From the NCBI RefSeq assembly GCF_020514115.1, contig NZ_VTKZ01000006.1, forward strand, positions 1 through 64,000: DNA of 64,000 bases. Reading direction: 5' to 3'. The DNA is from Synechococcus sp. MU1642. Lineage in GTDB: Bacteria; Cyanobacteriota; Cyanobacteriia; PCC-6307; Cyanobiaceae. Below are positions 1 to 64,000 of the stretch, piece by piece (the first letter of the stretch is position 1; every line of letters begins with the position of its first letter). A program made the translations under genes and the position numbers. The notes below the pieces were generated by a model. The model had not been told where the DNA came from. It saw only the letters and a program-made list of their open reading frames with translations, and did not search any database.

Positions 1-2
1 CT

Positions 3-302
3 AGTATGTATATGAAAGAGGGGTGGATGGATAATCATTTTTTACCTCAAAAAAATTTTCTATACCCTGGGGTCAGGTATGACTTATTTAACTTGGACAA
101 CAGAGGGCATAAATTAACGGAGCAGTATTTAAAAGCTATGTTATTTAATTCTGATCATAAATTTAATTCGAAGGCGATGCCGCATTTAAACAAAAGCATA
201 GTCTCCAAAAAATTTATGCAAGATTCTGACATATTGACAGCCCACAGCATCAGTATTTTGAAAAAGCTCTACGCGTATGATTATCTAATTATAAATACTT
301 AG
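3..302 (+). CDS. Sulfotransferase-like protein, C-terminal part (cut by window start)
   Basis: About 98 codons are visible and the reading frame is open back to the first bases of the window, so this is probably the tail of a longer gene. The segment PHLNKS followed about 25 residues later by a Y-x-x-D-Y motif near the C-terminus resembles the end of Sulfotransfer_2-type proteins, which transfer sulfate from PAPS to carbohydrates. The nucleotide-binding loop would lie upstream and cannot be seen. It ends 1 base before the glycosyltransferase ATG, which suggests one transcript for surface-polysaccharide decoration. Base composition is low in GC. The family assignment rests on the C-terminal pattern only. 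Confidence 0.45.
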   Translation, partial: SMYMKEGWMDNHFLPQKNFLYPGVRYDLFNLDNRGHKLTEQYLKAMLFNSDHKFNSKAMPHLNKSIVSKKFMQDSDILTAHSISILKKLYAYDYLIINT

Positions 303-303
303 T

Positions 304-1335
304 ATGATAGATATTGTTATTCCAACTATACACGCATGCCCTGACTTCTTGTCTAAATATATAGGAGTATATTTGTCCTGTCATTGCATTTCACGCATAA
401 TAATAATTGATAACAATATCAACACGCCTCAGTCTAAAGCTCTTTCCAAAATCAAAAATCCACGAGTAATTCATGTCCCGCAATATTCAAATATTTTTGT
501 CAACAATGCTTGGAATATTGGAGCAAAACTGGCTTCTTCAGAGTATCTGGCAATAATCAATGATGATGTAGTAGTGCACAAAGAAGTATTTGAGTATCTT
601 GTTTCTATTGAATGGAGTGATGAGTTAATTGTTTGCGCCCAAATCATGGATAATTCGACTAATTTAAACATTAGAAGATATCATGATTGTAGTAAAAAAA
701 TACCAGTGATATGGGATTCTGAACTGTATTCATGTGGTCACTTTCTAATGATGAAAAGATCACGGTACAAAATAATTCCCGACGAAATCAAAATTTTCTT
801 TGGGGACGACTACTTGCTTCAATGCTTTTCCAAAATATACATCTTGTCTGGATGTGGAATAGATGGTAGCTCATCCACGTCAACACTAAAATGCATAGGA
901 GATGAATACTTTCGAAGGACGTTACAAAATGACTTTAAATTTGCGATGCAGAATATGTTTGGCAAAGACCTAAGAGAACGCTTGTTTTGTCATATAGGCA
1001 CCGGCGGAATTTCAGACAAAAACGTCCTTTTACTTTCTAGAGACACTCATCAATTGCCTTATTGCATCATTGGGCTAAGGATTAAGCGGTATTGCTCTAC
1101 CTCTTGGGGCACTTTTGTCGAACAAGCAAGAGTATTTGAAAGTCAACTAAAAACCAACCAACCGAAACTTGCAAATAAAATTAGCAGCTTCAACAATTAT
1201 CAAGAAATAAAAAATTCTCTTGAAAAGAAGAATGATGCAATTCAGGAATTGATGTTCATTGCATATCATTGGATTGTAAATTCAAAGGATCTTCGGGGGC
1301 GAATTATCGAAACTAGTTCAAGCAATAGACTCTGA
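304..1335 (+). CDS. Glycosyltransferase, family 2-like (GT-A fold)
   Basis: The protein is 343 aa. The N-terminus (IDIVIPT, then a stretch of isoleucines ending in DNN at about residues 30-40) and the NDDVVV motif near residue 84 are the nucleotide-sugar-binding strand and the metal-binding DxD-like motif of GT-A glycosyltransferases. A further acidic pair (GDDY near residue 162) could contribute to catalysis. There are no membrane segments, so it is a cytosolic or membrane-associated enzyme, probably adding a sugar to a surface glycan. It follows the sulfotransferase-like gene after a single base and shares its AT-rich composition. The donor and acceptor sugars cannot be inferred. Confidence 0.75.
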   Translation: MIDIVIPTIHACPDFLSKYIGVYLSCHCISRIIIIDNNINTPQSKALSKIKNPRVIHVPQYSNIFVNNAWNIGAKLASSEYLAIINDDVVVHKEVFEYLVSIEWSDELIVCAQIMDNSTNLNIRRYHDCSKKIPVIWDSELYSCGHFLMMKRSRYKIIPDEIKIFFGDDYLLQCFSKIYILSGCGIDGSSSTSTLKCIGDEYFRRTLQNDFKFAMQNMFGKDLRERLFCHIGTGGISDKNVLLLSRDTHQLPYCIIGLRIKRYCSTSWGTFVEQARVFESQLKTNQPKLANKISSFNNYQEIKNSLEKKNDAIQELMFIAYHWIVNSKDLRGRIIETSSSNRL

Positions 1336-1554
1336 TCTAGTTCTTTCTGTACCCTCGAGGGGTGAAATAGAAGGATCTCTGTCATGAACAACCGCTTGTG
1401 TATCTACTGGAGTGATAGCATTTCCCTCTCTCAGCAGGCATAATCGATTTTGATTTTTATTTCTAAAAGTAGTTAGTTAGCTTTTGTCTGATTATTGTTA
1501 ATAACCTAGATAAACGATATGATTTTGTGGATTTGATTGCGTTTATTTCGTTCT

Positions 1555-2590
1555 TCAACGAATATATTTTTGCTCTAATTCTATTTGTCTATATTTTTCT
1601 TTCAGCTTCGTTCCTATGAGCAATTTCGCAAACTGCTCGTAAGTGCATTGCTCTATTCTCATGTTTCTTCCTGCATTTTCCTCTTCTAGTTTTTGAGGGG
1701 CAGGCCAGAGTTCTGTCCTATCAGGGAAGTGCTTCTTCGTAATGTAATCGTCTGATTTCTTGTAATTCTCGTAGTATGCTTTCTCTTCTTCATGTGTAGG
1801 TGTAATCCTAGGTAGTGATGAAAAAGCATCTTCTACGTCTCTGATCAGCGTTTGCCGATCTGCATCTTGTAGTTGACTTCTCAAGGCTAAAATTGTGTAT
1901 TTATTTATAAAAGATATTGTTTTAATAGCTGCTTCGCTCAAGGAGGTGTTGTGCATTTCAGATGGTGACTTAAGTCCTGATGGGTCGATGCCTGCATAAT
2001 TGCAAAAGTCGTCAATAATGTTCCCTTTGAGAAGATCTGATTTTGTATAAAGTCTTGCATTAAACCGCGTCCCAAATGATCCTGACCATATTTGATCCGT
2101 ATTCCTGTGGTTGCATAGCCTATCGATATGTGAGCCTGGTAATGGGAGTGTTTCCCAGCAATGGCCTGGTCTCGCAGCAGTGCTCCACAAAGAGATAACA
2201 GCTTCAATTGGTTTCCTCATGTAGCAAATAACATTTACTTCTTCGAAATGTTCGAGTAAAAAGTTTTTCAATTCTTCTACCTCTTTATTTGTCCGTAGTC
2301 TTGCCTGCAAGTGCTCGCTGCTGATTATCTAGGTTTGTTTTTTGTGTTTTAATACTTGGCTGGAGAATTCAATTTTCTTGTCAGCAACTCTTTATACAAG
2401 AGTTGGTAAGATCATCCCTGCGATCTGAAGGGTACATAATTACGGGAAGCCACCTATGATCTATCGTTCCAAGAAAAGTAGGGATAAAGAAATTTGTTTC
2501 TAGAAGTCTATCTTTATTGTGCGCCAAATAGTTCTGTAGCGCAGTCGAGCCTGTCTTTTCGGTTCCAATATGTAAAATAAGTTTTGGCAT
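1555..2590 (-). pseudogene. Sulfotransferase gene, broken by frame lesions
   Basis: The 5' piece (ATG at 2590, stop at 2381, 69 aa) has the PAPS-binding loop HIGTEKTGSTALQNYL of the sulfotransferase P-loop family. The 3' piece lies in another frame down to 1555. Read upstream of its nominal TTG at 2310 it gives IISSEHLQARL, the usual 'SSEH' segment, preceded by an in-frame TAG at 2329-2331, and it continues with CYMRKPIEAVISLW. Between 2331 and 2400 all three leftward frames contain a stop, so at least one frameshift and one nonsense change separate the halves. Together they would make a roughly 340-residue enzyme. Sequencing error could explain one lesion but hardly all of them. Confidence 0.75.
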
Positions 2591-2772
2591 TTCACTGGCT
2601 TAATCTTTTGCAGGCTATCATGATAGTTGCCTTTGTTTGACTTGTCCTTTCTTTCGCTTAATCCTTACTTTCGTTGTCCCTCAAGTTAGTGAATTCTCCT
2701 CAGGCATTGATTTAAGGATTCTCCGCTTCTTAAGCCGTATCCGAGCACAACCTGATTTCAAGTAGATCTCAA

Positions 2773-3045
2773 CTACGTCGTCGATATTAGTGATTGGTTT
2801 TGTGATTCTGCTGCTGCAATACATTTACGTTCATGGGTGTACTCGTCTTGCCACATGAAGGCGACCCAGCCCATCTGCCTGGCTTCTTCAATGGTTGTTG
2901 CACCTGGGATTTGGCGAGTTTTTTATCGACGTTCTCCTGGGATCTTTTCTTTGTAGAAGTACGAGCCGGCTGATGTTCCAGAGCCATATCTGATCACTTG
3001 GTCGCGGCCGTTTAGTACCTCTTGTTTTTCAACAATGGTTGGCAT
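2773..3045 (-). pseudogene. Integrase-like N-terminal remnant with in-frame stop
   Basis: Starting from the ATG at 3045, one frame reads 40 residues ending YFYKEKIPGERR. It then meets a TAA at 2923-2925 and continues in the same frame as KTRQIPGATTIEEARQMGW and onward to a TAG at 2773-2775. The continuity across the stop, where a tyrosine codon would give RRYKTR, indicates a single ancestral coding sequence of about 90 residues. The pattern 'Y-F-Y-K-x-K-I-P-G-E-R-R-Y ... T-I-E-E-A' resembles the arm-binding N-terminus of phage-type tyrosine integrases. No catalytic domain is present. It lies in the AT-rich island. The integrase resemblance is tentative. Confidence 0.45.
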
Positions 3046-3449
3046 CGCTCGGCGCTTGCGTGTGTCAATGCTGTGTGTATGGCAGGTTCTGAATCCTGTA
3101 AACACAAGCTATAGCCTTAACCCACTTCGTGCCAGGTGAAGTAGGTCATCCTGCCCTGCTGCCTTAAAACATGACTTTAAGGGATATGAGCGGAATAAAG
3201 CTTTCGTTCTGAACATAAAAAATCCCGTGGATACCAGGTGTGTCGTTCAGGCCTCCCTTCATTCAATGCACCTGGTTGCGGTCAATCCAAAATGTGAAAA
3301 CGTCGGTCATATTTCCTGCGTCAGGTTCAATCTTTCTCGGAAGATATTGGCTTCGTGTGGTACGAAACCAAGTTCAATCTTATTGGCGATTTGAATCACT
3401 GCATCCTTGAGATTGCTTCAAACGATTGTCTTCAGGAATGGATCAAAGA
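3046..3449. other. Gene-free stretch between island and mraY
   Basis: No convincing gene, tRNA or terminator was found here. The only structure noted is an inverted repeat, ACCAGGTG at 3233-3240 against CACCTGGT at 3269-3276, with a 28-base loop. Base composition shifts from AT-rich to the GC-rich backbone across this interval, so it marks the approximate right edge of the island. Confidence 0.4.
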
Positions 3450-4550
3450 TCAGGGACGCAGTACCAGTCCGAGAAGCACAAGCCCTGCTGTGACAAGCCA
3501 GAACGCAGGCACCACGCTTCGTTCATCGGTGCCCCCCAGCTCAAAATGGTGATGGAGTGGCGCCATGCGGAACACGCGTCGCCCTTGCCCATCAGGGCCT
3601 TTCGTGGCCTTAAACACCCAAACCTGGATGATCACGGAGAGGGATTCCGCTACGAAGATGCCTCCCATCACCAGCAGCGGCCAGAGGCTGTTGGACAACA
3701 GGGCCACACCGCTGAGAGCGGCCCCCATTGCTAGGGATCCCGTGTCGCCCATGAAGGCCCGAGCCGGGTTTCGGTTGTGGACGAGAAACCCAAGCCATGC
3801 CCCGGCCATGGCCATGCAGAAGCCAGCCAAGGCGGGATCTCCGTTGTCCCCTCGCAGCATCAGTTGAAGTGCCAGACCCGTAAAAACCAGTGCTCCGCAG
3901 CCGCTGGCCAAGCCATCCAGGCCGTCGGTGAGGTTGGTGGCGTTGCTCTCCGCTAGAACGACAAACAACCCAAGCGGCCAGATCAGCAGTCCCAACGGCA
4001 GTTCAAGGCCATAGGGCAAAGCAATGCCGCTGCTGATCCAGCCCTGCCAGGCAGCGATTGCAAGAAAGGCTGCGGCCGCCATGGCTTGCAGCATCAATTT
4101 CCCTTGTGCCGTCAGGCCTCTATTGGTGTGTTTGGTGAGGCTGCTCCAATCATCGATGCCGCCGATCAGCATGAACGCCAAGGTGAGTCCTGCCAGGCTG
4201 AGCAGTTGTTGCGACGCCACGGCGTCCCGCGTGATCAAGCTCCCGAGAATGACCCCGACGGGAACCACCAGAAGGCCCCCCATAGTTGGGGTTCCCGCTT
4301 TGCTCTGATGGGCTTTGGGGCCTTCCTTACGGATGAACTGCCCCATCTTCAAGCGACGCAGAAGGGGAATGCCCAAGGCCGCAGTCGCTGTAGCGCAGAC
4401 CGCTGAAATCAAGAGCGGCAGGCTCAGTTGCGCATTGGTGATCCATTTGTCGGCTGCAAAGCTGGTCATCAAGACCACCAGCATCAGCAAGCTGGCACTC
4501 AATGAGCCGTTCTCCCACCAAGGACGGTGGTTTGAATCCGTGGATTGCAA
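3450..4550 (-). CDS. mraY: Phospho-N-acetylmuramoyl-pentapeptide transferase MraY
   Basis: MraY moves phospho-MurNAc-pentapeptide from UDP to undecaprenyl phosphate in the inner membrane, making lipid I for peptidoglycan. The 366-aa protein is close to the usual length of about 360 and has around ten hydrophobic segments. Signature motifs are KAGTPTMGG (near residue 85), the DDW pair (near 132), [15 protein letters not shown] (near 204), [10 protein letters not shown] (near 266) and the histidine-rich MAPLHHHFE near the C-terminus. All invariant aspartates and the HHH motif are intact. The ATG at 4550 is used. It lies 71 bases downstream of the DUF3134 gene on the same strand and borders the AT-rich island. 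Confidence 0.96.
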
Positions 4551-4621
4551 AGCGGCACTGGACTGGTCGCTGGGACCCTAGGTGAGTCGCTCAGGGTCGA
4601 CCAGTCAGTGCTTGGGGGACG

Positions 4622-4891
4622 TCAGTCCTCCCACTGCTCCTCGTTTTGCTCGTCATCCTTGTTGTAATCCTCTTTCTCACCCATGAGCGCAGAGAGTTCT
4701 TCCTCTTCGACGGTGCTCACTTCAGGTGATCCGGATTCTTCGTCAGCAACGAGACGACCGCTGGTTTCGAGCCAGGACAGGAGGTCGGGCTCCTCACGCA
4801 GGGGCAGCACGGGCGCAGGGTCGCGGCGCCCATAGCGGGTGAGGGACGGGTTGACGCTGTCCAGGGCGTTTAAATCAACCAGAGCGCTCAT
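4622..4891 (-). CDS. DUF3134-like cyanobacterial protein
   Basis: An 89-residue acidic soluble protein, using the ATG at 4891 (a GTG further upstream would add seven unlikely residues). The core pattern NPSLTRYGRRDPAPVLPLR, then a DLLSWLETSGRL segment and a glutamate/aspartate-rich tail, matches my memory of the cyanobacteria-specific DUF3134 family, whose function is unknown. The C-terminal 30 residues are almost entirely acidic or polar and probably disordered. It could be cotranscribed with mraY, 71 bases downstream. Nothing in the sequence indicates a partner or activity. Confidence 0.7.
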   Translation of the reverse strand: MSALVDLNALDSVNPSLTRYGRRDPAPVLPLREEPDLLSWLETSGRLVADEESGSPEVSTVEEEELSALMGEKEDYNKDDEQNEEQWED

Positions 4892-4950
4892 GCAGGGAGG
4901 GACGCGGGCCAATCAACCAAGATAAACCACGTGCTGTTTTTGGCCTACCC

Positions 4951-5184
4951 CTGAACAAACCTGCGCTGCTCGTTTTTCTGTGGAGCCTGGCCCTGATCAT
5001 CAGTGCTGGCCTGCATTGGTGGGGTTTGCAGCGGCCTGAACCGTTGCAGACCTCTTGGGCGCTGGCGCTGCTGCTGGTCTTTTCCCCGGCTCTGGCGTTG
5101 GCTGGATGGTTGCTTGTGGCTTCCTCAAAGGTGGCGGCCGGCGAGACGAGAGAATCAGACGATTGTGATCAGGAGACCCATTGA
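4951..5184 (+). CDS. Possible small membrane protein coupled to argG
   Basis: From 4951 the frame reads [20 protein letters not shown], then W-W-G-L-Q, a second hydrophobic block ([20 protein letters not shown]) and a charged tail ending at the TGA at 5182-5184. It would encode about 77 residues with two transmembrane segments. There is no ATG, GTG or TTG before the first segment, so translation would need a CTG at 4951 or start late at an internal TTG. The stop shares one base with the argG ATG (TGATG), a coupling arrangement that supports a real gene. I do not recognise the family. An erroneous or lost start is possible. Confidence 0.5.
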
Positions 5185-6395
5185 TGGGCCGCGCCAAGAA
5201 GGTGGTACTCGCCTATTCCGGGGGAGTTGATACCAGTGTCTGCATCCCTTACCTCAAGCAGGAATGGGGTGTGGAGGATGTGATCACATTTGCCGCTGAT
5301 CTCGGCCAGGGCGATGAACTGGAGCCGATTCGTCAGAAAGCGCTAGATGCCGGTGCCAGTCAGTCGCTGGTGGGAGATCTGATCGAGCCCTTCATTAAGG
5401 ATTTCGCCTTTCCGGCGATTCGTGCCAACGCCCTCTATGAAGGCCGTTACCCCCTCTCCACGGCTCTGGCGAGGCCTCTGATAGCCAAGCGCCTAGTCGA
5501 GGTGGCCCGGGAAGTGGGCGCCGATGCTGTCGCCCATGGATGCACAGGCAAGGGCAACGATCAGGTGCGTTTTGATGTGGCCATCGCTGCTTTGGCACCG
5601 GATCTCAAGGTGCTCACCCCAGCCCGTGAGTGGGGCATGAGCCGTGAGGAGACCATCGCCTACGGCGAACGCTGTGGTCTGCCCGCACCGGTGAGCAAGA
5701 AGTCGCCTTACTCGATCGACCTCAATCTGCTGGGCCGCAGCATCGAGGCAGGACCCCTCGAAGACCCGATGGTGGCCCCGCCGGAGGAGGTGTTTGCGAT
5801 GACGCGATCGGTGGAGGCTGCTCCGGATCTCTCCGAAGAGATCGAGATTGCTTTTGAAGCAGGAAATCCTGTGGCAATCAACGGTCAGCAGCTGGACCCC
5901 GTGGCTTTGATCCGTGAAGCCAATCGTCTAGCGGGCACCCATGGCATTGGCCGCCTCGACATGATCGAGAACCGGGTGGTAGGCATCAAATCCCGGGAGA
6001 TCTACGAAACGCCCGGGCTATTGCTGCTGATCCAGGCCCACCAGGAATTGGAAAGCCTGACCCTGGCTGCCGATGTGCTGCGCAGCAAGCGGCAATTGGA
6101 AATGCAGTGGGCTGACCTCATCTACCAGGGGCTTTGGTTTGGCCCTCTCAAAAATGCTTTGGACGGCTTCATGGACCGCACCCAGACCACCGTCAATGGT
6201 GTCGTTCGCCTCCGTCTGCACAAAGGAACGGCCATGGTCACTGGACGCGGCTCAGCAGACAGCAGCCTGTACGTCCCCGAAATGGCCTCCTACGGCAGTG
6301 AGGATCAGTTCGATCACCGCGCTGCAGAGGGCTTTATTTACGTCTGGGGTCTGCCAACCCGACTGTGGTCAGCATCCCAGCGCCGTTCAAGTTGA
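5184..6395 (+). CDS. argG: Argininosuccinate synthase
   Basis: ArgG ligates citrulline and aspartate using ATP, giving argininosuccinate for arginine synthesis in the cytosol. The 403-aa product starts [19 protein letters not shown], in which SGGVDTS is the N-type ATP pyrophosphatase P-loop. Later segments [26 protein letters not shown] and [17 protein letters not shown] are family hallmarks. The ATG at 5184 is chosen over the TTG one codon upstream because AGGAG at 5171-5175 is well spaced, and because its first base overlaps the stop of the preceding small frame. Length is typical for the family. Confidence 0.97.
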
Positions 6396-6507
6396 GAGCT
6401 GCAGTTTCTGCAGGAACTTGGGAAGTCTCAGGTCTGGAAAACGCACAACGTTGTCCGGTTCTGAGCTTCCAGGCAGGGTCGGCTGAGACCGCTCGCTCTG
6501 TTCTTGA

Positions 6508-6759
6508 TCAACATTGTTCAGCCAGCAGTTGATAACGCTCCATCAAGGGCTCAAGCCGCTGTTGGAAGCGGCGTTCAAAAATGTCCGGTAGTTCGGCTAG
6601 AAGCTCGTTATGGACCTTGATCTCGCCCTCGAGCTCTGAAATTCTTTTTTTCAGCAATCGAATCACTTCAGCGTCGCCATGACGCTCGTTCCAAACAGGT
6701 TCGGTTGGCTGAGGTTGGTCGTGTTTCGAATCAATGGGTGGACGGTATCGCCCACCCAC
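6508..6759 (-). CDS. Small coiled-coil hypothetical protein
   Basis: 83 residues from a GTG at 6759. The frame is open further upstream to an ATT at 6771, which would add I-V-G-F, so the true start could be unusual. After a GGRYRPPID segment and a proline-rich linker, residues 30-80 (VIRLLKKRISELEGEIKVHN and on) have the heptad spacing of a coiled coil. It lies 17 bases downstream of rpsF on the same strand and is the last gene of the aroE-tic20-rpsF run. It is probably a picocyanobacterial conserved protein. I do not recognise a function. Confidence 0.6.
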   Translation of the reverse strand: MGGRYRPPIDSKHDQPQPTEPVWNERHGDAEVIRLLKKRISELEGEIKVHNELLAELPDIFERRFQQRLEPLMERYQLLAEQC

Positions 6760-6776
6760 GAATCCAACAATGCTGA

Positions 6777-7151
6777 TCAGTCAGCTGATGCAGCGGTTTC
6801 GGCTTGTTGCTGTTGAGCAGCTTCGCTGCCCGGCATTACCCGAGGTGCGGGAAGGGGGCCTTCCTGCTTCACGGTCAGATAGCGGATCACGTCTTCACTG
6901 AGACGCATCGCCTTCTCGAGAACAGCAACTTGCTGGCCATCGCCGTTGTGGCTCAGTTGCACGTAAATGCCTTCCTTGTGCTTGGCAATCGGGTAAGCCA
7001 GACGGCGCTTGCCACGCATCTGGTTGTCCAGAACGTCGGCACCAGTTTCCACGAGCATGTCGCGGTACTTGGTGAGATGGCTTTCAACTTCCTCCTCCGG
7101 AATGTCCGGACGAAGGATGTACATGGTTTCGTAATACGGATCGTGCGTCAT
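6777..7151 (-). CDS. rpsF: 30S ribosomal protein S6
   Basis: S6 binds 16S rRNA with S18 in the platform of the small subunit. The ATG at 7151 gives [20 protein letters not shown], the standard N-terminus. [10 protein letters not shown] and the central strand VQLSHNGDG are family signatures. The length of 124 aa is slightly above average because of a glutamine- and alanine-rich tail (residues 105-124) that is probably flexible. It lies 80 bases downstream of tic20 and ahead of a coiled-coil gene. No ssb or rpsR follows, which is common in cyanobacteria. Confidence 0.95.
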
Positions 7152-7231
7152 GGCCAGCACCTAAGGGGCATCAGGCTCACCGGAGTGAGCGACGGATCCA
7201 ACACCTTATCCCCTGGCGTGTCCCCACACTT

Positions 7232-7708
7232 TCAGTAGAGCTGCATGCGTACGGCCTGGCTGATGCCGGGCAGATCAGGTTCGCGCCCGCGCCAGCACTC
7301 CACCAGGGCGAACAGAAGGATCGCCAGCACCGCCACCACGATCGTGCTGGACAGGGTGCCCAGCAGCAGGCTGCCCCCAGCAATCGGTTGCAGCAGGATG
7401 CCAAACGCGAAGCTGAGCACAACGATCACGATGTCGGTGAGCAGGGCCTGGAGCGTGTTGAAGCGCAAGAAGTAAGGAACGGCTGGATTGCGCACCACCG
7501 CCAGAAACAACACAAAGAAGAGCAGCAGGCCACCGAAGGGAACTCCTCGATCCAATTGAATCAGCGGTACCGCTGGAACGATCAGCAGCCTCAGCAATGG
7601 GATCTGGTTGAACACGCCGTCAGCCCCGAGGCCAAACGGAATGGCATCACTCCAGGGGAGCAGGTACACCAGCGGTGCAAGCAGACGCTGCCAGAGGGGA
7701 ATCTGCAC
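7232..7708 (-). CDS. Tic20 family membrane protein
   Basis: From the GTG at 7708 the product is about 158 aa and begins VQIPLWQRLLAPLVYLLPW. It has four predicted membrane segments, with a signature block PLIQLDRGVPFGGLLLFFVL followed by NPAVPYFLRFNTLQALL. This matches cyanobacterial Tic20/Ycf60 proteins, relatives of the plastid inner-envelope import channel whose role in cyanobacteria is unclear. Upstream in-frame codons overlap aroE and look non-coding, which favours the GTG. It follows the aroE stop by 25 bases on the same strand. Confidence 0.85.
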   Translation of the reverse strand: MQIPLWQRLLAPLVYLLPWSDAIPFGLGADGVFNQIPLLRLLIVPAVPLIQLDRGVPFGGLLLFFVLFLAVVRNPAVPYFLRFNTLQALLTDIVIVVLSFAFGILLQPIAGGSLLLGTLSSTIVVAVLAILLFALVECWRGREPDLPGISQAVRMQLY

Positions 7709-7733
7709 GGTGGAGCTTGGGATTGTTGGGACC

Positions 7734-8603
7734 TTAGGCCGCAAGAGCAGTCGCGGCGGCGCTTCGCATCGCCTCGACAGGAACTTCATTGCGACCACTC
7801 CAGAGCCGCAGCGAGGCAGCGCCCTGCTGCACCAGCATCTCAAGGCCATCGATGCAGCGATGGCCCCGTTGTTGCCCAGCGGCGAGCCAGCTGGTGGGCC
7901 GTGGGGTGTAGATCAGGTCGTACAACACCGCCTCTCCGTTCAGGCCTGACCAGAGTTCTGCCCCCAACGGCATCGCCCTGGGGTCATCGTGCTGTGCCAT
8001 GCCCACCGGGGTGGTGTTCACCACGAGAGCCGCTTGAGCCACGCTCGCGTTGAGCTGAACAGTGTTGTCGAGACAGGCCGTCAGGGGGGCGTGGCCCTGC
8101 TGCAGATCAGTGATGAAGCCTTGCAGTGCCTCGCTTCGCCGTCCCACAACGGTGATGCTGCTGAGGTCCAGGGTCTGCAGACCGGCCACTACTGCTCGAG
8201 CTGATCCGCCGCAGCCGATCACCACGGCATGGCGTCTTGCCCAGGCGTCGTTGGCACCGAGGGGTGCCAGAAAGCCCTCCACGTCGGTGTTGGTGCCGAA
8301 CCAGCCACCGCCTGTTCCTGGGATCAGGGTGTTGACGGCACCGAGCCGTTTCGCCAGCGGGCTCAGCTCCTCGCAGAGCTCGGCGATGGCTTGTTTGTGC
8401 GGGATGGTGACGTTGAGGCCCTGGCAGCCAACGGCCCTGAGACCGTTCAACACCTGATCAAGACTTTCGCTTTCGCAGGGCAGGGCCAGATAGCGCCAGT
8501 TGAGCCCCATGCTTTCGAGGGCGGCGTTCTGCATCACCGGCGAAAGCGAGTGGCGCACTGGATTGCCAAGCAGGCCCACAAGGCTGGTGCCGCCGTTGAT
8601 CAT
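7734..8603 (-). CDS. aroE: Shikimate dehydrogenase
   Basis: AroE reduces 3-dehydroshikimate to shikimate with NADPH in aromatic amino-acid synthesis. The ATG at 8603 gives [20 protein letters not shown], where [15 protein letters not shown] holds the shikimate-binding serines. Further landmarks are LNVTIPHKQ (catalytic lysine), LGAVNTL, the Rossmann motif GCGGSARAV near residue 138 and NTTPVGM. It has 289 residues, a typical length. The frame is open to a more distal ATG at 8717, but that region runs into the dnaK start, so the inner ATG is preferred. It is transcribed divergently from dnaK. Confidence 0.95.
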
Positions 8604-8719
8604 TGCCAGGGCTGGATCGCTCCACCAGCCTGCCTGTTCGGGAACCACACCTCGCCTGTCAGAGGGTCTGCTGTGGAGGATGTGGCCATTCAAATCACCA
8701 TTTCTGGAGGTGGGCACCG
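8604..8719. promoter_or_regulatory. Divergent promoter region of aroE and dnaK
   Basis: This 116-base gap separates the diverging starts of aroE and dnaK, so promoters for both must lie here or within their 5' ends. GGAGG at 8706-8710 is the dnaK ribosome-binding site, 9 bases before its ATG. I did not find a perfect CIRCE inverted repeat, so the heat-shock control of this dnaK is not explained by HrcA from sequence alone. Confidence 0.45.
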
Positions 8720-10627
<1,908 letters not shown>

Positions 10628-10647
10628 TCGGTTGAACCACCAACCCG

Positions 10648-11724
10648 TTAGGGCCCTCTGGGGCCCTTTTTTTCTTCCTGTTGAACGGCAGCGGCGACCC
10701 ACTCTGCGGTGCCAGGCGTGAGCAAAACGCCGTTGCGGTAGTGCCCACTAGCAAGGATCAACCCAGGTTGCAGCTCCTCCAGCAGAGGGGCCGGTCGATC
10801 CACGGGCCGGGCTCGCAGTCCGCTCCAATGGCCAACCACCGTGGCTGAGCTCAGCCATTCCGGTGCCCGCTCATTCAGGCTGCGCATCAGGGTCAGAGGA
10901 TCCTCTGAAGCGCGATTGCCCGGTTCCACGGTGGCTCCGAGCAGTAACCGTCCGGGTGCGGTGGGAATCAGGTTGAAGCCCTGATCCACCAGCACCGAGG
11001 GCCAGTTGCTCCACGCCTTCGGACCAGTTGTTAATTGGAGTGACAGGGCTTGGCCCAACACCGCTGTCATCGCTCGGGCATGGCCCAGGGGTTTCAGTAA
11101 GGCATCCGAGCACAGTGCTGTGGAGATGATCACAAGGTCGTGAACGGAGTTGTCTCCGTCGGCTCGATGCACATGCCAGTAGTTGTCGTTGCGCTCCAGA
11201 CGGACTACCGCCGTGGCATTCAGCGCCACACTTTGCTCTGCTAGCGCCTGCCGCAGGGCCAGTTGCAGCAGCAGTGGATCCACCCGACCGTCGTGACGCG
11301 AGTAGAGGCCACCGTGGTTGGCCGTCGGCCAGACCGCTGCTAGGTCGGTGTTGGACACCATGTGCAGTCCCAGGTCAACACGTTGTGCGGCCAGCGACTC
11401 CATCCGCCCAGCCGCTCGTTCATCCTCGGCGATTTGCAGTAGGCCTTGGTGGAGCTTGAGATCAGGCTGGTGAGCCTGAAGCGTTTCGATCCACTGGGGC
11501 CAGAGCTCCATGCTCCGGCGGCGCAGCCTCCAGCCCCGTCCGCTGCTGCGGCGAAAGATGTGTCCCATCAGCACTCCGAGGGATGCCGATGTTCCACTCA
11601 AATCGTTTGCTGATCCCTGGCGATGAACGGGCTTGTTCAGGCGAGGGTCGTAAACAGAAACAGCATGCCCTTGCTGGGCTAGATGCCAGGCGGTGCCGAG
11701 GCCGATGGCCCCGGCACCAATCAC
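10648..11724 (-). CDS. FAD-dependent amino-acid oxidase-like protein (DAO/ThiO family)
   Basis: A 358-aa flavoenzyme that starts with the FAD-binding dinucleotide fold IGAGAIGLGTAWHLAQQGH and ends with the DAO-type SGHYRNGVLLTPGTAEWV motif. That motif closes the FAD site in glycine oxidase and D-amino-acid dehydrogenases. ThiO-like glycine oxidase (making the iminoglycine needed for thiamin) is one reading, and a more general D-amino-acid oxidase is another. The GTG at 11724 truncates the first beta strand by about three residues. The frame is open through L-S-R-S-V-G upstream, so a CTG start at 11742 overlapping psbQ is possible. It converges on dnaK and follows psbQ by 14 bases. Confidence 0.8.
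   Translation of the reverse strand: MIGAGAIGLGTAWHLAQQGHAVSVYDPRLNKPVHRQGSANDLSGTSASLGVLMGHIFRRSSGRGWRLRRRSMELWPQWIETLQAHQPDLKLHQGLLQIAEDERAAGRMESLAAQRVDLGLHMVSNTDLAAVWPTANHGGLYSRHDGRVDPLLLQLALRQALAEQSVALNATAVVRLERNDNYWHVHRADGDNSVHDLVIISTALCSDALLKPLGHARAMTAVLGQALSLQLTTGPKAWSNWPSVLVDQGFNLIPTAPGRLLLGATVEPGNRASEDPLTLMRSLNERAPEWLSSATVVGHWSGLRARPVDRPAPLLEELQPGLILASGHYRNGVLLTPGTAEWVAAAVQQEEKKGPRGP
10650..10673 (+). terminator. Rho-independent terminator of dnaK
   Basis: The arms AGGGCCC (10650-10656) and GGGCCCT (10661-10667) flank a four-base loop and are followed by a run of seven T. The structure starts 22 bases after the dnaK stop. It coincides with the last codons of the converging flavoenzyme gene. 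Confidence 0.88.
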
Positions 11725-11738
11725 TCCAACGGAGCGGC

Positions 11739-12188
11739 TCAGCTGAAGGCCTCAGCAGGGATCAGATCGCTGTAAGCATCGAATCCGGCAGCTACCGCGC
11801 TGTAGGACTTCTGCATGCGGCTGAAGTCCTGCAGGCGTGCCGCTTCATCCAGATCAGCCAGAGCTTCTTTCAAGGAGCGGGCCACCTTGGTGGCCTCTTT
11901 GCGCTCGCTCTTGTCAAGGCGCTGATTGATGTAGAGCATTTCCCGGCTCACTTCCTGCATGGGGCCATGCAGAAGGTTGCGAGTGAAGACCCAATCCTTT
12001 TCACTCACCAGCCGGGCCAGATCAGGGAGACGGGATTTTGCGTCATCAAATGCTGCGGCTTGGCGGCGGATCACGCCCAGATCGTTAGGACTGATTCCGG
12101 CAGCATTGACAGCAGCCGGGGCCATCAGACCCAGGCTCAAAGCGACGCAGAGGCAGAACGCGGCAAGGCGGCTCAGAGCCTTCAGCAT
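11739..12188 (-). CDS. psbQ: Photosystem II protein PsbQ (CyanoQ)
   Basis: An extrinsic lumenal subunit that stabilises photosystem II. The ATG at 12188 gives a 149-residue precursor with a hydrophobic signal (LKALSRLAAFCLCVALSLGL, ending near AVNAA). The mature part carries the PsbQ pattern DWVFTRNLLHGPMQEVSREM and a four-helix-type rest ending in FDAYSDLIPAEAFS. Cysteines in the signal could act as a lipobox, since CyanoQ is a lipoprotein in other cyanobacteria, but an AxA-type cleavage site is also present. It is divergent from purU and 14 bases upstream of the flavoenzyme. Confidence 0.88.
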   Translation of the reverse strand: MLKALSRLAAFCLCVALSLGLMAPAAVNAAGISPNDLGVIRRQAAAFDDAKSRLPDLARLVSEKDWVFTRNLLHGPMQEVSREMLYINQRLDKSERKEATKVARSLKEALADLDEAARLQDFSRMQKSYSAVAAGFDAYSDLIPAEAFS

Positions 12189-12262
12189 GGTGATTGAAAA
12201 TTTCCCTGCGACTTTAACCAGCACCTCCTGCGCGGGAGAATTTTGTTTTTCAAAGCGTTGTT

Positions 12263-13117
12263 GTGAGTGACGCCACGGTCATCCTCCAGATGATCTGCCC
12301 CGATCGGCCGGGCCTGGTCAGCGAATTGGCGGGTTGGGTAGCAGCCAACGGCGGCAGCATTCGTCATGCCGATCACCACACGGACGCGGGAGCTGGGTTG
12401 TTTCTCAGCAGGATTGAGTGGCAGTTCCAGGGATTCGGCATACCCCGGGATGTGCTTCCTGAAGCAGCTCAGGCTCTGGGACAGCGGCTTGGTGGGGAGG
12501 CGCAGCTCCACTTCTCAGACGACTTGCCCCGCGTGGCGATTTTCGCCAGCAAGCAGAGCCACTCCCTGCAGGACTTGCTCTGGCGGGTTCAAAGCGGGGA
12601 GCTGCCGATGCAGGTTCCCCTGGTCATCGCCAACCATCCGGATTTGGAACCCCTGTGTGCGTCGTTTGAGGTTCCCTTTGTTTGTGTTCCCGTCAGCCGG
12701 GACACCAAGGCGGAAGCGGAGCAGCGGATGCTGCAGCTGCTTGAGGAGAACAAGGTTGAACTTGCGGTTCTGGCCAAATACATGCAGGTGTTGAGTAGTG
12801 ATTTCCTCGAGCGCTTCCCCCAGGTGATCAACATTCACCATTCGTTTCTGCCAGCGTTCAAGGGCGCCCAGCCGTACCACCGCGCCTGGGACCGTGGGGT
12901 CAAGCTCATCGGCGCTACAGCCCACTACGTCACTGAAGATCTGGATGACGGACCGATCATTGAGCAAACCACCGTTCCCGTCAGCCACCGGGACGAGGTG
13001 GAGGATTTGATCCGTAAGGGCCGTGACACAGAACGCCTTGCCTTGGCGCGGGCCCTTCGTCTGCATCTGCGCCGTCAGGTGATGGTGTATCGCGGACGTA
13101 CGGCCGTGTTTGCATGA
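12263..13117 (+). CDS. purU: Formyltetrahydrofolate deformylase
   Basis: PurU hydrolyses 10-formyl-THF to formate and THF, balancing one-carbon pools. The 284-residue protein has an N-terminal ACT domain (residues 5-85, starting ILQMICPDRPGLVSELAGW) and a C-terminal formyltransferase domain. Catalytic features are NIHHSFLPAFKGA (histidine) and TEDLDDGPIIEQ (aspartate). The GTG at 12263 is the first start in frame. Its end overlaps the next gene by four bases (ATGA), which implies coupled translation. Confidence 0.94.
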   Translation: MSDATVILQMICPDRPGLVSELAGWVAANGGSIRHADHHTDAGAGLFLSRIEWQFQGFGIPRDVLPEAAQALGQRLGGEAQLHFSDDLPRVAIFASKQSHSLQDLLWRVQSGELPMQVPLVIANHPDLEPLCASFEVPFVCVPVSRDTKAEAEQRMLQLLEENKVELAVLAKYMQVLSSDFLERFPQVINIHHSFLPAFKGAQPYHRAWDRGVKLIGATAHYVTEDLDDGPIIEQTTVPVSHRDEVEDLIRKGRDTERLALARALRLHLRRQVMVYRGRTAVFA

Positions 13118-14394
13118 CGGTAGGTCTGTACGCATGGCTGAGGGGCGAGTGTCCGGCCGCCTCTTCCCCTTGGGGTTGGTGCCTGTTTCAGCTCGGACTG
13201 CTGTTGCTTCCCTCGTCAGTGTTGCTGGCCAGCTTGCTATTTGTGCCGGCCTTGGTCCTGGGCAGCCTCCGTCGTGAATGCGCCTACTGGCGTGACCGCT
13301 GGAACTGGCCGCTCCTGGTGGCTGGCGGGCTCATGTTGCTCGGCTGTTTCAGCGCCTTGCGTGCTGATCTGGCTTGGGCAGGTCTGGCCAATTGGCTGCC
13401 TTTCTTTTGGGGGTTCTGGGGGTTCCAGCCCTATGTGGCGGAGGCTGGGGCACGCCGCCGTGCGGCGCTTTGGATGGTGGCGGGCACCGTGCCTGTGGTG
13501 GTGACTGGTTTGGGTCAGTTGTGGTTGGGTTGGCAGGGGCCCTGGCAGTCCCTGGGTGGCCTGGTGATCTGGTTCATGGCTCCTGGAGGCGAGCCGGAGG
13601 GCCGGCTGTCGGGTCTGTTCGATTACGCCAACATCGCCGCGGCCTGGTTGGCGCTGGTATGGCCGTTGATGCTGGCGGCCCTGGTGCAACCCGGACTCGA
13701 TCGCCGTCGTCGGAGTGTGGTGCTGATCCTGGCTGTCGCTTTGGTGACGGCTCTCGTGCTTACGGAGTCCCGCAACGGTTGGGGCGCGTTGGTGCTGGTG
13801 GTGCCCCTGGTGCTTGGGCCGGTGAGTTGGCCCTGGTTGCTGCCTCTGTTGGCCCTTGGATTGATCCCTGTTCTGCTGGCGGTGTTGCCCGGTGTCCCGG
13901 AGCTTCTCCAGGACCCCGCTCGGGCGTTGGTTCCCGAGTCGGTCTGGTCACGGCTCAGTGACAGCCGCTATGCCGGGGAGCGTGCCCTGGCTTCCACTCG
14001 TCTCAGTCAGTGGGGTTTTGCTTTGCAGTTGATCACTGAACGGCCATGGCTGGGCTGGGGTGCTGCGGCTTTTTCCGTGCTGTACCTCTTGCGCACGGAC
14101 AAATGGCATGGCCATTCCCACAACCTGCCGTTGGAGCTGGCGGTCAGCAGTGGGGTGCCGGCGGCGCTTGCGCTGGTGGTTCTGGTGCTGGCGTTGATGA
14201 TCGTCTCCTTGCGCTGCAGCCGCATGGGTTTGTTTGATCGCGCCTGGTGGGCTGCGGTGCTTGTTCTGGTGGTGCTTCACGGCACCGACATGCCTTTCTT
14301 TGACAGCCGCTTGAACATTGCCGGTTGGATTCTGATAGCCGGACTGCGCAGTCGGATTCGGCAAACTGAGACGCCAGCGGTCAGCCCAGGCTGA
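13114..14394 (+). CDS. O-antigen ligase/polymerase-like membrane protein
   Basis: A 426-aa protein with about ten to twelve transmembrane segments. A periplasmic loop near residues 160-180 holds GLFDYANIAAAWLA. ESRNGWGAL lies near residue 218 and HSHNLPLELAVSSG near residue 332, the latter matching the H-x-H-N-x-x-L motif of the Wzy/WaaL/O-antigen-ligase family. Members join or polymerise undecaprenyl-linked glycans at the outer face of the plasma membrane, which fits a cyanobacterial surface polysaccharide role. It overlaps purU by four bases and converges on the radical-SAM gene with a 14-base overlap. The substrate is unknown. Confidence 0.8.
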   Translation: MTVGLYAWLRGECPAASSPWGWCLFQLGLLLLPSSVLLASLLFVPALVLGSLRRECAYWRDRWNWPLLVAGGLMLLGCFSALRADLAWAGLANWLPFFWGFWGFQPYVAEAGARRRAALWMVAGTVPVVVTGLGQLWLGWQGPWQSLGGLVIWFMAPGGEPEGRLSGLFDYANIAAAWLALVWPLMLAALVQPGLDRRRRSVVLILAVALVTALVLTESRNGWGALVLVVPLVLGPVSWPWLLPLLALGLIPVLLAVLPGVPELLQDPARALVPESVWSRLSDSRYAGERALASTRLSQWGFALQLITERPWLGWGAAAFSVLYLLRTDKWHGHSHNLPLELAVSSGVPAALALVVLVLALMIVSLRCSRMGLFDRAWWAAVLVLVVLHGTDMPFFDSRLNIAGWILIAGLRSRIRQTETPAVSPG

Positions 14395-15985
14395 GGGCCT
14401 GTTGGTGGTGCTCCTGCAGCTTCTCCTGGCTCAAGGGGCCATCGAGATGGCCCCAGGGCAAGACCGTGTCAGAGGCCCATTGGTCGTGCACCACGCTTTC
14501 CCAACTGGGAGGCAGTGGCAAGACCACTCCCGCGCTGCGGGCTTCAGGGAGTTCACCAGCCAGGGCGGCTCTGTAGGCCTTCTTCCAACCCCCCAGGCTT
14601 TCCTGCGAGCCGCGCACCGCTGCGATTACGGGGGCCAGGCGCCGGTCGCTCCGAGACAGCAGGGCCTGAATCACGCTCCAGCCATAGCTTTCCGGGCGCA
14701 GATCAATGCCTTTGGGTTTGAGACGTTTCGCCAGCAACTTCAGGCGTTTTTCCGCTTCGGGGCGTACCCCTTGCCATTGGAACGGGGTGTGCGCTTTGGG
14801 CACGAATGTGCTCACACCCAGGGTGAAGCGCAGGCCGGGGGTGGCTTTCTTAACGCTCAGCAGCAGTGCTGCGGTGCTTTCCACATCGTCGTTGTTTTCG
14901 CAGGGGAGTCCAACCATTCCGTAGAGCTTGAGGGCCTTCAGTCCGCCTTGCTTGGCATGGCGGGCGGCTGCTTCGATTTCCTCAGTGCTGAGTTTTTTGT
15001 TGACCACGCGGCGCATGCGCTCGCTGCCGCTCTCGATGGCGATGGTGAGGGATTTGCTGCCTCGCCCTGCCAACACAGCCGCCAGCTCTGGAGTGACCGT
15101 TGCGGCCCGCACGGAACTAACGCTGACGCGGAGGTCATCGAAGCGGTCTTGGGCCAGCCACTGGAGCAGATCGCTGAACTGGGGGTGCTGTGTCACGGAT
15201 GCCCCCAGCAGACCGAGGCGTTTAGTGGCTGTAAGGCCTTTCTCCACCGCTGGGATCAGCCCGTCATCCAATGATGGTGTTCGGAACGGCAGGGTCAGAT
15301 AGCTGGCCAGGCAGAAGCGGCACAGTTCCGGGCAGCTGCGCACCACTTCAACCATGTGGATGTCGGGCCACGCCGCTTCCGGGGTGATGACCGTTGAGTG
15401 GCTGAGGCTATTGCCGCGCCAGGTCTGTTTGGCCACCCGCTCCGGCAGGGTTGCGTCCACCGGTGTCACCCCCAGCAGGGTGCCATCCGCTGCATAGCGG
15501 GGTGCATGGAGCTCCGGCACATAGATCCCCGGCACTCGGGCCAGATGCTGCAGTTGTTCGGCTCGGGGTTGGCCCTTCACGCTCTGGAGAGCATCGATGA
15601 AGGCGGGCAGCAGGTCTTCGCCATCGCCTAGCAGCACTACATCAAAAAACGGTGCAAGGGGCTCTGGATTGGCGGTGAGCACAGGTCCGCCACCAAACAC
15701 GATCGGATGGTCGTTCGTGCGCGTGTGGCTCCAGATCGGGATTCGCTGCTGCTCCAGCAGATCGAGCAGGACCGGTCCGTCGAGTTCCCAGCTCAGAGAA
15801 AGCCCAAACAGGTCGCAGTGTCGGTGGGGTGGATCCCCCTGATCAGTGAACAGACGGCGCACGTCAACATCGGACCGCATCGCCAGGGTGGACCAGACGA
15901 TCTGATAACCAAGGCTGGTAATTCCCACCGTGTAAGTGCTGGGGAAGGCCAGGACAGTGCGTAGGGCTCCGGGCTCCGGCGTCAC
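14381..15985 (-). CDS. B12-binding-domain radical SAM protein
   Basis: 534 residues. The N-terminal ~190 residues have a B12-binding-like Rossmann layout (FGLSLSWEL, FGGGPVLTANPEP, LLGDGEDLLPAF). The central barrel carries CPELCRFC (C-x3-C-x2-C), which binds the 4Fe-4S cluster that cleaves S-adenosylmethionine, followed by IAIESGSERMR and KLYGMVGLP. The C-terminus has FVPKAHTPFQW, typical of this uncharacterised family. The GTG at 15985 is used. The frame is open upstream with a plausible L-L-F-D-P-V, so the start may be earlier. The reaction is unknown. Confidence 0.85.
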   Translation of the reverse strand: MTPEPGALRTVLAFPSTYTVGITSLGYQIVWSTLAMRSDVDVRRLFTDQGDPPHRHCDLFGLSLSWELDGPVLLDLLEQQRIPIWSHTRTNDHPIVFGGGPVLTANPEPLAPFFDVVLLGDGEDLLPAFIDALQSVKGQPRAEQLQHLARVPGIYVPELHAPRYAADGTLLGVTPVDATLPERVAKQTWRGNSLSHSTVITPEAAWPDIHMVEVVRSCPELCRFCLASYLTLPFRTPSLDDGLIPAVEKGLTATKRLGLLGASVTQHPQFSDLLQWLAQDRFDDLRVSVSSVRAATVTPELAAVLAGRGSKSLTIAIESGSERMRRVVNKKLSTEEIEAAARHAKQGGLKALKLYGMVGLPCENNDDVESTAALLLSVKKATPGLRFTLGVSTFVPKAHTPFQWQGVRPEAEKRLKLLAKRLKPKGIDLRPESYGWSVIQALLSRSDRRLAPVIAAVRGSQESLGGWKKAYRAALAGELPEARSAGVVLPLPPSWESVVHDQWASDTVLPWGHLDGPLSQEKLQEHHQQALSLG

Positions 15986-16011
15986 CGGATCAAATAACAG
16001 CGTTTCCTGGT

Positions 16012-17457
16012 TCAGCTGGGGCCTCCTGTTGGGCCTGATGGCGGGGTTGGCGGCGTGAACGGACGTCTGTAGCGGTTGAGCTTCATCGCCATCCGATCTT
16101 CCGAGTCGAGTTCCATGCCCATCTGACGTTCGTAGATCGAGTGGGGGTGGAATAGTCGGGCGATGACGAAGCTGGTGAGGCAGGCCACCAGGATCGGCTT
16201 GAGGATCAGCAGATCCTTGGTGAGGGCAAATGCAAGGAACATCGCCGAGATCGGTGTGCGGGAACAGCCGGCAACGAAGGCGCCCATGCCCGCGAAGACA
16301 TAGGTGGTGGGCACATGGCCGGTGAGGGCCTCAACGCCACTACCACAGGCCAATCCAATGGCCCCTCCCAGCGTTAGCATTGGCATGAACAGTCCCCCTG
16401 GAGCTCCCGAGCCCGCCGCCAGACCGGTGCTGAAGAAAAGCATCACAAAGCTGGCAAGGGCCAGGCTGATGTCGGCCTTGCCAGCTCCGATCAGGTGCTT
16501 CAGTTCGCTGGGGTTATGGAAGGCATCCGGCAGGGCTGCATAGACGCAGCCCAGCACGAGCCCGCTCAAGGTCATGCGCAGGATCAGTCGGTCTCCGAAC
16601 CAACGGTTGCCCTGCCGCTGCATGGTGAGCACGTAGCGGGTGTACAGCTCCGCCAGCACGCCGATCACCACACCGAGAGCGACCAGATACAGCAGATCGA
16701 CAGGCAGGAAGCGCACCAGGGGGGTGTATTCCCGTTCCAGTTGAAATCCGATGGTGCTGTTGAGCCCGCCGCCCCCGGGGTTGAGACCAAGAAAGCCGAG
16801 CACATCCGCCAGGGTGTCGGCCGAGAAGGTGGTGATGATCACCAGCAGCAGCACCACGGGCCTGGCGGAGTGGAGCAGCTCCTCGATCGCGTAGATGAAT
16901 CCACCGATCGGAGCGCTGAACACTGCGGCAATACCGGCACCGCCACCGGCGGCCACGATCACCCGGCGAAAGGCCACCGGTGCCCGCAGCCAGCGGGACA
17001 TCTGCCAGGCCACGGACCCGCCCATCTGAACGGCGGGGCCTTCCGGACCCAGGGGGAAACCTGAGCCGATCGCAATGATGCCTGCCACCAGTTTTACCAG
17101 GCCCACCCGAAGCCCCATCGGAACAGAACGGTGCCGCAGGAAACCCATGATGTGGGTGATCCCGGCTCCGCCAGCGGCCGGAGATAGGTTGCTAATCAAC
17201 CAGGCCGAGACCATCCCGCCGAGGGCGCCGAGGGCGGGGAGTACCACCCAGGCTGGAAACTCATCGAGCAAATCGAGCCGCCAATCCCGCAGCAGGTTGA
17301 TGCCGCTGGTGAAGAGCAGACCGGTGATGGCGGCCCCAAGGCCCGTGAGCGCCAGAGCCAAAACCACCACCAGCCAGCGGCGTTCCAACATCCTCCTGAT
17401 GCTCCGGCTGGAGCCCAGGAGGTGGTGTCGTTGTTTGGGTTCGCTTAGTGCTGGCAC
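16012..17457 (-). CDS. ClC-family chloride channel/antiporter
   Basis: 481 residues with a ClC architecture of about 16 helices. Selectivity-filter motifs are GSGFPLGPEGPAVQMGG near residue 131 (the usual GREGP is GPEGP, but the gating glutamate is kept), FSAPIGGFIYAIEELL near residue 178 and GAPGGLFMPMLTLGG. Both the external gating glutamate and the internal IEE glutamate are present, so an H+/Cl- antiporter is more likely than a passive channel. The ATG at 17457 is used. A basic N-terminal tail and a short proline-rich tail flank the core, with no CBS domains. It follows acnB by 18 bases. Confidence 0.92.
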   Translation of the reverse strand: MPALSEPKQRHHLLGSSRSIRRMLERRWLVVVLALALTGLGAAITGLLFTSGINLLRDWRLDLLDEFPAWVVLPALGALGGMVSAWLISNLSPAAGGAGITHIMGFLRHRSVPMGLRVGLVKLVAGIIAIGSGFPLGPEGPAVQMGGSVAWQMSRWLRAPVAFRRVIVAAGGGAGIAAVFSAPIGGFIYAIEELLHSARPVVLLLVIITTFSADTLADVLGFLGLNPGGGGLNSTIGFQLEREYTPLVRFLPVDLLYLVALGVVIGVLAELYTRYVLTMQRQGNRWFGDRLILRMTLSGLVLGCVYAALPDAFHNPSELKHLIGAGKADISLALASFVMLFFSTGLAAGSGAPGGLFMPMLTLGGAIGLACGSGVEALTGHVPTTYVFAGMGAFVAGCSRTPISAMFLAFALTKDLLILKPILVACLTSFVIARLFHPHSIYERQMGMELDSEDRMAMKLNRYRRPFTPPTPPSGPTGGPS

Positions 17458-17475
17458 AGATGAGGTGATCCCGGA

Positions 17476-20058
17476 TCAGGCCTGAGCCATAACGGTTGCT
17501 TCGTCGTCAGCACTGACCACCCGCCCCTGGTCTTCAAAGCCGCTGATCTGATCGAAGTTCAGGTAGCGGTAGAGCTCGTCGGAGAGGGGATCGATCTTTT
17601 CGGCCGCAATGCTTCGGTATTCGTCTGGAGTGGGGATGCGTCCCAGCTGGGCGCAGACGGCGGCCAGTTCGGCGCTGCCCAGGTACACCTGAGCACCTTT
17701 GCCCAGGCGGTTGTTGAAGTTGCGGGTGCTGGTGGAGAACACGGTGGTGTTGTCCTCCACGCGGGCCTGGTTGCCCATGCAAAGGGAGCAACCCGGCATC
17801 TCCATGCGGGACCCGGCGGCTTCGAAGGTGGCGTAGTAGCCCTCCTCTTTGAGGGTCTCCTCGTCCATTCGCGTTGGGGGGCAGACCCAGAGGCGCGCCG
17901 TGTTCTGGCCGGCGCCTTCCAGCACCTTGGCCGCGGCGCGGTAATGGCCGATGTTTGTCATGCATGAGCCGATGAACACCTCCTGCACAGGGTCACCAGC
18001 CACCTCGCTCAGCAGCTTCACGTTGTCGGGGTCGTTGGGGCAGGCCACCACCGGTTCGGTGAGCTCGTCGAGGTTGATTTCCAGCACTTCCGCGTACTCA
18101 GCGTCAGCGTCAGCGCTCATCAGCTGCGGGTTCGCAAGCCAGGCCTCCATCTCCTTGATCCGGCGGGCCAGGGTGCGGGCGTCGCTGTAGCCGCGGGCGA
18201 TCATGTTTTTAAGTAGCGCCACGTTGCTGCGCAGGTATTCGCTCACCGTGTCTTCGGAGAGCTTGATTGTGCAGCCGGCGCAGGAGCGCTCGGCACTGGC
18301 ATCGGTGAGTTCGAAAGCCTGTTCCAGCTTTAGGTCGGGCAGACCTTCGATCTCCATGATCCGGCCATTGAACAGGTTTTTCTTGTTGGCCTTTTCAACG
18401 GTGAGCAGTCCTCGTTGAATGGCCACCCAAGGGATGGCGTTCACCACATCCCGGAGCGTGACTCCCGGTTGCAGGGATCCGCTGAAGCGCACCAGCACCG
18501 ATTCCGGCATATCCAACGGCATGGCGCCGATGGCGGCCGCAAAGGCCACAACCCCAGAGCCGCCTGGGAAAGAAATGCCGAGGGGGAAGCGGGTGTGGCT
18601 ATCGCCGCCGGTGCCGACGGTGTCGGGCAGAAGCATCCGGTTCAGCCAGCTGTGAATGATGCCGTCACCGGGCCGAAGGGCCACGCCACCGCGCTGGGCG
18701 AAGAAGTCGGGCAGTTCGTTCTGGGTCTGCAGATCCACCGGCTTCGGATAGGCGGCGGTGTGGCAGAAGCTCTGCATCACCAGGTCGGAGGAGAAGCCCA
18801 GGCAGGCCAGTTCCTTCATTTCGTCGCGCGTCATCGGGCCGGTGGTGTCCTGGGAGCCGACGGTGGTCATTAGCGGTTCGCAGCTGGTGCCGGGTCGGAC
18901 GCCCGCGAGACCGCAGGCCTTGCCCACCATCTTTTGCGCCAGGGTGAAGCCCTTACCGGTGTCTGCCGGGGCTGAGGGGCGGATGAACAGATCCGAAGGG
19001 GTGAGGCCAAGCTTGGCCCGCACCTTGTCGGTCAGGGCGCGACCGATCATCAGGGGGATGCGACCACCGGCCCGCACCTCGTCGCTGATCGTGGTGGGTT
19101 TCAGGTCGAACCGACTCACCACGCTGCCGTCCCGTTCGATTGTGCCGGCGTGGGGGCGAATGGTGATCACATCACCGGTGTTCAGTTCGGTGACATCGCA
19201 TTCGATCGGCAGGGCACCGGAGTCTTCAGCGGTGTTGAAAAAGATCGGGGCGATCTTGCCACCAAGGATCACGCCACCCGCTCGTTTGTTGGGCACATGG
19301 GGGATGTCATTGCCGGTGTGCCAGAGCACTGAATTGATGGCGCTCTTGCGCGAGCTGCCGGTGCCCACCACGTCGCCGATGTAAGCCACGGGATGGCCTT
19401 TTTCTTTCAGGGTCGCGATGGTCTTCAGGCCCTCTGGATCCCGGGTCTCGAGCATCGCAAGGGCATGGATGGGGATGTCCGGCCGGGTGGTGGCGTGGGT
19501 GGCCGGTGAAAGATCGTCCGTGTTGGTTTCGCCTTCGACCTTGAACACCGTCACGGTGATGCTTTCGGCTAGTTCAGGTTTGGAGGTGAACCACTCGGCA
19601 GCGGCCCAGCTGTCCACAACTTGCTTGGCAAAGCGGTTGTCCGCTGCCAGATCCATTACTTCGTTGAATGCGTCATAGACGAGCAGCGTTCGGCCGAGTC
19701 CCTCAGCAGCACAGCCAGCCAGTGCTGCGTCGGAGTTCTTCAGTAGCTCGATCAGGGCTGCGACGTTGTATCCACCCACCATCGTTCCCAGCAGGCGGGT
19801 GGCTTCCAGTGGTGACACCAGGGGGCTCTTGGCGTCTCCCTGAGCCACGGCGCTGAGCCAGGTGGCCTTCACATAAGCGGCTTCATCCACACCCGGGGGG
19901 ATCCGTTCGCTGAGCAGGTGCAGCAGGAATTTCTCCTCGCCGGCGGGAGGGTTCTGCAGCAGTTCCGTCAGTCCCTGGGTCTGCTCTGCGTTGAGCGGAA
20001 GAGCGGGAACGCCCTGGGCTTCCCGGGCGGTGGCCAGCTCGCGGTAAGCGCTCAGCAT
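17476..20058 (-). CDS. acnB: Bifunctional aconitate hydratase 2 (AcnB)
   Basis: Interconverts citrate and isocitrate through a 4Fe-4S cluster (cyanobacteria use it in 2-oxoglutarate supply for nitrogen assimilation). The ATG at 20058 gives [20 protein letters not shown] and 860 residues, matching AcnB-type enzymes of about 865. Order of parts is an N-terminal HEAT-like domain, the swivel domain ([15 protein letters not shown], then [18 protein letters not shown]) and the catalytic core with [31 protein letters not shown] and [14 protein letters not shown], which supply the cluster cysteines and arginines. The frame is open far upstream into DAHP synthase antisense, but that part is not coding. 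It diverges from DAHP synthase across 96 bases. Confidence 0.96.
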
Positions 20059-20154
20059 TGAGATCTCTGTGCAGGGATGACCACCATTCTTCCGGACCGT
20101 GTCTGTTGCCAGTGAGCGGGGTGCGTAGCCTTGGTCGGAGTCTCGCGTCCAGTC

Positions 20155-21222
20155 ATGGCCACCACCTCCGATTTGCATGTGGTGGAGACACGTCCCTTGG
20201 TGGCCCCTGCTGTGTTGCATCAGGAGCTGCCAATGGACGCTGCGGCGCTCGAGACCGTGGCATCCGCTCGCCAGCGCATTCAAGACACCCTCAGTGGCCG
20301 TGATCAGCGCTTGCTGGTGGTGGTGGGTCCCTGCTCCGTGCATGACGTCAAAGCTGCCCGGGAGTATGCCCAGCGCCTGGCTCCGATCCGCGAGCGCTTG
20401 AAGGATCAGCTCGAGGTGGTGATGCGGGTGTACTTCGAGAAGCCGCGCACCACGGTCGGCTGGAAGGGGTTGATCAACGACCCTCACCTCGATAACTCTT
20501 ACGACATCAATACCGGTCTGCGGCGGGCCCGGGGATTGCTGTTGGATCTCTCCCGTGAGGGGATGCCTACTGCAACGGAACTGCTCGATCCCGTGGTTCC
20601 GCAGTACATCGCCGATTTGATCAGCTGGACTGCGATCGGCGCCAGGACGACGGAAAGTCAGACCCACCGCGAAATGGCCTCAGGGCTGTCGATGCCGATT
20701 GGCTATAAGAACAGCACCAATGGCAGCGCCACCATCGCGATCAATGCCATGCAGGCGGCAGCGAAGCCGCATCACTTCCTCGGCATCAATCGCGAGGGTC
20801 ATGCCTCGATCGTCAGCACCACGGGCAATCCCTATGGCCACCTCGTGCTCCGCGGCGGCAGCCAAGGCAGCAACTACCACTTGGAGGCTGTGGAGGAGGC
20901 CGCAGCCGAGTTGCGCAAGGCCGGCCTGCAGGATCGTCTGATGGTGGATTGCAGCCATGCCAACAGCAACAAAGACTTCCGCCGACAGGCGGACGTCCTG
21001 GCCAGCGTTGCCGAGCAGTTGCGAGGTGGCTCCAACCACGTGATGGGCGTCATGATTGAGAGCCATCTGGTGGAAGGCAACCAGAAACTGAACGCCGACC
21101 TAACGCAGCTGACCTATGGCCAGAGCGTCACTGATGCCTGCATCAGCCTCGAGACCACCGAAGCTTTGTTGGATGATCTCGCCGCGGCCGTGGCCAGTCG
21201 CAAACAGACGGTCACCGCCTGA
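20155..21222 (+). CDS. 3-deoxy-7-phosphoheptulonate (DAHP) synthase, class I
   Basis: The first step of the shikimate pathway, condensing phosphoenolpyruvate and erythrose 4-phosphate. The ATG at 20155 gives 355 aa. The AroF/G/H-type signatures are VVGPCSVHD near residue 64, [20 protein letters not shown], the [15 protein letters not shown] block and [10 protein letters not shown] near residue 265 (metal ligands). Length matches the E. coli-type enzyme. Which isozyme and its feedback inhibitor cannot be read. It diverges from acnB and converges on the phytol-kinase-like gene. Confidence 0.95.
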
Positions 21223-21238
21223 GCATCAACGCCTTGGC

Positions 21239-21889
21239 TCAGACCACCAGTTGATTCCACAGAACTCCAACGCTGAGGGGAACGCTGAGGTTGTCGAGAC
21301 CGCCCCAGCTGAGCTGTTCCAGCCCGGTTGCGATGGCGACCATGCCAAGGGTTGCCGGGAGGGACAGGTCAGCCCCCGACCATCGCGCCAGGCCGATCAG
21401 CACCAGGCTTGAGACAACAGCCATGGTCATCGTGCCGACACTTGATTTGGTCTGACCAAAAAGAACCCATTTCAGGGACTCGACGTTGCGGCCGATCAAC
21501 CCTGCAAGGCCATCCCCAAGGGCCATCACGAGAACCCCAGCGGACACCGCATCGGCTCGGGTTGGCCAGAACAGCAGCAGCAGCATTGTGATCGCGATGC
21601 CGTAGGCAATGGTGCCGTAGCTGTTGCGATCAATATCTTCAACGGCGGGTATGAAGCGCCATTGGTGGTTCAACGCCGTCATAAGGGTGATGACTGCCGC
21701 GACAGGCAGGGCAACTACGAAGGGAATCTGAAAGAACCAGGCCAAAGGAACCACGGCTCCGGTTCCGATGTGCACAATCTTTCGGCTCAGTTCCCGTTGG
21801 TTCGGCCGAAGGCGACGACACAACACAGCGCCTGCTGTCACCATCGCCATCCATATCAGGATGGCGATTGGTCCGGTGAAGGAAAGCAA
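21239..21889 (-). CDS. Phytol kinase-like (VTE5/CTP-type) membrane protein
   Basis: About 216 residues with six or seven transmembrane segments. The motifs SRKIVHIGTGAVVP near residue 35, NSYGTIAYGI and VMALGDGLAGLIGR near residue 125 are those of the phytol/dolichol kinase and CDP-diglyceride synthetase-like family. VTE5-type enzymes phosphorylate phytol freed from chlorophyll so that it can enter tocopherol or new chlorophyll. The TTG at 21889 lies 5 bases after the sigma-factor stop. An internal ATG 13 codons later is the alternative start. Substrate is inferred from the family. Confidence 0.8.
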   Translation of the reverse strand: MLSFTGPIAILIWMAMVTAGAVLCRRLRPNQRELSRKIVHIGTGAVVPLAWFFQIPFVVALPVAAVITLMTALNHQWRFIPAVEDIDRNSYGTIAYGIAITMLLLLFWPTRADAVSAGVLVMALGDGLAGLIGRNVESLKWVLFGQTKSSVGTMTMAVVSSLVLIGLARWSGADLSLPATLGMVAIATGLEQLSWGGLDNLSVPLSVGVLWNQLVV

Positions 21890-21894
21890 GTTGC

Positions 21895-22881
21895 TTAGGC
21901 GGCTTGTTGGTGGTTGGTCATCGCTCGCAGTTTGAGAATCGCTTTGGCCTCGAGCTGTCGAACGCGCTCACGGGACACATTGATCTGACGACCGATTTCC
22001 GCAAGGGTTAGAGGCTCTTCACCGCCGAGACCGAACCGCAACTTCAGAATCTTCTGCTCGCGCTCGTTCAACTGCGATAGCCAGCCTCCCAGATGTTCCT
22101 TCTGGATGCTGCGATCCATCCCTTCCATCGGCTCTTCACCGTTGGGATCCGGGATCAATTCGCCCAGGGTGCTGCGATCTTCCTCGCCACGGGCATGGGC
22201 ATCGAGTGATGCACAAGGTGCGCTCTGGGAGATCAGATCCTCCAGTTCCCGCGGTTCGATGCCCATGGCACTTGCCAATTCCAGCCGATTCGGTTGACGG
22301 CCGAAACGGTGGGACAGCTCCCGGGAGATGCGACGCATCTTGGAGAGCTTTTCGCTGATGTGGATCGGCAGGCGAATGGTGCGGGCGCTGTTGTCGATGG
22401 CCCGTGTCATGCCTTGGCGAATCCACCAGTAGGCATAGGTGGAAAATTTGTAGCCCATGGCGGGGTCGAACTTGTCGACTGCTCGTTCCAGGCCGATGGC
22501 ACCTTCCTGAACCAGATCGAGCAGTTCCAGACCTTGGTTTTGATATTTTTTTGCCACGCTCACCACGAGGCGGAGGTTGGCGGCCATCATTCTGTCGCGG
22601 GCGCGTTTGCCCATGCGGATCTTGTGGCGATGCCGAGAGGTCAGTTCCTCTTCCGGTAGCTCCTGAAGTTGCTTCATCGCCTGCACATGATGTGCAAGTT
22701 CGATTTCTTCAGCTGCCGTCAGCAAGGGGATGCGTCCGATGCTGCTCAGATAAAAACCGATGGAGTCGGTGGCAAGCCGCCCTCCTTGTCGAGTTGATGG
22801 TCGACGTCCGGTGGACGGCAACGCAGGTTCCTTCCGAGACGACTTTTTTGTCGTGCCGGAAGATTCCAGAGGGATCCCCAT
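21895..22881 (-). CDS. RNA polymerase sigma factor, group 2 (RpoD-like)
   Basis: A non-essential sigma-70 relative that redirects RNA polymerase. The 328-residue protein begins with a short basic N-terminus, then region 1.2 (DSIGFYLSSIGRIPLLTAAEE). Region 2 follows with NLRLVVSVAKKYQNQGLEL, FDPAMGYKFSTYAYWWIRQ and TIRLPIHISE, then regions 3 and 4 with LTLAEIGRQINVSRERVRQL (-35 recognition helix). There is no long region 1.1, which makes it group 2 rather than the primary sigma. The ATG at 22881 has AGGAG upstream and is preferred to the adjacent GTG. It heads a pair with the phytol-kinase-like gene. Confidence 0.94.
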   Translation of the reverse strand: MGIPLESSGTTKKSSRKEPALPSTGRRPSTRQGGRLATDSIGFYLSSIGRIPLLTAAEEIELAHHVQAMKQLQELPEEELTSRHRHKIRMGKRARDRMMAANLRLVVSVAKKYQNQGLELLDLVQEGAIGLERAVDKFDPAMGYKFSTYAYWWIRQGMTRAIDNSARTIRLPIHISEKLSKMRRISRELSHRFGRQPNRLELASAMGIEPRELEDLISQSAPCASLDAHARGEEDRSTLGELIPDPNGEEPMEGMDRSIQKEHLGGWLSQLNEREQKILKLRFGLGGEEPLTLAEIGRQINVSRERVRQLEAKAILKLRAMTNHQQAA

Positions 22882-23087
22882 CACCCTGGTCTCCTGAATG
22901 AATTTGGGCTGAACTTAGCACCAGGCAACGGCGCTGACTGTTTCGAATCGAAAGAATTTCAGGAGCTGAATCTTTGGCCTTTCAAAGCAACTGATTTGGC
23001 TGTGATCTTGGCTACTTCAAGTTTGTTTTTGAAGCAATGTTGTGTATCGGACGTCACAGACGCATTCACTTCTCAAAACCAAAAGAA

Positions 23088-25226
23088 TCACAAGGCTTGG
23101 ATGCCGTTGCTCCACTCCTTGACCAATTGAATCTGGGAATTACGTTCTGAGTCACCATTTTCGGGTTTGCGCTGCACAAATGTGCCGTCGCTCTGCATGT
23201 CCCAGGCGCCCTGATTGTCATTGAAGTAGAGCTGCAGCAGGCGTTCCAGTTTCTGCCGATGTTCGGGGTGTTCGATCGGTGTGACCGCTTCAATGCGGCG
23301 GTCGAGGTTGCGGCTCATCCAGTCGGCACTGCCGATGTACACCTCCGGAGAGCCGCCGTTGGCGAATGAAAAGATTCTTGAGTGTTCCAGGAACGTGCCG
23401 ATGATGCTGATTACCCGAATGTTTTCACTCAGTCCTTCGCGACTGGGGTAGAGGCTGCACATGCCGCGAATGATCAATTCGATCGTCACTCCGGCCTGGG
23501 ACGCTTCATAAAGAAGCGCAATGATCGTTGGATCCACCAGCGAATTCATCTTCGCTCGGATAACAGCCTCTCGGCCCTGCTGAGCATGTTCAATTTCGCG
23601 GCGGATCAACAGCTCCATGCCTTTCCGCAGGGTGACGGGGGCCACGAGCAGGCGACGAAAACTTTGCTGCTTAGAAAAACCGGTGAGGTAATTAAACAGT
23701 TCCACCAGGTCTTGCCCCAGTTCCTGGTTGGCTGTGAGTAGGCCTAGGTCGGTGTAGAGCTTGGAGGTTTTGGAGTTGTAGTTGCCCGTGCCGATGTGTA
23801 CATAGCTCTGAAGCTTTTCCTTCTCCTTGCGCACCACCAGAACAATCTTGGTGTGGGTTTTTAGCCCCAGCACTCCGTAGACCACATGCACTCCGGACTG
23901 CTCCAGGTGCCGGGCCCATTGGATGTTGTTGTCTTCGTCAAATCGTGCTTTCAATTCCACCAGTGCCATCACCTGCTTGCCGTTTTCGGCGGCACGGATC
24001 AGTGCGGCGATGATCGGTGAGTCTTTTGAGGTGCGGTAGAGCGTCATCTTGATGCCCATCACCTGGGGATCGTCCGCTGCCTGGTTGATGAACTCTTCGA
24101 CGGTTGTCGAGAACAGCTCATAGGGGTGGTGCAGGAGGATGTCCTGACGGCGAATTACCGAGAAGATCGATTTGAACTCATCCGGTTTGATCGCTCCCTC
24201 GTCCAGCAGGTGCTGCTGACTGCGGGCAAGCAGCGTCGGTGTCTGGCCTCCGTGGGTTTGGCTCTTGAGGTTCGGTAGCGGTAGTGAAGTCAGGCTGAGC
24301 AGGTCGTCCAGGCCCAGGGGGCCATCGATCACATAGAGATCTTCTTCTTCAACGCTGAGTCCTGTCATCAGCATCTCCACCACGTCCTGAGGCATCTCGT
24401 TGGGCACCTCCAGGCGCACCACCTCTCCGCCCATCCGTCGCTTTCGCAATCCCTGTTCCAGGGCCAGCATCAGGTCATCGGCTTCCAGATCCCTTAGCTC
24501 GAGATCTGCATCCCGCGTCACGCGGAAGAAGTAGTGCCCCTCGATCTTCATGCCAGGGAACAGCTCCTTCAGGTTGAAGGCGATCACCTGCTCGAGTGCG
24601 ATGGCACTGTGAACGGGATTGTGCTCCTGGCCGCTCAGGTTCGAGGGGATGGCGATGAAGCGAGGAAGGTTTTTCTGGGGAACTTTGACCCGTGCAAATT
24701 GCCGTTGTCCCGTTTCCGGATCAACAACCACGGCGGCAACGTTCAGGCTCAGGTTGCTAACGAAGGGGAACGGATGGGCCGGGTCCACTGCCAGGGGTGT
24801 GAGCACTGGAAACACCGACGTCTGAAAGGTGTCGTCAACCCACTGGCGTTGGTCGTCGTTCAGCTGTCTGTAATCCAGCAGCTCAACTCTGTGTTCCAGC
24901 AGCTTCGGCCTCAGGTGATGGCGGTAATGCACCTGTTGCTCTCGCAGCAGGGGAATCAATCGCTCTCGGATCGCTAGCAGCTGCTCCAAGGGCGATTTGC
25001 CATCCTCACTCGGTTTGTTGACGCCCGCCTCAACCTGAGACTTCAGTGACGCCACGCGAACCATGAAGAATTCGTCGAGGTTGTTGCTGAAGATGGCGCT
25101 GAACTTGGCTTGATCGAGCAGAGGTGTGCGCGGATCCAGGGCTTGAGCCAGCACCCTCTCGTTGAAGGCAATCCAGCTCAGCTCCCGGTTGATGTAGTGC
25201 TCCGGAGCTAAGGCTGCTGCGCACAT
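23088..25226 (-). CDS. ppk: Polyphosphate kinase 1
   Basis: Reversibly polymerises ATP gamma-phosphate into polyphosphate, relevant to phosphate storage. It has 712 residues and starts MCAAALAPEHYINRELSWIAF. FSNNLDEFFMVRVASL marks the N domain. The C-terminal phospholipase-D-like halves carry VELKARFDEDNNI and GLKTHTKIVLVVRKE, with the catalytic histidine in the THTK segment. Later come HIGTGNYN and GSADWMSRNLDRRIEAVTPI. All expected domains are present. It lies 45 bases downstream of the MFS gene on the same strand, with a gap of about 200 bases before the sigma gene. Confidence 0.96.
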   Translation of the reverse strand: MCAAALAPEHYINRELSWIAFNERVLAQALDPRTPLLDQAKFSAIFSNNLDEFFMVRVASLKSQVEAGVNKPSEDGKSPLEQLLAIRERLIPLLREQQVHYRHHLRPKLLEHRVELLDYRQLNDDQRQWVDDTFQTSVFPVLTPLAVDPAHPFPFVSNLSLNVAAVVVDPETGQRQFARVKVPQKNLPRFIAIPSNLSGQEHNPVHSAIALEQVIAFNLKELFPGMKIEGHYFFRVTRDADLELRDLEADDLMLALEQGLRKRRMGGEVVRLEVPNEMPQDVVEMLMTGLSVEEEDLYVIDGPLGLDDLLSLTSLPLPNLKSQTHGGQTPTLLARSQQHLLDEGAIKPDEFKSIFSVIRRQDILLHHPYELFSTTVEEFINQAADDPQVMGIKMTLYRTSKDSPIIAALIRAAENGKQVMALVELKARFDEDNNIQWARHLEQSGVHVVYGVLGLKTHTKIVLVVRKEKEKLQSYVHIGTGNYNSKTSKLYTDLGLLTANQELGQDLVELFNYLTGFSKQQSFRRLLVAPVTLRKGMELLIRREIEHAQQGREAVIRAKMNSLVDPTIIALLYEASQAGVTIELIIRGMCSLYPSREGLSENIRVISIIGTFLEHSRIFSFANGGSPEVYIGSADWMSRNLDRRIEAVTPIEHPEHRQKLERLLQLYFNDNQGAWDMQSDGTFVQRKPENGDSERNSQIQLVKEWSNGIQAL

Positions 25227-25271
25227 GGGCTGAATGGCTAGGCGCTGGTGTCTTCAGCTGAAACGTAGCAA

Positions 25272-26561
25272 TCAGGACTGGCTTGGTTGTGTGTCGGAGA
25301 TGGCCGGCAGAGGGCTGCCGGCCACAAGGCCGATCACGATCACCAACAGGGTTGCCGCAGCAGCAAAGGGGCTCACTGGACCCAGAAGGTCGTAGCTCAA
25401 TCCCGCCAGGGGGGGACCGAGAAAACTGCCCAAACTCTGCAGGGCCTGAAGGCTGCCGAGGGCGCTTCCTTGCCCCTCCCGACCCAGGCGTCGCGACACC
25501 AGGCTGCGCAGGCTTGGTGTGACCAAGCCGGTGCCCAGGGCCAGGATGCCGACGGCGGTGAAGATTGCGCCGGCTCGATCGGATGCACCGATGCTGGGGA
25601 TTAGCAGACATCCAATGATCACCAGGCCCAGCCCCAGCAAGGTCAGCCGCCATTCACCAAACTGTTTCACCAGGGGCCCGATCAGCCCTCCTTGAACCAC
25701 GGTGGCGACGACCCCTACGACAAGGAACGCTGTGGTGGCCAATTCAGGGCCCCAGCCGAAGCGCTGCTTGAAATAGAGCACCAGGATGGCGGTGAACCCG
25801 TTGAAGGCCAGAAAGAACAGGAAAAAAGCTCCGCACAGTCGCCCCACGCTGGGGTTCATCAGCACCTGGCTGAGTCGTGCAAATGGATTTAGGTCGCGTT
25901 TTCTGGGCAGGCTTTTTCGCGAGTCCTGAGGATGGGTTTCTGGCAGCAGATTGAGCACCACCAAGAGGTTGAGAGCAGCAAAGCCTGTGGCCACCCAAAC
26001 GGGAAGGGACACCGCCACCTGGGCCAGTTGCCCGCCAACGAAGGGCCCAAGGATGAACCCAAAGCCAAAGGCAACGCCAATCAAGCCGAAGGCACGGGCC
26101 CGCTTGTCGGGAGGAGTGATGTCCGCGAGCACGGCGCTGGCCGTCGCTGCCGTACCCCCACTGATGCCGTCAATGATCCGAGCTGCGAACAGCAGCAACA
26201 GGGGAAGCAGGCTTTGGCTGGGCCAAGGCAGTGAAACCGTTACTGCAAACAGGCCGAGTCCCACGACGGATCCTGCAACGCAGATGCTGATCACGGGGCG
26301 GCGGCCGTACCGATCACTCAGCGCGCCGATCAGCGGGGTGACCAGGAACTGAGCAAGGGCATAGCTTCCCGCCAACAGACCTAGGGTTCGTCCGTCTGGG
26401 GCGAACTGGGCCAGGAGAAAGGGCAACAGCGGAAAGACAATGCTTTCGCTGAGCCGGTCGTTAAGCAGCGTTAGAAACGCGCTGAGCAGTGTGGGAATCC
26501 GAGGACGCTGCAAGCTTGCTGCCACGCAGGAGAGACTCACATTCCAACAGGCGGCTGCCAT
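25272..26561 (-). CDS. MFS efflux-type transporter
   Basis: Up to 429 residues with 12 transmembrane segments. The loop 2-3 signature GALSDRYGRRPVIS (about residue 80) and the conserved arginine and acidic residues in the first helices (LNDRLSESIVFPL) match drug-H+ antiporter or TetA-like members of the major facilitator superfamily. The substrate is unknown. The ATG at 26561 shares two bases with the GNAT start on the other strand. A GTG at 26540 or TTG at 26513 (giving L-Q-R-P-R-I-P-T) would avoid that overlap and may be the true start. Confidence 0.85.
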   Translation of the reverse strand: MAAACWNVSLSCVAASLQRPRIPTLLSAFLTLLNDRLSESIVFPLLPFLLAQFAPDGRTLGLLAGSYALAQFLVTPLIGALSDRYGRRPVISICVAGSVVGLGLFAVTVSLPWPSQSLLPLLLLFAARIIDGISGGTAATASAVLADITPPDKRARAFGLIGVAFGFGFILGPFVGGQLAQVAVSLPVWVATGFAALNLLVVLNLLPETHPQDSRKSLPRKRDLNPFARLSQVLMNPSVGRLCGAFFLFFLAFNGFTAILVLYFKQRFGWGPELATTAFLVVGVVATVVQGGLIGPLVKQFGEWRLTLLGLGLVIIGCLLIPSIGASDRAGAIFTAVGILALGTGLVTPSLRSLVSRRLGREGQGSALGSLQALQSLGSFLGPPLAGLSYDLLGPVSPFAAAATLLVIVIGLVAGSPLPAISDTQPSQS

Positions 26562-27027
26562 GGCTTTGCGTCCGATTGCTCCGGAGGATCAACCGCTCTT
26601 GCGGGAGATCTATGCCGATGCGATCGAATCGCAGGCTCCCCTCCTTTATTCAGATGAACAAGTCAGGGCTTGGGCGGCCCTGGCTTGGTTGCCCGGCGTG
26701 CTCGACGCGAGTTTTCGGGAAGGCTCGGGATGGCTTACCACCGATGGTTCAGCGTTTGCGATCCGCCATCCCGAAGATCGTCTGTCGTTGCTCTACTGCC
26801 GTGGTTGTGCCTCGAGGCGCGGGCATGGCAATGCGCTTTTGAATCGGATTGAGGCGGATGCGCTGGCGTCCGGCGTCTGGCACCTGCGAACGGAGGCCAG
26901 CCAGTTCAGCCGACCGTTGCTGGAGCGACGCGGCTGGTGTGTGGAAGTGCCGGAGACAATCCTGATTGGAGGCGTTCCGTTCGAGCGTTATCGGATGGTC
27001 AAGCGGCTCCGCCAAGTGCAGAGTTGA
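26560..27027 (+). CDS. GNAT-family N-acetyltransferase
   Basis: 155 residues from the ATG at 26560. The fold pattern is an N-terminal MALRPIAPEDQPLLREIYAD, an acetyl-CoA-binding loop read as CRGCASRRGHGNALLNRIE (R-x-x-G-x-G/A-like), and a C-terminal strand with FERYRMVKRL. It probably acetylates an amine of a small molecule or protein N-terminus with acetyl-CoA. It overlaps the TrpD2-like gene tail to tail by 40 bases. The substrate cannot be read. Confidence 0.75.
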   Translation: MALRPIAPEDQPLLREIYADAIESQAPLLYSDEQVRAWAALAWLPGVLDASFREGSGWLTTDGSAFAIRHPEDRLSLLYCRGCASRRGHGNALLNRIEADALASGVWHLRTEASQFSRPLLERRGWCVEVPETILIGGVPFERYRMVKRLRQVQS

Positions 27028-28058
27028 TCGAGCATGGCTTGGGCTTGGCCCGTTTGCAGAGCAGACGCTGCCTGTTGAATGCCCTGTTTTAGGGATTCAC
27101 TGCAGCCGGAGAACCACAGATAGGCGCCGGCGTTCCAGCGCACGGCGTCGCAAAGAGGGCCTTTGTGCTGCAGGGCGTTTCGTGCCTGATCGGCCCAGGT
27201 GCTGTCGTCTGCCCATTCCACATCGGCGTCGTGACAGCCATGGTCACGGGGGTGCAGGATCAATCGTTCGGCTTCGCCGTTTCGCACCCGGGCCGTGATG
27301 CAGGCCCTGCCGATGGGCAGGTCGGTTCCTCCTTCCAACCCCTTCACGGTGAGGACATCGGTTTCGCCGGCTTGCTTTAGGGCTTCCCAGGCGCGGGCTT
27401 CTGTTGGTGGGTGGACAAAGCCACTCACGAGAAGATGGTCACCTTGGTGGGGTGTCCAGAGCAGTTCCAGGCTGGCAACCGGGGGACGCTTGCCCAGCTC
27501 CTCGCGGTAGCCGATCAGGGTTTCCGCGATGGGGAAGTGGTCCGGTTGGTGGATCAGGGCGAAGCCGTTCTGCTGGAACCCCTTTGCAACGGCGCTGATC
27601 GGCAGACCTGTCAGGTCGAGATTGAGAAGACGGAACAGATCAACAGCGGTGACGCCGTATTTGATCGGCATCCGGTTACCGCCCTGCAGAACCACAGGCT
27701 GACCACAGGCCAGCAGCACCAGCGCGGTGAGCGGGTAAATCGGCGCTGTGCGCGTGCGCCCGTCATAGGGCATGCCGAAACAGAGCGGTGTTCGACTGCC
27801 AGCGGTGGATTGCAGCACCGGTCCGTGGGTTCGGTAGGTGTCGAGCATCCCCGTGAGTTCCTGGGGTTCGGGTCGTCGGATGCGATGGGCAATAAGGAAG
27901 GCGCCGATCTGTGCGGGCGTCGCTTCGCCCTGCAGCATCAGCTCCATGGCATCAGCCGCTTCCTCGCGACTCATGCCTTTGCTGGTGTGTTCACCGCTTC
28001 CCACTTTGCGCAGGTGCTGCTTGAAGCGGTTGCGGCCGGAGAGAACTTCGCTTGTCAA
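26988..28058 (-). CDS. TrpD2-like (anthranilate phosphoribosyltransferase family) protein
   Basis: 356 residues with the glycosyl-transferase-3 layout: an N-terminal helical domain (SREEAADAMELMLQGEATPAQ), then the core with QGGNRMPIKYGVTAVDLF near residue 140 and TVKGLEGGTDLPIGR near residue 250. These resemble TrpD but lack the canonical GTGGD PRPP loop, where this protein reads F-G-M-P-Y-D-G. This suits the TrpD2/YbiB-like subfamily, members of which have been reported to bind nucleic acid rather than make tryptophan. An NtcA-type palindrome lies 53 bases upstream of its start. The function here is uncertain. Confidence 0.75.
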   Translation of the reverse strand: MTSEVLSGRNRFKQHLRKVGSGEHTSKGMSREEAADAMELMLQGEATPAQIGAFLIAHRIRRPEPQELTGMLDTYRTHGPVLQSTAGSRTPLCFGMPYDGRTRTAPIYPLTALVLLACGQPVVLQGGNRMPIKYGVTAVDLFRLLNLDLTGLPISAVAKGFQQNGFALIHQPDHFPIAETLIGYREELGKRPPVASLELLWTPHQGDHLLVSGFVHPPTEARAWEALKQAGETDVLTVKGLEGGTDLPIGRACITARVRNGEAERLILHPRDHGCHDADVEWADDSTWADQARNALQHKGPLCDAVRWNAGAYLWFSGCSESLKQGIQQAASALQTGQAQAMLDQLCTWRSRLTIR

Positions 28059-28110
28059 AGGTCCGGCCTCAAGCTGTGGTCAGTCTTCAGGAGCGACTGA
28101 CCCGGCAGGG

Positions 28111-28124
28111 GTAGCAATTGCTAC
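28111..28124. promoter_or_regulatory. Perfect palindrome GTAGCAATTGCTAC, NtcA-type site
   Basis: The 14-base sequence is its own reverse complement and fits the NtcA consensus GTA-N8-TAC exactly. It lies 53 bases upstream of the leftward TrpD2-like gene and beyond the stop of a small leftward gene. No TANNNT -10 box was found 20-24 bases downstream on either strand, so activator use is unproven. Confidence 0.6.
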
Positions 28125-28130
28125 GAAAGT

Positions 28131-28301
28131 TCAGGGCCTGCTTAATCGGGATAACCCTTCGAAGCTGCCATGACGTGGATGCTCAGGGTGGTGGCGTCCT
28201 TCGGCGTAATAGAGCCGCTCCAGGATCAGTTGGGGAGCGGTTGTCGGTGGAAGAAATTGCGCCTGAAGCAGGGTTGCCATGGATTGGAAAAATTGGCTCA
28301 T
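28131..28301 (-). CDS. Small hypothetical protein
   Basis: 56 residues from the ATG at 28301 (MSQFFQSMATLLQAQFLPP), ending in a histidine-rich segment GRHHPEHPRHGSFEGL. The pattern '...LERLYYAEGRHHPEHPRHG' gives me an impression of a conserved picocyanobacterial protein, but I cannot name the family. There is no membrane segment. It stops just before the NtcA-type palindrome at 28111-28124 and so may share a transcript with the TrpD2-like gene. It could also be spurious. Confidence 0.5.
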   Translation of the reverse strand: MSQFFQSMATLLQAQFLPPTTAPQLILERLYYAEGRHHPEHPRHGSFEGLSRLSRP

Positions 28302-28443
28302 TCCAAATTTCTTCTTCAAAACTAATTTCACTCGCAGCATGGGCTTGTTGGCTGTGCTTGTTGCTTCAAAACAGGCTGTTGTTTTGTAGTTAATGCTTCA
28401 TTGTTGGGTCAGCGTTTACGCAACAGTTCCATAGCTGCTGAGA

Positions 28444-28460
28444 CGTTCCAGCTTGGAACG
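28444..28460. promoter_or_regulatory. Inverted repeat upstream of cynS
   Basis: CGTTCCA and TGGAACG (seven-base arms, three-base spacer) lie 39-55 bases before the cynS ATG. A TATAAC at 28487-28492 could be the -10 box, placing the repeat near the -35 region, where it could act as an operator. A T-run follows the repeat, so a weak terminator is the alternative. Confidence 0.4.
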
Positions 28461-28498
28461 CTGTTTTTAAAGCGGCTATAACAATTTTTCGTTCAATC

Positions 28499-28933
28499 AT
28501 GACTGTTACTGCTGCCTTGATGGCTGCCAAGAAAGCCAAAGGCATGAGTTTTGCCGATCTTGAGTCGGCGATGGGCCTTGATGAGGTCTGGATTGCTTCC
28601 TTGTTCTACGGACAAGCCACGGCCTCCAAGGAAGAAGCTGAAAAGCTGGCTGAACTGCTCTCCCTTGATTCGGCCATAACCGCCGCTTTGCAGGAGTTCC
28701 CCACCAAGGGAAGCCTCGATCCGGTGATCCCCACTGATCCCCTGATCTATCGTTTTTACGAGATCATGCAGGTCTATGGAATGCCCCTGAAAGATGTTAT
28801 TCAGGAACATTTTGGTGACGGCATCATGAGCGCGATTGACTTCACGCTTGATGTCGACAAAGTGGAGGATCCCAAAGGTGATCGCGTCAAAATCACCATG
28901 TGCGGTAAGTTCCTGCCTTACAAAAAGTGGTGA
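28499..28933 (+). CDS. cynS: Cyanate hydratase (cyanase)
   Basis: Converts cyanate and bicarbonate to ammonium and CO2 (via carbamate), letting the cell use cyanate as nitrogen. 144 residues from the ATG at 28499, close to the usual 147-156. An N-terminal helix-turn-helix-like domain precedes the catalytic domain, where [20 protein letters not shown] supplies the arginine and glutamate and GIMSAIDF supplies the serine of the active site. The C-terminus GKFLPYKKW is typical. It stands alone, followed by a strong terminator, and needs bicarbonate (see the carbonic anhydrase at 39 kb). Confidence 0.97.
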
Positions 28934-28964
28934 ATAGCCAAGTGTCTTGAATGAAGACATCAAG

Positions 28965-28988
28965 GCCCCGCTACAGCGGGGCTTTTTT
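28965..28988. terminator. Terminator between cynS and the HEAT gene
   Basis: GCCCCGC (28965-28971) and GCGGGGC (28976-28982) form a seven-base stem with a TACA loop, followed by six T on the + strand. It ends cynS. The converging HEAT gene stops inside the T-run. Confidence 0.9.
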
Positions 28989-29709
28989 ATTGGCGGAATT
29001 GTTGGTTCAGTTGGGTGCTGGCCATTTTGCGTCGACTGTCGTCATTCAGGTCTTGGCTCAGTTCCAGCAGACAGCGCTGACTGGCAGGTGTGGCGATGCA
29101 ACCCAGCGCGCGGAAGGCAGCCTCGGCAATAGGCAGGGAACCGTTGCGGCAAAGCTCTGCCAGCTTTTCGCTGATCAAGACGCCATCGCGGCGTTGCAGA
29201 ACCCGAATCGCGGCCACAACCACTGGATCGCGAAAATCATTCAAAACCTCTTGGCAGAACTCCAGCAGTTTGCCGTCGTCGAGGCAGTGGGACCGGAAGC
29301 TGAGCAGTTGAAGACCGGCCAGTCGGTGCAGTTGGCCCGGATGATGCAGGCAATTCACCACACACGATTCAGGAACATCGGCGCCCCAACAGGCGAGCGC
29401 CTGAACCACCATCAGGTTGGCATCTTCATTGTCCGAGGTTTGCTCGAGTTGAGCCAACAACCAATCGCGGGCCTCGCTCTGGTGGCATAGCCCTGCAGCC
29501 ATTACTAGGTCGGGGAGAACCCCATGGCTGGCGAGGAGGTCTTGGATCACGGGCCAGCCGCGCTCGGCCTGCATCCCCAGTTTTTCGCACAGGGCTCGCC
29601 TCAGATCAACAGAAAGGCTGGGGGAGTAGGCCTCCCCCAGCCAAGCGGGCTCCAAAGGAGCGCGTCGAGATCGGGCGAGCCGTTCCCAGAGAACGGCTTC
29701 CTCGTTCAT
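28987..29709 (-). CDS. HEAT-repeat-like protein of the nitrite operon
   Basis: 240 residues from the ATG at 29709, 7 bases after the channel gene, so very likely cotranscribed with nirA and the channel. The sequence is alpha-helical, with repeats of the HEAT/PBS-lyase kind: LMVVQALACWGADVPESCVV, FRDPVVVAAIRVLQRRDGVL and LPIAEAAFRALGCIATP. Such proteins act as scaffolds or as phycobilin lyases. Its position in the nitrite operon suggests a helper in nitrite assimilation. A NirB-like accessory role is a guess. An upstream in-frame extension is antisense to nothing useful and is rejected. Confidence 0.7.
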   Translation of the reverse strand: MNEEAVLWERLARSRRAPLEPAWLGEAYSPSLSVDLRRALCEKLGMQAERGWPVIQDLLASHGVLPDLVMAAGLCHQSEARDWLLAQLEQTSDNEDANLMVVQALACWGADVPESCVVNCLHHPGQLHRLAGLQLLSFRSHCLDDGKLLEFCQEVLNDFRDPVVVAAIRVLQRRDGVLISEKLAELCRNGSLPIAEAAFRALGCIATPASQRCLLELSQDLNDDSRRKMASTQLNQQFRQ

Positions 29710-29716
29710 GGATGGA

Positions 29717-30604
29717 TCAGCGGGCACCCAGTTCAGCAGCGAGCTCACGCTCCAGCTTTTCATCGTGCTCGGTGGGCAGCACGTTCTCCATCGGGGTGCG
29801 ATGGGTGCTGTAGAAGAGCATGCCAATAAACACCATGCCGCCCACGATGTTGCCGAGGGTGACAGGCAGGAAGTTCCAGAAGATCACCTTTGTGAAGGGG
29901 ACGCCTGAACCGAGGATCGGGCCAGCGGTGTGCAGGAATTGGTTCACCACGATGTGCTCCATGCCCATCGATTGGAAGGCGGTGATCGGAAGCCAGCAGG
30001 CCAGAATCTTGCCGGGGACGCTCTTGCTCACCAGAGCCATGGTCACGCCCAGACAAACCAACCAGTTGGCTACCAGTCCGCGCAGAAAGGCGAGGAAGAA
30101 GCCCAAGCTTCCCAGGGCTTCGTATTTCTTCTCAACGTTGATTTGATTGAGGGCCATGATCTTCTGGGCCACGGCATCCCAGATCGGTGGGCCGATGTTG
30201 TCAGCGGCGCCGTCCATGGTGCCGCTTGTGAGGCTGATGGCCATGATCACGGCCACAACGGCGGTGCCAATCCAGTTGCCGATCCACACCCAGACCCAGT
30301 TGCGGAAGGTGGCACCCCAGGTGCTTTTTCCAGCCCAGGTGGCCATTGGCAGCAGGGCGAAGTTGCCGGTCACCAGTTCCATGCCGAACAGCACGATGCT
30401 GGCGAAGCCGAAGGGGAAGAGCAGTGAGCCAACGAAGGGGGCTTTGACGGTGATGCCCACGGTGAGGGCAAGGATCACGGCCAGGCCCAGGATGGCTCCG
30501 GAGTAAAAGCCACGGATCAGCAGGTTTTTCACGCTGACCGTTGATTTTTTGCCGCCGGCGGCAATCATGCCGTCGACAAGCTCATTGGGTAGGACGTAGT
30601 CCAT
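29717..30604 (-). CDS. Formate/nitrite transporter (FNT) family channel
   Basis: 295 residues with six transmembrane segments, a pentameric anion channel of the FocA/NirC type. Key features are the LFPFGFASIVLFGMELVTGN segment, the central histidine in SMGMEHIVVNQF (gating histidine of the family) and LPVTLGNIVGGMVFIG near the C-terminus. Placed 240 bases after nirA, it most likely carries nitrite. Formate or another small monovalent anion cannot be excluded. The C-terminus is charged and cytosolic. ATG at 30604. Confidence 0.9.
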   Translation of the reverse strand: MDYVLPNELVDGMIAAGGKKSTVSVKNLLIRGFYSGAILGLAVILALTVGITVKAPFVGSLLFPFGFASIVLFGMELVTGNFALLPMATWAGKSTWGATFRNWVWVWIGNWIGTAVVAVIMAISLTSGTMDGAADNIGPPIWDAVAQKIMALNQINVEKKYEALGSLGFFLAFLRGLVANWLVCLGVTMALVSKSVPGKILACWLPITAFQSMGMEHIVVNQFLHTAGPILGSGVPFTKVIFWNFLPVTLGNIVGGMVFIGMLFYSTHRTPMENVLPTEHDEKLERELAAELGAR

Positions 30605-30639
30605 TAGATGAGATTGAGAGTTGGATGAAGGTTTTGATG

Positions 30640-30774
30640 TCAGCCGCTGATGCGGTTCATCAGGCGGGAGAACAGATCAGGGCTGCCGCCCTGACGGTTG
30701 ATGGCGGCTCCATCGCGACCACTGGCGCTAAGCCAGTTGATGAAACGAGAGAACACGTCGTTGCGGTTGGCCAT
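30640..30774 (-). CDS. 44-aa small ORF between nirA and the channel gene
   Basis: An ATG at 30774 opens a frame of 44 codons ending at TGA 30640-30642. It reads MANRNDVFSRFINWLSASGR, then a glycine-rich middle, and ends S-R-L-M-N-R-I-S-G. It is an arginine-rich amphipathic peptide. It fills most of the 240-base gap in the nirA transcript. No strong ribosome-binding site is visible. The two similar ends (V-F-S-R-F-I-N-W-L-S and L-F-S-R-L-M-N-R-I-S) look like an internal duplication, which argues for a real peptide. Confidence 0.5.
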   Translation of the reverse strand: MANRNDVFSRFINWLSASGRDGAAINRQGGSPDLFSRLMNRISG

Positions 30775-30844
30775 GACGGTGAGGGGGAGTGGTCGTTGCG
30801 GGGAGCCGTGACTTCAAAAGGAAGCGTCACGGCGAACGCAGCGA

Positions 30845-32386
30845 TCAGGCCTTGGGGGTGGCCCCGAACTTGTCGATCAACACCTCTTTGAGAGCGGCCT
30901 TGATCTCATCGGCGGGGATGGCCTTGCGGTGGATTTCGCCGATGCTCGGGTTGGCACCTTGGGATCCACCGATGGTCATCGTGTAGCCCTCGCCCATCAC
31001 GCCTTCGCTGTTCTTGGCCTTGGTGCCGGTAAGGCCGATGGCACCCATGTAGGCCTGGCCGCATGTGTTGGGGCAGCCGGTCCAGTGGATTTTCAGCTCC
31101 TCAGGGAGATTGAGCTCTTGGTCTAGTTCCTTGGCTGCTTCCAGGGCTTGGTCCTTGGTGTTGGTGAGGGCAAAACCGCAGTAGGTGTTGCCGGTGCAGG
31201 ACACCGTTCCAGCTGAGATGTGACCGGGCTTCAGTGGGAAGCGCTGCACCAGTGCATCAGCCTTCAGGGCCTCGAGCTTGTCGGTGGGAAGCCCCACGAG
31301 GATGACGTTCTGGTCTTCCGTGAGTCGCACCTCGCCGCTGCCGTAATTGAGGCTGGTGGTTGCGAGATCTTGCAGATCCTGGGCGGTCAGGCGACCAACC
31401 GGAACGTGAAGACCGGCGTAGGAGAGCCCTTCTTGTTTTTGGGGATGGAAGCCGTAGTGGGAGCGAGGAGTGGTGTTGAACACGGACCCGGGGTCGGGAG
31501 TCAATGGACCGAACACTTCTTCCACTTGGCTGCGGAACATGTCATGTCCCACCTGATCCAAGTAGAGGCGGAAACGGCCTTTGGGGCGCTTGTCGCGCTC
31601 ACCGTTGTCGCGCCAGAGCCGGATCACGGCGTCGGTCATCTTGCAGATTTCGTCTGGTTTCACCCAGGCGTTCAGCGGAACGGCATAAGCGTTCATCTGC
31701 GATGACAGAACACCGCCGATCCACACACCAAATCCCATTACTCCTTCCCGTTCCACGGGATGGAAAACGATGTCGTTATGGAGCAGGAAGTTGTCTTTCG
31801 CGCCGGCCACGGCAGTGTTCCACTTGCGGGGCAGGTTGGAATATTCCGGGTTGCCCTGGCAGTTGTTGGTGAGGAAGTTCTGTAGCTCGGTGGTGTACGG
31901 CCGAGTGTCAATGATCTCGTTGGGATCGATGCCGGCGATGGGGTTGCCGGTGACGTTGCGGGGATTGTCAAAGCCGGATTGGATCGTGCTTAGACCGGCT
32001 TCCTTCAGGCGCTTGAGGATTTCAGGCAGGTCTCCCAGCAACACACCGCGCAACTGCAGGTTTTGCCTCGTTGTTATGTCGCAGCTGCCGTTTTCGCCAT
32101 AGCGCTCAACGATGGAGCCAACCACCCGCAGCTGATCGGCCGTCAGCACGCCATTGGGCACCCGAAGCCGCAGCATGAATTTGCCGGGAGTTTTCGGACG
32201 CCAGAACATTCCGTACCACTTCAAGCGAAGCTGAAGGTCGGTTTCATCCACCTGCTCCCAGCCGAGCTCGGCGAACTTCTCGATTTCGCTGCCGACCAAC
32301 AGGCCATCTTTGGCCGCCTTGTTCTGCTCGATCTTGTTGAGCTTCTTGCCATCCAGGTAAGGCCTAGAGGGAGAGCTAAGGGTCAT
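30845..32386 (-). CDS. nirA: Ferredoxin-nitrite reductase
   Basis: Reduces nitrite to ammonium with six electrons from ferredoxin, using siroheme and a 4Fe-4S cluster. 513 aa from the ATG at 32386, typical of cyanobacterial NirA. Cluster/siroheme cysteines lie in CTGNTYCGFALTNTK (C-x5-C) and HWTGCPNTCGQAY (C-x3-C). The siroheme-binding RQNLQLRG and the nitrite/sulfite reductase half-repeats GRFRLYLDQVGHD and GEVRLTEDQNVIL are also present. Siroheme is made by the neighbouring SUMT. The leader is about 258 bases and holds an NtcA-type box and a nested inverted repeat. Confidence 0.97.
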   Translation of the reverse strand: MTLSSPSRPYLDGKKLNKIEQNKAAKDGLLVGSEIEKFAELGWEQVDETDLQLRLKWYGMFWRPKTPGKFMLRLRVPNGVLTADQLRVVGSIVERYGENGSCDITTRQNLQLRGVLLGDLPEILKRLKEAGLSTIQSGFDNPRNVTGNPIAGIDPNEIIDTRPYTTELQNFLTNNCQGNPEYSNLPRKWNTAVAGAKDNFLLHNDIVFHPVEREGVMGFGVWIGGVLSSQMNAYAVPLNAWVKPDEICKMTDAVIRLWRDNGERDKRPKGRFRLYLDQVGHDMFRSQVEEVFGPLTPDPGSVFNTTPRSHYGFHPQKQEGLSYAGLHVPVGRLTAQDLQDLATTSLNYGSGEVRLTEDQNVILVGLPTDKLEALKADALVQRFPLKPGHISAGTVSCTGNTYCGFALTNTKDQALEAAKELDQELNLPEELKIHWTGCPNTCGQAYMGAIGLTGTKAKNSEGVMGEGYTMTIGGSQGANPSIGEIHRKAIPADEIKAALKEVLIDKFGATPKA

Positions 32387-32533
32387 AAGTCGATTAACGA
32401 GTGGGCGGATTGATTGCTCAAAGACGAGGTGCGAATCAATCGAGATGGCCCGAAGACCTGCAACGCTTCAAAACGAAGGGGAGCGCTGGGTTGATTGAAT
32501 AAACACTGCGATGACAACCTTGGTCCGTAACAA

Positions 32534-32578
32534 AGAGAACACTTTTGGCGTTGATCAATGCCGGGGGCTTTGTTCTCT
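32534..32578. promoter_or_regulatory. Nested inverted repeats in the nirA leader
   Basis: The outer arms AGAGAACA (32534-32541) and TGTTCTCT (32571-32578) enclose an inner 16-base imperfect palindrome GGCGTTGATCAATGCC (32547-32562), whose single mismatch would be a G-U pair in RNA. Together they could fold into a two-stem element about 150-190 bases upstream of nirA, either an operator pair or a leader RNA structure. Confidence 0.4.
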
Positions 32579-32585
32579 CGGATTT

Positions 32586-32599
32586 GTAATACCGGCTAC
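32586..32599 (-). promoter_or_regulatory. NtcA-type site upstream of nirA
   Basis: On the nirA strand the sequence is GTAGCCGGTATTAC, an exact GTA-N8-TAC match, about 200 bases upstream of the nirA ATG. No convincing TANNNT -10 box lies 20-24 bases downstream of it. NtcA control of nirA is well established in cyanobacteria. Confidence 0.6.
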
Positions 32600-32644
32600 A
32601 TCTGGTAGTTCCCGCGAGGCCGTAAAAGGCAACTTGTTTCGGCC

Positions 32645-32914
32645 TCAGTATTGGCGTCCAATTTCGCCAACCATCCGCACCGCTCCGGCCCGGATCATCT
32701 GCCAAACCCGCTTCATCGCAGCGAAGTCTTGGTCGAGCTCGGAGGGCCCGGCGGGACGATCGAAGCGTCGGTCGTACCCGTACCGGTCCTCCCTGGGTGC
32801 GTATCCCGGGCTGTACCGGTCGTCCCGGTCGTACCGCTCAATGCGTCCGTCCAGAGGCTCCCGGTAGGAGCGGCTGTCCAATGGGGCACGATCAAAACGA
32901 CGGCGGGGTGCCAT
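32645..32914 (-). CDS. Arginine-rich small hypothetical protein
   Basis: 89 residues from the ATG at 32914 with a strikingly arginine-, tyrosine- and aspartate-rich first 60 residues (repeats of R-x-D-R and D-R-Y, as in YDRRFDRP). A short helical tail follows, LDQDFAAMKRVWQMIRAGAV. The tail may be the folded or binding part and the front is probably disordered, able to bind nucleic acid or anionic surfaces. Starts of this gene and the rightward CbiX-like gene are 27 bases apart. No family was recognised. Confidence 0.6.
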   Translation of the reverse strand: MAPRRRFDRAPLDSRSYREPLDGRIERYDRDDRYSPGYAPREDRYGYDRRFDRPAGPSELDQDFAAMKRVWQMIRAGAVRMVGEIGRQY

Positions 32915-32941
32915 GACTCATCCAACGTTCACAACGAACCG

Positions 32942-33604
32942 ATGACATCAGTCAGTGCGGTCATCGATCCGTGGCCATTGCTACGGAATGACGCTTCCGA
33001 TTCAGGGCGGCATGGGCTGCATCTGGTGGTGCACGGCCGCAGTGGCGGTGTTGTGCCTGACTGTTTGGCCTCCTTGCCGGATCTCTTGGCTAAGCGCCGC
33101 TCGGCGCCCGTACAGCTGGAGGTTCTGACGGCTGAACAAGCCGTCTCGGCGCTTCCCCAATCCTCTTGGATTGTTCCGTTGCTTCTGTTGCCTGGGGAGC
33201 ACGCCCGCTCGGATGTGCCGGCGATTCGGAACAGACTTCGTGCGGCCGGGGCCAGTGTGCGTTTGCTGCCTTATCTGGGTTCTTGGACCACCTGGTGGAA
33301 CGCTGTGCTCTCAGCACTTCCTGCGTCTGAGCTCCGGGATGCCGTGCTGGTGCACCATCCCCTGCGCCCGGGGGTGGCGGATCGCTTTCTCGCGATGCTG
33401 GCATCTCGCCTGGCCTTGCCGTTGGTTGCCTTTGATGCCTGGCCCGAGTTCCAGCAGCGCCATCCCAGCGCCCGGCCACTCCCATTAACCCTTGCGCCGA
33501 ACCGCATGACGGATGCGTTGAGCGAAGCTGATGGATTGCCTCCTCTGCTGGAGCATCCCCCCACCCGTCAGGCCCTGATCGATCTGCTTGTTTCTCTGCC
33601 GTGA
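32942..33604 (+). CDS. CbiX-like (sirohydrochlorin chelatase-like) protein
   Basis: 220 residues from the ATG at 32942. The N-terminal half reads LHLVVHGRSGGVVPDCLASL, then QLEVLTAEQA and VPLLLLPGEHARSDVPAI, which follows the CbiX/SirB order of 'HG...', 'fle' and 'P-x-x-L-x-x-G-x-H-x-x-x-D-I-P'. Such chelatases insert metal into sirohydrochlorin. The 4-base GTGA overlap with the SUMT gene puts it in the siroheme pathway, where a ferrochelatase step is needed. The second half is divergent, so chelatase activity is an inference. Confidence 0.55.
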   Translation: MTSVSAVIDPWPLLRNDASDSGRHGLHLVVHGRSGGVVPDCLASLPDLLAKRRSAPVQLEVLTAEQAVSALPQSSWIVPLLLLPGEHARSDVPAIRNRLRAAGASVRLLPYLGSWTTWWNAVLSALPASELRDAVLVHHPLRPGVADRFLAMLASRLALPLVAFDAWPEFQQRHPSARPLPLTLAPNRMTDALSEADGLPPLLEHPPTRQALIDLLVSLP

Positions 33605-34389
33605 GCACTGCTGAACAAACCGGAACCGTTTATCTGGTGGGAGCCGGTCCCGGCGATCCCGAGTTGCTCACGCTGAAGGCGCATCGGCTGTTGAGCCAGT
33701 GCGATGCCCTGGTGTACGACTCGCTGGTGCCCAAAGAAGTGCTGGATCTTGTGCCGGCGTCCTGTGAACGCTGTTTTGTCGGCAAGCGTCGCGGACATCA
33801 TTCGGTGCCACAACCAAGCACCAATGCCGTGCTGGTTGAAATGGCCCAGAAGCACAGCACGGTGGTGCGCTTGAAGGGAGGTGATCCCTTCCTGTTTGGT
33901 CGTGGAGGGGAAGAAGCGGCTTACCTGGCGGAGCGGAATATCCCTGTTCAGGTGGTACCTGGTGTCACCGCTGGCATTGCCGCCCCTGCCTACGCCGGAA
34001 TTCCCGTCACCCACCGGCGGGCGGGCTCATCGGTGACCTTCGTCACCGGTCATGAGGAAATCGACAAGCGCCGTCCTTCTGTGGATTGGCGTGCCCTGGC
34101 CGCGGCCAGTGACGGGTTAGTGATCTACATGGGGCTGCATAACTTGCCTCGGATCGCGGAAGAGCTGATGGCGGGCGGTTTGGCCGCGACAACCCCCGTG
34201 GCGGTGATCCAGCAGGGCACAGTCGCGGGGCAACGCTGCCTCAAGGCCACCTTGGCGGATGTTGCTAATCAATGCCGTGCGCAAGCCTTCAAGTCACCCT
34301 CGATCGTTGTGGTGGGAGAGGTGATTGATCAGCAGGTTGAAGCCTGCATGCCCACACCGGCAGCGGTGACGATGCCGATTCCGTTCTGA
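33601..34389 (+). CDS. cobA: Uroporphyrinogen-III C-methyltransferase
   Basis: SUMT methylates uroporphyrinogen III twice with S-adenosylmethionine to make precorrin-2, feeding siroheme (for NirA and sulfite reductase) and possibly B12. The 262-aa protein begins at a GTG at 33601. Its signatures are VYLVGAGPGDPELLTLKAHR, VRLKGGDPFLFGRGGEE near residue 90, VVPGVTAGIAAPAYAG and PVAVIQQGT. No CysG-like N-terminal extension is present, so dehydrogenase and chelatase activities must come from other proteins. It overlaps the CbiX-like gene by 4 bases. Confidence 0.94.
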   Translation: MSTAEQTGTVYLVGAGPGDPELLTLKAHRLLSQCDALVYDSLVPKEVLDLVPASCERCFVGKRRGHHSVPQPSTNAVLVEMAQKHSTVVRLKGGDPFLFGRGGEEAAYLAERNIPVQVVPGVTAGIAAPAYAGIPVTHRRAGSSVTFVTGHEEIDKRRPSVDWRALAAASDGLVIYMGLHNLPRIAEELMAGGLAATTPVAVIQQGTVAGQRCLKATLADVANQCRAQAFKSPSIVVVGEVIDQQVEACMPTPAAVTMPIPF

Positions 34390-34400
34390 ACAGCTCCGCT

Positions 34401-34898
34401 CTATTCCTTTAAGCGAGCCCGGAGCTGGGCCAGATTGCAAGGCCGGGTGTCGGCATCGAGCTGAGCCCGGATTAGCTGGTTCCAGGCTGTGGTCACCGCA
34501 TCAAGAGATCCCGGCAGCACAAACACAAACGTGCCGTTGGCCACCCCAGCAAGGCAGCGGCTTTGCAGGGTGCTGGTGCCGATGCTCTCGAAGGAGAGCA
34601 CGCGGAATAATTCCCCGAATCCTTCGATTGTTTTGTCCAGCAGCGGTGCCACCGCTTCGGGGGTGCCATCGCGGCCGGTGAGACCGGTGCCGCCGCTGGT
34701 GATCACCACATCAACTGCAGGATCGGCGATCCAGCGGCTTAGTTCACGGCGGATTTGATAGCGATCATCCGGACAGAGTTGTCGCTCGTGAAGCCGATGG
34801 TCGGCAGCTTCAAGGCTGTGCAGCAGCTGATCTCCGCTGCTGTCGTCCGCCAAGGTGCGTGTGTCGGAGATGGTGAGCAGGGCGATGGACAGGCCCAT
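34401..34898 (-). CDS. moaB: Molybdopterin biosynthesis protein MoaB/Mog type
   Basis: A 165-aa MogA/MoaB-fold protein that adenylylates molybdopterin or assists cofactor insertion. The core reads LSIALLTISDTRTLADDSSG, then DVVITSGGTGLTGRDGTPEA near residue 64. The GGTGLTxRD loop is the MPT-binding motif. It lies head to head with moaD, 45 bases between ATG codons (34898 and 34944). The split of Mog versus MoaB cannot be settled from motifs alone. Adjacent moaD and moaE support a Moco role. Confidence 0.88.
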   Translation of the reverse strand: MGLSIALLTISDTRTLADDSSGDQLLHSLEAADHRLHERQLCPDDRYQIRRELSRWIADPAVDVVITSGGTGLTGRDGTPEAVAPLLDKTIEGFGELFRVLSFESIGTSTLQSRCLAGVANGTFVFVLPGSLDAVTTAWNQLIRAQLDADTRPCNLAQLRARLKE

Positions 34899-34943
34899 GG
34901 CACAGCGGCGGAGCCTTCGGACGCTAGAACCGCTCCAGCTGCC

Positions 34944-35180
34944 ATGGACGTGGTGCTGAAGGTGCTGCTGTTCGCTTCACTGCGAGAACGCGCCGGTTGG
35001 GCCGAGCGTTCTCTTCCGTTCACCCCAGGGGTATCGACGGCCCGTGAGGTCTGGAACCAGTTGGATCTTGGCCCGCTTGAGGGCATCAGCGTTGCTGTGA
35101 ACCAGGAGTTGGTCGGTGCCAATCAGCCGTTGCAGGCCGGTGATGAGCTGGCTTTTCTTCCACCGTTCACGGGGGGTTGA
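34944..35180 (+). CDS. moaD: Molybdopterin synthase small subunit
   Basis: 78 residues from the ATG at 34944, a ubiquitin-like sulfur carrier. The start MDVVLKVLLFASLRERAGW and the C-terminal F-L-P-P-F-T-G-G are as expected. The terminal diglycine is adenylated and thiocarboxylated by MoeB, then supplies sulfur to precursor Z. The gene is 3 bases before moaE, whose product forms the heterotetrameric synthase with it. Confidence 0.93.
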   Translation: MDVVLKVLLFASLRERAGWAERSLPFTPGVSTAREVWNQLDLGPLEGISVAVNQELVGANQPLQAGDELAFLPPFTGG

Positions 35181-35183
35181 ATC

Positions 35184-35612
35184 GTGACCGGTTGCCGTGT
35201 CGAGGTGTGCCCGGATCCCTTTGATCCTTGGCAGCAGCTTGCGCTTTGGGGTGGTGATGAAGCGGCCGCGGCGATTTTCATTGGTCGGGTTCGTCCCACC
35301 ACGACGGATGGTCGGCCTCTGGAGGCGCTGGAGCTGGAGCACTTCCCCGGCCTTTGCGAACGTCAGATCACGGCCATGGCACAGCGTCTGCAGCAGGAGC
35401 ACCGGGCGGGGCCGATTTTGGTGCTGCATCGGGTGGGCCGGCTCGCCCCCGGTGAGCCGATCGTGCTGGTGGCGGTGCAGGCCGATCGTCGTGGGGCGGC
35501 GCAACGCTGCTCTGCCGCGTTGTTGGAGCAGCTCAAGCACCAGGCCCCGTTTTGGAAGCGGGAGTGGTGCGCTGGTCAGGGCACCTGGCTGGTGGCCAAT
35601 ACGCCGCTCTGA
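35184..35612 (+). CDS. moaE: Molybdopterin synthase large subunit
   Basis: 142 residues from the GTG at 35184. MoaE binds precursor Z and inserts two sulfurs delivered by MoaD. Family features are IFIGRVRPTTTDGRPLEALE, LVLHRVGRLAPGEPIVLVA and FWKREWCAGQGTW near the C-terminus. The usual K-E-x-W-x-D-G segment appears as K-R-E-W-C-A-G. The 3' end overlaps the epimerase gene on the other strand by 37 bases. Confidence 0.92.
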   Translation: MTGCRVEVCPDPFDPWQQLALWGGDEAAAAIFIGRVRPTTTDGRPLEALELEHFPGLCERQITAMAQRLQQEHRAGPILVLHRVGRLAPGEPIVLVAVQADRRGAAQRCSAALLEQLKHQAPFWKREWCAGQGTWLVANTPL

Positions 35613-36439
35613 TCAAGGTTCGGGTGCTGCAGTTGGTAGCCCAATTGTTTGAGCCGGGTGTTGAGAATCCGTCGGCCCCCTGAACCCGGTGTGTCCTGCC
35701 CAAGCCAGCGCACGGGGGCCAGACCCTGGCGCTGCAGGCTGCGCCCCACCAGATCCCGCAGCCGAATCGGCTCGTCGTTGACCACATTCACCAGGCCGGC
35801 CCATTCAGCATCGAGAGCTGCTTCCAGGGCGCCGGCGGCATCCGCCACATGCAGCCAGTTGCTGTAGGTCGCTCCGCTGCCAGGGCGTTCCAGCCCGGCC
35901 AGCCCGCGCAAGCGTTGATCAAGTTCGCGGCCAGGGCCATACAGCGCCCCGAGTCGCAGGATGCATACCCGCCGGTCGCTGATGCCGCTGAGCAGGTATT
36001 CGCCCTCCAGCAGAACATCGCCATGGCCGCGGCCTGGTTCGGGCGGTGTTTGCTCATCCACCCAGTCCCCCTCGGCATCGCCGTACACCGAGCAACTGCC
36101 CGTGTAGACGATTTGCCGCAGTTCCGGCAGTTGTGGCAACAGCGACGTCAGGCAGCGGAAGCTATCGACGAAGGTGTGGCGGTAGCCGTTGGCATCCACC
36201 TGGCGATCTCCCTTGGGCCCGAGGCAGAACACGGCGCTGCTTCTCTGCCGAAGGGCAGCCAGCAATTGTGCGGGGTCGGTGGCGTCGCACACCTCCACTC
36301 TATCGGCAAGGGGGCTGAGTTGCTCCAGCCGTTCGCTGCTGGTGGTGGTCAGTGTCAGTCGCAGTTGTGGCCGTTTCGGTTGCAGCCGCTCCGCCAGGGC
36401 GAGCCCCACATAGCCGCAGCCAACGATCGTCAGGTCCAT
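35576..36439 (-). CDS. NAD-dependent epimerase/dehydratase-like (extended SDR)
   Basis: 287 residues from the ATG at 36439. The Rossmann start MDLTIVGCGYVGLALAERLQ and the active-site YTGSCSVYGDAEGDWVDE (around residue 110) suit the extended short-chain dehydrogenase family, although the catalytic Y-x-x-x-K is only loosely recognisable. It could act on a sugar nucleotide. An upstream in-frame start at 36478 adds 13 unlikely residues and was rejected. The gene overlaps moaE tail to tail and diverges from the DUF3598-like gene. Confidence 0.75.
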   Translation of the reverse strand: MDLTIVGCGYVGLALAERLQPKRPQLRLTLTTTSSERLEQLSPLADRVEVCDATDPAQLLAALRQRSSAVFCLGPKGDRQVDANGYRHTFVDSFRCLTSLLPQLPELRQIVYTGSCSVYGDAEGDWVDEQTPPEPGRGHGDVLLEGEYLLSGISDRRVCILRLGALYGPGRELDQRLRGLAGLERPGSGATYSNWLHVADAAGALEAALDAEWAGLVNVVNDEPIRLRDLVGRSLQRQGLAPVRWLGQDTPGSGGRRILNTRLKQLGYQLQHPNLDQSGVLATSQVP

Positions 36440-36498
36440 GGTGGGGATGCCTGTTGGGGCGACCCTAAGGAGATCCACCGCTCCATGCCGTCACTGAC

Positions 36499-37308
36499 AT
36501 GACCGATCAATGGACCCTCAACCGCCGCAATTTCGCGGGCCATTGGCAGGGCTGTGGCCATTGGTTTGAGCGGAACGGCAGCGGTCGGCTGGATATGCAC
36601 CGTCCGTCCCGTCGGATTGACCCCACTACCTACGCGATTTCCTTTTCCGATGACGACCACGGGGTGTGGGATGGATCGGGTCTGGCCTTGGCCTCCGGGG
36701 GCCAGGCCACCTATCCCATCAGTCGGGCCACCTACAACGCCGGTGGAGGCTGCTGGCAGTTTTCCGGGGCGGGAGGTCAGTCCAGCCTGGAGCTTGATCC
36801 CGATCGCCCCCGCTTCGGCCATGAGATCAACCTGTTCTGCGGTCGTTCCCGCTCGATGCTGGTGCTGCTCTGGGAACCACTTGACGGCAGCTGGCGTTTG
36901 CAGCGTGTTGGGGCGGTGGGTTTCCGTTGCTTGAACAGCTTCGATCCCGAACCCGACCGTCCCGCATGCGGGACACCCCAGGCCCTGCTGGCGCCGGTGC
37001 AGGGATGGAGCGGTAAGCGGCAGATGCTCAGGCCGCAAGCGGGGGTGAACGGCCAGGCTGAGGACGCTGATCCGCTGGTGTTCGATCCAAGCCAGCTGTT
37101 GCATAACGACTGCTCAGCCGTGATGTCCGACGGCTTGGTTTTCTCGGTGCCCAGCGAGATTCCCCAGCAGCCCTTCAGCCTCGAGATCGGTGGCCGTCTA
37201 GGTGCTGCGCTGTTTCAGCAGATCAGCATCCATTTCGATGCATCGGGCCAGCTCATGGCCTGGGAGCGCCGACACTTTCAGCCTGATCTGGCTCAGAAAA
37301 TCCGCTGA
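36499..37308 (+). CDS. DUF3598-like beta-barrel protein
   Basis: 269 residues, soluble, with a rich pattern of short beta strands in the N-terminal half (NFAGHWQGCGHWFERNGSGR, then YAISFSDDDHGVWDGSGL). The G-x-W at residues 14-20 is the lipocalin-type signature found in the cyanobacterial DUF3598 and CpcS/CpeS-related families. Some relatives are chromophore lyases, but no lyase-specific residues were identified. The gene overlaps moeA tail to tail by 16 bases. The start ATG at 36499 is 59 bases from the epimerase start on the other strand. Confidence 0.55.
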   Translation: MTDQWTLNRRNFAGHWQGCGHWFERNGSGRLDMHRPSRRIDPTTYAISFSDDDHGVWDGSGLALASGGQATYPISRATYNAGGGCWQFSGAGGQSSLELDPDRPRFGHEINLFCGRSRSMLVLLWEPLDGSWRLQRVGAVGFRCLNSFDPEPDRPACGTPQALLAPVQGWSGKRQMLRPQAGVNGQAEDADPLVFDPSQLLHNDCSAVMSDGLVFSVPSEIPQQPFSLEIGGRLGAALFQQISIHFDASGQLMAWERRHFQPDLAQKIR

Positions 37309-38543
37309 CGAATCACCTGGGCCCAGAGGCGGGTGCCGCTTTCCAGTGGGCCGGCTTCAGCCGGCAGTTCCAACAGCAGATCGGCGTGTTGCAGCGAACC
37401 GATCCGGGATGAGGCCTGTGAGCCATCCACCCGTGCCAGCAGAGTCCCTGCGGTGTTGGTGTCGAGGCGGGCCCGGGCCAGTTCCGGTCGTCCCGGTCGG
37501 CGAGACAACGAGTCGGCAAGTTCCACCATTACTCGGGGGAACAGCTCCGGTTCGCTCTGGCCCTCCAGGACCTGCAGGGCGGGCCAGAGCAGTTGCAGGG
37601 CAGAGACCGCCGCCGCCACGGGATTGCCCGGCAGTCCGAAAAATGGCACTCCCTTACCGATGCTGCCGAAGGCGAAGGGACGACCCGGACGCAGGAACAG
37701 TTTCCAGAAGTCCATAGTGCCCAGCTCCGCAATCAGGGGCCGGATCCAGTCGGTGTCGCCGGCGGAGACGCCGCCGGTGCTCACCACCACGTCGCAGTCA
37801 TGGGCCAGATCCAGCAGAGCCTGCCGCAGAGCGTCGGGTTGATCGGCCACCACTAGTCGCCGGGTCACTGACTGCCCGAGGGCCCGGAGCATCGTCTCCA
37901 GAAGCGTGCCGTTGCTCTCCCAGATGGCACCGGGTTTTCGCGCTGTTCCGGGTGGCACCAGCTCGTCACCGCTGATCAGCAGCCCGATGCGGGGTTGCTG
38001 AGCAACGGTCAGGTCGGCGATGCCGCAGCCGGCGAGCCGTGCGAGATCGGCGGCACCCAGTCGCTGGCCAGCGGCCAGCAGCAGGTCTCCTGGTCGGCAT
38101 TCCTCATCCTCGGGGCGAATCCAGGGACGATCCGATGCCTCTTTTGTCAGCTGGAGGCTGGTGCCGTCCACGCTGATGAGCTCTTGGGGCAGCACCCAGC
38201 CGGCACCGTCCGGCAGTTGAGCGCCTGTGAGGATGCGGATCGCATCGCTGTTGGCCAGGGTCCCGTAGAAGGGTTGGCCGGCGGCGGAGCGTCCCTTCAG
38301 CTGCCAAGTCTCCCCAAGCTTGGGCTGGTGGCTTTGCCCCAGGGCGTAGCCGTCCATGATCGAGGCCCGAAACCCCGGAACGGCCGCGCAGGCCAACACA
38401 TCCGCTGCGCTTACCCGGCCAAGGGCCTGTTGCAGGGGAACGGTTCTCTGTGCGGTGATCGGCTGGAGTGCCGCCAGAACCCGTTGACGTGCCTCCTCCA
38501 GGGGTAGCCCTTCGCGTCCGTAGGGCTCAGCGTTTCCAGACAC
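37293..38543 (-). CDS. moeA: Molybdopterin molybdenumtransferase MoeA
   Basis: MoeA inserts molybdate into adenylylated molybdopterin. The 416-residue protein starts at a GTG at 38543. [15 protein letters not shown], the [13 protein letters not shown] motif near residue 56, [17 protein letters not shown] near residue 245 (the MogA-like domain), [16 protein letters not shown] and RPELARARL are family marks. Domains are in normal order. It overlaps the upstream moaC by 17 bases, forming a coupled carbonic anhydrase-moaC-moeA transcript. Confidence 0.95.
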
Positions 38544-39003
38544 CGTTCCGCCCTCCTTCTTTGAACTCCAGTTGGATCGCCTCGATCGTCATGGCTGGAT
38601 CGACCGCTTTGAGCATGTCGTAAAGGGTCAGCAGCCCCACGGACACCGCCGTCATCGCTTCCATTTCCACCCCGGTTTGGCCTGTGGTGCGGCAACGGCA
38701 GTGGACGACCAGGCCAGGGAGCGATGCGTCGGCGTCGATCGACACATCCATGCCACTGAGTGGCAGGGGATGGCACAGGGGAATCAGCTCCCAGGTGCGT
38801 TTGGCTGCCTGGATCGCTGCTACCCGGGCGACGGCCAGAAGATCTCCTTTTGGAGTCTCGCCCCGCTGGATCAGGCTGAGGGTTGAGGCTTCCATGCGAA
38901 TGGCCCCACGGGCATGGGCTTCGCGGTTTGTGGCTGGACGGTCCCCCACGTCCACCATGTGAACCTCGCCTTGCTGGTTCAGATGACTCAGGTTTTGCGT
39001 CAT
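38527..39003 (-). CDS. moaC: Cyclic pyranopterin monophosphate synthase MoaC
   Basis: With MoaA, converts GTP to cyclic pyranopterin monophosphate. 158 residues from the ATG at 39003. [39 protein letters not shown] (catalytic lysine and histidine) and [20 protein letters not shown] are diagnostic. Its ATG overlaps the carbonic anhydrase stop by 4 bases (ATGA), and its 3' end overlaps moeA. Confidence 0.96.
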
Positions 39004-39698
39004 TCGATCAAGGTGACAACACCGCTGTTGAGTTGGTAACAACCCACCACCAGTTTCAGCGCACCACTGGCTTTGGCGTCGGCCAGAACGGTGCTGCATT
39101 GAATCAAGGTGGAGGCGCTGGCGAGGGCATTGCGCTTCACGGCTTCCTCGAGATTGCTGCTGCCGTTGATGTTCTTCCGGATGGGTTGGATCAGCCGGTC
39201 TAGGGAAGGAGTCAGCGGGTTGCCGTCCATTGCCGCCGTGACGGCTCCGCAGCCGCTGTGCCCCATCACCATCAGCAGTGGCGTCTTGAGAACGCTGACG
39301 CCGTACTCAATGGAGGCAATGGCTTCGGTGAAGGCGCTGTTGCCGGCGTTGCGGATCACGAACAGCTCGCCAGGGGTGGTGTCGAACACCCAGCTAGGCG
39401 CCACCCGTGAATCAGAGCAGGTAAGCACGGTGGCCCAGGGATGTTGACTGGTTGCCAAAGCATTGGGGGAGTTGAAGCAGCGCGGGTCGGGATCCGCCGT
39501 TCGGAGCGTCGTTCCCTCGTTTTGCTCGGCTCGGCGCCAGGCATTGGCAAACCGGCGGTTCCCCGCCATCAGGGCCTGGAGTGGATCGTCGGGAACGCAG
39601 AACCCTTCCTCCGCAGCGTCAACAGGCCGCGCTTGTATCAGGGCGGTCAAGGCCAGACCGCCCGTTTGCTGGAGGAAGTGGCGGCGCTGAATCCCCAT
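39000..39698 (-). CDS. Beta-carbonic anhydrase with Tat-type signal
   Basis: Catalyses CO2/bicarbonate interconversion with zinc. 232 residues, ATG at 39698. The N-terminus [20 protein letters not shown] is a classic twin-arginine signal (R-R-x-F-L), so the enzyme is probably exported folded to the periplasm. The zinc ligands appear as TCSDSRVAP and [12 protein letters not shown]. It is first in a coupled carbonic anhydrase-moaC-moeA operon (4-base overlap with moaC), an odd companion for molybdenum-cofactor genes. It is not a carboxysomal type. Confidence 0.9.
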
Positions 39699-39724
39699 GC
39701 CGCCACCTTATTTAGCCCGTGCGA

Positions 39725-40036
39725 TCAGCGCTGGCCGAAGGGTGCCCAGAGGGTGGCTTCGGAACCCACAACAGGTTCCACAGCGGGCTGGATGGCAGCA
39801 GCGGGTTGGGCCGTTGCGCCTGAGTTGGCGCTGGCGATGTCGCGCTCGGCCAAGGGAGCCCAGAGAGCGGCAGGCCCGGCGATCACCGGTTCCACGCCAG
39901 TGGCGCCGGCCTGAACGAAGGCCGTCTGGCTGCGCACCAGCTGCACGGCAAGAGAACCAACTATGAAGGCACCCAGGAAACCGGCGGCCAGGGTGATGGG
40001 GCTGCGGCCGGAAGCGGACGAGATGCTGCTGGTCAC
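39725..40036 (-). CDS. Small single-pass membrane protein
   Basis: 103 residues from a GTG at 40036. Residues 13-35 (ITLAAGFLGAFIVGSLAVQL) form one transmembrane helix. The tail has two copies of an alanine-rich segment ending in LWAP (ALWAPLAERD near residue 58 and TLWAPFGQR at the C-terminus), each preceded by V-E-P-V-(I/V)-A/G. The repeat suggests binding of a partner on the outer side. It lies 26 bases upstream of the carbonic anhydrase on the same strand and may anchor or accompany it. No known family was recognised. Confidence 0.6.
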   Translation of the reverse strand: MTSSISSASGRSPITLAAGFLGAFIVGSLAVQLVRSQTAFVQAGATGVEPVIAGPAALWAPLAERDIASANSGATAQPAAAIQPAVEPVVGSEATLWAPFGQR

Positions 40037-40109
40037 GGCAGAAACTCTTTAAACAGAGCTTCAGTATGGAAAGAATTGGTGTGAATGACTACTAAATGAG
40101 CTGAATTGT

Positions 40110-40123
40110 GTAGCGGAATTAAC
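40110..40123. promoter_or_regulatory. NtcA-like site GTAGCGGAATTAAC before narM
   Basis: Matches GTA-N8-TAC except for A in place of the second T. It lies in the divergent gap between the small membrane gene and narM, about 190 bases before the narM start. The rest of the gap 40037-40314 shows no gene. Confidence 0.4.
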
Positions 40124-40314
40124 AGTTTCTATGGGATTAAAGCCCTGCATGGGTTGTTGTTGGAGTGCTTCAGCCGTGACCCATCCATGGGACATTCCCA
40201 GCAACATTCCAAGGGAGAGAGCGAAGCGCACAGACCATCATTTGTATCAAAGTAAACATCTCTGTTTTCGTGGACTTCCGTTGTCATCATTGACACCGAT
40301 CAAGGCTTTGGTTG

Positions 40315-40782
40315 ATGTCCAGCCGTCGTGATTCCGCCAGCCATTGCTTTGCCTTTGAGCAGGACTTCATCGGCAACTGGCGCTGCATTCCCCTGTGTGT
40401 GCGACGCAAATTGGATCTGTGTGGGGTGAAGTTAAAGCTCAACCACTGGCTTGAACTTTCCCAGGAGCAACGTCAAGCCTTGGTGGATTGGTCGGATGCG
40501 GCCGATGCTCTCGAGCAGCTTCGCCAACACCTGCGCGATTGCACGCGCCCTATGGCCGATGGAATGGCCAAGGATCTGCCACCAGTGAGCGGTTCCCCCT
40601 GGCAACAGCATGCGCAGATGCCCGCTGTGGTGCAGGAGGCGGCCACAGTGCGGGGTGTGGTGCTGACTCTTGAGCAATGGACCAAGCTCAGTGAGCTGGA
40701 TCGCTTTGCGTTGTGCAAGCTGGCCCGGCCGGGGCACGATCACCACAACCTTGAGGCAGCTTTCAGCGAAGTGCTGGTGTGA
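40315..40782 (+). CDS. narM: Nitrate reductase-associated protein NarM
   Basis: 155 residues from the ATG at 40315 (a TTG lies one codon upstream). It reads FEQDFIGNWRCIPLCVRRKL, LKLNHWLELSQEQRQALVDW and GVVLTLEQWTKLSELDRFAL, the pattern of the cyanobacterial NarM family, which is needed for active nitrate reductase, though its mechanism is not understood. It converges on narB with a 20-base tail-to-tail overlap. Confidence 0.88.
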   Translation: MSSRRDSASHCFAFEQDFIGNWRCIPLCVRRKLDLCGVKLKLNHWLELSQEQRQALVDWSDAADALEQLRQHLRDCTRPMADGMAKDLPPVSGSPWQQHAQMPAVVQEAATVRGVVLTLEQWTKLSELDRFALCKLARPGHDHHNLEAAFSEVLV

Positions 40783-42994
40783 GCAGCCGGCGCAGGGCCT
40801 CCAACCTTCCTTTCTGCTGTTCAACTGGCTTCACTACCGAGACGGCTGGAGCCACGATCACCGCGCAGGCCTTGAGTTCAGGCTGCTTCGACACAGGGCA
40901 GGCCTCGTCGTGCATGAGGGTGTTCGCTTCGCAGGCCTTCTCCTGCGTGAACCCCCAGTGCATTGGCAGGAAGACCGATCCACGCCGGATGCGATCGGTG
41001 ACTTTCACCGTGGCGGTGAGGTGGCCGCGGCGTGAGCTGATCGCCGCCAGCTCGCCGTTGCGCAGTTTTAACTCCTGAGCGTCACCTGGGTGAATCTCCA
41101 GCAGTGGCTCGGGATGCTGTTTCATCAGCCGTTCCACCTTGCCAGTGCGGGTCATCGTGTGCCATTGGCCTAGGTAGCGGCCCACCGTCAGTACGAGCGG
41201 ATAGGTCTCGCAGGGGGGTTCCGCCAATCCGAGCGGTTGATCGGTGCTGAAGCGGGCGCGTTTGGTGGGGGAGGCGAACTGATGGTTTTCGTAGAGGCGT
41301 TTGGCTGCTGTGGTGGGGGTGCTGCCGCTGGGATAGGGCCATTGCTGCGGTCCTTCGTTGTCCAGCAGTTCATGGCTTAGGCCGCTCACATCGCAAAGCC
41401 TGCCTCGGGTGAGAGCCGTGAATTCGGCGTACACCTCAGCCGCTGAACCGAAGTTGAACTGCTTGTTGTAACCCAGGCGGCGGCCCACGTCGGCAAACAC
41501 TTCCCAGTCGGGACGGCTCTCGCCGAAGCGGCGTCGATAGGCCGGGCAGTAGGTCACCCGCCGTTCGGAATTGGTCATGGCGCCGGCCTTCTCGCTCCAC
41601 TGGGCTGCGGGCAAAAGCAGGTGGGCGTAGTGGGACGTTTCTGAGTCGGCGTAGGCCTCGCTTACCACCACCAGCGGGCACTTCTGCATGGCCGATTTCA
41701 CCCGGTCCAGATCCGGGAGGCTTACCAGGGGGTTGGTGGCGGCCACCCACCACAGATCCAGCTCCTCATGTTCCATGGCTTCGATCTGCTGCCAGGCCGC
41801 CAATCCGGGCTTGGCGTTGATTCGTCCTGCCGGCAGCTGCCAGGCCTGTTCCACTTCGGCGCGGTGTTCTGCGTTGGCCACCAGGCGGTAGCCCGGCAGC
41901 AGGTGGGCCAAGCCTCCGGCCTCGCGTCCGCCCATGGCGTTGGGTTGGCCGGTGAGGGAAAACGGACCAGCTCCTTCTTTGCCGATCTGGCCGGTGAGCA
42001 GATGCAGATTAATCAACCCCTGCACCACAGCAGTTCCTTCACGGCGTTGGTTCACCCCCATCGACCAAAGGCTGAGCACCTTCTCGCGCCGGTGGAACAG
42101 TGCCGCCACTTCCCGCAGGCGTTTTTCGGGGATGTTGCAGAAGAGGGCCACCCGTCGGGGGGTCCAGCGGGCGGCGACGTCAAAAAATGCGTCGTAATTC
42201 TCGGTGTGGTCGTCGATGAAGGCCGGGTCCTGGCCGTTTTCTCGCAGCACGAGGTGGGCGATGCCGTGCAGCAGGGCCAGGTCGCTGCCCGGTGCAATCG
42301 GCAGGTGGATATCGGCGGCTTTAGCGGTGTCAGTGCGGCGTGGATCCACCACCACGATCTTGAAGCTGCCTGGGTTTTTGCGTTTTCGCTTCAGCAGCCG
42401 CTGGAACAGCACCGGATGGCATTCGGCCGTGTTGGTGCCGATCAGAAACGCCACCGTGCAGTGGTCGAGGTCCTCATAGCTGCAGGGGGGACCATCGGAG
42501 CCCAGGCTGCGGGTGTAGCCCGCCACCGCTGAGCTCATGCACAGCCGCGAGTTGGCGTCGAAATTGTTGGTGCCCAGGGCGCCTTTCAGCAGTTTCTGGG
42601 CCAGGTAGTAATCCTCGGTGTGGAACTGACCGGAGCCATACATGGCAATGCCATCGGCGTTGCCGCGCCGCGCCGCGCTCGCCTGGATCTGACCGGTGAT
42701 TTTGTTGAGGGCGTCGTCCCAGCTGATCGGAGCGAAGTCGTCCTCGAGGGTCTGGCGGAACAGGGGTTGGCGCAGGCGGCCTGGAGCCAGAGTTTCGCCG
42801 ACGGTGGCACCCTTGATGCAGACCTGGCCAAGGCTGGAGGGGTGCCCGCGGTCGCCGCGGGCGGTCCACATCGGGTTGCCCTCAGCATCCCGCTTCACGG
42901 CCTCACCCTTCACGGCAGGAGGCAAAAGCTCCAGGCCACAACCCACGCCGCAGTAGGGGCACTGGCTGCGCACGCTGCGGGGTGAGTTGGTCAT
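40763..42994 (-). CDS. narB: Ferredoxin-dependent nitrate reductase NarB
   Basis: Reduces nitrate to nitrite with a bis-molybdopterin guanine dinucleotide cofactor and one 4Fe-4S cluster. 743 aa, ATG at 42994. Cluster cysteines sit in CPYCGVGC and GQVCIKGATVGET. SRLCMSSAVAGYTRSLGSDG provides the molybdenum-ligand cysteine. VVVDPRRTDTAKAADIHLPI and FLPMHWGF are typical of the Nar/Nap family. The gene is directly downstream of nrtP, with a hairpin and T-rich tract between them only 9 bases from its start. Confidence 0.97.
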   Translation of the reverse strand: MTNSPRSVRSQCPYCGVGCGLELLPPAVKGEAVKRDAEGNPMWTARGDRGHPSSLGQVCIKGATVGETLAPGRLRQPLFRQTLEDDFAPISWDDALNKITGQIQASAARRGNADGIAMYGSGQFHTEDYYLAQKLLKGALGTNNFDANSRLCMSSAVAGYTRSLGSDGPPCSYEDLDHCTVAFLIGTNTAECHPVLFQRLLKRKRKNPGSFKIVVVDPRRTDTAKAADIHLPIAPGSDLALLHGIAHLVLRENGQDPAFIDDHTENYDAFFDVAARWTPRRVALFCNIPEKRLREVAALFHRREKVLSLWSMGVNQRREGTAVVQGLINLHLLTGQIGKEGAGPFSLTGQPNAMGGREAGGLAHLLPGYRLVANAEHRAEVEQAWQLPAGRINAKPGLAAWQQIEAMEHEELDLWWVAATNPLVSLPDLDRVKSAMQKCPLVVVSEAYADSETSHYAHLLLPAAQWSEKAGAMTNSERRVTYCPAYRRRFGESRPDWEVFADVGRRLGYNKQFNFGSAAEVYAEFTALTRGRLCDVSGLSHELLDNEGPQQWPYPSGSTPTTAAKRLYENHQFASPTKRARFSTDQPLGLAEPPCETYPLVLTVGRYLGQWHTMTRTGKVERLMKQHPEPLLEIHPGDAQELKLRNGELAAISSRRGHLTATVKVTDRIRRGSVFLPMHWGFTQEKACEANTLMHDEACPVSKQPELKACAVIVAPAVSVVKPVEQQKGRLEALRRLLTPALR

Positions 42995-43003
42995 TGAGGA
43001 ACC

Positions 43004-43039
43004 AAAAAAAGAACAAAACCCGGAGCCGAAGCTCCGGGT
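43004..43039 (-). terminator. Terminator/attenuator hairpin between nrtP and narB
   Basis: On the coding (-) strand ACCCGGAGC (43039-43031), a TTCG loop and GCTCCGGGT (43026-43018) form a perfect nine-base stem with a very stable UUCG tetraloop. It is followed by TTTGTTCTTTTTTT (43017-43004), a T-rich tract interrupted by a G and a C. It lies 37 bases after the nrtP stop, and the tract ends 9 bases before the narB ATG. It has every feature of an intrinsic terminator, so narB would be expressed by readthrough. Confidence 0.75.
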
Positions 43040-43076
43040 CGTTGTGCAGCGTCAGGGTGCTGCGGACGGAGATGGC

Positions 43077-44618
43077 TCAGGCGGTTTCGCCTTCGTGCAG
43101 GTCTGCAAAGGACCCCTTGGGCTCCTTCAGGAAGAAGAAGCAGAAGAAGGCCACAATCAGACCGGCCACGCCCAGGATCTGGAAGAAGGCACTGTTGGAA
43201 GCCGCGATCACCTCGGGGGTGGGTTCGCCGCCGCCGCCCATCCACATCGGCAGGAGGCTGAAGATGGTCAGGTAAGTCACAGCGCCAACGTTGCCGTAGG
43301 CACCAACCAGGCCGGCAACCTGACCGGTAACGCGACGTTTGACAAGGGGCACCAGCGCGAAGGTGGCGCCTTCACCGGACTGCACGAAGAAGGAGGCGAG
43401 CATGGTGATCACCACGGCAACAGCAATGCCGGTGGTGCCGGTGAAGGTGCCCGGCTTGATCATGCTCATCACCAGATACCCCACCCCGAGACCGGCGGTG
43501 AGGAAGCCCATGGTGTTCTTGCGGCTGCCGACGCGGTCGGAGATCAGTCCACCGGCAGGGCGCGCCACAAGGTTCACGAAAGCGAAGCAGGACGCCAGGA
43601 TTCCGGCGGTGGCCTTCGGCAGATCGAAGGTGGTTTCAAAGAAGGTAGGCAGCATCGAAACCACGGCTAGTTCGGAGCCGAAGTTCACGATGTAAGTGAG
43701 CTCGAGAATCGCCACCTGGCGGAACTCGTAGCGGTCTTCCTTGGGATAAACCTTGTTGCCAAGGATCAGGTCGCGGTTGGTGCGGATGATTCCCCAGGTT
43801 TGGAAGGCAAACCAGACGGCGACGGCACCGAGGGCCAGCGGGTAGGTGGCAGCGGTTAGGAAGCCCACCTTGCCGAGACGCCAGCAGAGCACGCAGAGGA
43901 TGGCTGCGAAGGGCACGTTCATGCCCAGAAGACCCCAAAAGTCGCGCATGGAGGTGACTTCCAGACCTGCGGTCTTGGCAGGGCGCTGATACGTCTTGCC
44001 GGGGGGGGTGTCGGTGACGTTGAAGAAGTAGAAGAAGCCGTAGGCAGCGGAGACGATGCCGGTCAGAGCGATTGCACCGCGCCAGTTCAGAACGGCGCCG
44101 GTGGGCAGTTCGAAGCCGCCGGAGAAGGAGAGGAAGCCTGCGAGGGCAACCATGGTGAGGGCGGAGAAGGCGGAGCCGAAGTTGCCCCAGCCGCCGTAGA
44201 TGCCTTCAGCCAGGCCGATTTCCTTGGGCGGGAACCACTCGGCCACCATGCGGATGCCGATCACGAAGCCAGCGCCGACGATGGAGAGCAGCAGACGGGC
44301 CACCACCAGCTGGTTGAAGTCCTGAGCGGAAGCAAACAGCAGGCATGGAATCGCCGAGAACACCAAGATCGAGGAGTAGGTAATCCGGGGTCCGAATTTG
44401 TCCAGCAGCATGCCGATCAGCACGCGCGCTGGGATGGTGAGGGCCACGTTGCAGATGGCCACGGTGCGGATTTGACCAACGGTCAGTCCGAGATCCGCTT
44501 TCACGGTGGTGGCCAGAGGGGCCAGGTTGAACCAGACCACGAAGGTCAGGAAGAAGGCGATCCAGGTCAGGTGAAGGGTTCGATACCTGCCCTGGAACGA
44601 CCAAAGGTCGCCAAGCAT
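43077..44618 (-). CDS. nrtP: Nitrate/nitrite permease NrtP (NNP family MFS)
   Basis: Imports nitrate and nitrite. 513 residues, 12 transmembrane segments, ATG at 44618. The family signature is GIYGGWGNFGSAFSALTM in helix 5, with ARVLIGMLLDKFGPR and CFAFVNLVARPAGGLISDRV (MFS motifs). Marine Synechococcus use this NNP-type permease (called nrtP or napA) rather than the ABC transporter of freshwater strains. The upstream gap of 274 bases holds NtcA-like GTAGCGGTTGCAAC at 44832-44845 and runs up to divergent mobA. Confidence 0.95.
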   Translation of the reverse strand: MLGDLWSFQGRYRTLHLTWIAFFLTFVVWFNLAPLATTVKADLGLTVGQIRTVAICNVALTIPARVLIGMLLDKFGPRITYSSILVFSAIPCLLFASAQDFNQLVVARLLLSIVGAGFVIGIRMVAEWFPPKEIGLAEGIYGGWGNFGSAFSALTMVALAGFLSFSGGFELPTGAVLNWRGAIALTGIVSAAYGFFYFFNVTDTPPGKTYQRPAKTAGLEVTSMRDFWGLLGMNVPFAAILCVLCWRLGKVGFLTAATYPLALGAVAVWFAFQTWGIIRTNRDLILGNKVYPKEDRYEFRQVAILELTYIVNFGSELAVVSMLPTFFETTFDLPKATAGILASCFAFVNLVARPAGGLISDRVGSRKNTMGFLTAGLGVGYLVMSMIKPGTFTGTTGIAVAVVITMLASFFVQSGEGATFALVPLVKRRVTGQVAGLVGAYGNVGAVTYLTIFSLLPMWMGGGGEPTPEVIAASNSAFFQILGVAGLIVAFFCFFFLKEPKGSFADLHEGETA

Positions 44619-44831
44619 TGAGGAGAAGAGAAGGAACCACGGGCTTCAAAAGGAAAGGTGCCCGGGGATGGCAAAACGGTCGAAAAAAGAATCCGTTTAA
44701 CCCGCGCAGTTAATCAATTCGTCGGGCCCATGTTTGGTCCGATTGGTTACCGATTTCTATTTTTCTGTTCCCCAGCAAACATCAACTTGGCTGATTGATC
44801 GGATCAGGTGTTCTTGTGCCGCGATGATTTG

Positions 44832-44845
44832 GTAGCGGTTGCAAC
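44832..44845. promoter_or_regulatory. NtcA-like site in nrtP/mobA gap
   Basis: GTAGCGGTTGCAAC fits GTA-N8-TAC with one mismatch (A for the second T). It is about 215 bases upstream of nrtP and close to the mobA start. No fitting -10 box was identified, so the role is inferred. Confidence 0.4.
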
Positions 44846-44892
44846 TTTTGTGGGCTGTTGGACTTCGCTGGTTCAGATTGTTGGTTGGCGAT

Positions 44893-45477
44893 GTGAGCCA
44901 AGGCTTGCGGGTTTGTTTACTTAGTGGCGGAAGTAGCCGTCGCATGGGGCGTGATAAGGCACTGTTGCCGCATCCCTCTGGCGGTGTCTGGCTCACGGCC
45001 CTGGTCGACCAGCTGCTGCCCCTCGGCCATCCGGTACAGGTGTTGAGTCGTCATGCCGCGCACGCAGAGCTGCTGACCCACCGGCCCGGATGTTCCGTGC
45101 TGCTGGAGCTCCCTCCCTGGAATGGCCCACTGCAGGCGTTGGCCAAGGTGCTGTCTCCGATGCCCGGCGAGGCCTTGCTGGTGCTGCCGGTGGACATGCC
45201 GCTTTTGCGCACCGCCGTTGTCCAGCAGCTCATCGCAGCCTGGAATCGTGCCCCGGAGCAAGCAGCGGTGGCCCATGACGGGCAGCGGCTGCAGCCGTTG
45301 CTGGCGGTGATCCCCTCAGGTTCTCCTTTCCGCCCCTGCCTCGATCAGCAACTCCAACGCGGTGAGTTGCGCTGGATGGACTGGTTGACCCGCGTTCCCC
45401 ATCAGACGGTGCGCTTGCCTGCAGAAGCTTTGTTGAATGCCAACTGTCCTGCAGATCTGGCAGCGTTGGAGGAATGA
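44893..45477 (+). CDS. mobA: Molybdenum cofactor guanylyltransferase
   Basis: MobA transfers GMP to the molybdenum cofactor, giving the guanine dinucleotide form needed by NarB. From the GTG at 44893 the protein is 194 aa and starts VSQGLRVCLLSGGSSRRMGR, in which LSGGxSxRMGxDK is the nucleotide-binding motif. Later comes LVLPVDMPLL (metal site). The frame is open to a TTG at 44839, but the added residues do not look conserved. It overlaps moaA by 4 bases (ATGA). Confidence 0.93.
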   Translation: MSQGLRVCLLSGGSSRRMGRDKALLPHPSGGVWLTALVDQLLPLGHPVQVLSRHAAHAELLTHRPGCSVLLELPPWNGPLQALAKVLSPMPGEALLVLPVDMPLLRTAVVQQLIAAWNRAPEQAAVAHDGQRLQPLLAVIPSGSPFRPCLDQQLQRGELRWMDWLTRVPHQTVRLPAEALLNANCPADLAALEE

Positions 45478-46517
45478 GCACTCCGCTGCCGCTTGCAGAT
45501 CGTTTCAACCGGCCCATCGGGGTGCTGCGGCTGTCGCTCACGGCCCGTTGCAATCTCGCCTGTCCGTACTGCTGTCCGGATGTGGAGGAGCCCCCTGGTC
45601 TGCTCACGCTTGAGCAGCAGCTGCGCGTCATTCGTGTGGCCGCGCGCCTGGGGGCACAGACACTGCGGCTCACCGGTGGAGAGCCGTTGTTGAGTCGGCG
45701 CTTGATGCCTTTGCTGGAGGCGGTGGCGCAGGCCCGGCGGGATTGTTCGGATCCGATCGCCGGTCTTCAGTCGGTGGCGCTCACCAGCAACGGGGTGCTG
45801 TTGTCGGAACCGATAGCGCGGGCGTTGCGTGCCGCAGGGCTGGATCGCATCACCATCAGCCTCGATGCAGCGGAAGGGGAGGCAGCGGCGCGCATGGCTG
45901 GTCTTCAGGGTGGCGCCGTGGCTGGGGACCGCCTGGTGCGCCAAGTGCAGGACGGAATCGCGGCGGCACAGGCTGCTGGTTTTGACCCTTCCTTCGGTGA
46001 GCTCAAGCTCAATGCTGTGATCCAAAGGGGGATCAATGACGATCAGCTGCTGCCCTTGGCCGGTTTGGCGCGGCAGCAGGGGGTGGAGCTGCGCTTGATC
46101 GAGTACATGGATGTGGGCAACCGCAACCAGTGGACGCTGGACCAGGTGCTGCCGGCGGCGCAGATGCTGGAGCGTATTCACGCCTGTTGGCCCCTTGAAC
46201 CTATGGGTCGTCCGCAGGGTGGGACGGCTCGACGTTGGCGCTATGGCGATGGCGCAGGATCCATCGGTGTGATCGCCTCCATCAGTGAGCCGTTCTGCGG
46301 TGATTGCAACCGGTTGCGTGTCACCGCCGATGGGCAGGCTTTCACCTGTTTGTTCTCGGCTGATGGCACGGATCTCAAGCCCGCGCTCGCGTCGGAGCTT
46401 CAGCTTGAGCAGGCCATGCGCCAGCTCTGGCAGCGGCGCCAAGACCGCTACAGCGAGGAGCGTGATCCAGCCGCCGCTGCGTCAACCCATGCGGAAATGG
46501 CATACCTGGGGGGCTGA
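45474..46517 (+). CDS. moaA: GTP 3',8-cyclase MoaA
   Basis: A radical-SAM enzyme that rearranges GTP in the first step of Moco synthesis. 347 residues, ATG at 45474. The N-terminal cluster motif is ARCNLACPYC (C-x3-C-x2-C). The second cluster sits in EPFCGDCNRLRVTADGQAFT (C-x2-C, then C further on). The protein ends in M-A-Y-L-G-G, the conserved diglycine. The LTGGEPLLSRR segment near residue 63 is the SAM-binding region. It is coupled to mobA by a 4-base overlap. Confidence 0.95.
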   Translation: MSTPLPLADRFNRPIGVLRLSLTARCNLACPYCCPDVEEPPGLLTLEQQLRVIRVAARLGAQTLRLTGGEPLLSRRLMPLLEAVAQARRDCSDPIAGLQSVALTSNGVLLSEPIARALRAAGLDRITISLDAAEGEAAARMAGLQGGAVAGDRLVRQVQDGIAAAQAAGFDPSFGELKLNAVIQRGINDDQLLPLAGLARQQGVELRLIEYMDVGNRNQWTLDQVLPAAQMLERIHACWPLEPMGRPQGGTARRWRYGDGAGSIGVIASISEPFCGDCNRLRVTADGQAFTCLFSADGTDLKPALASELQLEQAMRQLWQRRQDRYSEERDPAAAASTHAEMAYLGG

Positions 46518-46596
46518 ACCGTCGTGATCGTCACCGTTTTTGCGTGATGCTCCCGGTACAACGGGGCAGCTGAAGGATCCAAAAGGATCCATCGAC

Positions 46597-47088
46597 ATGT
46601 TTGAACTGCTGGCCTACGAGCGCTTCCGCGACACCCCGTCGGTTCGTTTTTTCGACGTCACCGTGGACACCTCGAATGCGCGCGACCTGGTAATTCACAG
46701 CGGCCCGGCAGTGTCGCCTCCTAATGATCCTGAGAGCGGAGCCTGGCAGTTTTATCTGCATCCCCATCAGGAAGACAATCTGCTTGCGGCCAGTGGCGGC
46801 AGAACCTTCTTCTTGGTGAACCTGGCCTGGGAAAAGCCATTTCACATCGTTCGGCTCGAGAGCGGTGGTGACATCCTTCGTATCCCCCCCGGCACCTTCC
46901 ACCGCTCGATCTCCGATCCCGATGGTTCCGTCGTTTTGAACCAGGCGGTTCGTGAGGAAGGCGCTTCTCTGGTGCAGGAATTTCGCGTCTACAACAGCGC
47001 CGAGATCCCGGCCTTGATGGCAGCCACACTGAGCTCGGCTCCGAAGCCCCAGTTGCATGGGGTGGAACCTCTGCTTCAGGCGGCCTGA
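46597..47088 (+). CDS. Cupin-like conserved protein
   Basis: 163 residues from the ATG at 46597, with AAGGATCC direct repeats just upstream. The pattern FYLHPHQEDNLLAASGGRTF, then a pause and IPPGTFHRSISDPDGS, matches cupin motif 1 (H-x-H...E) and motif 2 (P-x-G-x-x-H), so a single-domain metal-binding beta-barrel is likely. Such proteins can be isomerases, oxygenases or sensors. The substrate is unknown. It overlaps the transglutaminase gene by 13 bases tail to tail and is downstream of moaA without an evident terminator. Confidence 0.6.
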   Translation: MFELLAYERFRDTPSVRFFDVTVDTSNARDLVIHSGPAVSPPNDPESGAWQFYLHPHQEDNLLAASGGRTFFLVNLAWEKPFHIVRLESGGDILRIPPGTFHRSISDPDGSVVLNQAVREEGASLVQEFRVYNSAEIPALMAATLSSAPKPQLHGVEPLLQAA

Positions 47089-47975
47089 ACCAAGTTTCGT
47101 GAGGAGGTCTCCGTTCCGGAGGTTTCCTCGTTGATCTGTATCTGCCAATTCAGTTCACTTGTGGTTTCGGGGGGACCACTGAAGCTGCCGCTCACGGCTG
47201 CGGTGAGTTCGGGCTTGGACGAGGTGGCAAGTACCACATAGCGATCGTTGACTTCCACGCCGGCACTGGGGTCAAAGCCGCGCCAGCCCGCTCCTGGCAG
47301 GTAGACCTCCGCCCAGGCATGCAGGTCGTAGTCCTTCGGGGGAGGTTGCTGCAGTTGATAGCCGCTCACGAAGCGGGCGGGAAGACCCACCACGCGGCAG
47401 CAGGCCACCATCAACATGGCCAGATCACGGCAGGAGCCGATCCGCTCGCGCAGGGTTCGGCCCGCTGGCCAGGCCGGCCCCACATGGCGTTGGGTGTATT
47501 TCACCCGCTCTTGAATCAGTTCAATCAGTTGCTTCAGAAAGGCCAGGGTCTGCTGGTTGCTTCCCATCAGCGCTTCCTGGGTGAGCTCTATGGCCGCAGG
47601 TTCGTGCTGGCCATTGGGCAACCAGCCTTCCAAGGCTCCCTGCAGATCGCTGTTGAGCTGCCCTTGCGGGTAAGGCAAGGGTGGTTCGAGTCCGTTGAAG
47701 CAGATCTCTAGCGGAGGTGCCGGTCGGGTCTCCACCAGGCTGCGGGCTTCAAAGATCAGTTCATCAGTGCTGCCGAGAAAGCGGAGCCGTTGGATTTCGT
47801 CGCCGCTGGCGGCCACCAGTTCCCGACGTTGTTCCGGTTCCGGCAGCACGCTCAGTTGATGCTCCAGAAGGGTCTGAAACCCTTGCCCTCGGGGTCTCAG
47901 ACAGAGGCGATGCTCTCCCAGATACACCGGGGCTTCATACCGATATGTCAGGCGGTGAACGATGAGAGCGCGCAT
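47076..47975 (-). CDS. Transglutaminase-like protein
   Basis: 299 residues, ATG at 47975. An N-terminal beta-rich domain (residues 1-80, MRALIVHRLTYRYEAPVYLG) is followed by a transglutaminase-like catalytic core. The cysteine lies in GSCRDLAMLMVACCRVVGLP, the histidine in DLHAWAEVYLPGAGW and the aspartate in FDPSAG. It sits third in the ATP-grasp, alpha-E, transglutaminase cluster that recurs in bacteria, where a peptide-ligation and cleavage system has been proposed. The substrate is not known. Confidence 0.88.
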   Translation of the reverse strand: MRALIVHRLTYRYEAPVYLGEHRLCLRPRGQGFQTLLEHQLSVLPEPEQRRELVAASGDEIQRLRFLGSTDELIFEARSLVETRPAPPLEICFNGLEPPLPYPQGQLNSDLQGALEGWLPNGQHEPAAIELTQEALMGSNQQTLAFLKQLIELIQERVKYTQRHVGPAWPAGRTLRERIGSCRDLAMLMVACCRVVGLPARFVSGYQLQQPPPKDYDLHAWAEVYLPGAGWRGFDPSAGVEVNDRYVVLATSSKPELTAAVSGSFSGPPETTSELNWQIQINEETSGTETSSRNLVQAA

Positions 47976-48943
47976 GCGGGATCGGTGGGAACGGAACGGA
48001 GGTCGGCGCTGGTGAAGTAGCGGGTCTGGATCAGGCTGTGAAGTTGGTTGAGGTCCTGCTGAAGCTGGTCAATAGCTTCATGCAGACCGGCTTCGATCAA
48101 GTTGTCGATCCGCACATAGCTCCAGCGGGCCAGGAGCTGTCCGCGCAAGCAGTCGAGGTCATCTGGGGTGTCTTGGCTCGGGTGCTGCTGGATTTGTTGC
48201 AAGGTGTCGCTGATGCCCTGGAGGCAATACCGAACCGATCGAGGAAAGCTGGGATCCAGCAGCAAAAAGCGGGCCACCGCTGCAGGGCTGATCGCTTGCT
48301 GCACGCTCTGGCGGTACATCTGATAGGCGCCCGCTGTGCGCAGCAGGGTGATCCACTGCAATTCATCCAGCACGCCGCCCACCTCCTCGGGGGAGGGCAG
48401 CAGCAGGAAGTATTTGACGTCGAGGATGCGGGAGGTTTTGTCGGCGCGTTCGATCAAACGTCCCAGCTGACTGAACAGCCAGCTCAGATCACGGCTCAGG
48501 GTGGTGTCAGTGATCCCGTACATGAGCTGGCAGCCACGCCGAATGATCCGCAGTTGCTCCTGCACCGGTTCCCGCCAGATGTCTTCGTCGTCCTGCAGGG
48601 TCCAGTGCAGATCATTGATCTGCTCCCACATCTCCGTGGTGATCACATCCCTGATCTGCCGTGCGTTTTCCCGGGCCATCGCAATGCAACTCACGATGCT
48701 GTTGGGATTGCTGCGGTCCAGCAGCAGGAAGCGCACCACCTGTTTCGGCGTGGCATCGGGATAGGCCGTATCAAAGCGGTGGCGATCCCCCGTCACCTCC
48801 ACCAAGGGCAGCCAAGGCTCGGCGCTGCCCGGAGGACAGTCCAACGCCATCGCTTCGCTCACTTCCAGAAAACGCGAGATGTTTTCGGCGCGTTCCAGAT
48901 AGCGATTGATCCAGTAGAGCGAATCGGCGACGCGACTCAACAC
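47948..48943 (-). CDS. Alpha-E domain-containing protein
   Basis: 331 residues from the GTG at 48943. The start VLSRVADSLYWINRYLERAE, the central QVVRFLLLDRSNPNSIVSCI and many helices with D-x-x-E pairs are those of the alpha-E family (all-helical, function unknown). It overlaps the ATP-grasp gene by 7 bases upstream and the transglutaminase gene by 28 bases downstream, which indicates one transcript and coupled translation. Confidence 0.9.
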   Translation of the reverse strand: MLSRVADSLYWINRYLERAENISRFLEVSEAMALDCPPGSAEPWLPLVEVTGDRHRFDTAYPDATPKQVVRFLLLDRSNPNSIVSCIAMARENARQIRDVITTEMWEQINDLHWTLQDDEDIWREPVQEQLRIIRRGCQLMYGITDTTLSRDLSWLFSQLGRLIERADKTSRILDVKYFLLLPSPEEVGGVLDELQWITLLRTAGAYQMYRQSVQQAISPAAVARFLLLDPSFPRSVRYCLQGISDTLQQIQQHPSQDTPDDLDCLRGQLLARWSYVRIDNLIEAGLHEAIDQLQQDLNQLHSLIQTRYFTSADLRSVPTDPACALSSFTA

Positions 48944-50412
48944 GGCACAGCCTCCTTTGGCTGCGGTGCTGCTATCCGTTGGTCGTCGACGATCCAGGTG
49001 TCCTTGCAACCGCCCCCTTGGGATGAATTCACCACCAGTGAGCCCCGCTTGAGGGCCACCCGCGTCAGCCCCCCTGGGCTCACCCAGTTGCTGGCGCCGC
49101 GCAGCACATAGGGGCGCAGATCCACGTGGCAGGGGTAGAGCTCACCGTCACTAAGGGATGGCACGGTGGAGAGCTGCAGCGTGGGCTGTGCGATGAAATT
49201 GCGTGGATTCTCACGGATCTTGGTGTCGAAGTCAGCCAGTTCCGATCGGCTGGCCTGGGGGCCGATCAGCATTCCGTAGCCCCCGGCTTCCGCCACTGAT
49301 TTCACTACTAGTTGCTCGAGGTGTTCGAGCACATAGCGCTGATCGTCTGGCCGGGCACAGAGATAGGTGGGAACGTTCTCGATGATTGGCTCCTCATCGA
49401 GGTAGTAGCGGATCATTCCCGGCACATGGGCATAGATCAGCTTGTCGTCGGCGACGCCGGTGCCAGGAGCATTGGCGATGGCGACCCGTCCTTGCCGCAG
49501 CACATCGATTATTCCCGGCACCCCAAGCATTGAGTCCTTGCGGAACACGGTGGGATCAAGAAAATCATCGTCGATGCGGCGGTAGATCACATCCACGGGT
49601 TCGAGGCCACTGGTGCTGCGCATCCACACCCGGCCGTCTTCGCAGACCAGGTCGCGTCCCTCCACCAGTGCAATGCCCATCTGCTGGGCCAGATAGCTGT
49701 GCTCGAAATAGGCGCTGTTGAACACCCCGGGGGTCAGGATCGCCACGCGGGGGCTGTCACTCCAGGGCGCCAGGTCCTGAAGGGTGCGCAGCAGATGGGA
49801 GGGATAGGCGTCGATTGGTTGAACGGCACGGCCCTCGAACAGGCCAGGGAACAACCTTTTCATCACCCGACGATTCTCGAGGAAATAGGCCACCCCCGAT
49901 GGACAGCGCAGGTTGTCTTCCAGCACACGCCAGGTGCCATTGCCGTCGCGAATCAGGTCGAGCCCGGAGATGTGGCACCAGCGGTTGAGGGGCAGACTGA
50001 TGCCCTGCATCTGGGGTCGCCAACCGGAGGAACTTTCCACGTCTTCACGCGGGATCACACCGTCGTTGAGGATCTGCTGGGGGCCGTAGATGTCGGCGAG
50101 GAAGCAGTCGATGGCTTCCAGGCGTTGCAGTAGTCCCCGCTCCAGGTTGATCCAGTCGCTGCGGCCGATCAGTCGGGGCAAGGGATCGAAAGGAAGAATC
50201 CGTTCACTGCCCTTGAGCCCGGAATCGTTCAAGCGGAAGGTGGCGCCGAGGCGACGCAGCAGCTGGCTGGCCGAGGCATGGCTGCGGTTGAGCTCGGGTA
50301 ATCCCAGCTGCCCCAGTGATGTGAGCAGAGTGGCCAGATCGTCGCGAGGTCTCGCCGTTTCACTGCAGAAATATTCGTCGAAGCCGACCGTGGGTTTGTA
50401 GTCGGTGAACAT
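48937..50412 (-). CDS. Circularly permuted ATP-grasp protein
   Basis: 491 residues from the ATG at 50412 (MFTDYKPTVGFDEYF). An ATG 8 codons upstream at 50436 is the alternative. The order of motifs (SGLDLIRDGNGTWRVLEDNL, RRVMKRLFPGLFEG, RVAILTPGVFNSAYFEHSYL, VVKSVAEAGGYGMLIGP) matches circularly permuted type-2 ATP-grasp proteins, which ligate amines to carboxylates through acyl phosphates. It heads the alpha-E and transglutaminase operon. An inverted repeat lies just upstream at 50464-50478. Confidence 0.9.
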   Translation of the reverse strand: MFTDYKPTVGFDEYFCSETARPRDDLATLLTSLGQLGLPELNRSHASASQLLRRLGATFRLNDSGLKGSERILPFDPLPRLIGRSDWINLERGLLQRLEAIDCFLADIYGPQQILNDGVIPREDVESSSGWRPQMQGISLPLNRWCHISGLDLIRDGNGTWRVLEDNLRCPSGVAYFLENRRVMKRLFPGLFEGRAVQPIDAYPSHLLRTLQDLAPWSDSPRVAILTPGVFNSAYFEHSYLAQQMGIALVEGRDLVCEDGRVWMRSTSGLEPVDVIYRRIDDDFLDPTVFRKDSMLGVPGIIDVLRQGRVAIANAPGTGVADDKLIYAHVPGMIRYYLDEEPIIENVPTYLCARPDDQRYVLEHLEQLVVKSVAEAGGYGMLIGPQASRSELADFDTKIRENPRNFIAQPTLQLSTVPSLSDGELYPCHVDLRPYVLRGASNWVSPGGLTRVALKRGSLVVNSSQGGGCKDTWIVDDQRIAAPQPKEAVPC

Positions 50413-50463
50413 TCCGATGGTCTGCGCGTATGTCATCCAAGGCGTCGCCCCAACCCCCTTTGG

Positions 50464-50478
50464 GTGTAGTTGCTACAC
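50464..50478. promoter_or_regulatory. Operator-like inverted repeat before the ATP-grasp operon
   Basis: GTGTAG and CTACAC form six-base arms around TTG. The repeat lies 28-66 bases upstream of the leftward ATP-grasp gene, depending on its start, and in the gap before the rightward transporter cluster. It shares the GTAG...TTGCTAC text of the sites at 28111 and 58304 but is three bases shorter between the GTA and TAC triplets. Confidence 0.4.
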
Positions 50479-50519
50479 ATTCCGCAATTTCAGGCGACAT
50501 GGTGCTGATCGCTTGATGT

Positions 50520-50738
50520 TTGGGTATCCGTAGGCACCTGTATGGAGGGCGCAGGGCGAGGGTTTGGTGCCTCCTTTGCTTATCTGTTTTTGGATTTCAA
50601 ACGCTCTTCGCCTTGGATGAATTGCTCTGGGCCCGACTGATCTTTGCCCTTGGTGCCGTTGTGACTGCGGCGACGGTGGTGATGATTCTGCGCGGACATA
50701 TCTATTGGAACCGCAGGGGGTCGACGGATGTCCGCTGA
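50520..50738 (+). CDS. Small two-segment membrane protein
   Basis: 72 residues from a TTG at 50520, with a basic N-terminus (MGIRRHLYGGRRAR) and two hydrophobic segments, VWCLLCLSVFGFQTLFAL and LIFALGAVVTAATVVMIL. It ends N-R-R-G-S-T-D-V-R. Its 3' end overlaps the symporter start by 11 bases, so it is likely translated with it, perhaps as an accessory subunit. A later TTG would shorten it. No family was recognised. Confidence 0.5.
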   Translation: MGIRRHLYGGRRARVWCLLCLSVFGFQTLFALDELLWARLIFALGAVVTAATVVMILRGHIYWNRRGSTDVR

Positions 50739-52158
50739 CTCGGTTCCCTTCCTACAGCCCGGGATCGCCTGGGCGCTGGTGGTGCTGTTCTCTGTTCTCT
50801 GGGTGGCGCTCGGGATTGCCTGGGGCCGGCGCGGGCAAGGCAATGCCGACGACTACATGCTGGCGGGGCGCAACATCGGGCTGGCCCTGAGTACGGCCAC
50901 GTTGATGGCCTCCTGGGTCACCGGCAACACCACCCTGCTCGCCCCTGAATTCGGCTACAAAACCGGTCTCTGGGGCATGTTCAGCTATGCCCTGGCCGGG
51001 CTTGGCCTGATTTTGTTCGCCCCCCTGGCTTCGCGGATCAAGCAACTGATGCCCAACGGGCGCACCAGCGGCGACTTCATTCGCCTGCGCTACGGGCGTC
51101 TGGCCTGGTGGGTGTTCATGCTGATCACCGCGGTCTACACCCTGGGCTTTCTGATGACCCAGGCGATGGGTGCTGGCCTGCTGCTGCAGGCCCTTTCAGG
51201 CTTCGACTACCACGTGGGAATGGTGGTGGTGATTGGTGTCGCCACCGTGTACACCCTGTTCGGCGGAATGCGGGCCGTGATCGGCACCGATTTCATTCAG
51301 TCGCTGTTGATCATGGTGCTGCTGGCGGTGGTGGCGGTGCTCGCCTTCCGGCAATTCCCTATGCCCGAGGTGCATGCTTCCTTGCTGGCCCGGCATCCCG
51401 ATCGGCTTGATCTGCTGTTGCCGGCGGGCTTGTTGATTGCCTGGAATTCCGCCCTCTTTTCGATGGGCGAAGTGTTTCACAACAACATCTGGTGGTCCCG
51501 GGTCTTCGCCAGTCGGCGTTCGGTGGTGATGACCTCTTTTGTATTGGGGGGAATCGCCTGGATGAGCGTGCCGATGGTGACGGGCTCAATCGGCCTGGTG
51601 GCCCTGGCGCGTGAGTTGCCCCTCGAGCAGGTGAACATGGTGTTCCCAGTGATGGCGGCTGATCTGCTCGGGGCTGGCGGAGCGGCTTTGGTGTTTGTGG
51701 TGGTGTTTGCCTCGCTCACCTCCACCCTGGACTCGCTGCTGGCGTCCACCGCCGATCTGCTGGCGGAGGATGTCTATTTTCGCCTGTTGCGGCCCCAGGC
51801 CAGTGACCTGCAGTTGAAGCAGGCGGCGCGGCTGATGGTGGTGGGGTTGGCCGTCGTCACCCTGGCGCTGTCCTGGCCGAGGTTGGATTCGCTGGCTTCG
51901 GTGCTGTTCTTCACCGGTGCCCTGGTGGCCTCCACGGTCTGGCCTGTGGCGTGCGGTTTGTATTGGCGCACGGCCAACCGCACGGCTGCTATTGCGGCCA
52001 TGCTTGCCGGCAGCGTTGTGGGCCTGCTCGCCTATGTGCTGATCGCGCCCTATTGCGCTGCTGTGTTTTCGGCGGCCGTGTCGGCGGTTGTGATGCTGAT
52101 GGGCAGTCGGATCTGGCCGGAACGCTTTGACTTCACCTTTTTGCAGGAGGAGGGATGA
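50728..52158 (+). CDS. Sodium:solute symporter (SSS family)
   Basis: 476 residues, around 13 transmembrane segments. Sodium/solute symporter features are YMLAGRNIGLALSTATLMASW in the first helices, GTDFIQSLLIMVLLAVVAVL, and FASLTSTLDSLLASTADLLA near residue 335 (the family's sodium-site serines and threonines). SSS members carry sugars, amino acids, urea, nucleobases or allantoin-type solutes. The substrate is open. Neighbouring amide and carbamoyl enzymes make a nitrogenous solute likely. ATG at 50728. It overlaps the next small frame by 4 bases. Confidence 0.9.
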   Translation: MSADSVPFLQPGIAWALVVLFSVLWVALGIAWGRRGQGNADDYMLAGRNIGLALSTATLMASWVTGNTTLLAPEFGYKTGLWGMFSYALAGLGLILFAPLASRIKQLMPNGRTSGDFIRLRYGRLAWWVFMLITAVYTLGFLMTQAMGAGLLLQALSGFDYHVGMVVVIGVATVYTLFGGMRAVIGTDFIQSLLIMVLLAVVAVLAFRQFPMPEVHASLLARHPDRLDLLLPAGLLIAWNSALFSMGEVFHNNIWWSRVFASRRSVVMTSFVLGGIAWMSVPMVTGSIGLVALARELPLEQVNMVFPVMAADLLGAGGAALVFVVVFASLTSTLDSLLASTADLLAEDVYFRLLRPQASDLQLKQAARLMVVGLAVVTLALSWPRLDSLASVLFFTGALVASTVWPVACGLYWRTANRTAAIAAMLAGSVVGLLAYVLIAPYCAAVFSAAVSAVVMLMGSRIWPERFDFTFLQEEG

Positions 52159-52304
52159 TCCAAACGGTTCCTTTGATGGCCGGCCTCGTTGGTCTATCTG
52201 GCTTTCAGTTTCTGCTGGTTGCCAGTCAGTTCGCCCTGGTGCTGTCGGTGCTTGTGTTGCTGCTGATTTGGTGGGTGGAGTGGCGGAATGATCGTGTGTG
52301 GTGA
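52155..52304 (+). CDS. 49-aa membrane peptide downstream of the symporter
   Basis: An ATG at 52155 overlapping the symporter stop (ATGA), with GGAGGAGGG immediately before it, opens a 49-codon frame to the TGA at 52302. It begins MIQTVPLMAGLVGLSGFQFL and contains a long hydrophobic stretch up to VLLLIWWVEWRNDRVW. It is probably a one- or two-pass membrane peptide and a small partner of the symporter. No family was recognised. The ribosome-binding site and overlap make expression likely. Confidence 0.65.
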   Translation: MIQTVPLMAGLVGLSGFQFLLVASQFALVLSVLVLLLIWWVEWRNDRVW

Positions 52305-52465
52305 CGCCTGCAAGTGTTAGTAACCAGCTGAACATTTTTTCCGGATCTTTGCTTAAGAAGCTGGTTCTTCGTGGACGCAGGAGTGTGGTTGTTGTTACCG
52401 GTGAAAGATGTTGTTCCTGGCTCTAGCACTCGGTCTGGCAAACAGGGTGTTGATCCGATTCCGCT

Positions 52466-53581
52466 ATGGCACAGGCCAAATCAGCAGTTGTGGACGCGTC
52501 GTCGGTCCAGATTCGGTTTGAGCCGATGGGGCCCGATGTCTACGGGCAGAACCAACCTCAGGAGCTGTTGGCTGCGATTGCCGAAGACGTTGAGCCTTTG
52601 AAGGATTTGGTGGATCAGCACGTGGTGTCGATCCAACCGTTTCGCCCCGAGGCTTTGTTGCAGGTGTTTCGCCTGGCGGCGAAGTTTGAGAGCAATCCAG
52701 ATCGCTATTGCCGTCACAACACGCCACTCACCGGCAAGATTCTGATCAACGCGTTTTACGAACCAAGCACGCGGACCCGGCTGTCTTTTGACAGTGCCTG
52801 GCACCGACTCGGCGGTACCTCCATCAACATCACCGATAGGGCCACCACAGGGATTGCCAAGGGCGAGTCTCTCGAAGATGTCGCCCATATGTTCAACAAC
52901 TATGGCGATTGTGTGGTGCTTCGGGATAGCGATCCCGGTGCCGTTTATGCAATGACGTCCACCCTTCGGATCCCGATCATCAATGCTGGAAATGGGATCG
53001 ATGAGCATCCCACCCAGGCGATGGCCGATCTCTACACAATCTTCAAGTGGCGTCCCCAGCTCGCTGAGTTGGACGTGGCACCTGCAGATCGGATTCGAAT
53101 TGGGATCGTCGGGATTCCCTCGCGGATGCGAACGGTTCGCTCCCTGTTGAGGATCCTGGCCAAATTCCCGCAGACGGTGGACGAGGTGGTAGTAATTCAC
53201 GCCCCCGGGTTGGAGCCGGATCAGCCGCTGTTCGACCCAGGACAGTTGGAGGAGCTTGAAGCGTGTGGGATGAAGGTGCGCTCCAGCACCGATCTGCAGG
53301 CTGAAGTGCCCGACTTGGATGTCGTTTACATCAACGCCATCGCCTGGGTGGGTGATTCCTATGAAGTGCACGGCGGAGGATTTCGCCTCACCCGCGACAT
53401 GCCATTTAAACCGGAGGCGATTGTGCTCCATCCCTTGGCGCGGGGAGCGGAACTCAGCACCTGCCTGGATGACACGCCCCACAACTGGTATTTCAGTCAG
53501 GCCAGGGGAGCCGTGTTCCTGCGGATGGCCCTGCTCACCTGCATGGTGGATCGGGCCGAACGCGTGATGGATGTGATCTGA
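52466..53581 (+). CDS. Aspartate carbamoyltransferase-like protein with altered acceptor loop
   Basis: 371 residues. Carbamoyl-phosphate-side residues are intact: STRTR (101-105), K132 in AKGESLED, R153, HPTQ (181-184) and R222 in RMRTVRSL. The HPLARG and TPHNWYF segments are ATCase-like. The aspartate-binding segment, normally T-R-V-Q-K-E-R, reads I-N-A-I-A-W-V-G-D-S-Y-E (residues 289-300), so the arginine and glutamine that hold aspartate in PyrB are missing. I infer a transcarbamylase acting on another amine. It is followed by asnB after 9 bases. It could also be an inactive or structural paralogue. Confidence 0.8.
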   Translation: MAQAKSAVVDASSVQIRFEPMGPDVYGQNQPQELLAAIAEDVEPLKDLVDQHVVSIQPFRPEALLQVFRLAAKFESNPDRYCRHNTPLTGKILINAFYEPSTRTRLSFDSAWHRLGGTSINITDRATTGIAKGESLEDVAHMFNNYGDCVVLRDSDPGAVYAMTSTLRIPIINAGNGIDEHPTQAMADLYTIFKWRPQLAELDVAPADRIRIGIVGIPSRMRTVRSLLRILAKFPQTVDEVVVIHAPGLEPDQPLFDPGQLEELEACGMKVRSSTDLQAEVPDLDVVYINAIAWVGDSYEVHGGGFRLTRDMPFKPEAIVLHPLARGAELSTCLDDTPHNWYFSQARGAVFLRMALLTCMVDRAERVMDVI

Positions 53582-53590
53582 GGCGATCTG

Positions 53591-55615
53591 ATGTGCGGAA
53601 TCGGAGGTGTTTTTAATGCAGATCGTCAACAGACGGTGGATCGCCAGCTGCTGGTCAACATGGCGGCGATCCAGGCCCATCGCGGGCCCGACGGCTTCGG
53701 GGTTGAGGTGCTCGATCAGGCTGGCGTCGGCTTCTGCCATGCGCGCCTTTCGATCATTGACCTGAACGAGTCGCGGGCTCGGCAGCCCTTCCTCACAGAT
53801 GACGGTGAGGTGCTGATGGCCCACAACGGTGAGTTTTACGACTTCCAGCGCATCAGGGCTGACCTCACCGCCCAGGGGGTGCGCTTCAGCAGCAAGAGTG
53901 ATTCAGAGATCCTGCTTCGGCTCTACCAACGCCAGGGGTTAGAGGCGACCCTGCCTCTGTTGCGCGGTGAGTTCGCCTTCGCCTTGTTTGATCGGGCAGA
54001 GGACTGCCTCTACCTAGTGCGGGATCGCTTCGGCATCAAACCGCAGTACTGGGCGATGACGCCCGAGGGGCTGGTGTTCGGTTCCGAGTTGAAGGTGCTC
54101 TTCGCCCATCCGGCGGTGGAGCGACGCTTCACCTCGGAAGGTCTCTTTCACCAGTTGATGCAGACCATGGTCCCCGGCACCACAGCCTTTGCGGGGGTGC
54201 ACCAGGTGAAGCCCGGCCATGTGCTGAAGGTGCAACGGGTGAGTGGGCGGCTGGAGGTATCGGAGTCCACCTACTGGGATGTCGACTTTCCGCGTAAAGA
54301 CGAGCGGGACTCCAACCGAACTGAGGCCGAGCACATCGCTGCCGTTCGTGCGGCGTTGCTGGAGGCCGTTGAGCTGCGCATGGTGGCCGACGTGCCCGTG
54401 GGTTGTTACCTCTCCGGCGGCATCGACAGCTGTTCGATCCTCGGCTTGGCGTCAGCCGTCAGCCAGGCACCGGTGAAGGCGTTCACGATTGGATTTGATG
54501 ACGCTCGTTACGACGAGTCGCCGATCGCCCGGGAGATGGCCGAGGCCACGGGGGCTGAGCAGGATCTGATGCGTCTTTCGGGCCAGGAGCTCTATGGCCA
54601 TATGGAGCGCACCATCTGGCACGCCGAGCGAACGATCTACAACACCTTGGCGGTGGCGAAGTTCTTGATGAGCCGCCACGTCAACGATGTGGACTACAAA
54701 GTTGTGATGACCGGTGAAGGCTCAGATGAGCTGTTCGGCGGCTATCCCGCCTTTCGCCGCGACATGTTCCTGCACGGTTTGGATGACCTGCCGCCGGAGG
54801 AGCGCGCCAGCTGGGAAAGCCTTTTGCAGCAGTCCAATGCCCTGGTTCAAGGGGCGATGCTGGCTGAAAACCAGGTGGATGATCCCGATCTCGATGCGGT
54901 CGTCGGCTTCACCCCCAGCTGTCTGCAGCCGTGGCTGGCCTGCGCGCCCTTGGTGCCTGAGCTTCTGGCGCAGTCCCATGCCGAAGCCCTGAAGGATTAC
55001 TCCCCGGGCAAGGCGATTGCCGAGCAACTGGATGCGGATCAACTGGACGGGCGCCATGCCCTGGATAAGGCCCAGTACGTCTGGATCAAGACCATGCTGG
55101 AGGGCCAGATCCTCACCTGGGGTGGCGACCGGGTCGACATGGCCAATTCCATGGAGGCCCGACCAGCCTTCCTGGATCATCATCTGGCAGCAGTGGCGGT
55201 GCAGGTGCCGCCCGAACTGCGGATCAAGGGGAAAACCGAGAAATACGTGCTGCGGGAAGCCATGGCGGGCCTGTTGCCGGAGGTGTTGTACCGGCGTGAG
55301 AAGTTCGCCTTCATGGCGCCGCCAGCCCACACTGAGCCTGAGAAGTGGGAGCAGATGAAGCAGCTCGCCGACGACTACCTCAGTGATGAGGTGATCGATG
55401 CCGCTGGTTTGTTGAGCAAAGCCGGAGTGCATGCATTGTTTGCGCGTCACGAGGACCCGGCTACCACTGATGCGGAGCGTGTGCAGATGGATGCGGTGAT
55501 AAACCACCTGCTGGGTGTGCAGATGCTGCACCGCATGTTTGTGGCCGAAGACGTGCCAGCCCTGGCCCGTCGGGAGGCTGACCGTCTGGGCTGGCGGGTG
55601 CTGATGCCCGTTTGA
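53591..55615 (+). CDS. asnB: Asparagine synthase, glutamine-hydrolysing (AsnB type)
   Basis: 674 residues starting M-C-G-I-G-G, with Cys2 as glutaminase nucleophile. The N-terminal glutaminase domain has AHRGPDGFGVEV, ARLSIIDL and AHNGEFYDF. The synthetase domain (from about residue 260) has YLSGGIDSCSI, the ATP PP-loop, and EGSDELFGGYPAF. Normally it makes asparagine from aspartate with glutamine and ATP. A C-terminal extension of about 100 residues makes it longer than E. coli AsnB (554). AsnB-like enzymes also amidate other carboxylates, so the acceptor here is uncertain. It follows the carbamoyltransferase after 9 bases. Confidence 0.9.
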   Translation: MCGIGGVFNADRQQTVDRQLLVNMAAIQAHRGPDGFGVEVLDQAGVGFCHARLSIIDLNESRARQPFLTDDGEVLMAHNGEFYDFQRIRADLTAQGVRFSSKSDSEILLRLYQRQGLEATLPLLRGEFAFALFDRAEDCLYLVRDRFGIKPQYWAMTPEGLVFGSELKVLFAHPAVERRFTSEGLFHQLMQTMVPGTTAFAGVHQVKPGHVLKVQRVSGRLEVSESTYWDVDFPRKDERDSNRTEAEHIAAVRAALLEAVELRMVADVPVGCYLSGGIDSCSILGLASAVSQAPVKAFTIGFDDARYDESPIAREMAEATGAEQDLMRLSGQELYGHMERTIWHAERTIYNTLAVAKFLMSRHVNDVDYKVVMTGEGSDELFGGYPAFRRDMFLHGLDDLPPEERASWESLLQQSNALVQGAMLAENQVDDPDLDAVVGFTPSCLQPWLACAPLVPELLAQSHAEALKDYSPGKAIAEQLDADQLDGRHALDKAQYVWIKTMLEGQILTWGGDRVDMANSMEARPAFLDHHLAAVAVQVPPELRIKGKTEKYVLREAMAGLLPEVLYRREKFAFMAPPAHTEPEKWEQMKQLADDYLSDEVIDAAGLLSKAGVHALFARHEDPATTDAERVQMDAVINHLLGVQMLHRMFVAEDVPALARREADRLGWRVLMPV

Positions 55616-55637
55616 ATTCTTTGGTCAGGATTAAATC

Positions 55638-55651
55638 GTTGCGCTAGCTAC
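55638..55651 (-). promoter_or_regulatory. NtcA-like site before the amidohydrolase
   Basis: On the minus strand the text is GTAGCTAGCGCAAC, one mismatch (A for the second T) from GTA-N8-TAC. It lies in the 94-base gap between asnB and the amidohydrolase, 58 bases before the TTG at 55710. Confidence 0.35.
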
Positions 55652-55709
55652 AAGGCTCCGCGGGTTTTCGGGTGAATATTGATCCCCGTTTGAAACGAAG
55701 GTCACGGCA

Positions 55710-56999
55710 TTGCCCACGCTCATCTCGGCTTCTCCGACTAAACCCGCAACCGAGAGCGAGCCAAGCAAATTTGCTGCGCGACCAAACCGTGATCGTTTGA
55801 TTGCAACGATTGAGCAGCTGGCCAGCATTGGTGCCAAGCCCGATGGCAGCGTTTGTAGACGCGGGTTCTCGCCTGAGGATGTGCAGGGCCGTGAGTTGCT
55901 GGCCCATTGGATGAAGCAGCTCGGCATGCAGGTGCGTGTCGATGCTGCTGGCAACTTGATCGGACGCTTTGAAGGCCTTGATCCCGATTGTCCTGCCTTG
56001 GTCACCGGGTCTCACCTCGACACGGTTCCTACTGGTGGACGTTTTGATGGGGCTCTGGGAGTGTTGGCCGGTCTGGAAGTCTGCCGCGCTCTTCAAGACC
56101 AGGGCCTGCGCCTGCGTCATGGAATCGAGTTGATCGCCTTTGCCGACGAGGAGTCGACCATGGTGGGCTGCAAAGGTTTGACGGGCACGGCCTCCGATGA
56201 CCCGGAGAGTTTTGCCACCAGCAATGGCCAGCCGATTCAGGACAATCTGGCGCGCATCGGCGGGCATTGGCCCTCCTTGGCCTCGGCCCGACGCTCCGAT
56301 GAGGCCTATGCCGCCTTCCTGGAGTTGCATGTTGAGCAGGGCGGTGTTCTCGAGCAACGCGGTGATGCCATTGGTGTTGTGGAGGGTGTTGTCGGTCAGC
56401 GTCGGTTCAGCATCAAGGTGCAGGGCCAGGCCAACCACGCCGGTACGACACCGATGGGGCTGCGACAGGACGCCCTCGTGGCGGCCTCGCGTCTTGTTCT
56501 TGCCGTCGAAGCCATGGCTTCCCGTCATCCCGGAGATCCGGTGGCGACTGTTGGTCGACTTGAGGTTTGGCCTAATGCAGCCAATGTTGTCCCCGGCGCT
56601 GTCGCCCTGACGGTTGACCTGAGGGATGTTGATCCGACCGTTCTTGATCAGTTGGTGGAGGAGTTGATGCAGCAGGTGGAACGCATCGGTGCTGAAACGG
56701 GCTGTCCCATTGCGGTGGATCCCCAGTTCAGCGTTGACCCCACCCCTGCTGATGCTGTGGTACTGGCCACGATCACTGAGGTCGCAGCCGATCTCGGCCT
56801 GTCCCACAGCCATCTCCCCAGCAGAGCCAGCCACGATGCCCAGGAGGTCGGCCGTCGCTGGCCGATGGGCATGATTTTTGTGCCCAGCAAGGGGGGCTTG
56901 AGTCATTCTGCTGCAGAGTTCACCAGCGATGAGCAGTGCTGTGCAGGTACCGCGGTGCTGCTGGAAACGTTGCTGCGGCTCGACCGTCACCTGCCGTGA
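55710..56999 (+). CDS. M20 amidohydrolase, N-carbamoyl-L-amino-acid hydrolase/allantoate amidohydrolase type
   Basis: 429 residues from a TTG at 55710 (the first ~25 are poorly conserved and a later start is possible). Zinc-site and family motifs are TGSHLDTVPTGGRFDGALG near residue 97, FADEESTMVG near residue 148, FLELHVEQGGVLEQ near residue 206, GQANHAGTTPMGLRQDAL near residue 241 and SRASHDAQEVG near residue 370. This order is that of the hydantoinase/carbamoylase family, which frees ammonia and CO2 (or a ureide) from N-carbamoyl amino acids, allantoate or ureidoglycine. It overlaps DUF1028 by 4 bases. The exact substrate is unknown. Confidence 0.88.
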   Translation: MPTLISASPTKPATESEPSKFAARPNRDRLIATIEQLASIGAKPDGSVCRRGFSPEDVQGRELLAHWMKQLGMQVRVDAAGNLIGRFEGLDPDCPALVTGSHLDTVPTGGRFDGALGVLAGLEVCRALQDQGLRLRHGIELIAFADEESTMVGCKGLTGTASDDPESFATSNGQPIQDNLARIGGHWPSLASARRSDEAYAAFLELHVEQGGVLEQRGDAIGVVEGVVGQRRFSIKVQGQANHAGTTPMGLRQDALVAASRLVLAVEAMASRHPGDPVATVGRLEVWPNAANVVPGAVALTVDLRDVDPTVLDQLVEELMQQVERIGAETGCPIAVDPQFSVDPTPADAVVLATITEVAADLGLSHSHLPSRASHDAQEVGRRWPMGMIFVPSKGGLSHSAAEFTSDEQCCAGTAVLLETLLRLDRHLP

Positions 57000-57670
57000 C
57001 CTTTTCAATCCTGGCCCGTGATCCCAACAACGGTCGTTTTGGTGTGGGTGTGGCCACCTGCCATATGGCAGTTGGATCCACCGTCCCCCACATCCGTGCG
57101 GGGGTTGGTGCTGTTGCCACCCAGGCCCACACCAATCCGTATTTGGGGATTTGTGGCCTGGAGCGTCTGGAGCAGAGTTCGGATGCAGAGAGCGTTCTGG
57201 CCAGCCTTCTCGCGGATGATCAGCACCGTGATCGGCGTCAGTTTCACCTGATTGACCTGGACGGTCGCACGGCCTGTTGGACGGGGCAGGATTGTGGCTC
57301 TTGGGCAGGGCATCGCCATCAGCGTGACCTCTCCGTTGCTGGCAATTGTTTGGCGGAAGAGGCCGTGTTGGCGGCTATGCAGCAAGCCTTCCTCACCAGC
57401 GACCCCAGCTTGAAACTGGGCCGTCGCCTGATGATGGCTCTTCAAGCTGGGGAAGCGGCTGGCGGTGATCACCGTTCCAACCTCTGCACCTCAGCGGCTG
57501 TGCAGGTGAGCGGCGAAGCTGCGTTCCCGCTGTTGGATCTGCGCGTTGATTTTCACGAGCGCGCTGTGGAGCAGTTGATGGAGGTGTACGAGCGCAGTCA
57601 GGATCTTTGGGCCCAGCAGTGGAGGGATGAACTGTCTGAATTGCCCATGCTCAACCGCTTGGTGGCTTGA
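56996..57670 (+). CDS. DUF1028 family protein
   Basis: 224 residues from a GTG at 56996 that overlaps the amidohydrolase stop (GTGA). The N-terminus VTFSILARDPNNGRFGVGVA and the block TVPHIRAGVGAVATQAHTNP are those of DUF1028, an uncharacterised family with an Ntn-hydrolase-like fold. GDHRSNLCTSAAVQV and LRVDFHERAVEQL follow. Translational coupling makes it a likely partner of the amidohydrolase. Its first residue after the initiator (T, or T/S nearby) could serve as an N-terminal nucleophile. Confidence 0.85.
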   Translation: MTFSILARDPNNGRFGVGVATCHMAVGSTVPHIRAGVGAVATQAHTNPYLGICGLERLEQSSDAESVLASLLADDQHRDRRQFHLIDLDGRTACWTGQDCGSWAGHRHQRDLSVAGNCLAEEAVLAAMQQAFLTSDPSLKLGRRLMMALQAGEAAGGDHRSNLCTSAAVQVSGEAAFPLLDLRVDFHERAVEQLMEVYERSQDLWAQQWRDELSELPMLNRLVA

Positions 57671-57694
57671 GCATTCACTTTCGTTTGTCCCATT

Positions 57695-57732
57695 AAAAAA
57701 TCCCCGCACACGACCGTATGCAGGGATTTTTT
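57695..57732. terminator. Bidirectional terminator after DUF1028
   Basis: AAAAAATCCC (57695-57704) pairs with GGGATTTTTT (57723-57732), with one mismatch before a further GCA/TGC pairing. A/T runs on both sides let it end transcription from DUF1028 on the + strand and from the small gene at 57747 on the - strand. Confidence 0.88.
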
Positions 57733-57746
57733 GAATTCAAGTGAGT

Positions 57747-57965
57747 TCAGCTGGGGACGGAAGCTTCCCACTCAACTTTTAATCCAGCTTCGCGTGCATC
57801 ACTGATCAGATCGTCGATGCAATCCATGCCAAAGGCTGCTTGTCCAGACAGCAGGGCATCCCAGTCTTGAGCTGGAAAGTGCGTTTGCAGCCAGAACACG
57901 CCATGGACGCTGGAGGGATTCACCTGTACGAGACCTTGGTCGAGGCGAGTAGTGATGAGATCCAA
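57747..57965 (-). CDS. Small hypothetical protein
   Basis: 72 residues from a TTG at 57965, reading MDLITTRLDQGLVQVNPSSV, then a FWLQTHFPAQDWDALLSGQA segment and a D-D-L-I-S-D-A-R-E helix. It is acidic, soluble and without membrane segments. It looks like a folded alpha/beta domain, but no family was recognised. It converges on DUF1028 with the bidirectional terminator between. Confidence 0.6.
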   Translation of the reverse strand: MDLITTRLDQGLVQVNPSSVHGVFWLQTHFPAQDWDALLSGQAAFGMDCIDDLISDAREAGLKVEWEASVPS

Positions 57966-58045
57966 CGTCGTTGCTGAAGCTGGATCTATTACGCCTCAAT
58001 TCGTGCAAGTGGAATGTTCGAGTTGCTACAGATTGAGTAGTTGCT

Positions 58046-58219
58046 CTAGCGCGTGTAGCCCACCCCGCGGTATACGAGCTGCACCGGAGTGCGGTGGGTG
58101 TTGATTTGGCGGGCTTGGTAAACGTTGCGGCGGTAGACCAGCTGCACACTGGGCTTGCCCTGAGTGGCGTTGTTTTGCTGGTACTGATGGCCGCGATAGA
58201 GAAGGGTGGTCATTGTCAT
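58046..58219 (-). CDS. DUF4278-like small protein with three YRG-x-x-Y repeats
   Basis: 57 residues from the ATG at 58219 (a second ATG lies two codons in). Three near-repeats are visible: LLYRGHQYQQ, VQLVYRRNVYQAR and VQLVYRGVGYTR. The L-x-Y-R-G-x-x-Y motif is the DUF4278 signature common in cyanobacteria, function unknown, often induced under stress. The NtcA-type site GTAGCTGTTGCTAC lies 85 bases upstream. An upstream non-ATG start at 58258 is less likely. Confidence 0.65.
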   Translation of the reverse strand: MTMTTLLYRGHQYQQNNATQGKPSVQLVYRRNVYQARQINTHRTPVQLVYRGVGYTR

Positions 58220-58276
58220 TGAGATGGTCCTCGAAGCAAGCTCAGGTCCCCGTTCCATGGCCTGAGGCGAACTGCG

Positions 58277-58293
58277 CTTCGCGCGATGCGAAG
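58277..58293. promoter_or_regulatory. Inverted repeat upstream of the DUF4278 gene
   Basis: CTTCGC and GCGAAG (six-base arms, five-base spacer) lie between the DUF4278 gene start and the NtcA-type palindrome, possibly a second operator or a 5' leader hairpin. Confidence 0.3.
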
Positions 58294-58303
58294 TGAACGA
58301 TCG

Positions 58304-58317
58304 GTAGCTGTTGCTAC
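58304..58317. promoter_or_regulatory. NtcA-type site GTAGCTGTTGCTAC
   Basis: Matches GTA-N8-TAC exactly and differs at only two of 18 positions from the element at 28111-28128 when the following GAAA is included. It lies upstream of the leftward DUF4278 gene, with no convincing -10 box at the standard distance. Confidence 0.55.
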
Positions 58318-58411
58318 GAAAATATTGAAGCTCCCGCGGTTTACAAAGTGGTGTTCGGGTTGATACCTCTTCAGAAAAGTTTTTGGTTTTGTTTATCTTT
58401 GTCCGTAGGAA

Positions 58412-59166
58412 TTAGCTGACTTTGCTGATCTCAATCAGCTGATCGAGCGCAGCATTGAAGAAGTCTCGGCCTTGTTCCTGGAGCGTGGGGCCCAGCCTGC
58501 GCCAGTCCCGGCTCAGACGCACGGGTCCTTCAGGTCCTAAGGCACTCACCACATAGTCGTGGTCGTTGGCGATCCAGCGCTCAAGCGCATCACCGTCGAC
58601 CTCGAGGTGGCATTGCAGGCCAATGGCGTGGGCTCCGATGCGAAACACTTGTTCCGCACAGTGCAGCGAAGAACCCAGCAGGGTTGCATCAGCCGGCAGT
58701 TGGATGCGATCGCTATGCCAATGCAGCACCAAGCTGCTGCTTGATTGTCCCTTGAGCAGAGCTGCGTCGCTTGGATCTGCGACCCAGTGGATTGCGCCGA
58801 GGCCCAGTTCCTTCAGCTGATGTGGTGGTGCTCCCACCTGCAGGGGTTGCACGGATCCGCCCGCGGCGACAGCCAACAGCTGCGCCCCCAGGCAGATGCC
58901 CAGCACCGGTCGGCGTTGCTGGTGCCATGCAGTAAGCCAGTCCAGTTCCTGCCGCAACCAGTCCATGCCCGGTTGGTTGCGATCGTTCACGCTCATCGGG
59001 CCGCCGAGCACAAGCGCGATGCTGTTCTTACTCGCCCTGGGATCCGGCAGCGGGTCACCACGTCCAGGCCTCAGAATCTCGAGTGTCAGGTCCCGTTGCC
59101 GCGCCAGTTCTCCCACCAGTGCGGCGTCTTCGTGGTCAACGTGTTGGACCACCAACATCGTGGGGC

Positions 59167-59170
<4 letters not shown>
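58412..59170 (-). CDS. Class I glutamine amidotransferase-like protein
   Basis: 252 residues from a TTG at 59170 that overlaps the ureC stop (TTGA). An ATG at 59158 is the alternative start. [24 protein letters not shown] with the nucleophile cysteine, and [14 protein letters not shown] with the H and E of the triad show an intact glutaminase. The sequence resembles GMP-synthase-like amidotransferases of unknown acceptor. As the last gene of the ureA-B-C transcript, it may handle an amine in nitrogen metabolism. Confidence 0.8.
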
Positions 59171-60876
<1,706 letters not shown>

Positions 60877-60879
60877 GGG

Positions 60880-61200
60880 TCAGGCGTCGAGGGGTCCGTT
60901 GATCTGGCCGTTGAAGCCAATGACGCGTCGCGCACCGGCGAAGGGAATCAGGTTCACATCGCGACTGTCGCCGGGTTCGAAGCGGATGGCGGTGCCGGCG
61001 GGGATGTCGAGCCGTTGACCGCGGGCTGCGGTCCGGTCGAACTGCAGGGCGGCGTTGGCTTCGGCAAAATGGAAATGGGAGCCCACCTGCACTGGCCGGT
61101 CGCCGCTGTTGGAGACGCTCAGCGTGGTGACGGGTCGGCCTGCATTCAGCTCTAGTTCACCCGGTTCGGGAAGCAGTTCGCCTGGAATGAGAGGTGCCAT
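60880..61200 (-). CDS. ureB: Urease subunit beta
   Basis: 106 residues from the ATG at 61200, starting [38 protein letters not shown] and [20 protein letters not shown] are typical. Structural subunit packed between UreA and UreC in the (abc)3 trimer. An in-frame upstream start at 61281 overlaps ureA and is not preferred. Ten bases lie between ureA and ureB, 3 between ureB and ureC. Confidence 0.95.
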
Positions 61201-61210
61201 GGGTTCTGCC

Positions 61211-61513
61211 TCAGCGAATCGGGTCGTGCAGGGTGACGAGCTTTGTGCCATCGGGGAAGACGGCTTCGATCTGCACCTCATGGACGAGCTCGGGCACGCC
61301 CTCCATTACCTGGTCCTGACGCAGCCAGGTGGTGCCTTCCTGCATCAGCTCCGCCACGCTCTTGCCGTCACGGGCGCCTTCCAACACCAGAAAACTCAGC
61401 CAGGCCACCGCTTCGGGGTGGTTGAGCTTGAGGCTACGGTTCAAGCGCCGCTCGGCAAGAAGTGCCGCGGTCACGATCAGGAGCTTGTCCTTTTCCTGGG
61501 GACTGAGATGCAT
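61211..61513 (-). CDS. ureA: Urease subunit gamma
   Basis: 100 residues, ATG at 61513, starting [20 protein letters not shown], followed by [31 protein letters not shown] in pieces that match the gamma chain, and [19 protein letters not shown]. Smallest structural urease subunit. Located between ureD and ureB in one leftward run. Confidence 0.96.
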
Positions 61514-61576
61514 GGCGAAGCTCGGTCTTCTTCAGTGTGTCTCCGCTGCAGCCTCGGAAGCGTTCACAGTGGACGT

Positions 61577-62467
61577 TTATCGGCGCAGAGGCTGTTCCTG
61601 CAGGGGCCAGACCCTGGGGATGCGAGGCCGTGTCAGGCCCCGGAGCGTTCGCGTCCGTTCCCAGATTCGACTGAACCAAAAGCGGGCATCGCGGCTCGAA
61701 TCGCCGGAATAGCGAGCGATCAGGCCCTGATTGAGGGCACCGCAGCGCATCGTTCCCGTCAGACCCTCTCGGTCGGCCCGTGCTCCCTCCAGCAGCGTTA
61801 CCGATGTTTCGGCACTCATGGCCATGGGTGCGGCCCAAACCAGTGTTCCGAAAACCGGGGAGCCTCCCAACCCGTGTGGACTGTTCATGCTGGCGCTGCC
61901 GAGTTCCACACGATCCGCTAGCTCCCAGGTTGAGCTATTGGCCGCGAGGCGCTGAATCGTGAGGCTCGACTGCCACCGTCCCTGCTCCAGGGTTTCACCG
62001 GCGGCCGTTCTGCCTAAGCGCACGATCTCTGCGCTGAGAAAGGAGGCGTCCTGGGGCAGGGTCACCGTCAGCTGCTGCTCGAATAAGGCATCGGCGTACA
62101 GCACCAGTTCCTGCGGCAGCCATTCGAGATCACTGCCGCTGGCTAGCGAGCAGCGCACCTGTTGATGGGCAAAGCAACCCTCGGGTTGCAGGCGGCTGCG
62201 GCCGATCGACCCGTACACCTTCTGCGCCGCCACGCTGGTGATCAGGCCGCAGCTGTTCGCTTCAAGTTTGATGTCCAGGCTGAGTTGATCGCCGCCCACC
62301 AGGCCTCCAGCGGTATGCAGCACCGGCAGCTCACAGCGTCCGTCATCACCGCGTTCACTGCGGAGCAACTTGAACGGAGCTGTGCAGCCCCCCTGGTGTC
62401 GGGTGCTGCCGTTGGTGGCATGAAACTGCAGGTCGCAGCGGCCGTGCCAGGGATCAAGACGTTGCAT
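61577..62467 (-). CDS. ureD: Urease accessory protein UreD
   Basis: Scaffolds nickel insertion into apo-urease with UreF and UreG. 296 residues from the ATG at 62467 (a GTG seven codons upstream is the alternative). HTAGGLVGGDQLSLDIKLEA and LITSVAAQKVYGS near residue 85 are diagnostic, as is WLPQELVLYADALFEQ. It is the first gene of the leftward urease transcript and diverges from ureE. The intervening ~100 bases hold a degenerate NtcA-like site. Confidence 0.93.
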   Translation of the reverse strand: MQRLDPWHGRCDLQFHATNGSTRHQGGCTAPFKLLRSERGDDGRCELPVLHTAGGLVGGDQLSLDIKLEANSCGLITSVAAQKVYGSIGRSRLQPEGCFAHQQVRCSLASGSDLEWLPQELVLYADALFEQQLTVTLPQDASFLSAEIVRLGRTAAGETLEQGRWQSSLTIQRLAANSSTWELADRVELGSASMNSPHGLGGSPVFGTLVWAAPMAMSAETSVTLLEGARADREGLTGTMRCGALNQGLIARYSGDSSRDARFWFSRIWERTRTLRGLTRPRIPRVWPLQEQPLRR

Positions 62468-62501
62468 GGCCTCACGCTCCGCCGCCACCGGCTTCGACTA
62501 T

Positions 62502-62515
62502 GTAGCAATGCACAC
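62502..62515. promoter_or_regulatory. Degenerate NtcA-like site between ureD and ureE
   Basis: GTAGCAATGCACAC matches GTA-N8-TAC except that the last triplet is CAC. It sits in the divergent ureD/ureE gap. Urease genes are known to respond to nitrogen status in cyanobacteria, but one mismatch and the absence of a -10 box keep this tentative. Confidence 0.35.
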
Positions 62516-62572
62516 CAAAGAGTGGGTGATTGATCGGCACGCTTTCTTAAAGGAACTGGACAGGAGGCGCAG

Positions 62573-63025
62573 GTGACGGATGTGGTTGTCGTGCTGGGGC
62601 AGCGCCTGCAGAGCAGCAGTGTCAAGGCAACCCTGCAGTTGCCGTTAACGGCCGAGGAGCGCACGGTGCTGCGTGGTCGTCGCACCACTTCCTGTGGTCG
62701 TCCGGTGCTGCTGCAGTTGCCCCGTGAGGGATCGCTGCAGCCTGGTGATTTGCTGGGGGATCAGTCCGGTTCGACCGTTGTGGAGGTGACGGCAGCGCCG
62801 GAAGCATTGCTGCGGGTGCAGGGGTCGCATCCCCTGGAGCTGTTGCAGGCGGCTTATCACCTGGGCAATCGCCATGTCGCTCTGGAGCTGCATGAGCAAG
62901 AGCTGTTGCTCCCTGAGGATTCTGTTCTCGCCACGATGCTGGAAGGGCGTGGATTGACGGTCAGCCGTTGTCTGCAGCCGTTTGCCCCCGAGGGCGGCGC
63001 CTACGGAGGCCATGAGCACGGATGA
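62573..63025 (+). CDS. ureE: Urease accessory protein UreE
   Basis: A nickel metallochaperone, 150 residues from the GTG at 62573, preceded by AGGAGG at 62562-62567. The N-terminal domain precedes a metal-binding C-terminal domain with LLQAAYHLGNRHVALELHEQ. Its tail (GGHEHG) carries only two histidines, much shorter than the His-rich tail of Klebsiella UreE, so nickel storage is unlikely. It overlaps ureF by 4 bases (ATGA). Confidence 0.94.
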   Translation: MTDVVVVLGQRLQSSSVKATLQLPLTAEERTVLRGRRTTSCGRPVLLQLPREGSLQPGDLLGDQSGSTVVEVTAAPEALLRVQGSHPLELLQAAYHLGNRHVALELHEQELLLPEDSVLATMLEGRGLTVSRCLQPFAPEGGAYGGHEHG

Positions 63026-63693
63026 CTTCCCTCGCGTTGTTGCAACTGGTTAGCCCGGCCCTGCCTGTGGGTGCATTCAGTTATTCAGAGGGCCTGGAGG
63101 TGTTGATTCAGGCGGGATCCATCGCCGATGAGCAGGCCATTCAAGCTTGGTTGGAGGCTGAACTGCAACGGGGTGCGGTACGGCTGGAAGCTGCGGCGTT
63201 AAGGCCTTTTGCGGAGGCTTTGGTGGGGTGGTCAACCCAGGCTGATGTTGCGGCCAAGGCGCGTTTGATCGATCTGGATGGTTGGCTGTTGGCCACCCGT
63301 GAAGCCGCGGAGTTGCGAGCTCAGCAGCGTCAGATGGGGATGTCGCTGCTGCAGTTGATGTCTGATATGGGTCAGGACCTGCCTGAACCTGTGGCCCTTA
63401 GCTGGCCAGCGGCCTGGGCCTGGGCCGCTGTGGGCTTGTCGGTTCCAGCGGGAGACATGGTGGAGGGGTACCTCTACGGCTGGGTTGCCAATCAGCTCAG
63501 TGCCTCGGTGCGGCTGCTGCCGTTGGGTCCATCTCGAGCACAGGTGCTGCAACAACAGCTGCTGCCGCTGATTGCCTCGCAAGCGCAGCTGCTTCAGGCG
63601 GCCGATCCGCAGCAGCTCTGGAGCAGCGGTGTGGGTGCGGGCATGGCTCAGCTTGCCCATGCTGAGCTGTATTCACGCCTGTTTCGAAGCTGA
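63022..63693 (+). CDS. ureF: Urease accessory protein UreF
   Basis: 223 residues, ATG at 63022. [20 protein letters not shown] is the family start, followed by a helical body and C-terminal [17 protein letters not shown]. UreF links UreD to UreG and gates the GTPase cycle. It overlaps ureE by 4 bases and shares one base with the ureG start (TGATG). Confidence 0.93.
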
Positions 63694-64000
63694 TGAGCAG
63701 CAAACTACGCCTGGGGGTGGCGGGTCCTGTGGGATCTGGCAAGACCGCACTGGTGGAGGCGCTCTGTCGCCGCTTACGCGACGACCTGCAGCTCGCGGTG
63801 GTCACCAATGACATCTTCACCCAAGAGGATGCCCAGTTCCTTACCCGTGCCGGTGCCCTGGATCCAGAGCGGATCCGTGGGGTGGAGACCGGTGGTTGCC
63901 CTCACACGGCGATCCGCGAAGACTGCTCGATCAACAGAGCCGCCGTGGCAGAGCTGGAGGCGCAATTCCCTGATCTGGATCTTGTTCTGGTTGAAAGCGG
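63693..64000 (+). CDS. ureG: Urease accessory GTPase UreG (cut by window end)
   Basis: The ATG at 63693 opens a frame that continues past the last base. About 102 codons are visible of a usual ~200. [20 protein letters not shown] carries the P-loop, then [15 protein letters not shown] and [19 protein letters not shown] (the C-P-H nickel-binding motif). It delivers nickel in a GTP-dependent way. The gene is incomplete only because the window ends. Confidence 0.95.

Follow-up and report, generated by a model that had tools for sequence, protein, structure and literature searches.

A transcarbamoylase lacking the aspartate-binding residues, coupled to an AsnB-like amidotransferase in marine Synechococcus: candidate genes for carbamoyl-glutamine amide synthesis

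In the N-acetylglutaminylglutamine amide pathway, an AsnB-type enzyme amidates a blocked glutamine derivative, giving a neutral osmolyte; to our knowledge, no carbamoyltransferase takes part in this pathway. Carbamoyl-glutamine amide (CGA), an uncharged glutamine derivative in which both the amine and the carboxyl group are masked, is a compatible solute described in 1991 and found in E. marismortui (PMC1224877). According to a 2013 paper (PMC3857566), CGA was found in one organism only, is a minor solute and went undetected by Raman in E. marismortui, and a 2020 paper (PMC7824335) counts it among the solutes of purple sulfur bacteria more widely. We found no description of genes for CGA in an open-access library; other journals may differ. 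For the transcarbamoylases, work on Arabidopsis aspartate transcarbamoylase (ATC) with PALA places the alpha-carboxylate on R248 and the beta-carboxylate on R310 and Q312, with K166 from the adjacent subunit close to the phosphonate as well as to the two carboxylates (PMC7878868).

Here, we describe a gene cluster in a 64,000-nucleotide stretch of DNA from Synechococcus sp. MU1642 (referred to below, at its full length, as the window), in which the gene for an aspartate carbamoyltransferase (ATCase)-like protein, CT, is followed 9 bases past its stop codon by the gene for an AsnB-like amidotransferase (Table 1). Together, the two enzymes likely make some carbamoylated neutral amino-acid amide, and the coupling of the genes, the logic of the acceptor-site residues and the taxonomy of the carriers point to CGA, formed via N-carbamoyl-glutamine, as the probable product. 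The locus lies within an apparent nitrogen-assimilation region (window 29717-46517 and 59167-62488), with a NarK-family transporter and MoaA (assigned by model) and nitrate reductase-, nitrite reductase- and formate/nitrite transporter-like ORFs (assigned by eye) on one flank and the urease alpha subunit (by model) on the other. A divergent cassette on the minus strand (window 47076-50436) encodes transglutaminase-like, Alpha-E and circularly permuted ATP-grasp proteins. We considered these genes as pathway parts and rejected them, as the cassette stands beside the cluster in only five of 80 contig loci (L021, L023, L024, L025 and L029), many of the 80 being too short to judge; the linkage is probably no more than synteny in marine Synechococcus.

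Table 1. Coordinates of the locus in the window, with assigned or proposed roles
Feature	Position	Strand	Basis
Sodium:solute symporter (SSS/SSF), possible solute uptake, substrate inferred	50728..52158	+	PF00474, 109.4 bits
CT, ATCase-like N-carbamoyltransferase, proposed L-glutamine N-alpha-carbamoyltransferase	52466..53581	+	Profiles, alignment, model, tree
R222 codon (E. coli R167), proposed alpha-carboxylate binder	53129..53131	+	R in 97/97 rows; Arabidopsis R248 equivalent (PMC7878868)
INAIAWVG (CT residues 289-296), where ATCase has its aspartate loop (R229, Q231)	53330..53353	+	Alignment
AsnB-like amidotransferase (glutamine-dependent), proposed to turn the alpha-carboxylate of N-carbamoyl-glutamine into an amide	53591..55615	+	TIGR01536, PF00733, catalytic residues, co-occurrence
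M20 hydrolase, N-carbamoyl-amino-acid hydrolase/allantoate amidohydrolase group, proposed decarbamoylation during reuse	55710..56999	+	NCBIfam
DUF1028 protein, proposed second reuse hydrolase, function inferred from place only	56936..57670	+	PF06267, 222 bits from residue 22

The CT reading frame is open throughout and encodes 371 amino acids, which match PF02729 (134.8 bits) and PF00185 (53.6 bits), that is, both halves of the aspartate/ornithine carbamoyltransferase fold. Its listed NCBIfam matches include 17 transcarbamoylase models, and CT scores below the curated cut-off of every one; the PyrB model TIGR00670 gives 193.2 bits against a cut-off of 236.95, and the ornithine carbamoyltransferase (OTC) model TIGR00658 gives 98.5 against 280.85. 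Identities as an OTC or as a putrescine, N-acetylornithine or YgeW-type enzyme were rejected, every score being under its cut-off. The solved structures closest by sequence are ATCases (best 60 of 76). A structure model built from alignment A1, which holds 34 family members chosen for diversity, has a mean pLDDT of 79 and is poor at residues 1-27, 101-105 and 328-331, with a mean of 61 over residues 291-300. The matches listed for it by Foldseek (best E 6.8e-20) and by VIA (best Z 31.5) are ATCases; with VIA the E. coli chains align at a Z of about 30 over 300 residues at 2.9 A; these ATCase rows leave room for likeness to other transcarbamoylases. As judged from sequence and model, CT has an ATCase fold and an ATCase-type carbamoyl-phosphate site.

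For the acceptor site, E. coli PyrB (L101) was aligned with 97 CT rows, made up of the window and 96 of the 97 loci L004-L100 (L077, with a stop within its frame, was left out). S52, T53, R54, T55, K84, R105, H134, Q137, R167, T168, H265, P266 and L267 are identical in all 97 rows. At the position of R229 the rows carry A (91), S (5) or T (1), and at that of Q231 A (92), S (3), V (1) or T (1); T228 is replaced by N and K232 by W throughout. S80 corresponds to G in 97/97 rows, a pairing that is unsure because a one-residue gap adjoins it. The rows are not independent, because they were collected by similarity to the window and include 26 Prochlorococcus-like ones (L033-L058); the invariants are the same in the diverse 34-row alignment A1. 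Because the pattern holds across the gathered rows, it is no accident of one sequence. Matched by spacing, Arabidopsis R248, R310, Q312 and K166 are E. coli R167, R229, Q231 and K84, so that the CT family has kept the equivalents of R167 and K84 and has lost those of R229 and Q231.

An earlier note on this DNA, made from sequence alone, had reported that R54, K84, R105, H134, Q137 and R167 are kept, that the segment with R229 and Q231 is replaced by INAIAWVG and that CT is not an ornithine enzyme either. That observation is confirmed across the gathered rows: the first six residues are invariant in all 97 rows compared with E. coli PyrB, the two others are Ala, Ser, Thr or Val in every row, and CT, besides its low TIGR00658 score, lacks the DxWxSMG ornithine loop (the window reads INAIAWVG) and has HPLA, not an HCLP-type motif. 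The INAIAWVG stretch does align gap-free with the DVWxSMG loop of OTCs, yet the tree places CT on the PyrB side. The note's interpretation, a different acceptor that would be a perhaps uncharged or smaller amine, is partly supported. An uncharged side chain on the acceptor is plausible, because the residues that hold the side-chain carboxylate of aspartate are missing; 'smaller' finds no support, as exchanging R and Q for A widens the pocket and glutamine exceeds aspartate in length; and 'amine' can be narrowed, because R167 is kept in 97/97 rows and the acceptor should therefore be an alpha-amino acid, not any amine. The sequences lead us to infer that the acceptor is an alpha-amino acid whose alpha-amine receives the carbamoyl group and whose side chain is neutral and somewhat larger. 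Glutamine fits the kept R167 and the lost R229 and Q231.

The earlier note overlooked both the amidotransferase coupled to CT and the other genes of the locus, which together suggest what is made. Since the amine and the carboxyl group of glutamine are both masked in CGA, one carbamoylation and one amidation are needed, and a carbamoyltransferase and an amidotransferase are encoded together here, as CGA biosynthesis would need. In the model that we infer for the acceptor, the order of the steps, the product and its role in salt stress, CT would transfer the carbamoyl group of carbamoyl phosphate onto the alpha-amine of L-glutamine to give N-carbamoyl-glutamine; the ATCase-type half of the site would bind carbamoyl phosphate, R222 would hold the alpha-carboxylate and the side-chain pocket would be neutral. 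Using glutamine and ATP, the AsnB-like enzyme would then convert the free alpha-carboxylate of N-carbamoyl-glutamine into an amide, leaving CGA without charge. CGA would then act as a compatible solute; its four nitrogens per molecule would perhaps also make it a nitrogen reserve, a role worth testing given that number and the nitrogen-gene setting of the locus. A counterpoint is that an osmolyte with four nitrogens is expensive for oceanic Prochlorococcus, which is poor in nitrogen; this argues against a plain osmolyte.

The same logic could apply to another acceptor, the product being a carbamoylated neutral amide from asparagine, or from glutamate with both carboxyls amidated. The residue pattern indicates an alpha-amino acid whose side chain is not acidic and does not single out glutamine; the kept K84 could pair with a side-chain carboxylate; and the M20 model nearest to the window's hydrolase is an N-carbamyl-L-glutamate amidohydrolase. 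Against this, glutamate is disfavoured by the absence of R229 and Q231, and we know of no other carbamoylated neutral amino-acid amide that is a solute, whereas CGA is known from the sister species of a carrier. We regard a different acceptor as unlikely, though the likeliest of the rival readings.

The taxonomy that favours CGA comes from the carriers, which include Synechococcus, Prochlorococcus, Cyanobium, Kangiella, Alteromonas, Pseudoalteromonas, Thioalkalivibrio, Nitrosomonas halophila and Ectothiorhodospira, most of which we take to be marine or halophilic. By sequence, the CT and AsnB cluster is present in E. mobilis DSM 237 (L096), a sister species of the reported CGA producer. NCBI has merged E. 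marismortui with E. mobilis, and genome work keeps the two apart (PMC8877833), at an average nucleotide identity of about 93%. The cluster is also present in genome G713, which is 93.6% identical to E. mobilis over 17 kb, with 68.6% G+C there, and may be E. marismortui. The species magna, in which betaine and ectoine biosynthesis are seemingly absent according to PMC7824335, carries the CT and AsnB pair, as does the T. species cited beside it there. One genome of the window's own family (G372) has two symporter-CT-AsnB clusters (L006 and L020), with CTs 98% and 75% identical to that of the window. Contigs binned as a gammaproteobacterial MAG (L026) and a Trichodesmium MAG (L035) are probably misbinned, because they hold picocyanobacterial versions of the cluster.

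The AsnB-like protein (674 amino acids) passes the asparagine synthase model TIGR01536 (429.3 bits, cut-off 267.1) and matches PF00733 with 309.5 bits, and the catalytic residues examined are identical in 89/89 rows. Of 117 contig loci found, 80 were kept, 39 in the cyanobacterial group and 41 in the gammaproteobacterial group. The AsnB gene adjoins that of CT, in the same orientation, in 37 and 40 of these; both cyanobacterial exceptions run out of contig (0 and 275 bases left), and the gammaproteobacterial one is Thiorhodospira sibirica, with a 65% identical AsnB elsewhere in its genome. The same arrangement is found in all 17 loci of the window's own phylum (L004-L020) and in 19/22 loci of a gammaproteobacterial class sample; of the other three, two stop at a contig end, and in L140 the AsnB gene next to CT does not stay open in a single frame. 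This class sample covers 369 Gammaproteobacteria and is centred on G389, itself picked as a carrier; CT (E <= 1e-90) and AsnB (E <= 1e-150) each occur in 23 of the 369, in identical sets of genomes (G389 among them) and mostly as neighbours. The figure of 4.7e-37 for this agreement assumes independent genomes and is no real probability. Among 386 genomes of the window's own phylum, CT (E <= 1e-60) occurs in 17 and AsnB in 19, including all 17. Two CT matches were found among 398 genomes in the phylum of G389, namely the centre itself and G870, whose CT is divergent (44%) and has AsnB, a symporter and an M20 gene nearby.

A looser linkage, in which AsnB would make the cell's asparagine and CT an unrelated N-carbamoyl compound, draws on the same protein, which scores above the asparagine synthase cut-off and is the only near-full-length Asn_synthase match in its genome, so that AsnB may make asparagine. 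Two cyanobacteria of other families, G005 (L160) and G170 (L161), have an AsnB that is 60% identical, only two transcarbamoylases and no CT beside AsnB; AsnB can therefore serve something else, and an exclusive link to CT becomes less likely. The AsnB gene of G005 adjoins genes for a DUF1028 protein and a dipeptide-type ABC transporter and perhaps acts on another capped amino acid or peptide. Set against this are the identical 23-genome sets, E. mobilis, which keeps AsnB beside CT despite further, more distant AsnB relatives (best 34%), and Thiorhodospira sibirica, which has both genes though they do not adjoin. An independent function for each enzyme is, in our view, improbable. In Thiorhodospira sibirica (G387; L092 and L157), CT and AsnB lie apart in the genome, and we saw no M20, isochorismatase or symporter gene within 8 kb of CT.

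Under CGA synthesis, the remaining genes of the locus would serve recovery and reuse: the symporter would recover CGA from outside the cell, and CGA would be broken down by the M20 enzyme together with a second hydrolase, the DUF1028 protein in cyanobacteria and an isochorismatase-family protein in many Gammaproteobacteria. Presumably, one hydrolase would open the 1-amide before the M20 enzyme removes the carbamoyl group. The best NCBIfam match of the window's M20 protein is ErtE (N-carbamyl-L-glutamate amidohydrolase, NF058540), with 430.7 bits and the cut-off of 520 not reached; its solved relatives include N-carbamoyl-L-amino acid hydrolases. Two gammaproteobacterial M20 enzymes match best the generic subfamily PRK09290.1-5, under equivalog cut-offs, and the isochorismatase-family protein shows weak likeness to biuret hydrolase, RutB and N-carbamoylsarcosine amidohydrolase, also under equivalog cut-offs. 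Judged by sequence, the nearness of M20 to the N-carbamyl-glutamate hydrolase model counts for CGA, and the M20 and isochorismatase scores below cut-off count against it. DUF1028 has one solved relative, a hypothetical protein; the true start of its gene is probably near 56999, because the listed ORF overlaps the M20 gene.

For loci that extend 5.5 kb or more in both directions, genes were counted at any position; in the order cyanobacterial, gammaproteobacterial and class-sample loci, M20 genes are found in 17/17, 32/36 and 15/15, symporter genes in 4/17, 31/36 and 11/15, DUF1028 genes in 17/17, 0/36 and 0/15, and isochorismatase-family genes in 0/17, 7/36 and 15/15. In the own phylum, 16 of 17 loci (L004-L020) have the symporter gene upstream of CT, as do many loci of Gammaproteobacteria; the Prochlorococcus-like loci L033-L058 showed none. 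Class-sample loci usually run M20, isochorismatase, symporter, CT and AsnB; E. mobilis has M20, isochorismatase, CT and AsnB, without the symporter. Just upstream of the gammaproteobacterial symporter lies a gene for a small protein that begins like a signal sequence and has a hydrophobic segment near its C-terminus (L062:5889-6425; similar in L065, L066, L082 and L084), which has no Pfam match in these five examples and is perhaps a transporter accessory.

A symporter and two hydrolases would also suit a catabolic direction, in which the M20 enzyme and CT would degrade an imported ureido compound and CT would release carbamoyl phosphate by phosphorolysis. A role for CT as a catabolic transcarbamoylase feeding carbamate kinase was rejected: the kinase was over its cut-off in 0/7 carriers, with weak partial matches in all seven (of the control genomes, only 2/14 pass that cut-off), so that reverse operation of CT for ATP is unlikely. 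Such a scheme would have little use for an AsnB that consumes ATP, and the Prochlorococcus-like loci do without the symporter; we think degradation slightly less probable even than two unrelated enzymes.

That CT might after all act on aspartate, as a redundant or altered ATCase with a rearranged loop, is favoured by its ATCase-like fold, its place in the tree and the low confidence of the modelled loop, and is the least probable reading of those weighed here, being opposed by a normal PyrB with R229 and Q231 in the same genome, by PyrB and OTC in 6/6 further carriers and by the lack of any invariant basic residue at 285-314 that could replace the lost ones. In detail, the Synechococcus genome (99.98% complete) holds exactly three PF02729 proteins, namely CT, PyrB at C21 and OTC at C22; the earlier note had proposed a search for a canonical PyrB, and the one at C21 retains the R and Q of the aspartate loop (LRLQKER). 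Each of the six further carriers checked also has three PF02729 proteins, CT, PyrB and OTC, sorted by tree and, for L118 and L119, by tblastn. The tree unites 22 CT-family rows, some duplicates included, in a single group (100/99) that branches on the PyrB side, away from the OTCs; its exact place is unsure because of long branches. A shifted loop supplying the aspartate-binding residues, which the note had named as grounds against its reading, was not seen at CT residues 285-314, where the 34-row alignment A1 has no invariant Arg or Lys and the nearly invariant K315 follows; this is judged by sequence, because the model is weak there. CT as a second PyrB was accordingly rejected, with R229 and Q231 lost in 97/97 rows and a normal PyrB in its own genome and in the six others.

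With CGA synthesis thus preferred, a wider view, which we hold tentatively, is that marine Synechococcus, Prochlorococcus and many marine Gammaproteobacteria might make CGA via a dedicated glutamine N-carbamoyltransferase and the AsnB-like enzyme, as a widespread nitrogen-rich osmolyte, a nitrogen reserve and exchanged dissolved organic nitrogen. CGA has so far been reported from few purple bacteria or a single one. If the proposal is true, glutamine would join the few known acceptor specificities of transcarbamoylases, a compatible solute would gain candidate genes, and CGA would be predicted in some of the ocean's most abundant phototrophs. The best scores in the cluster belong to aspartate carbamoyltransferase, asparagine synthase and allantoate/N-carbamyl-glutamate amidohydrolase models, and ordinary names may therefore hide a pathway.

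Compared with described systems, CT shares with PyrB (TIGR00670) the fold, the carbamoyl-phosphate residues, R167 and the HPL motif, and differs from it in the missing R229 and Q231, the loop INAIAWVG, the score under the cut-off, the coupling to an amidotransferase and the separate PyrB in the genome. OTC (TIGR00658) belongs to the same superfamily, with a common carbamoyl-phosphate half and a loop that aligns without gaps; unlike CT, which keeps R167 and reads HPLA, both aligned OTCs have N at this position, and their motif is of the HCLP type. ErtE (NF058540) is the best NCBIfam match of the window's M20 protein, which falls short of its cut-off (430.7 vs 520 bits), and the gammaproteobacterial M20 enzymes prefer PRK09290.1-5. 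An AsnB-type amidation is proposed here as in the N-acetylglutaminylglutamine amide pathway (TIGR03104), whose model gives the AsnB-like protein 302.1 bits, below the cut-off of 570.1. For CGA itself, the accessible parts of PMC1224877, PMC3857566 and PMC7824335 name no genes. Its structure requires that glutamine be carbamoylated exactly once and amidated exactly once, at the alpha-carboxyl, the two activities proposed for CT and AsnB.
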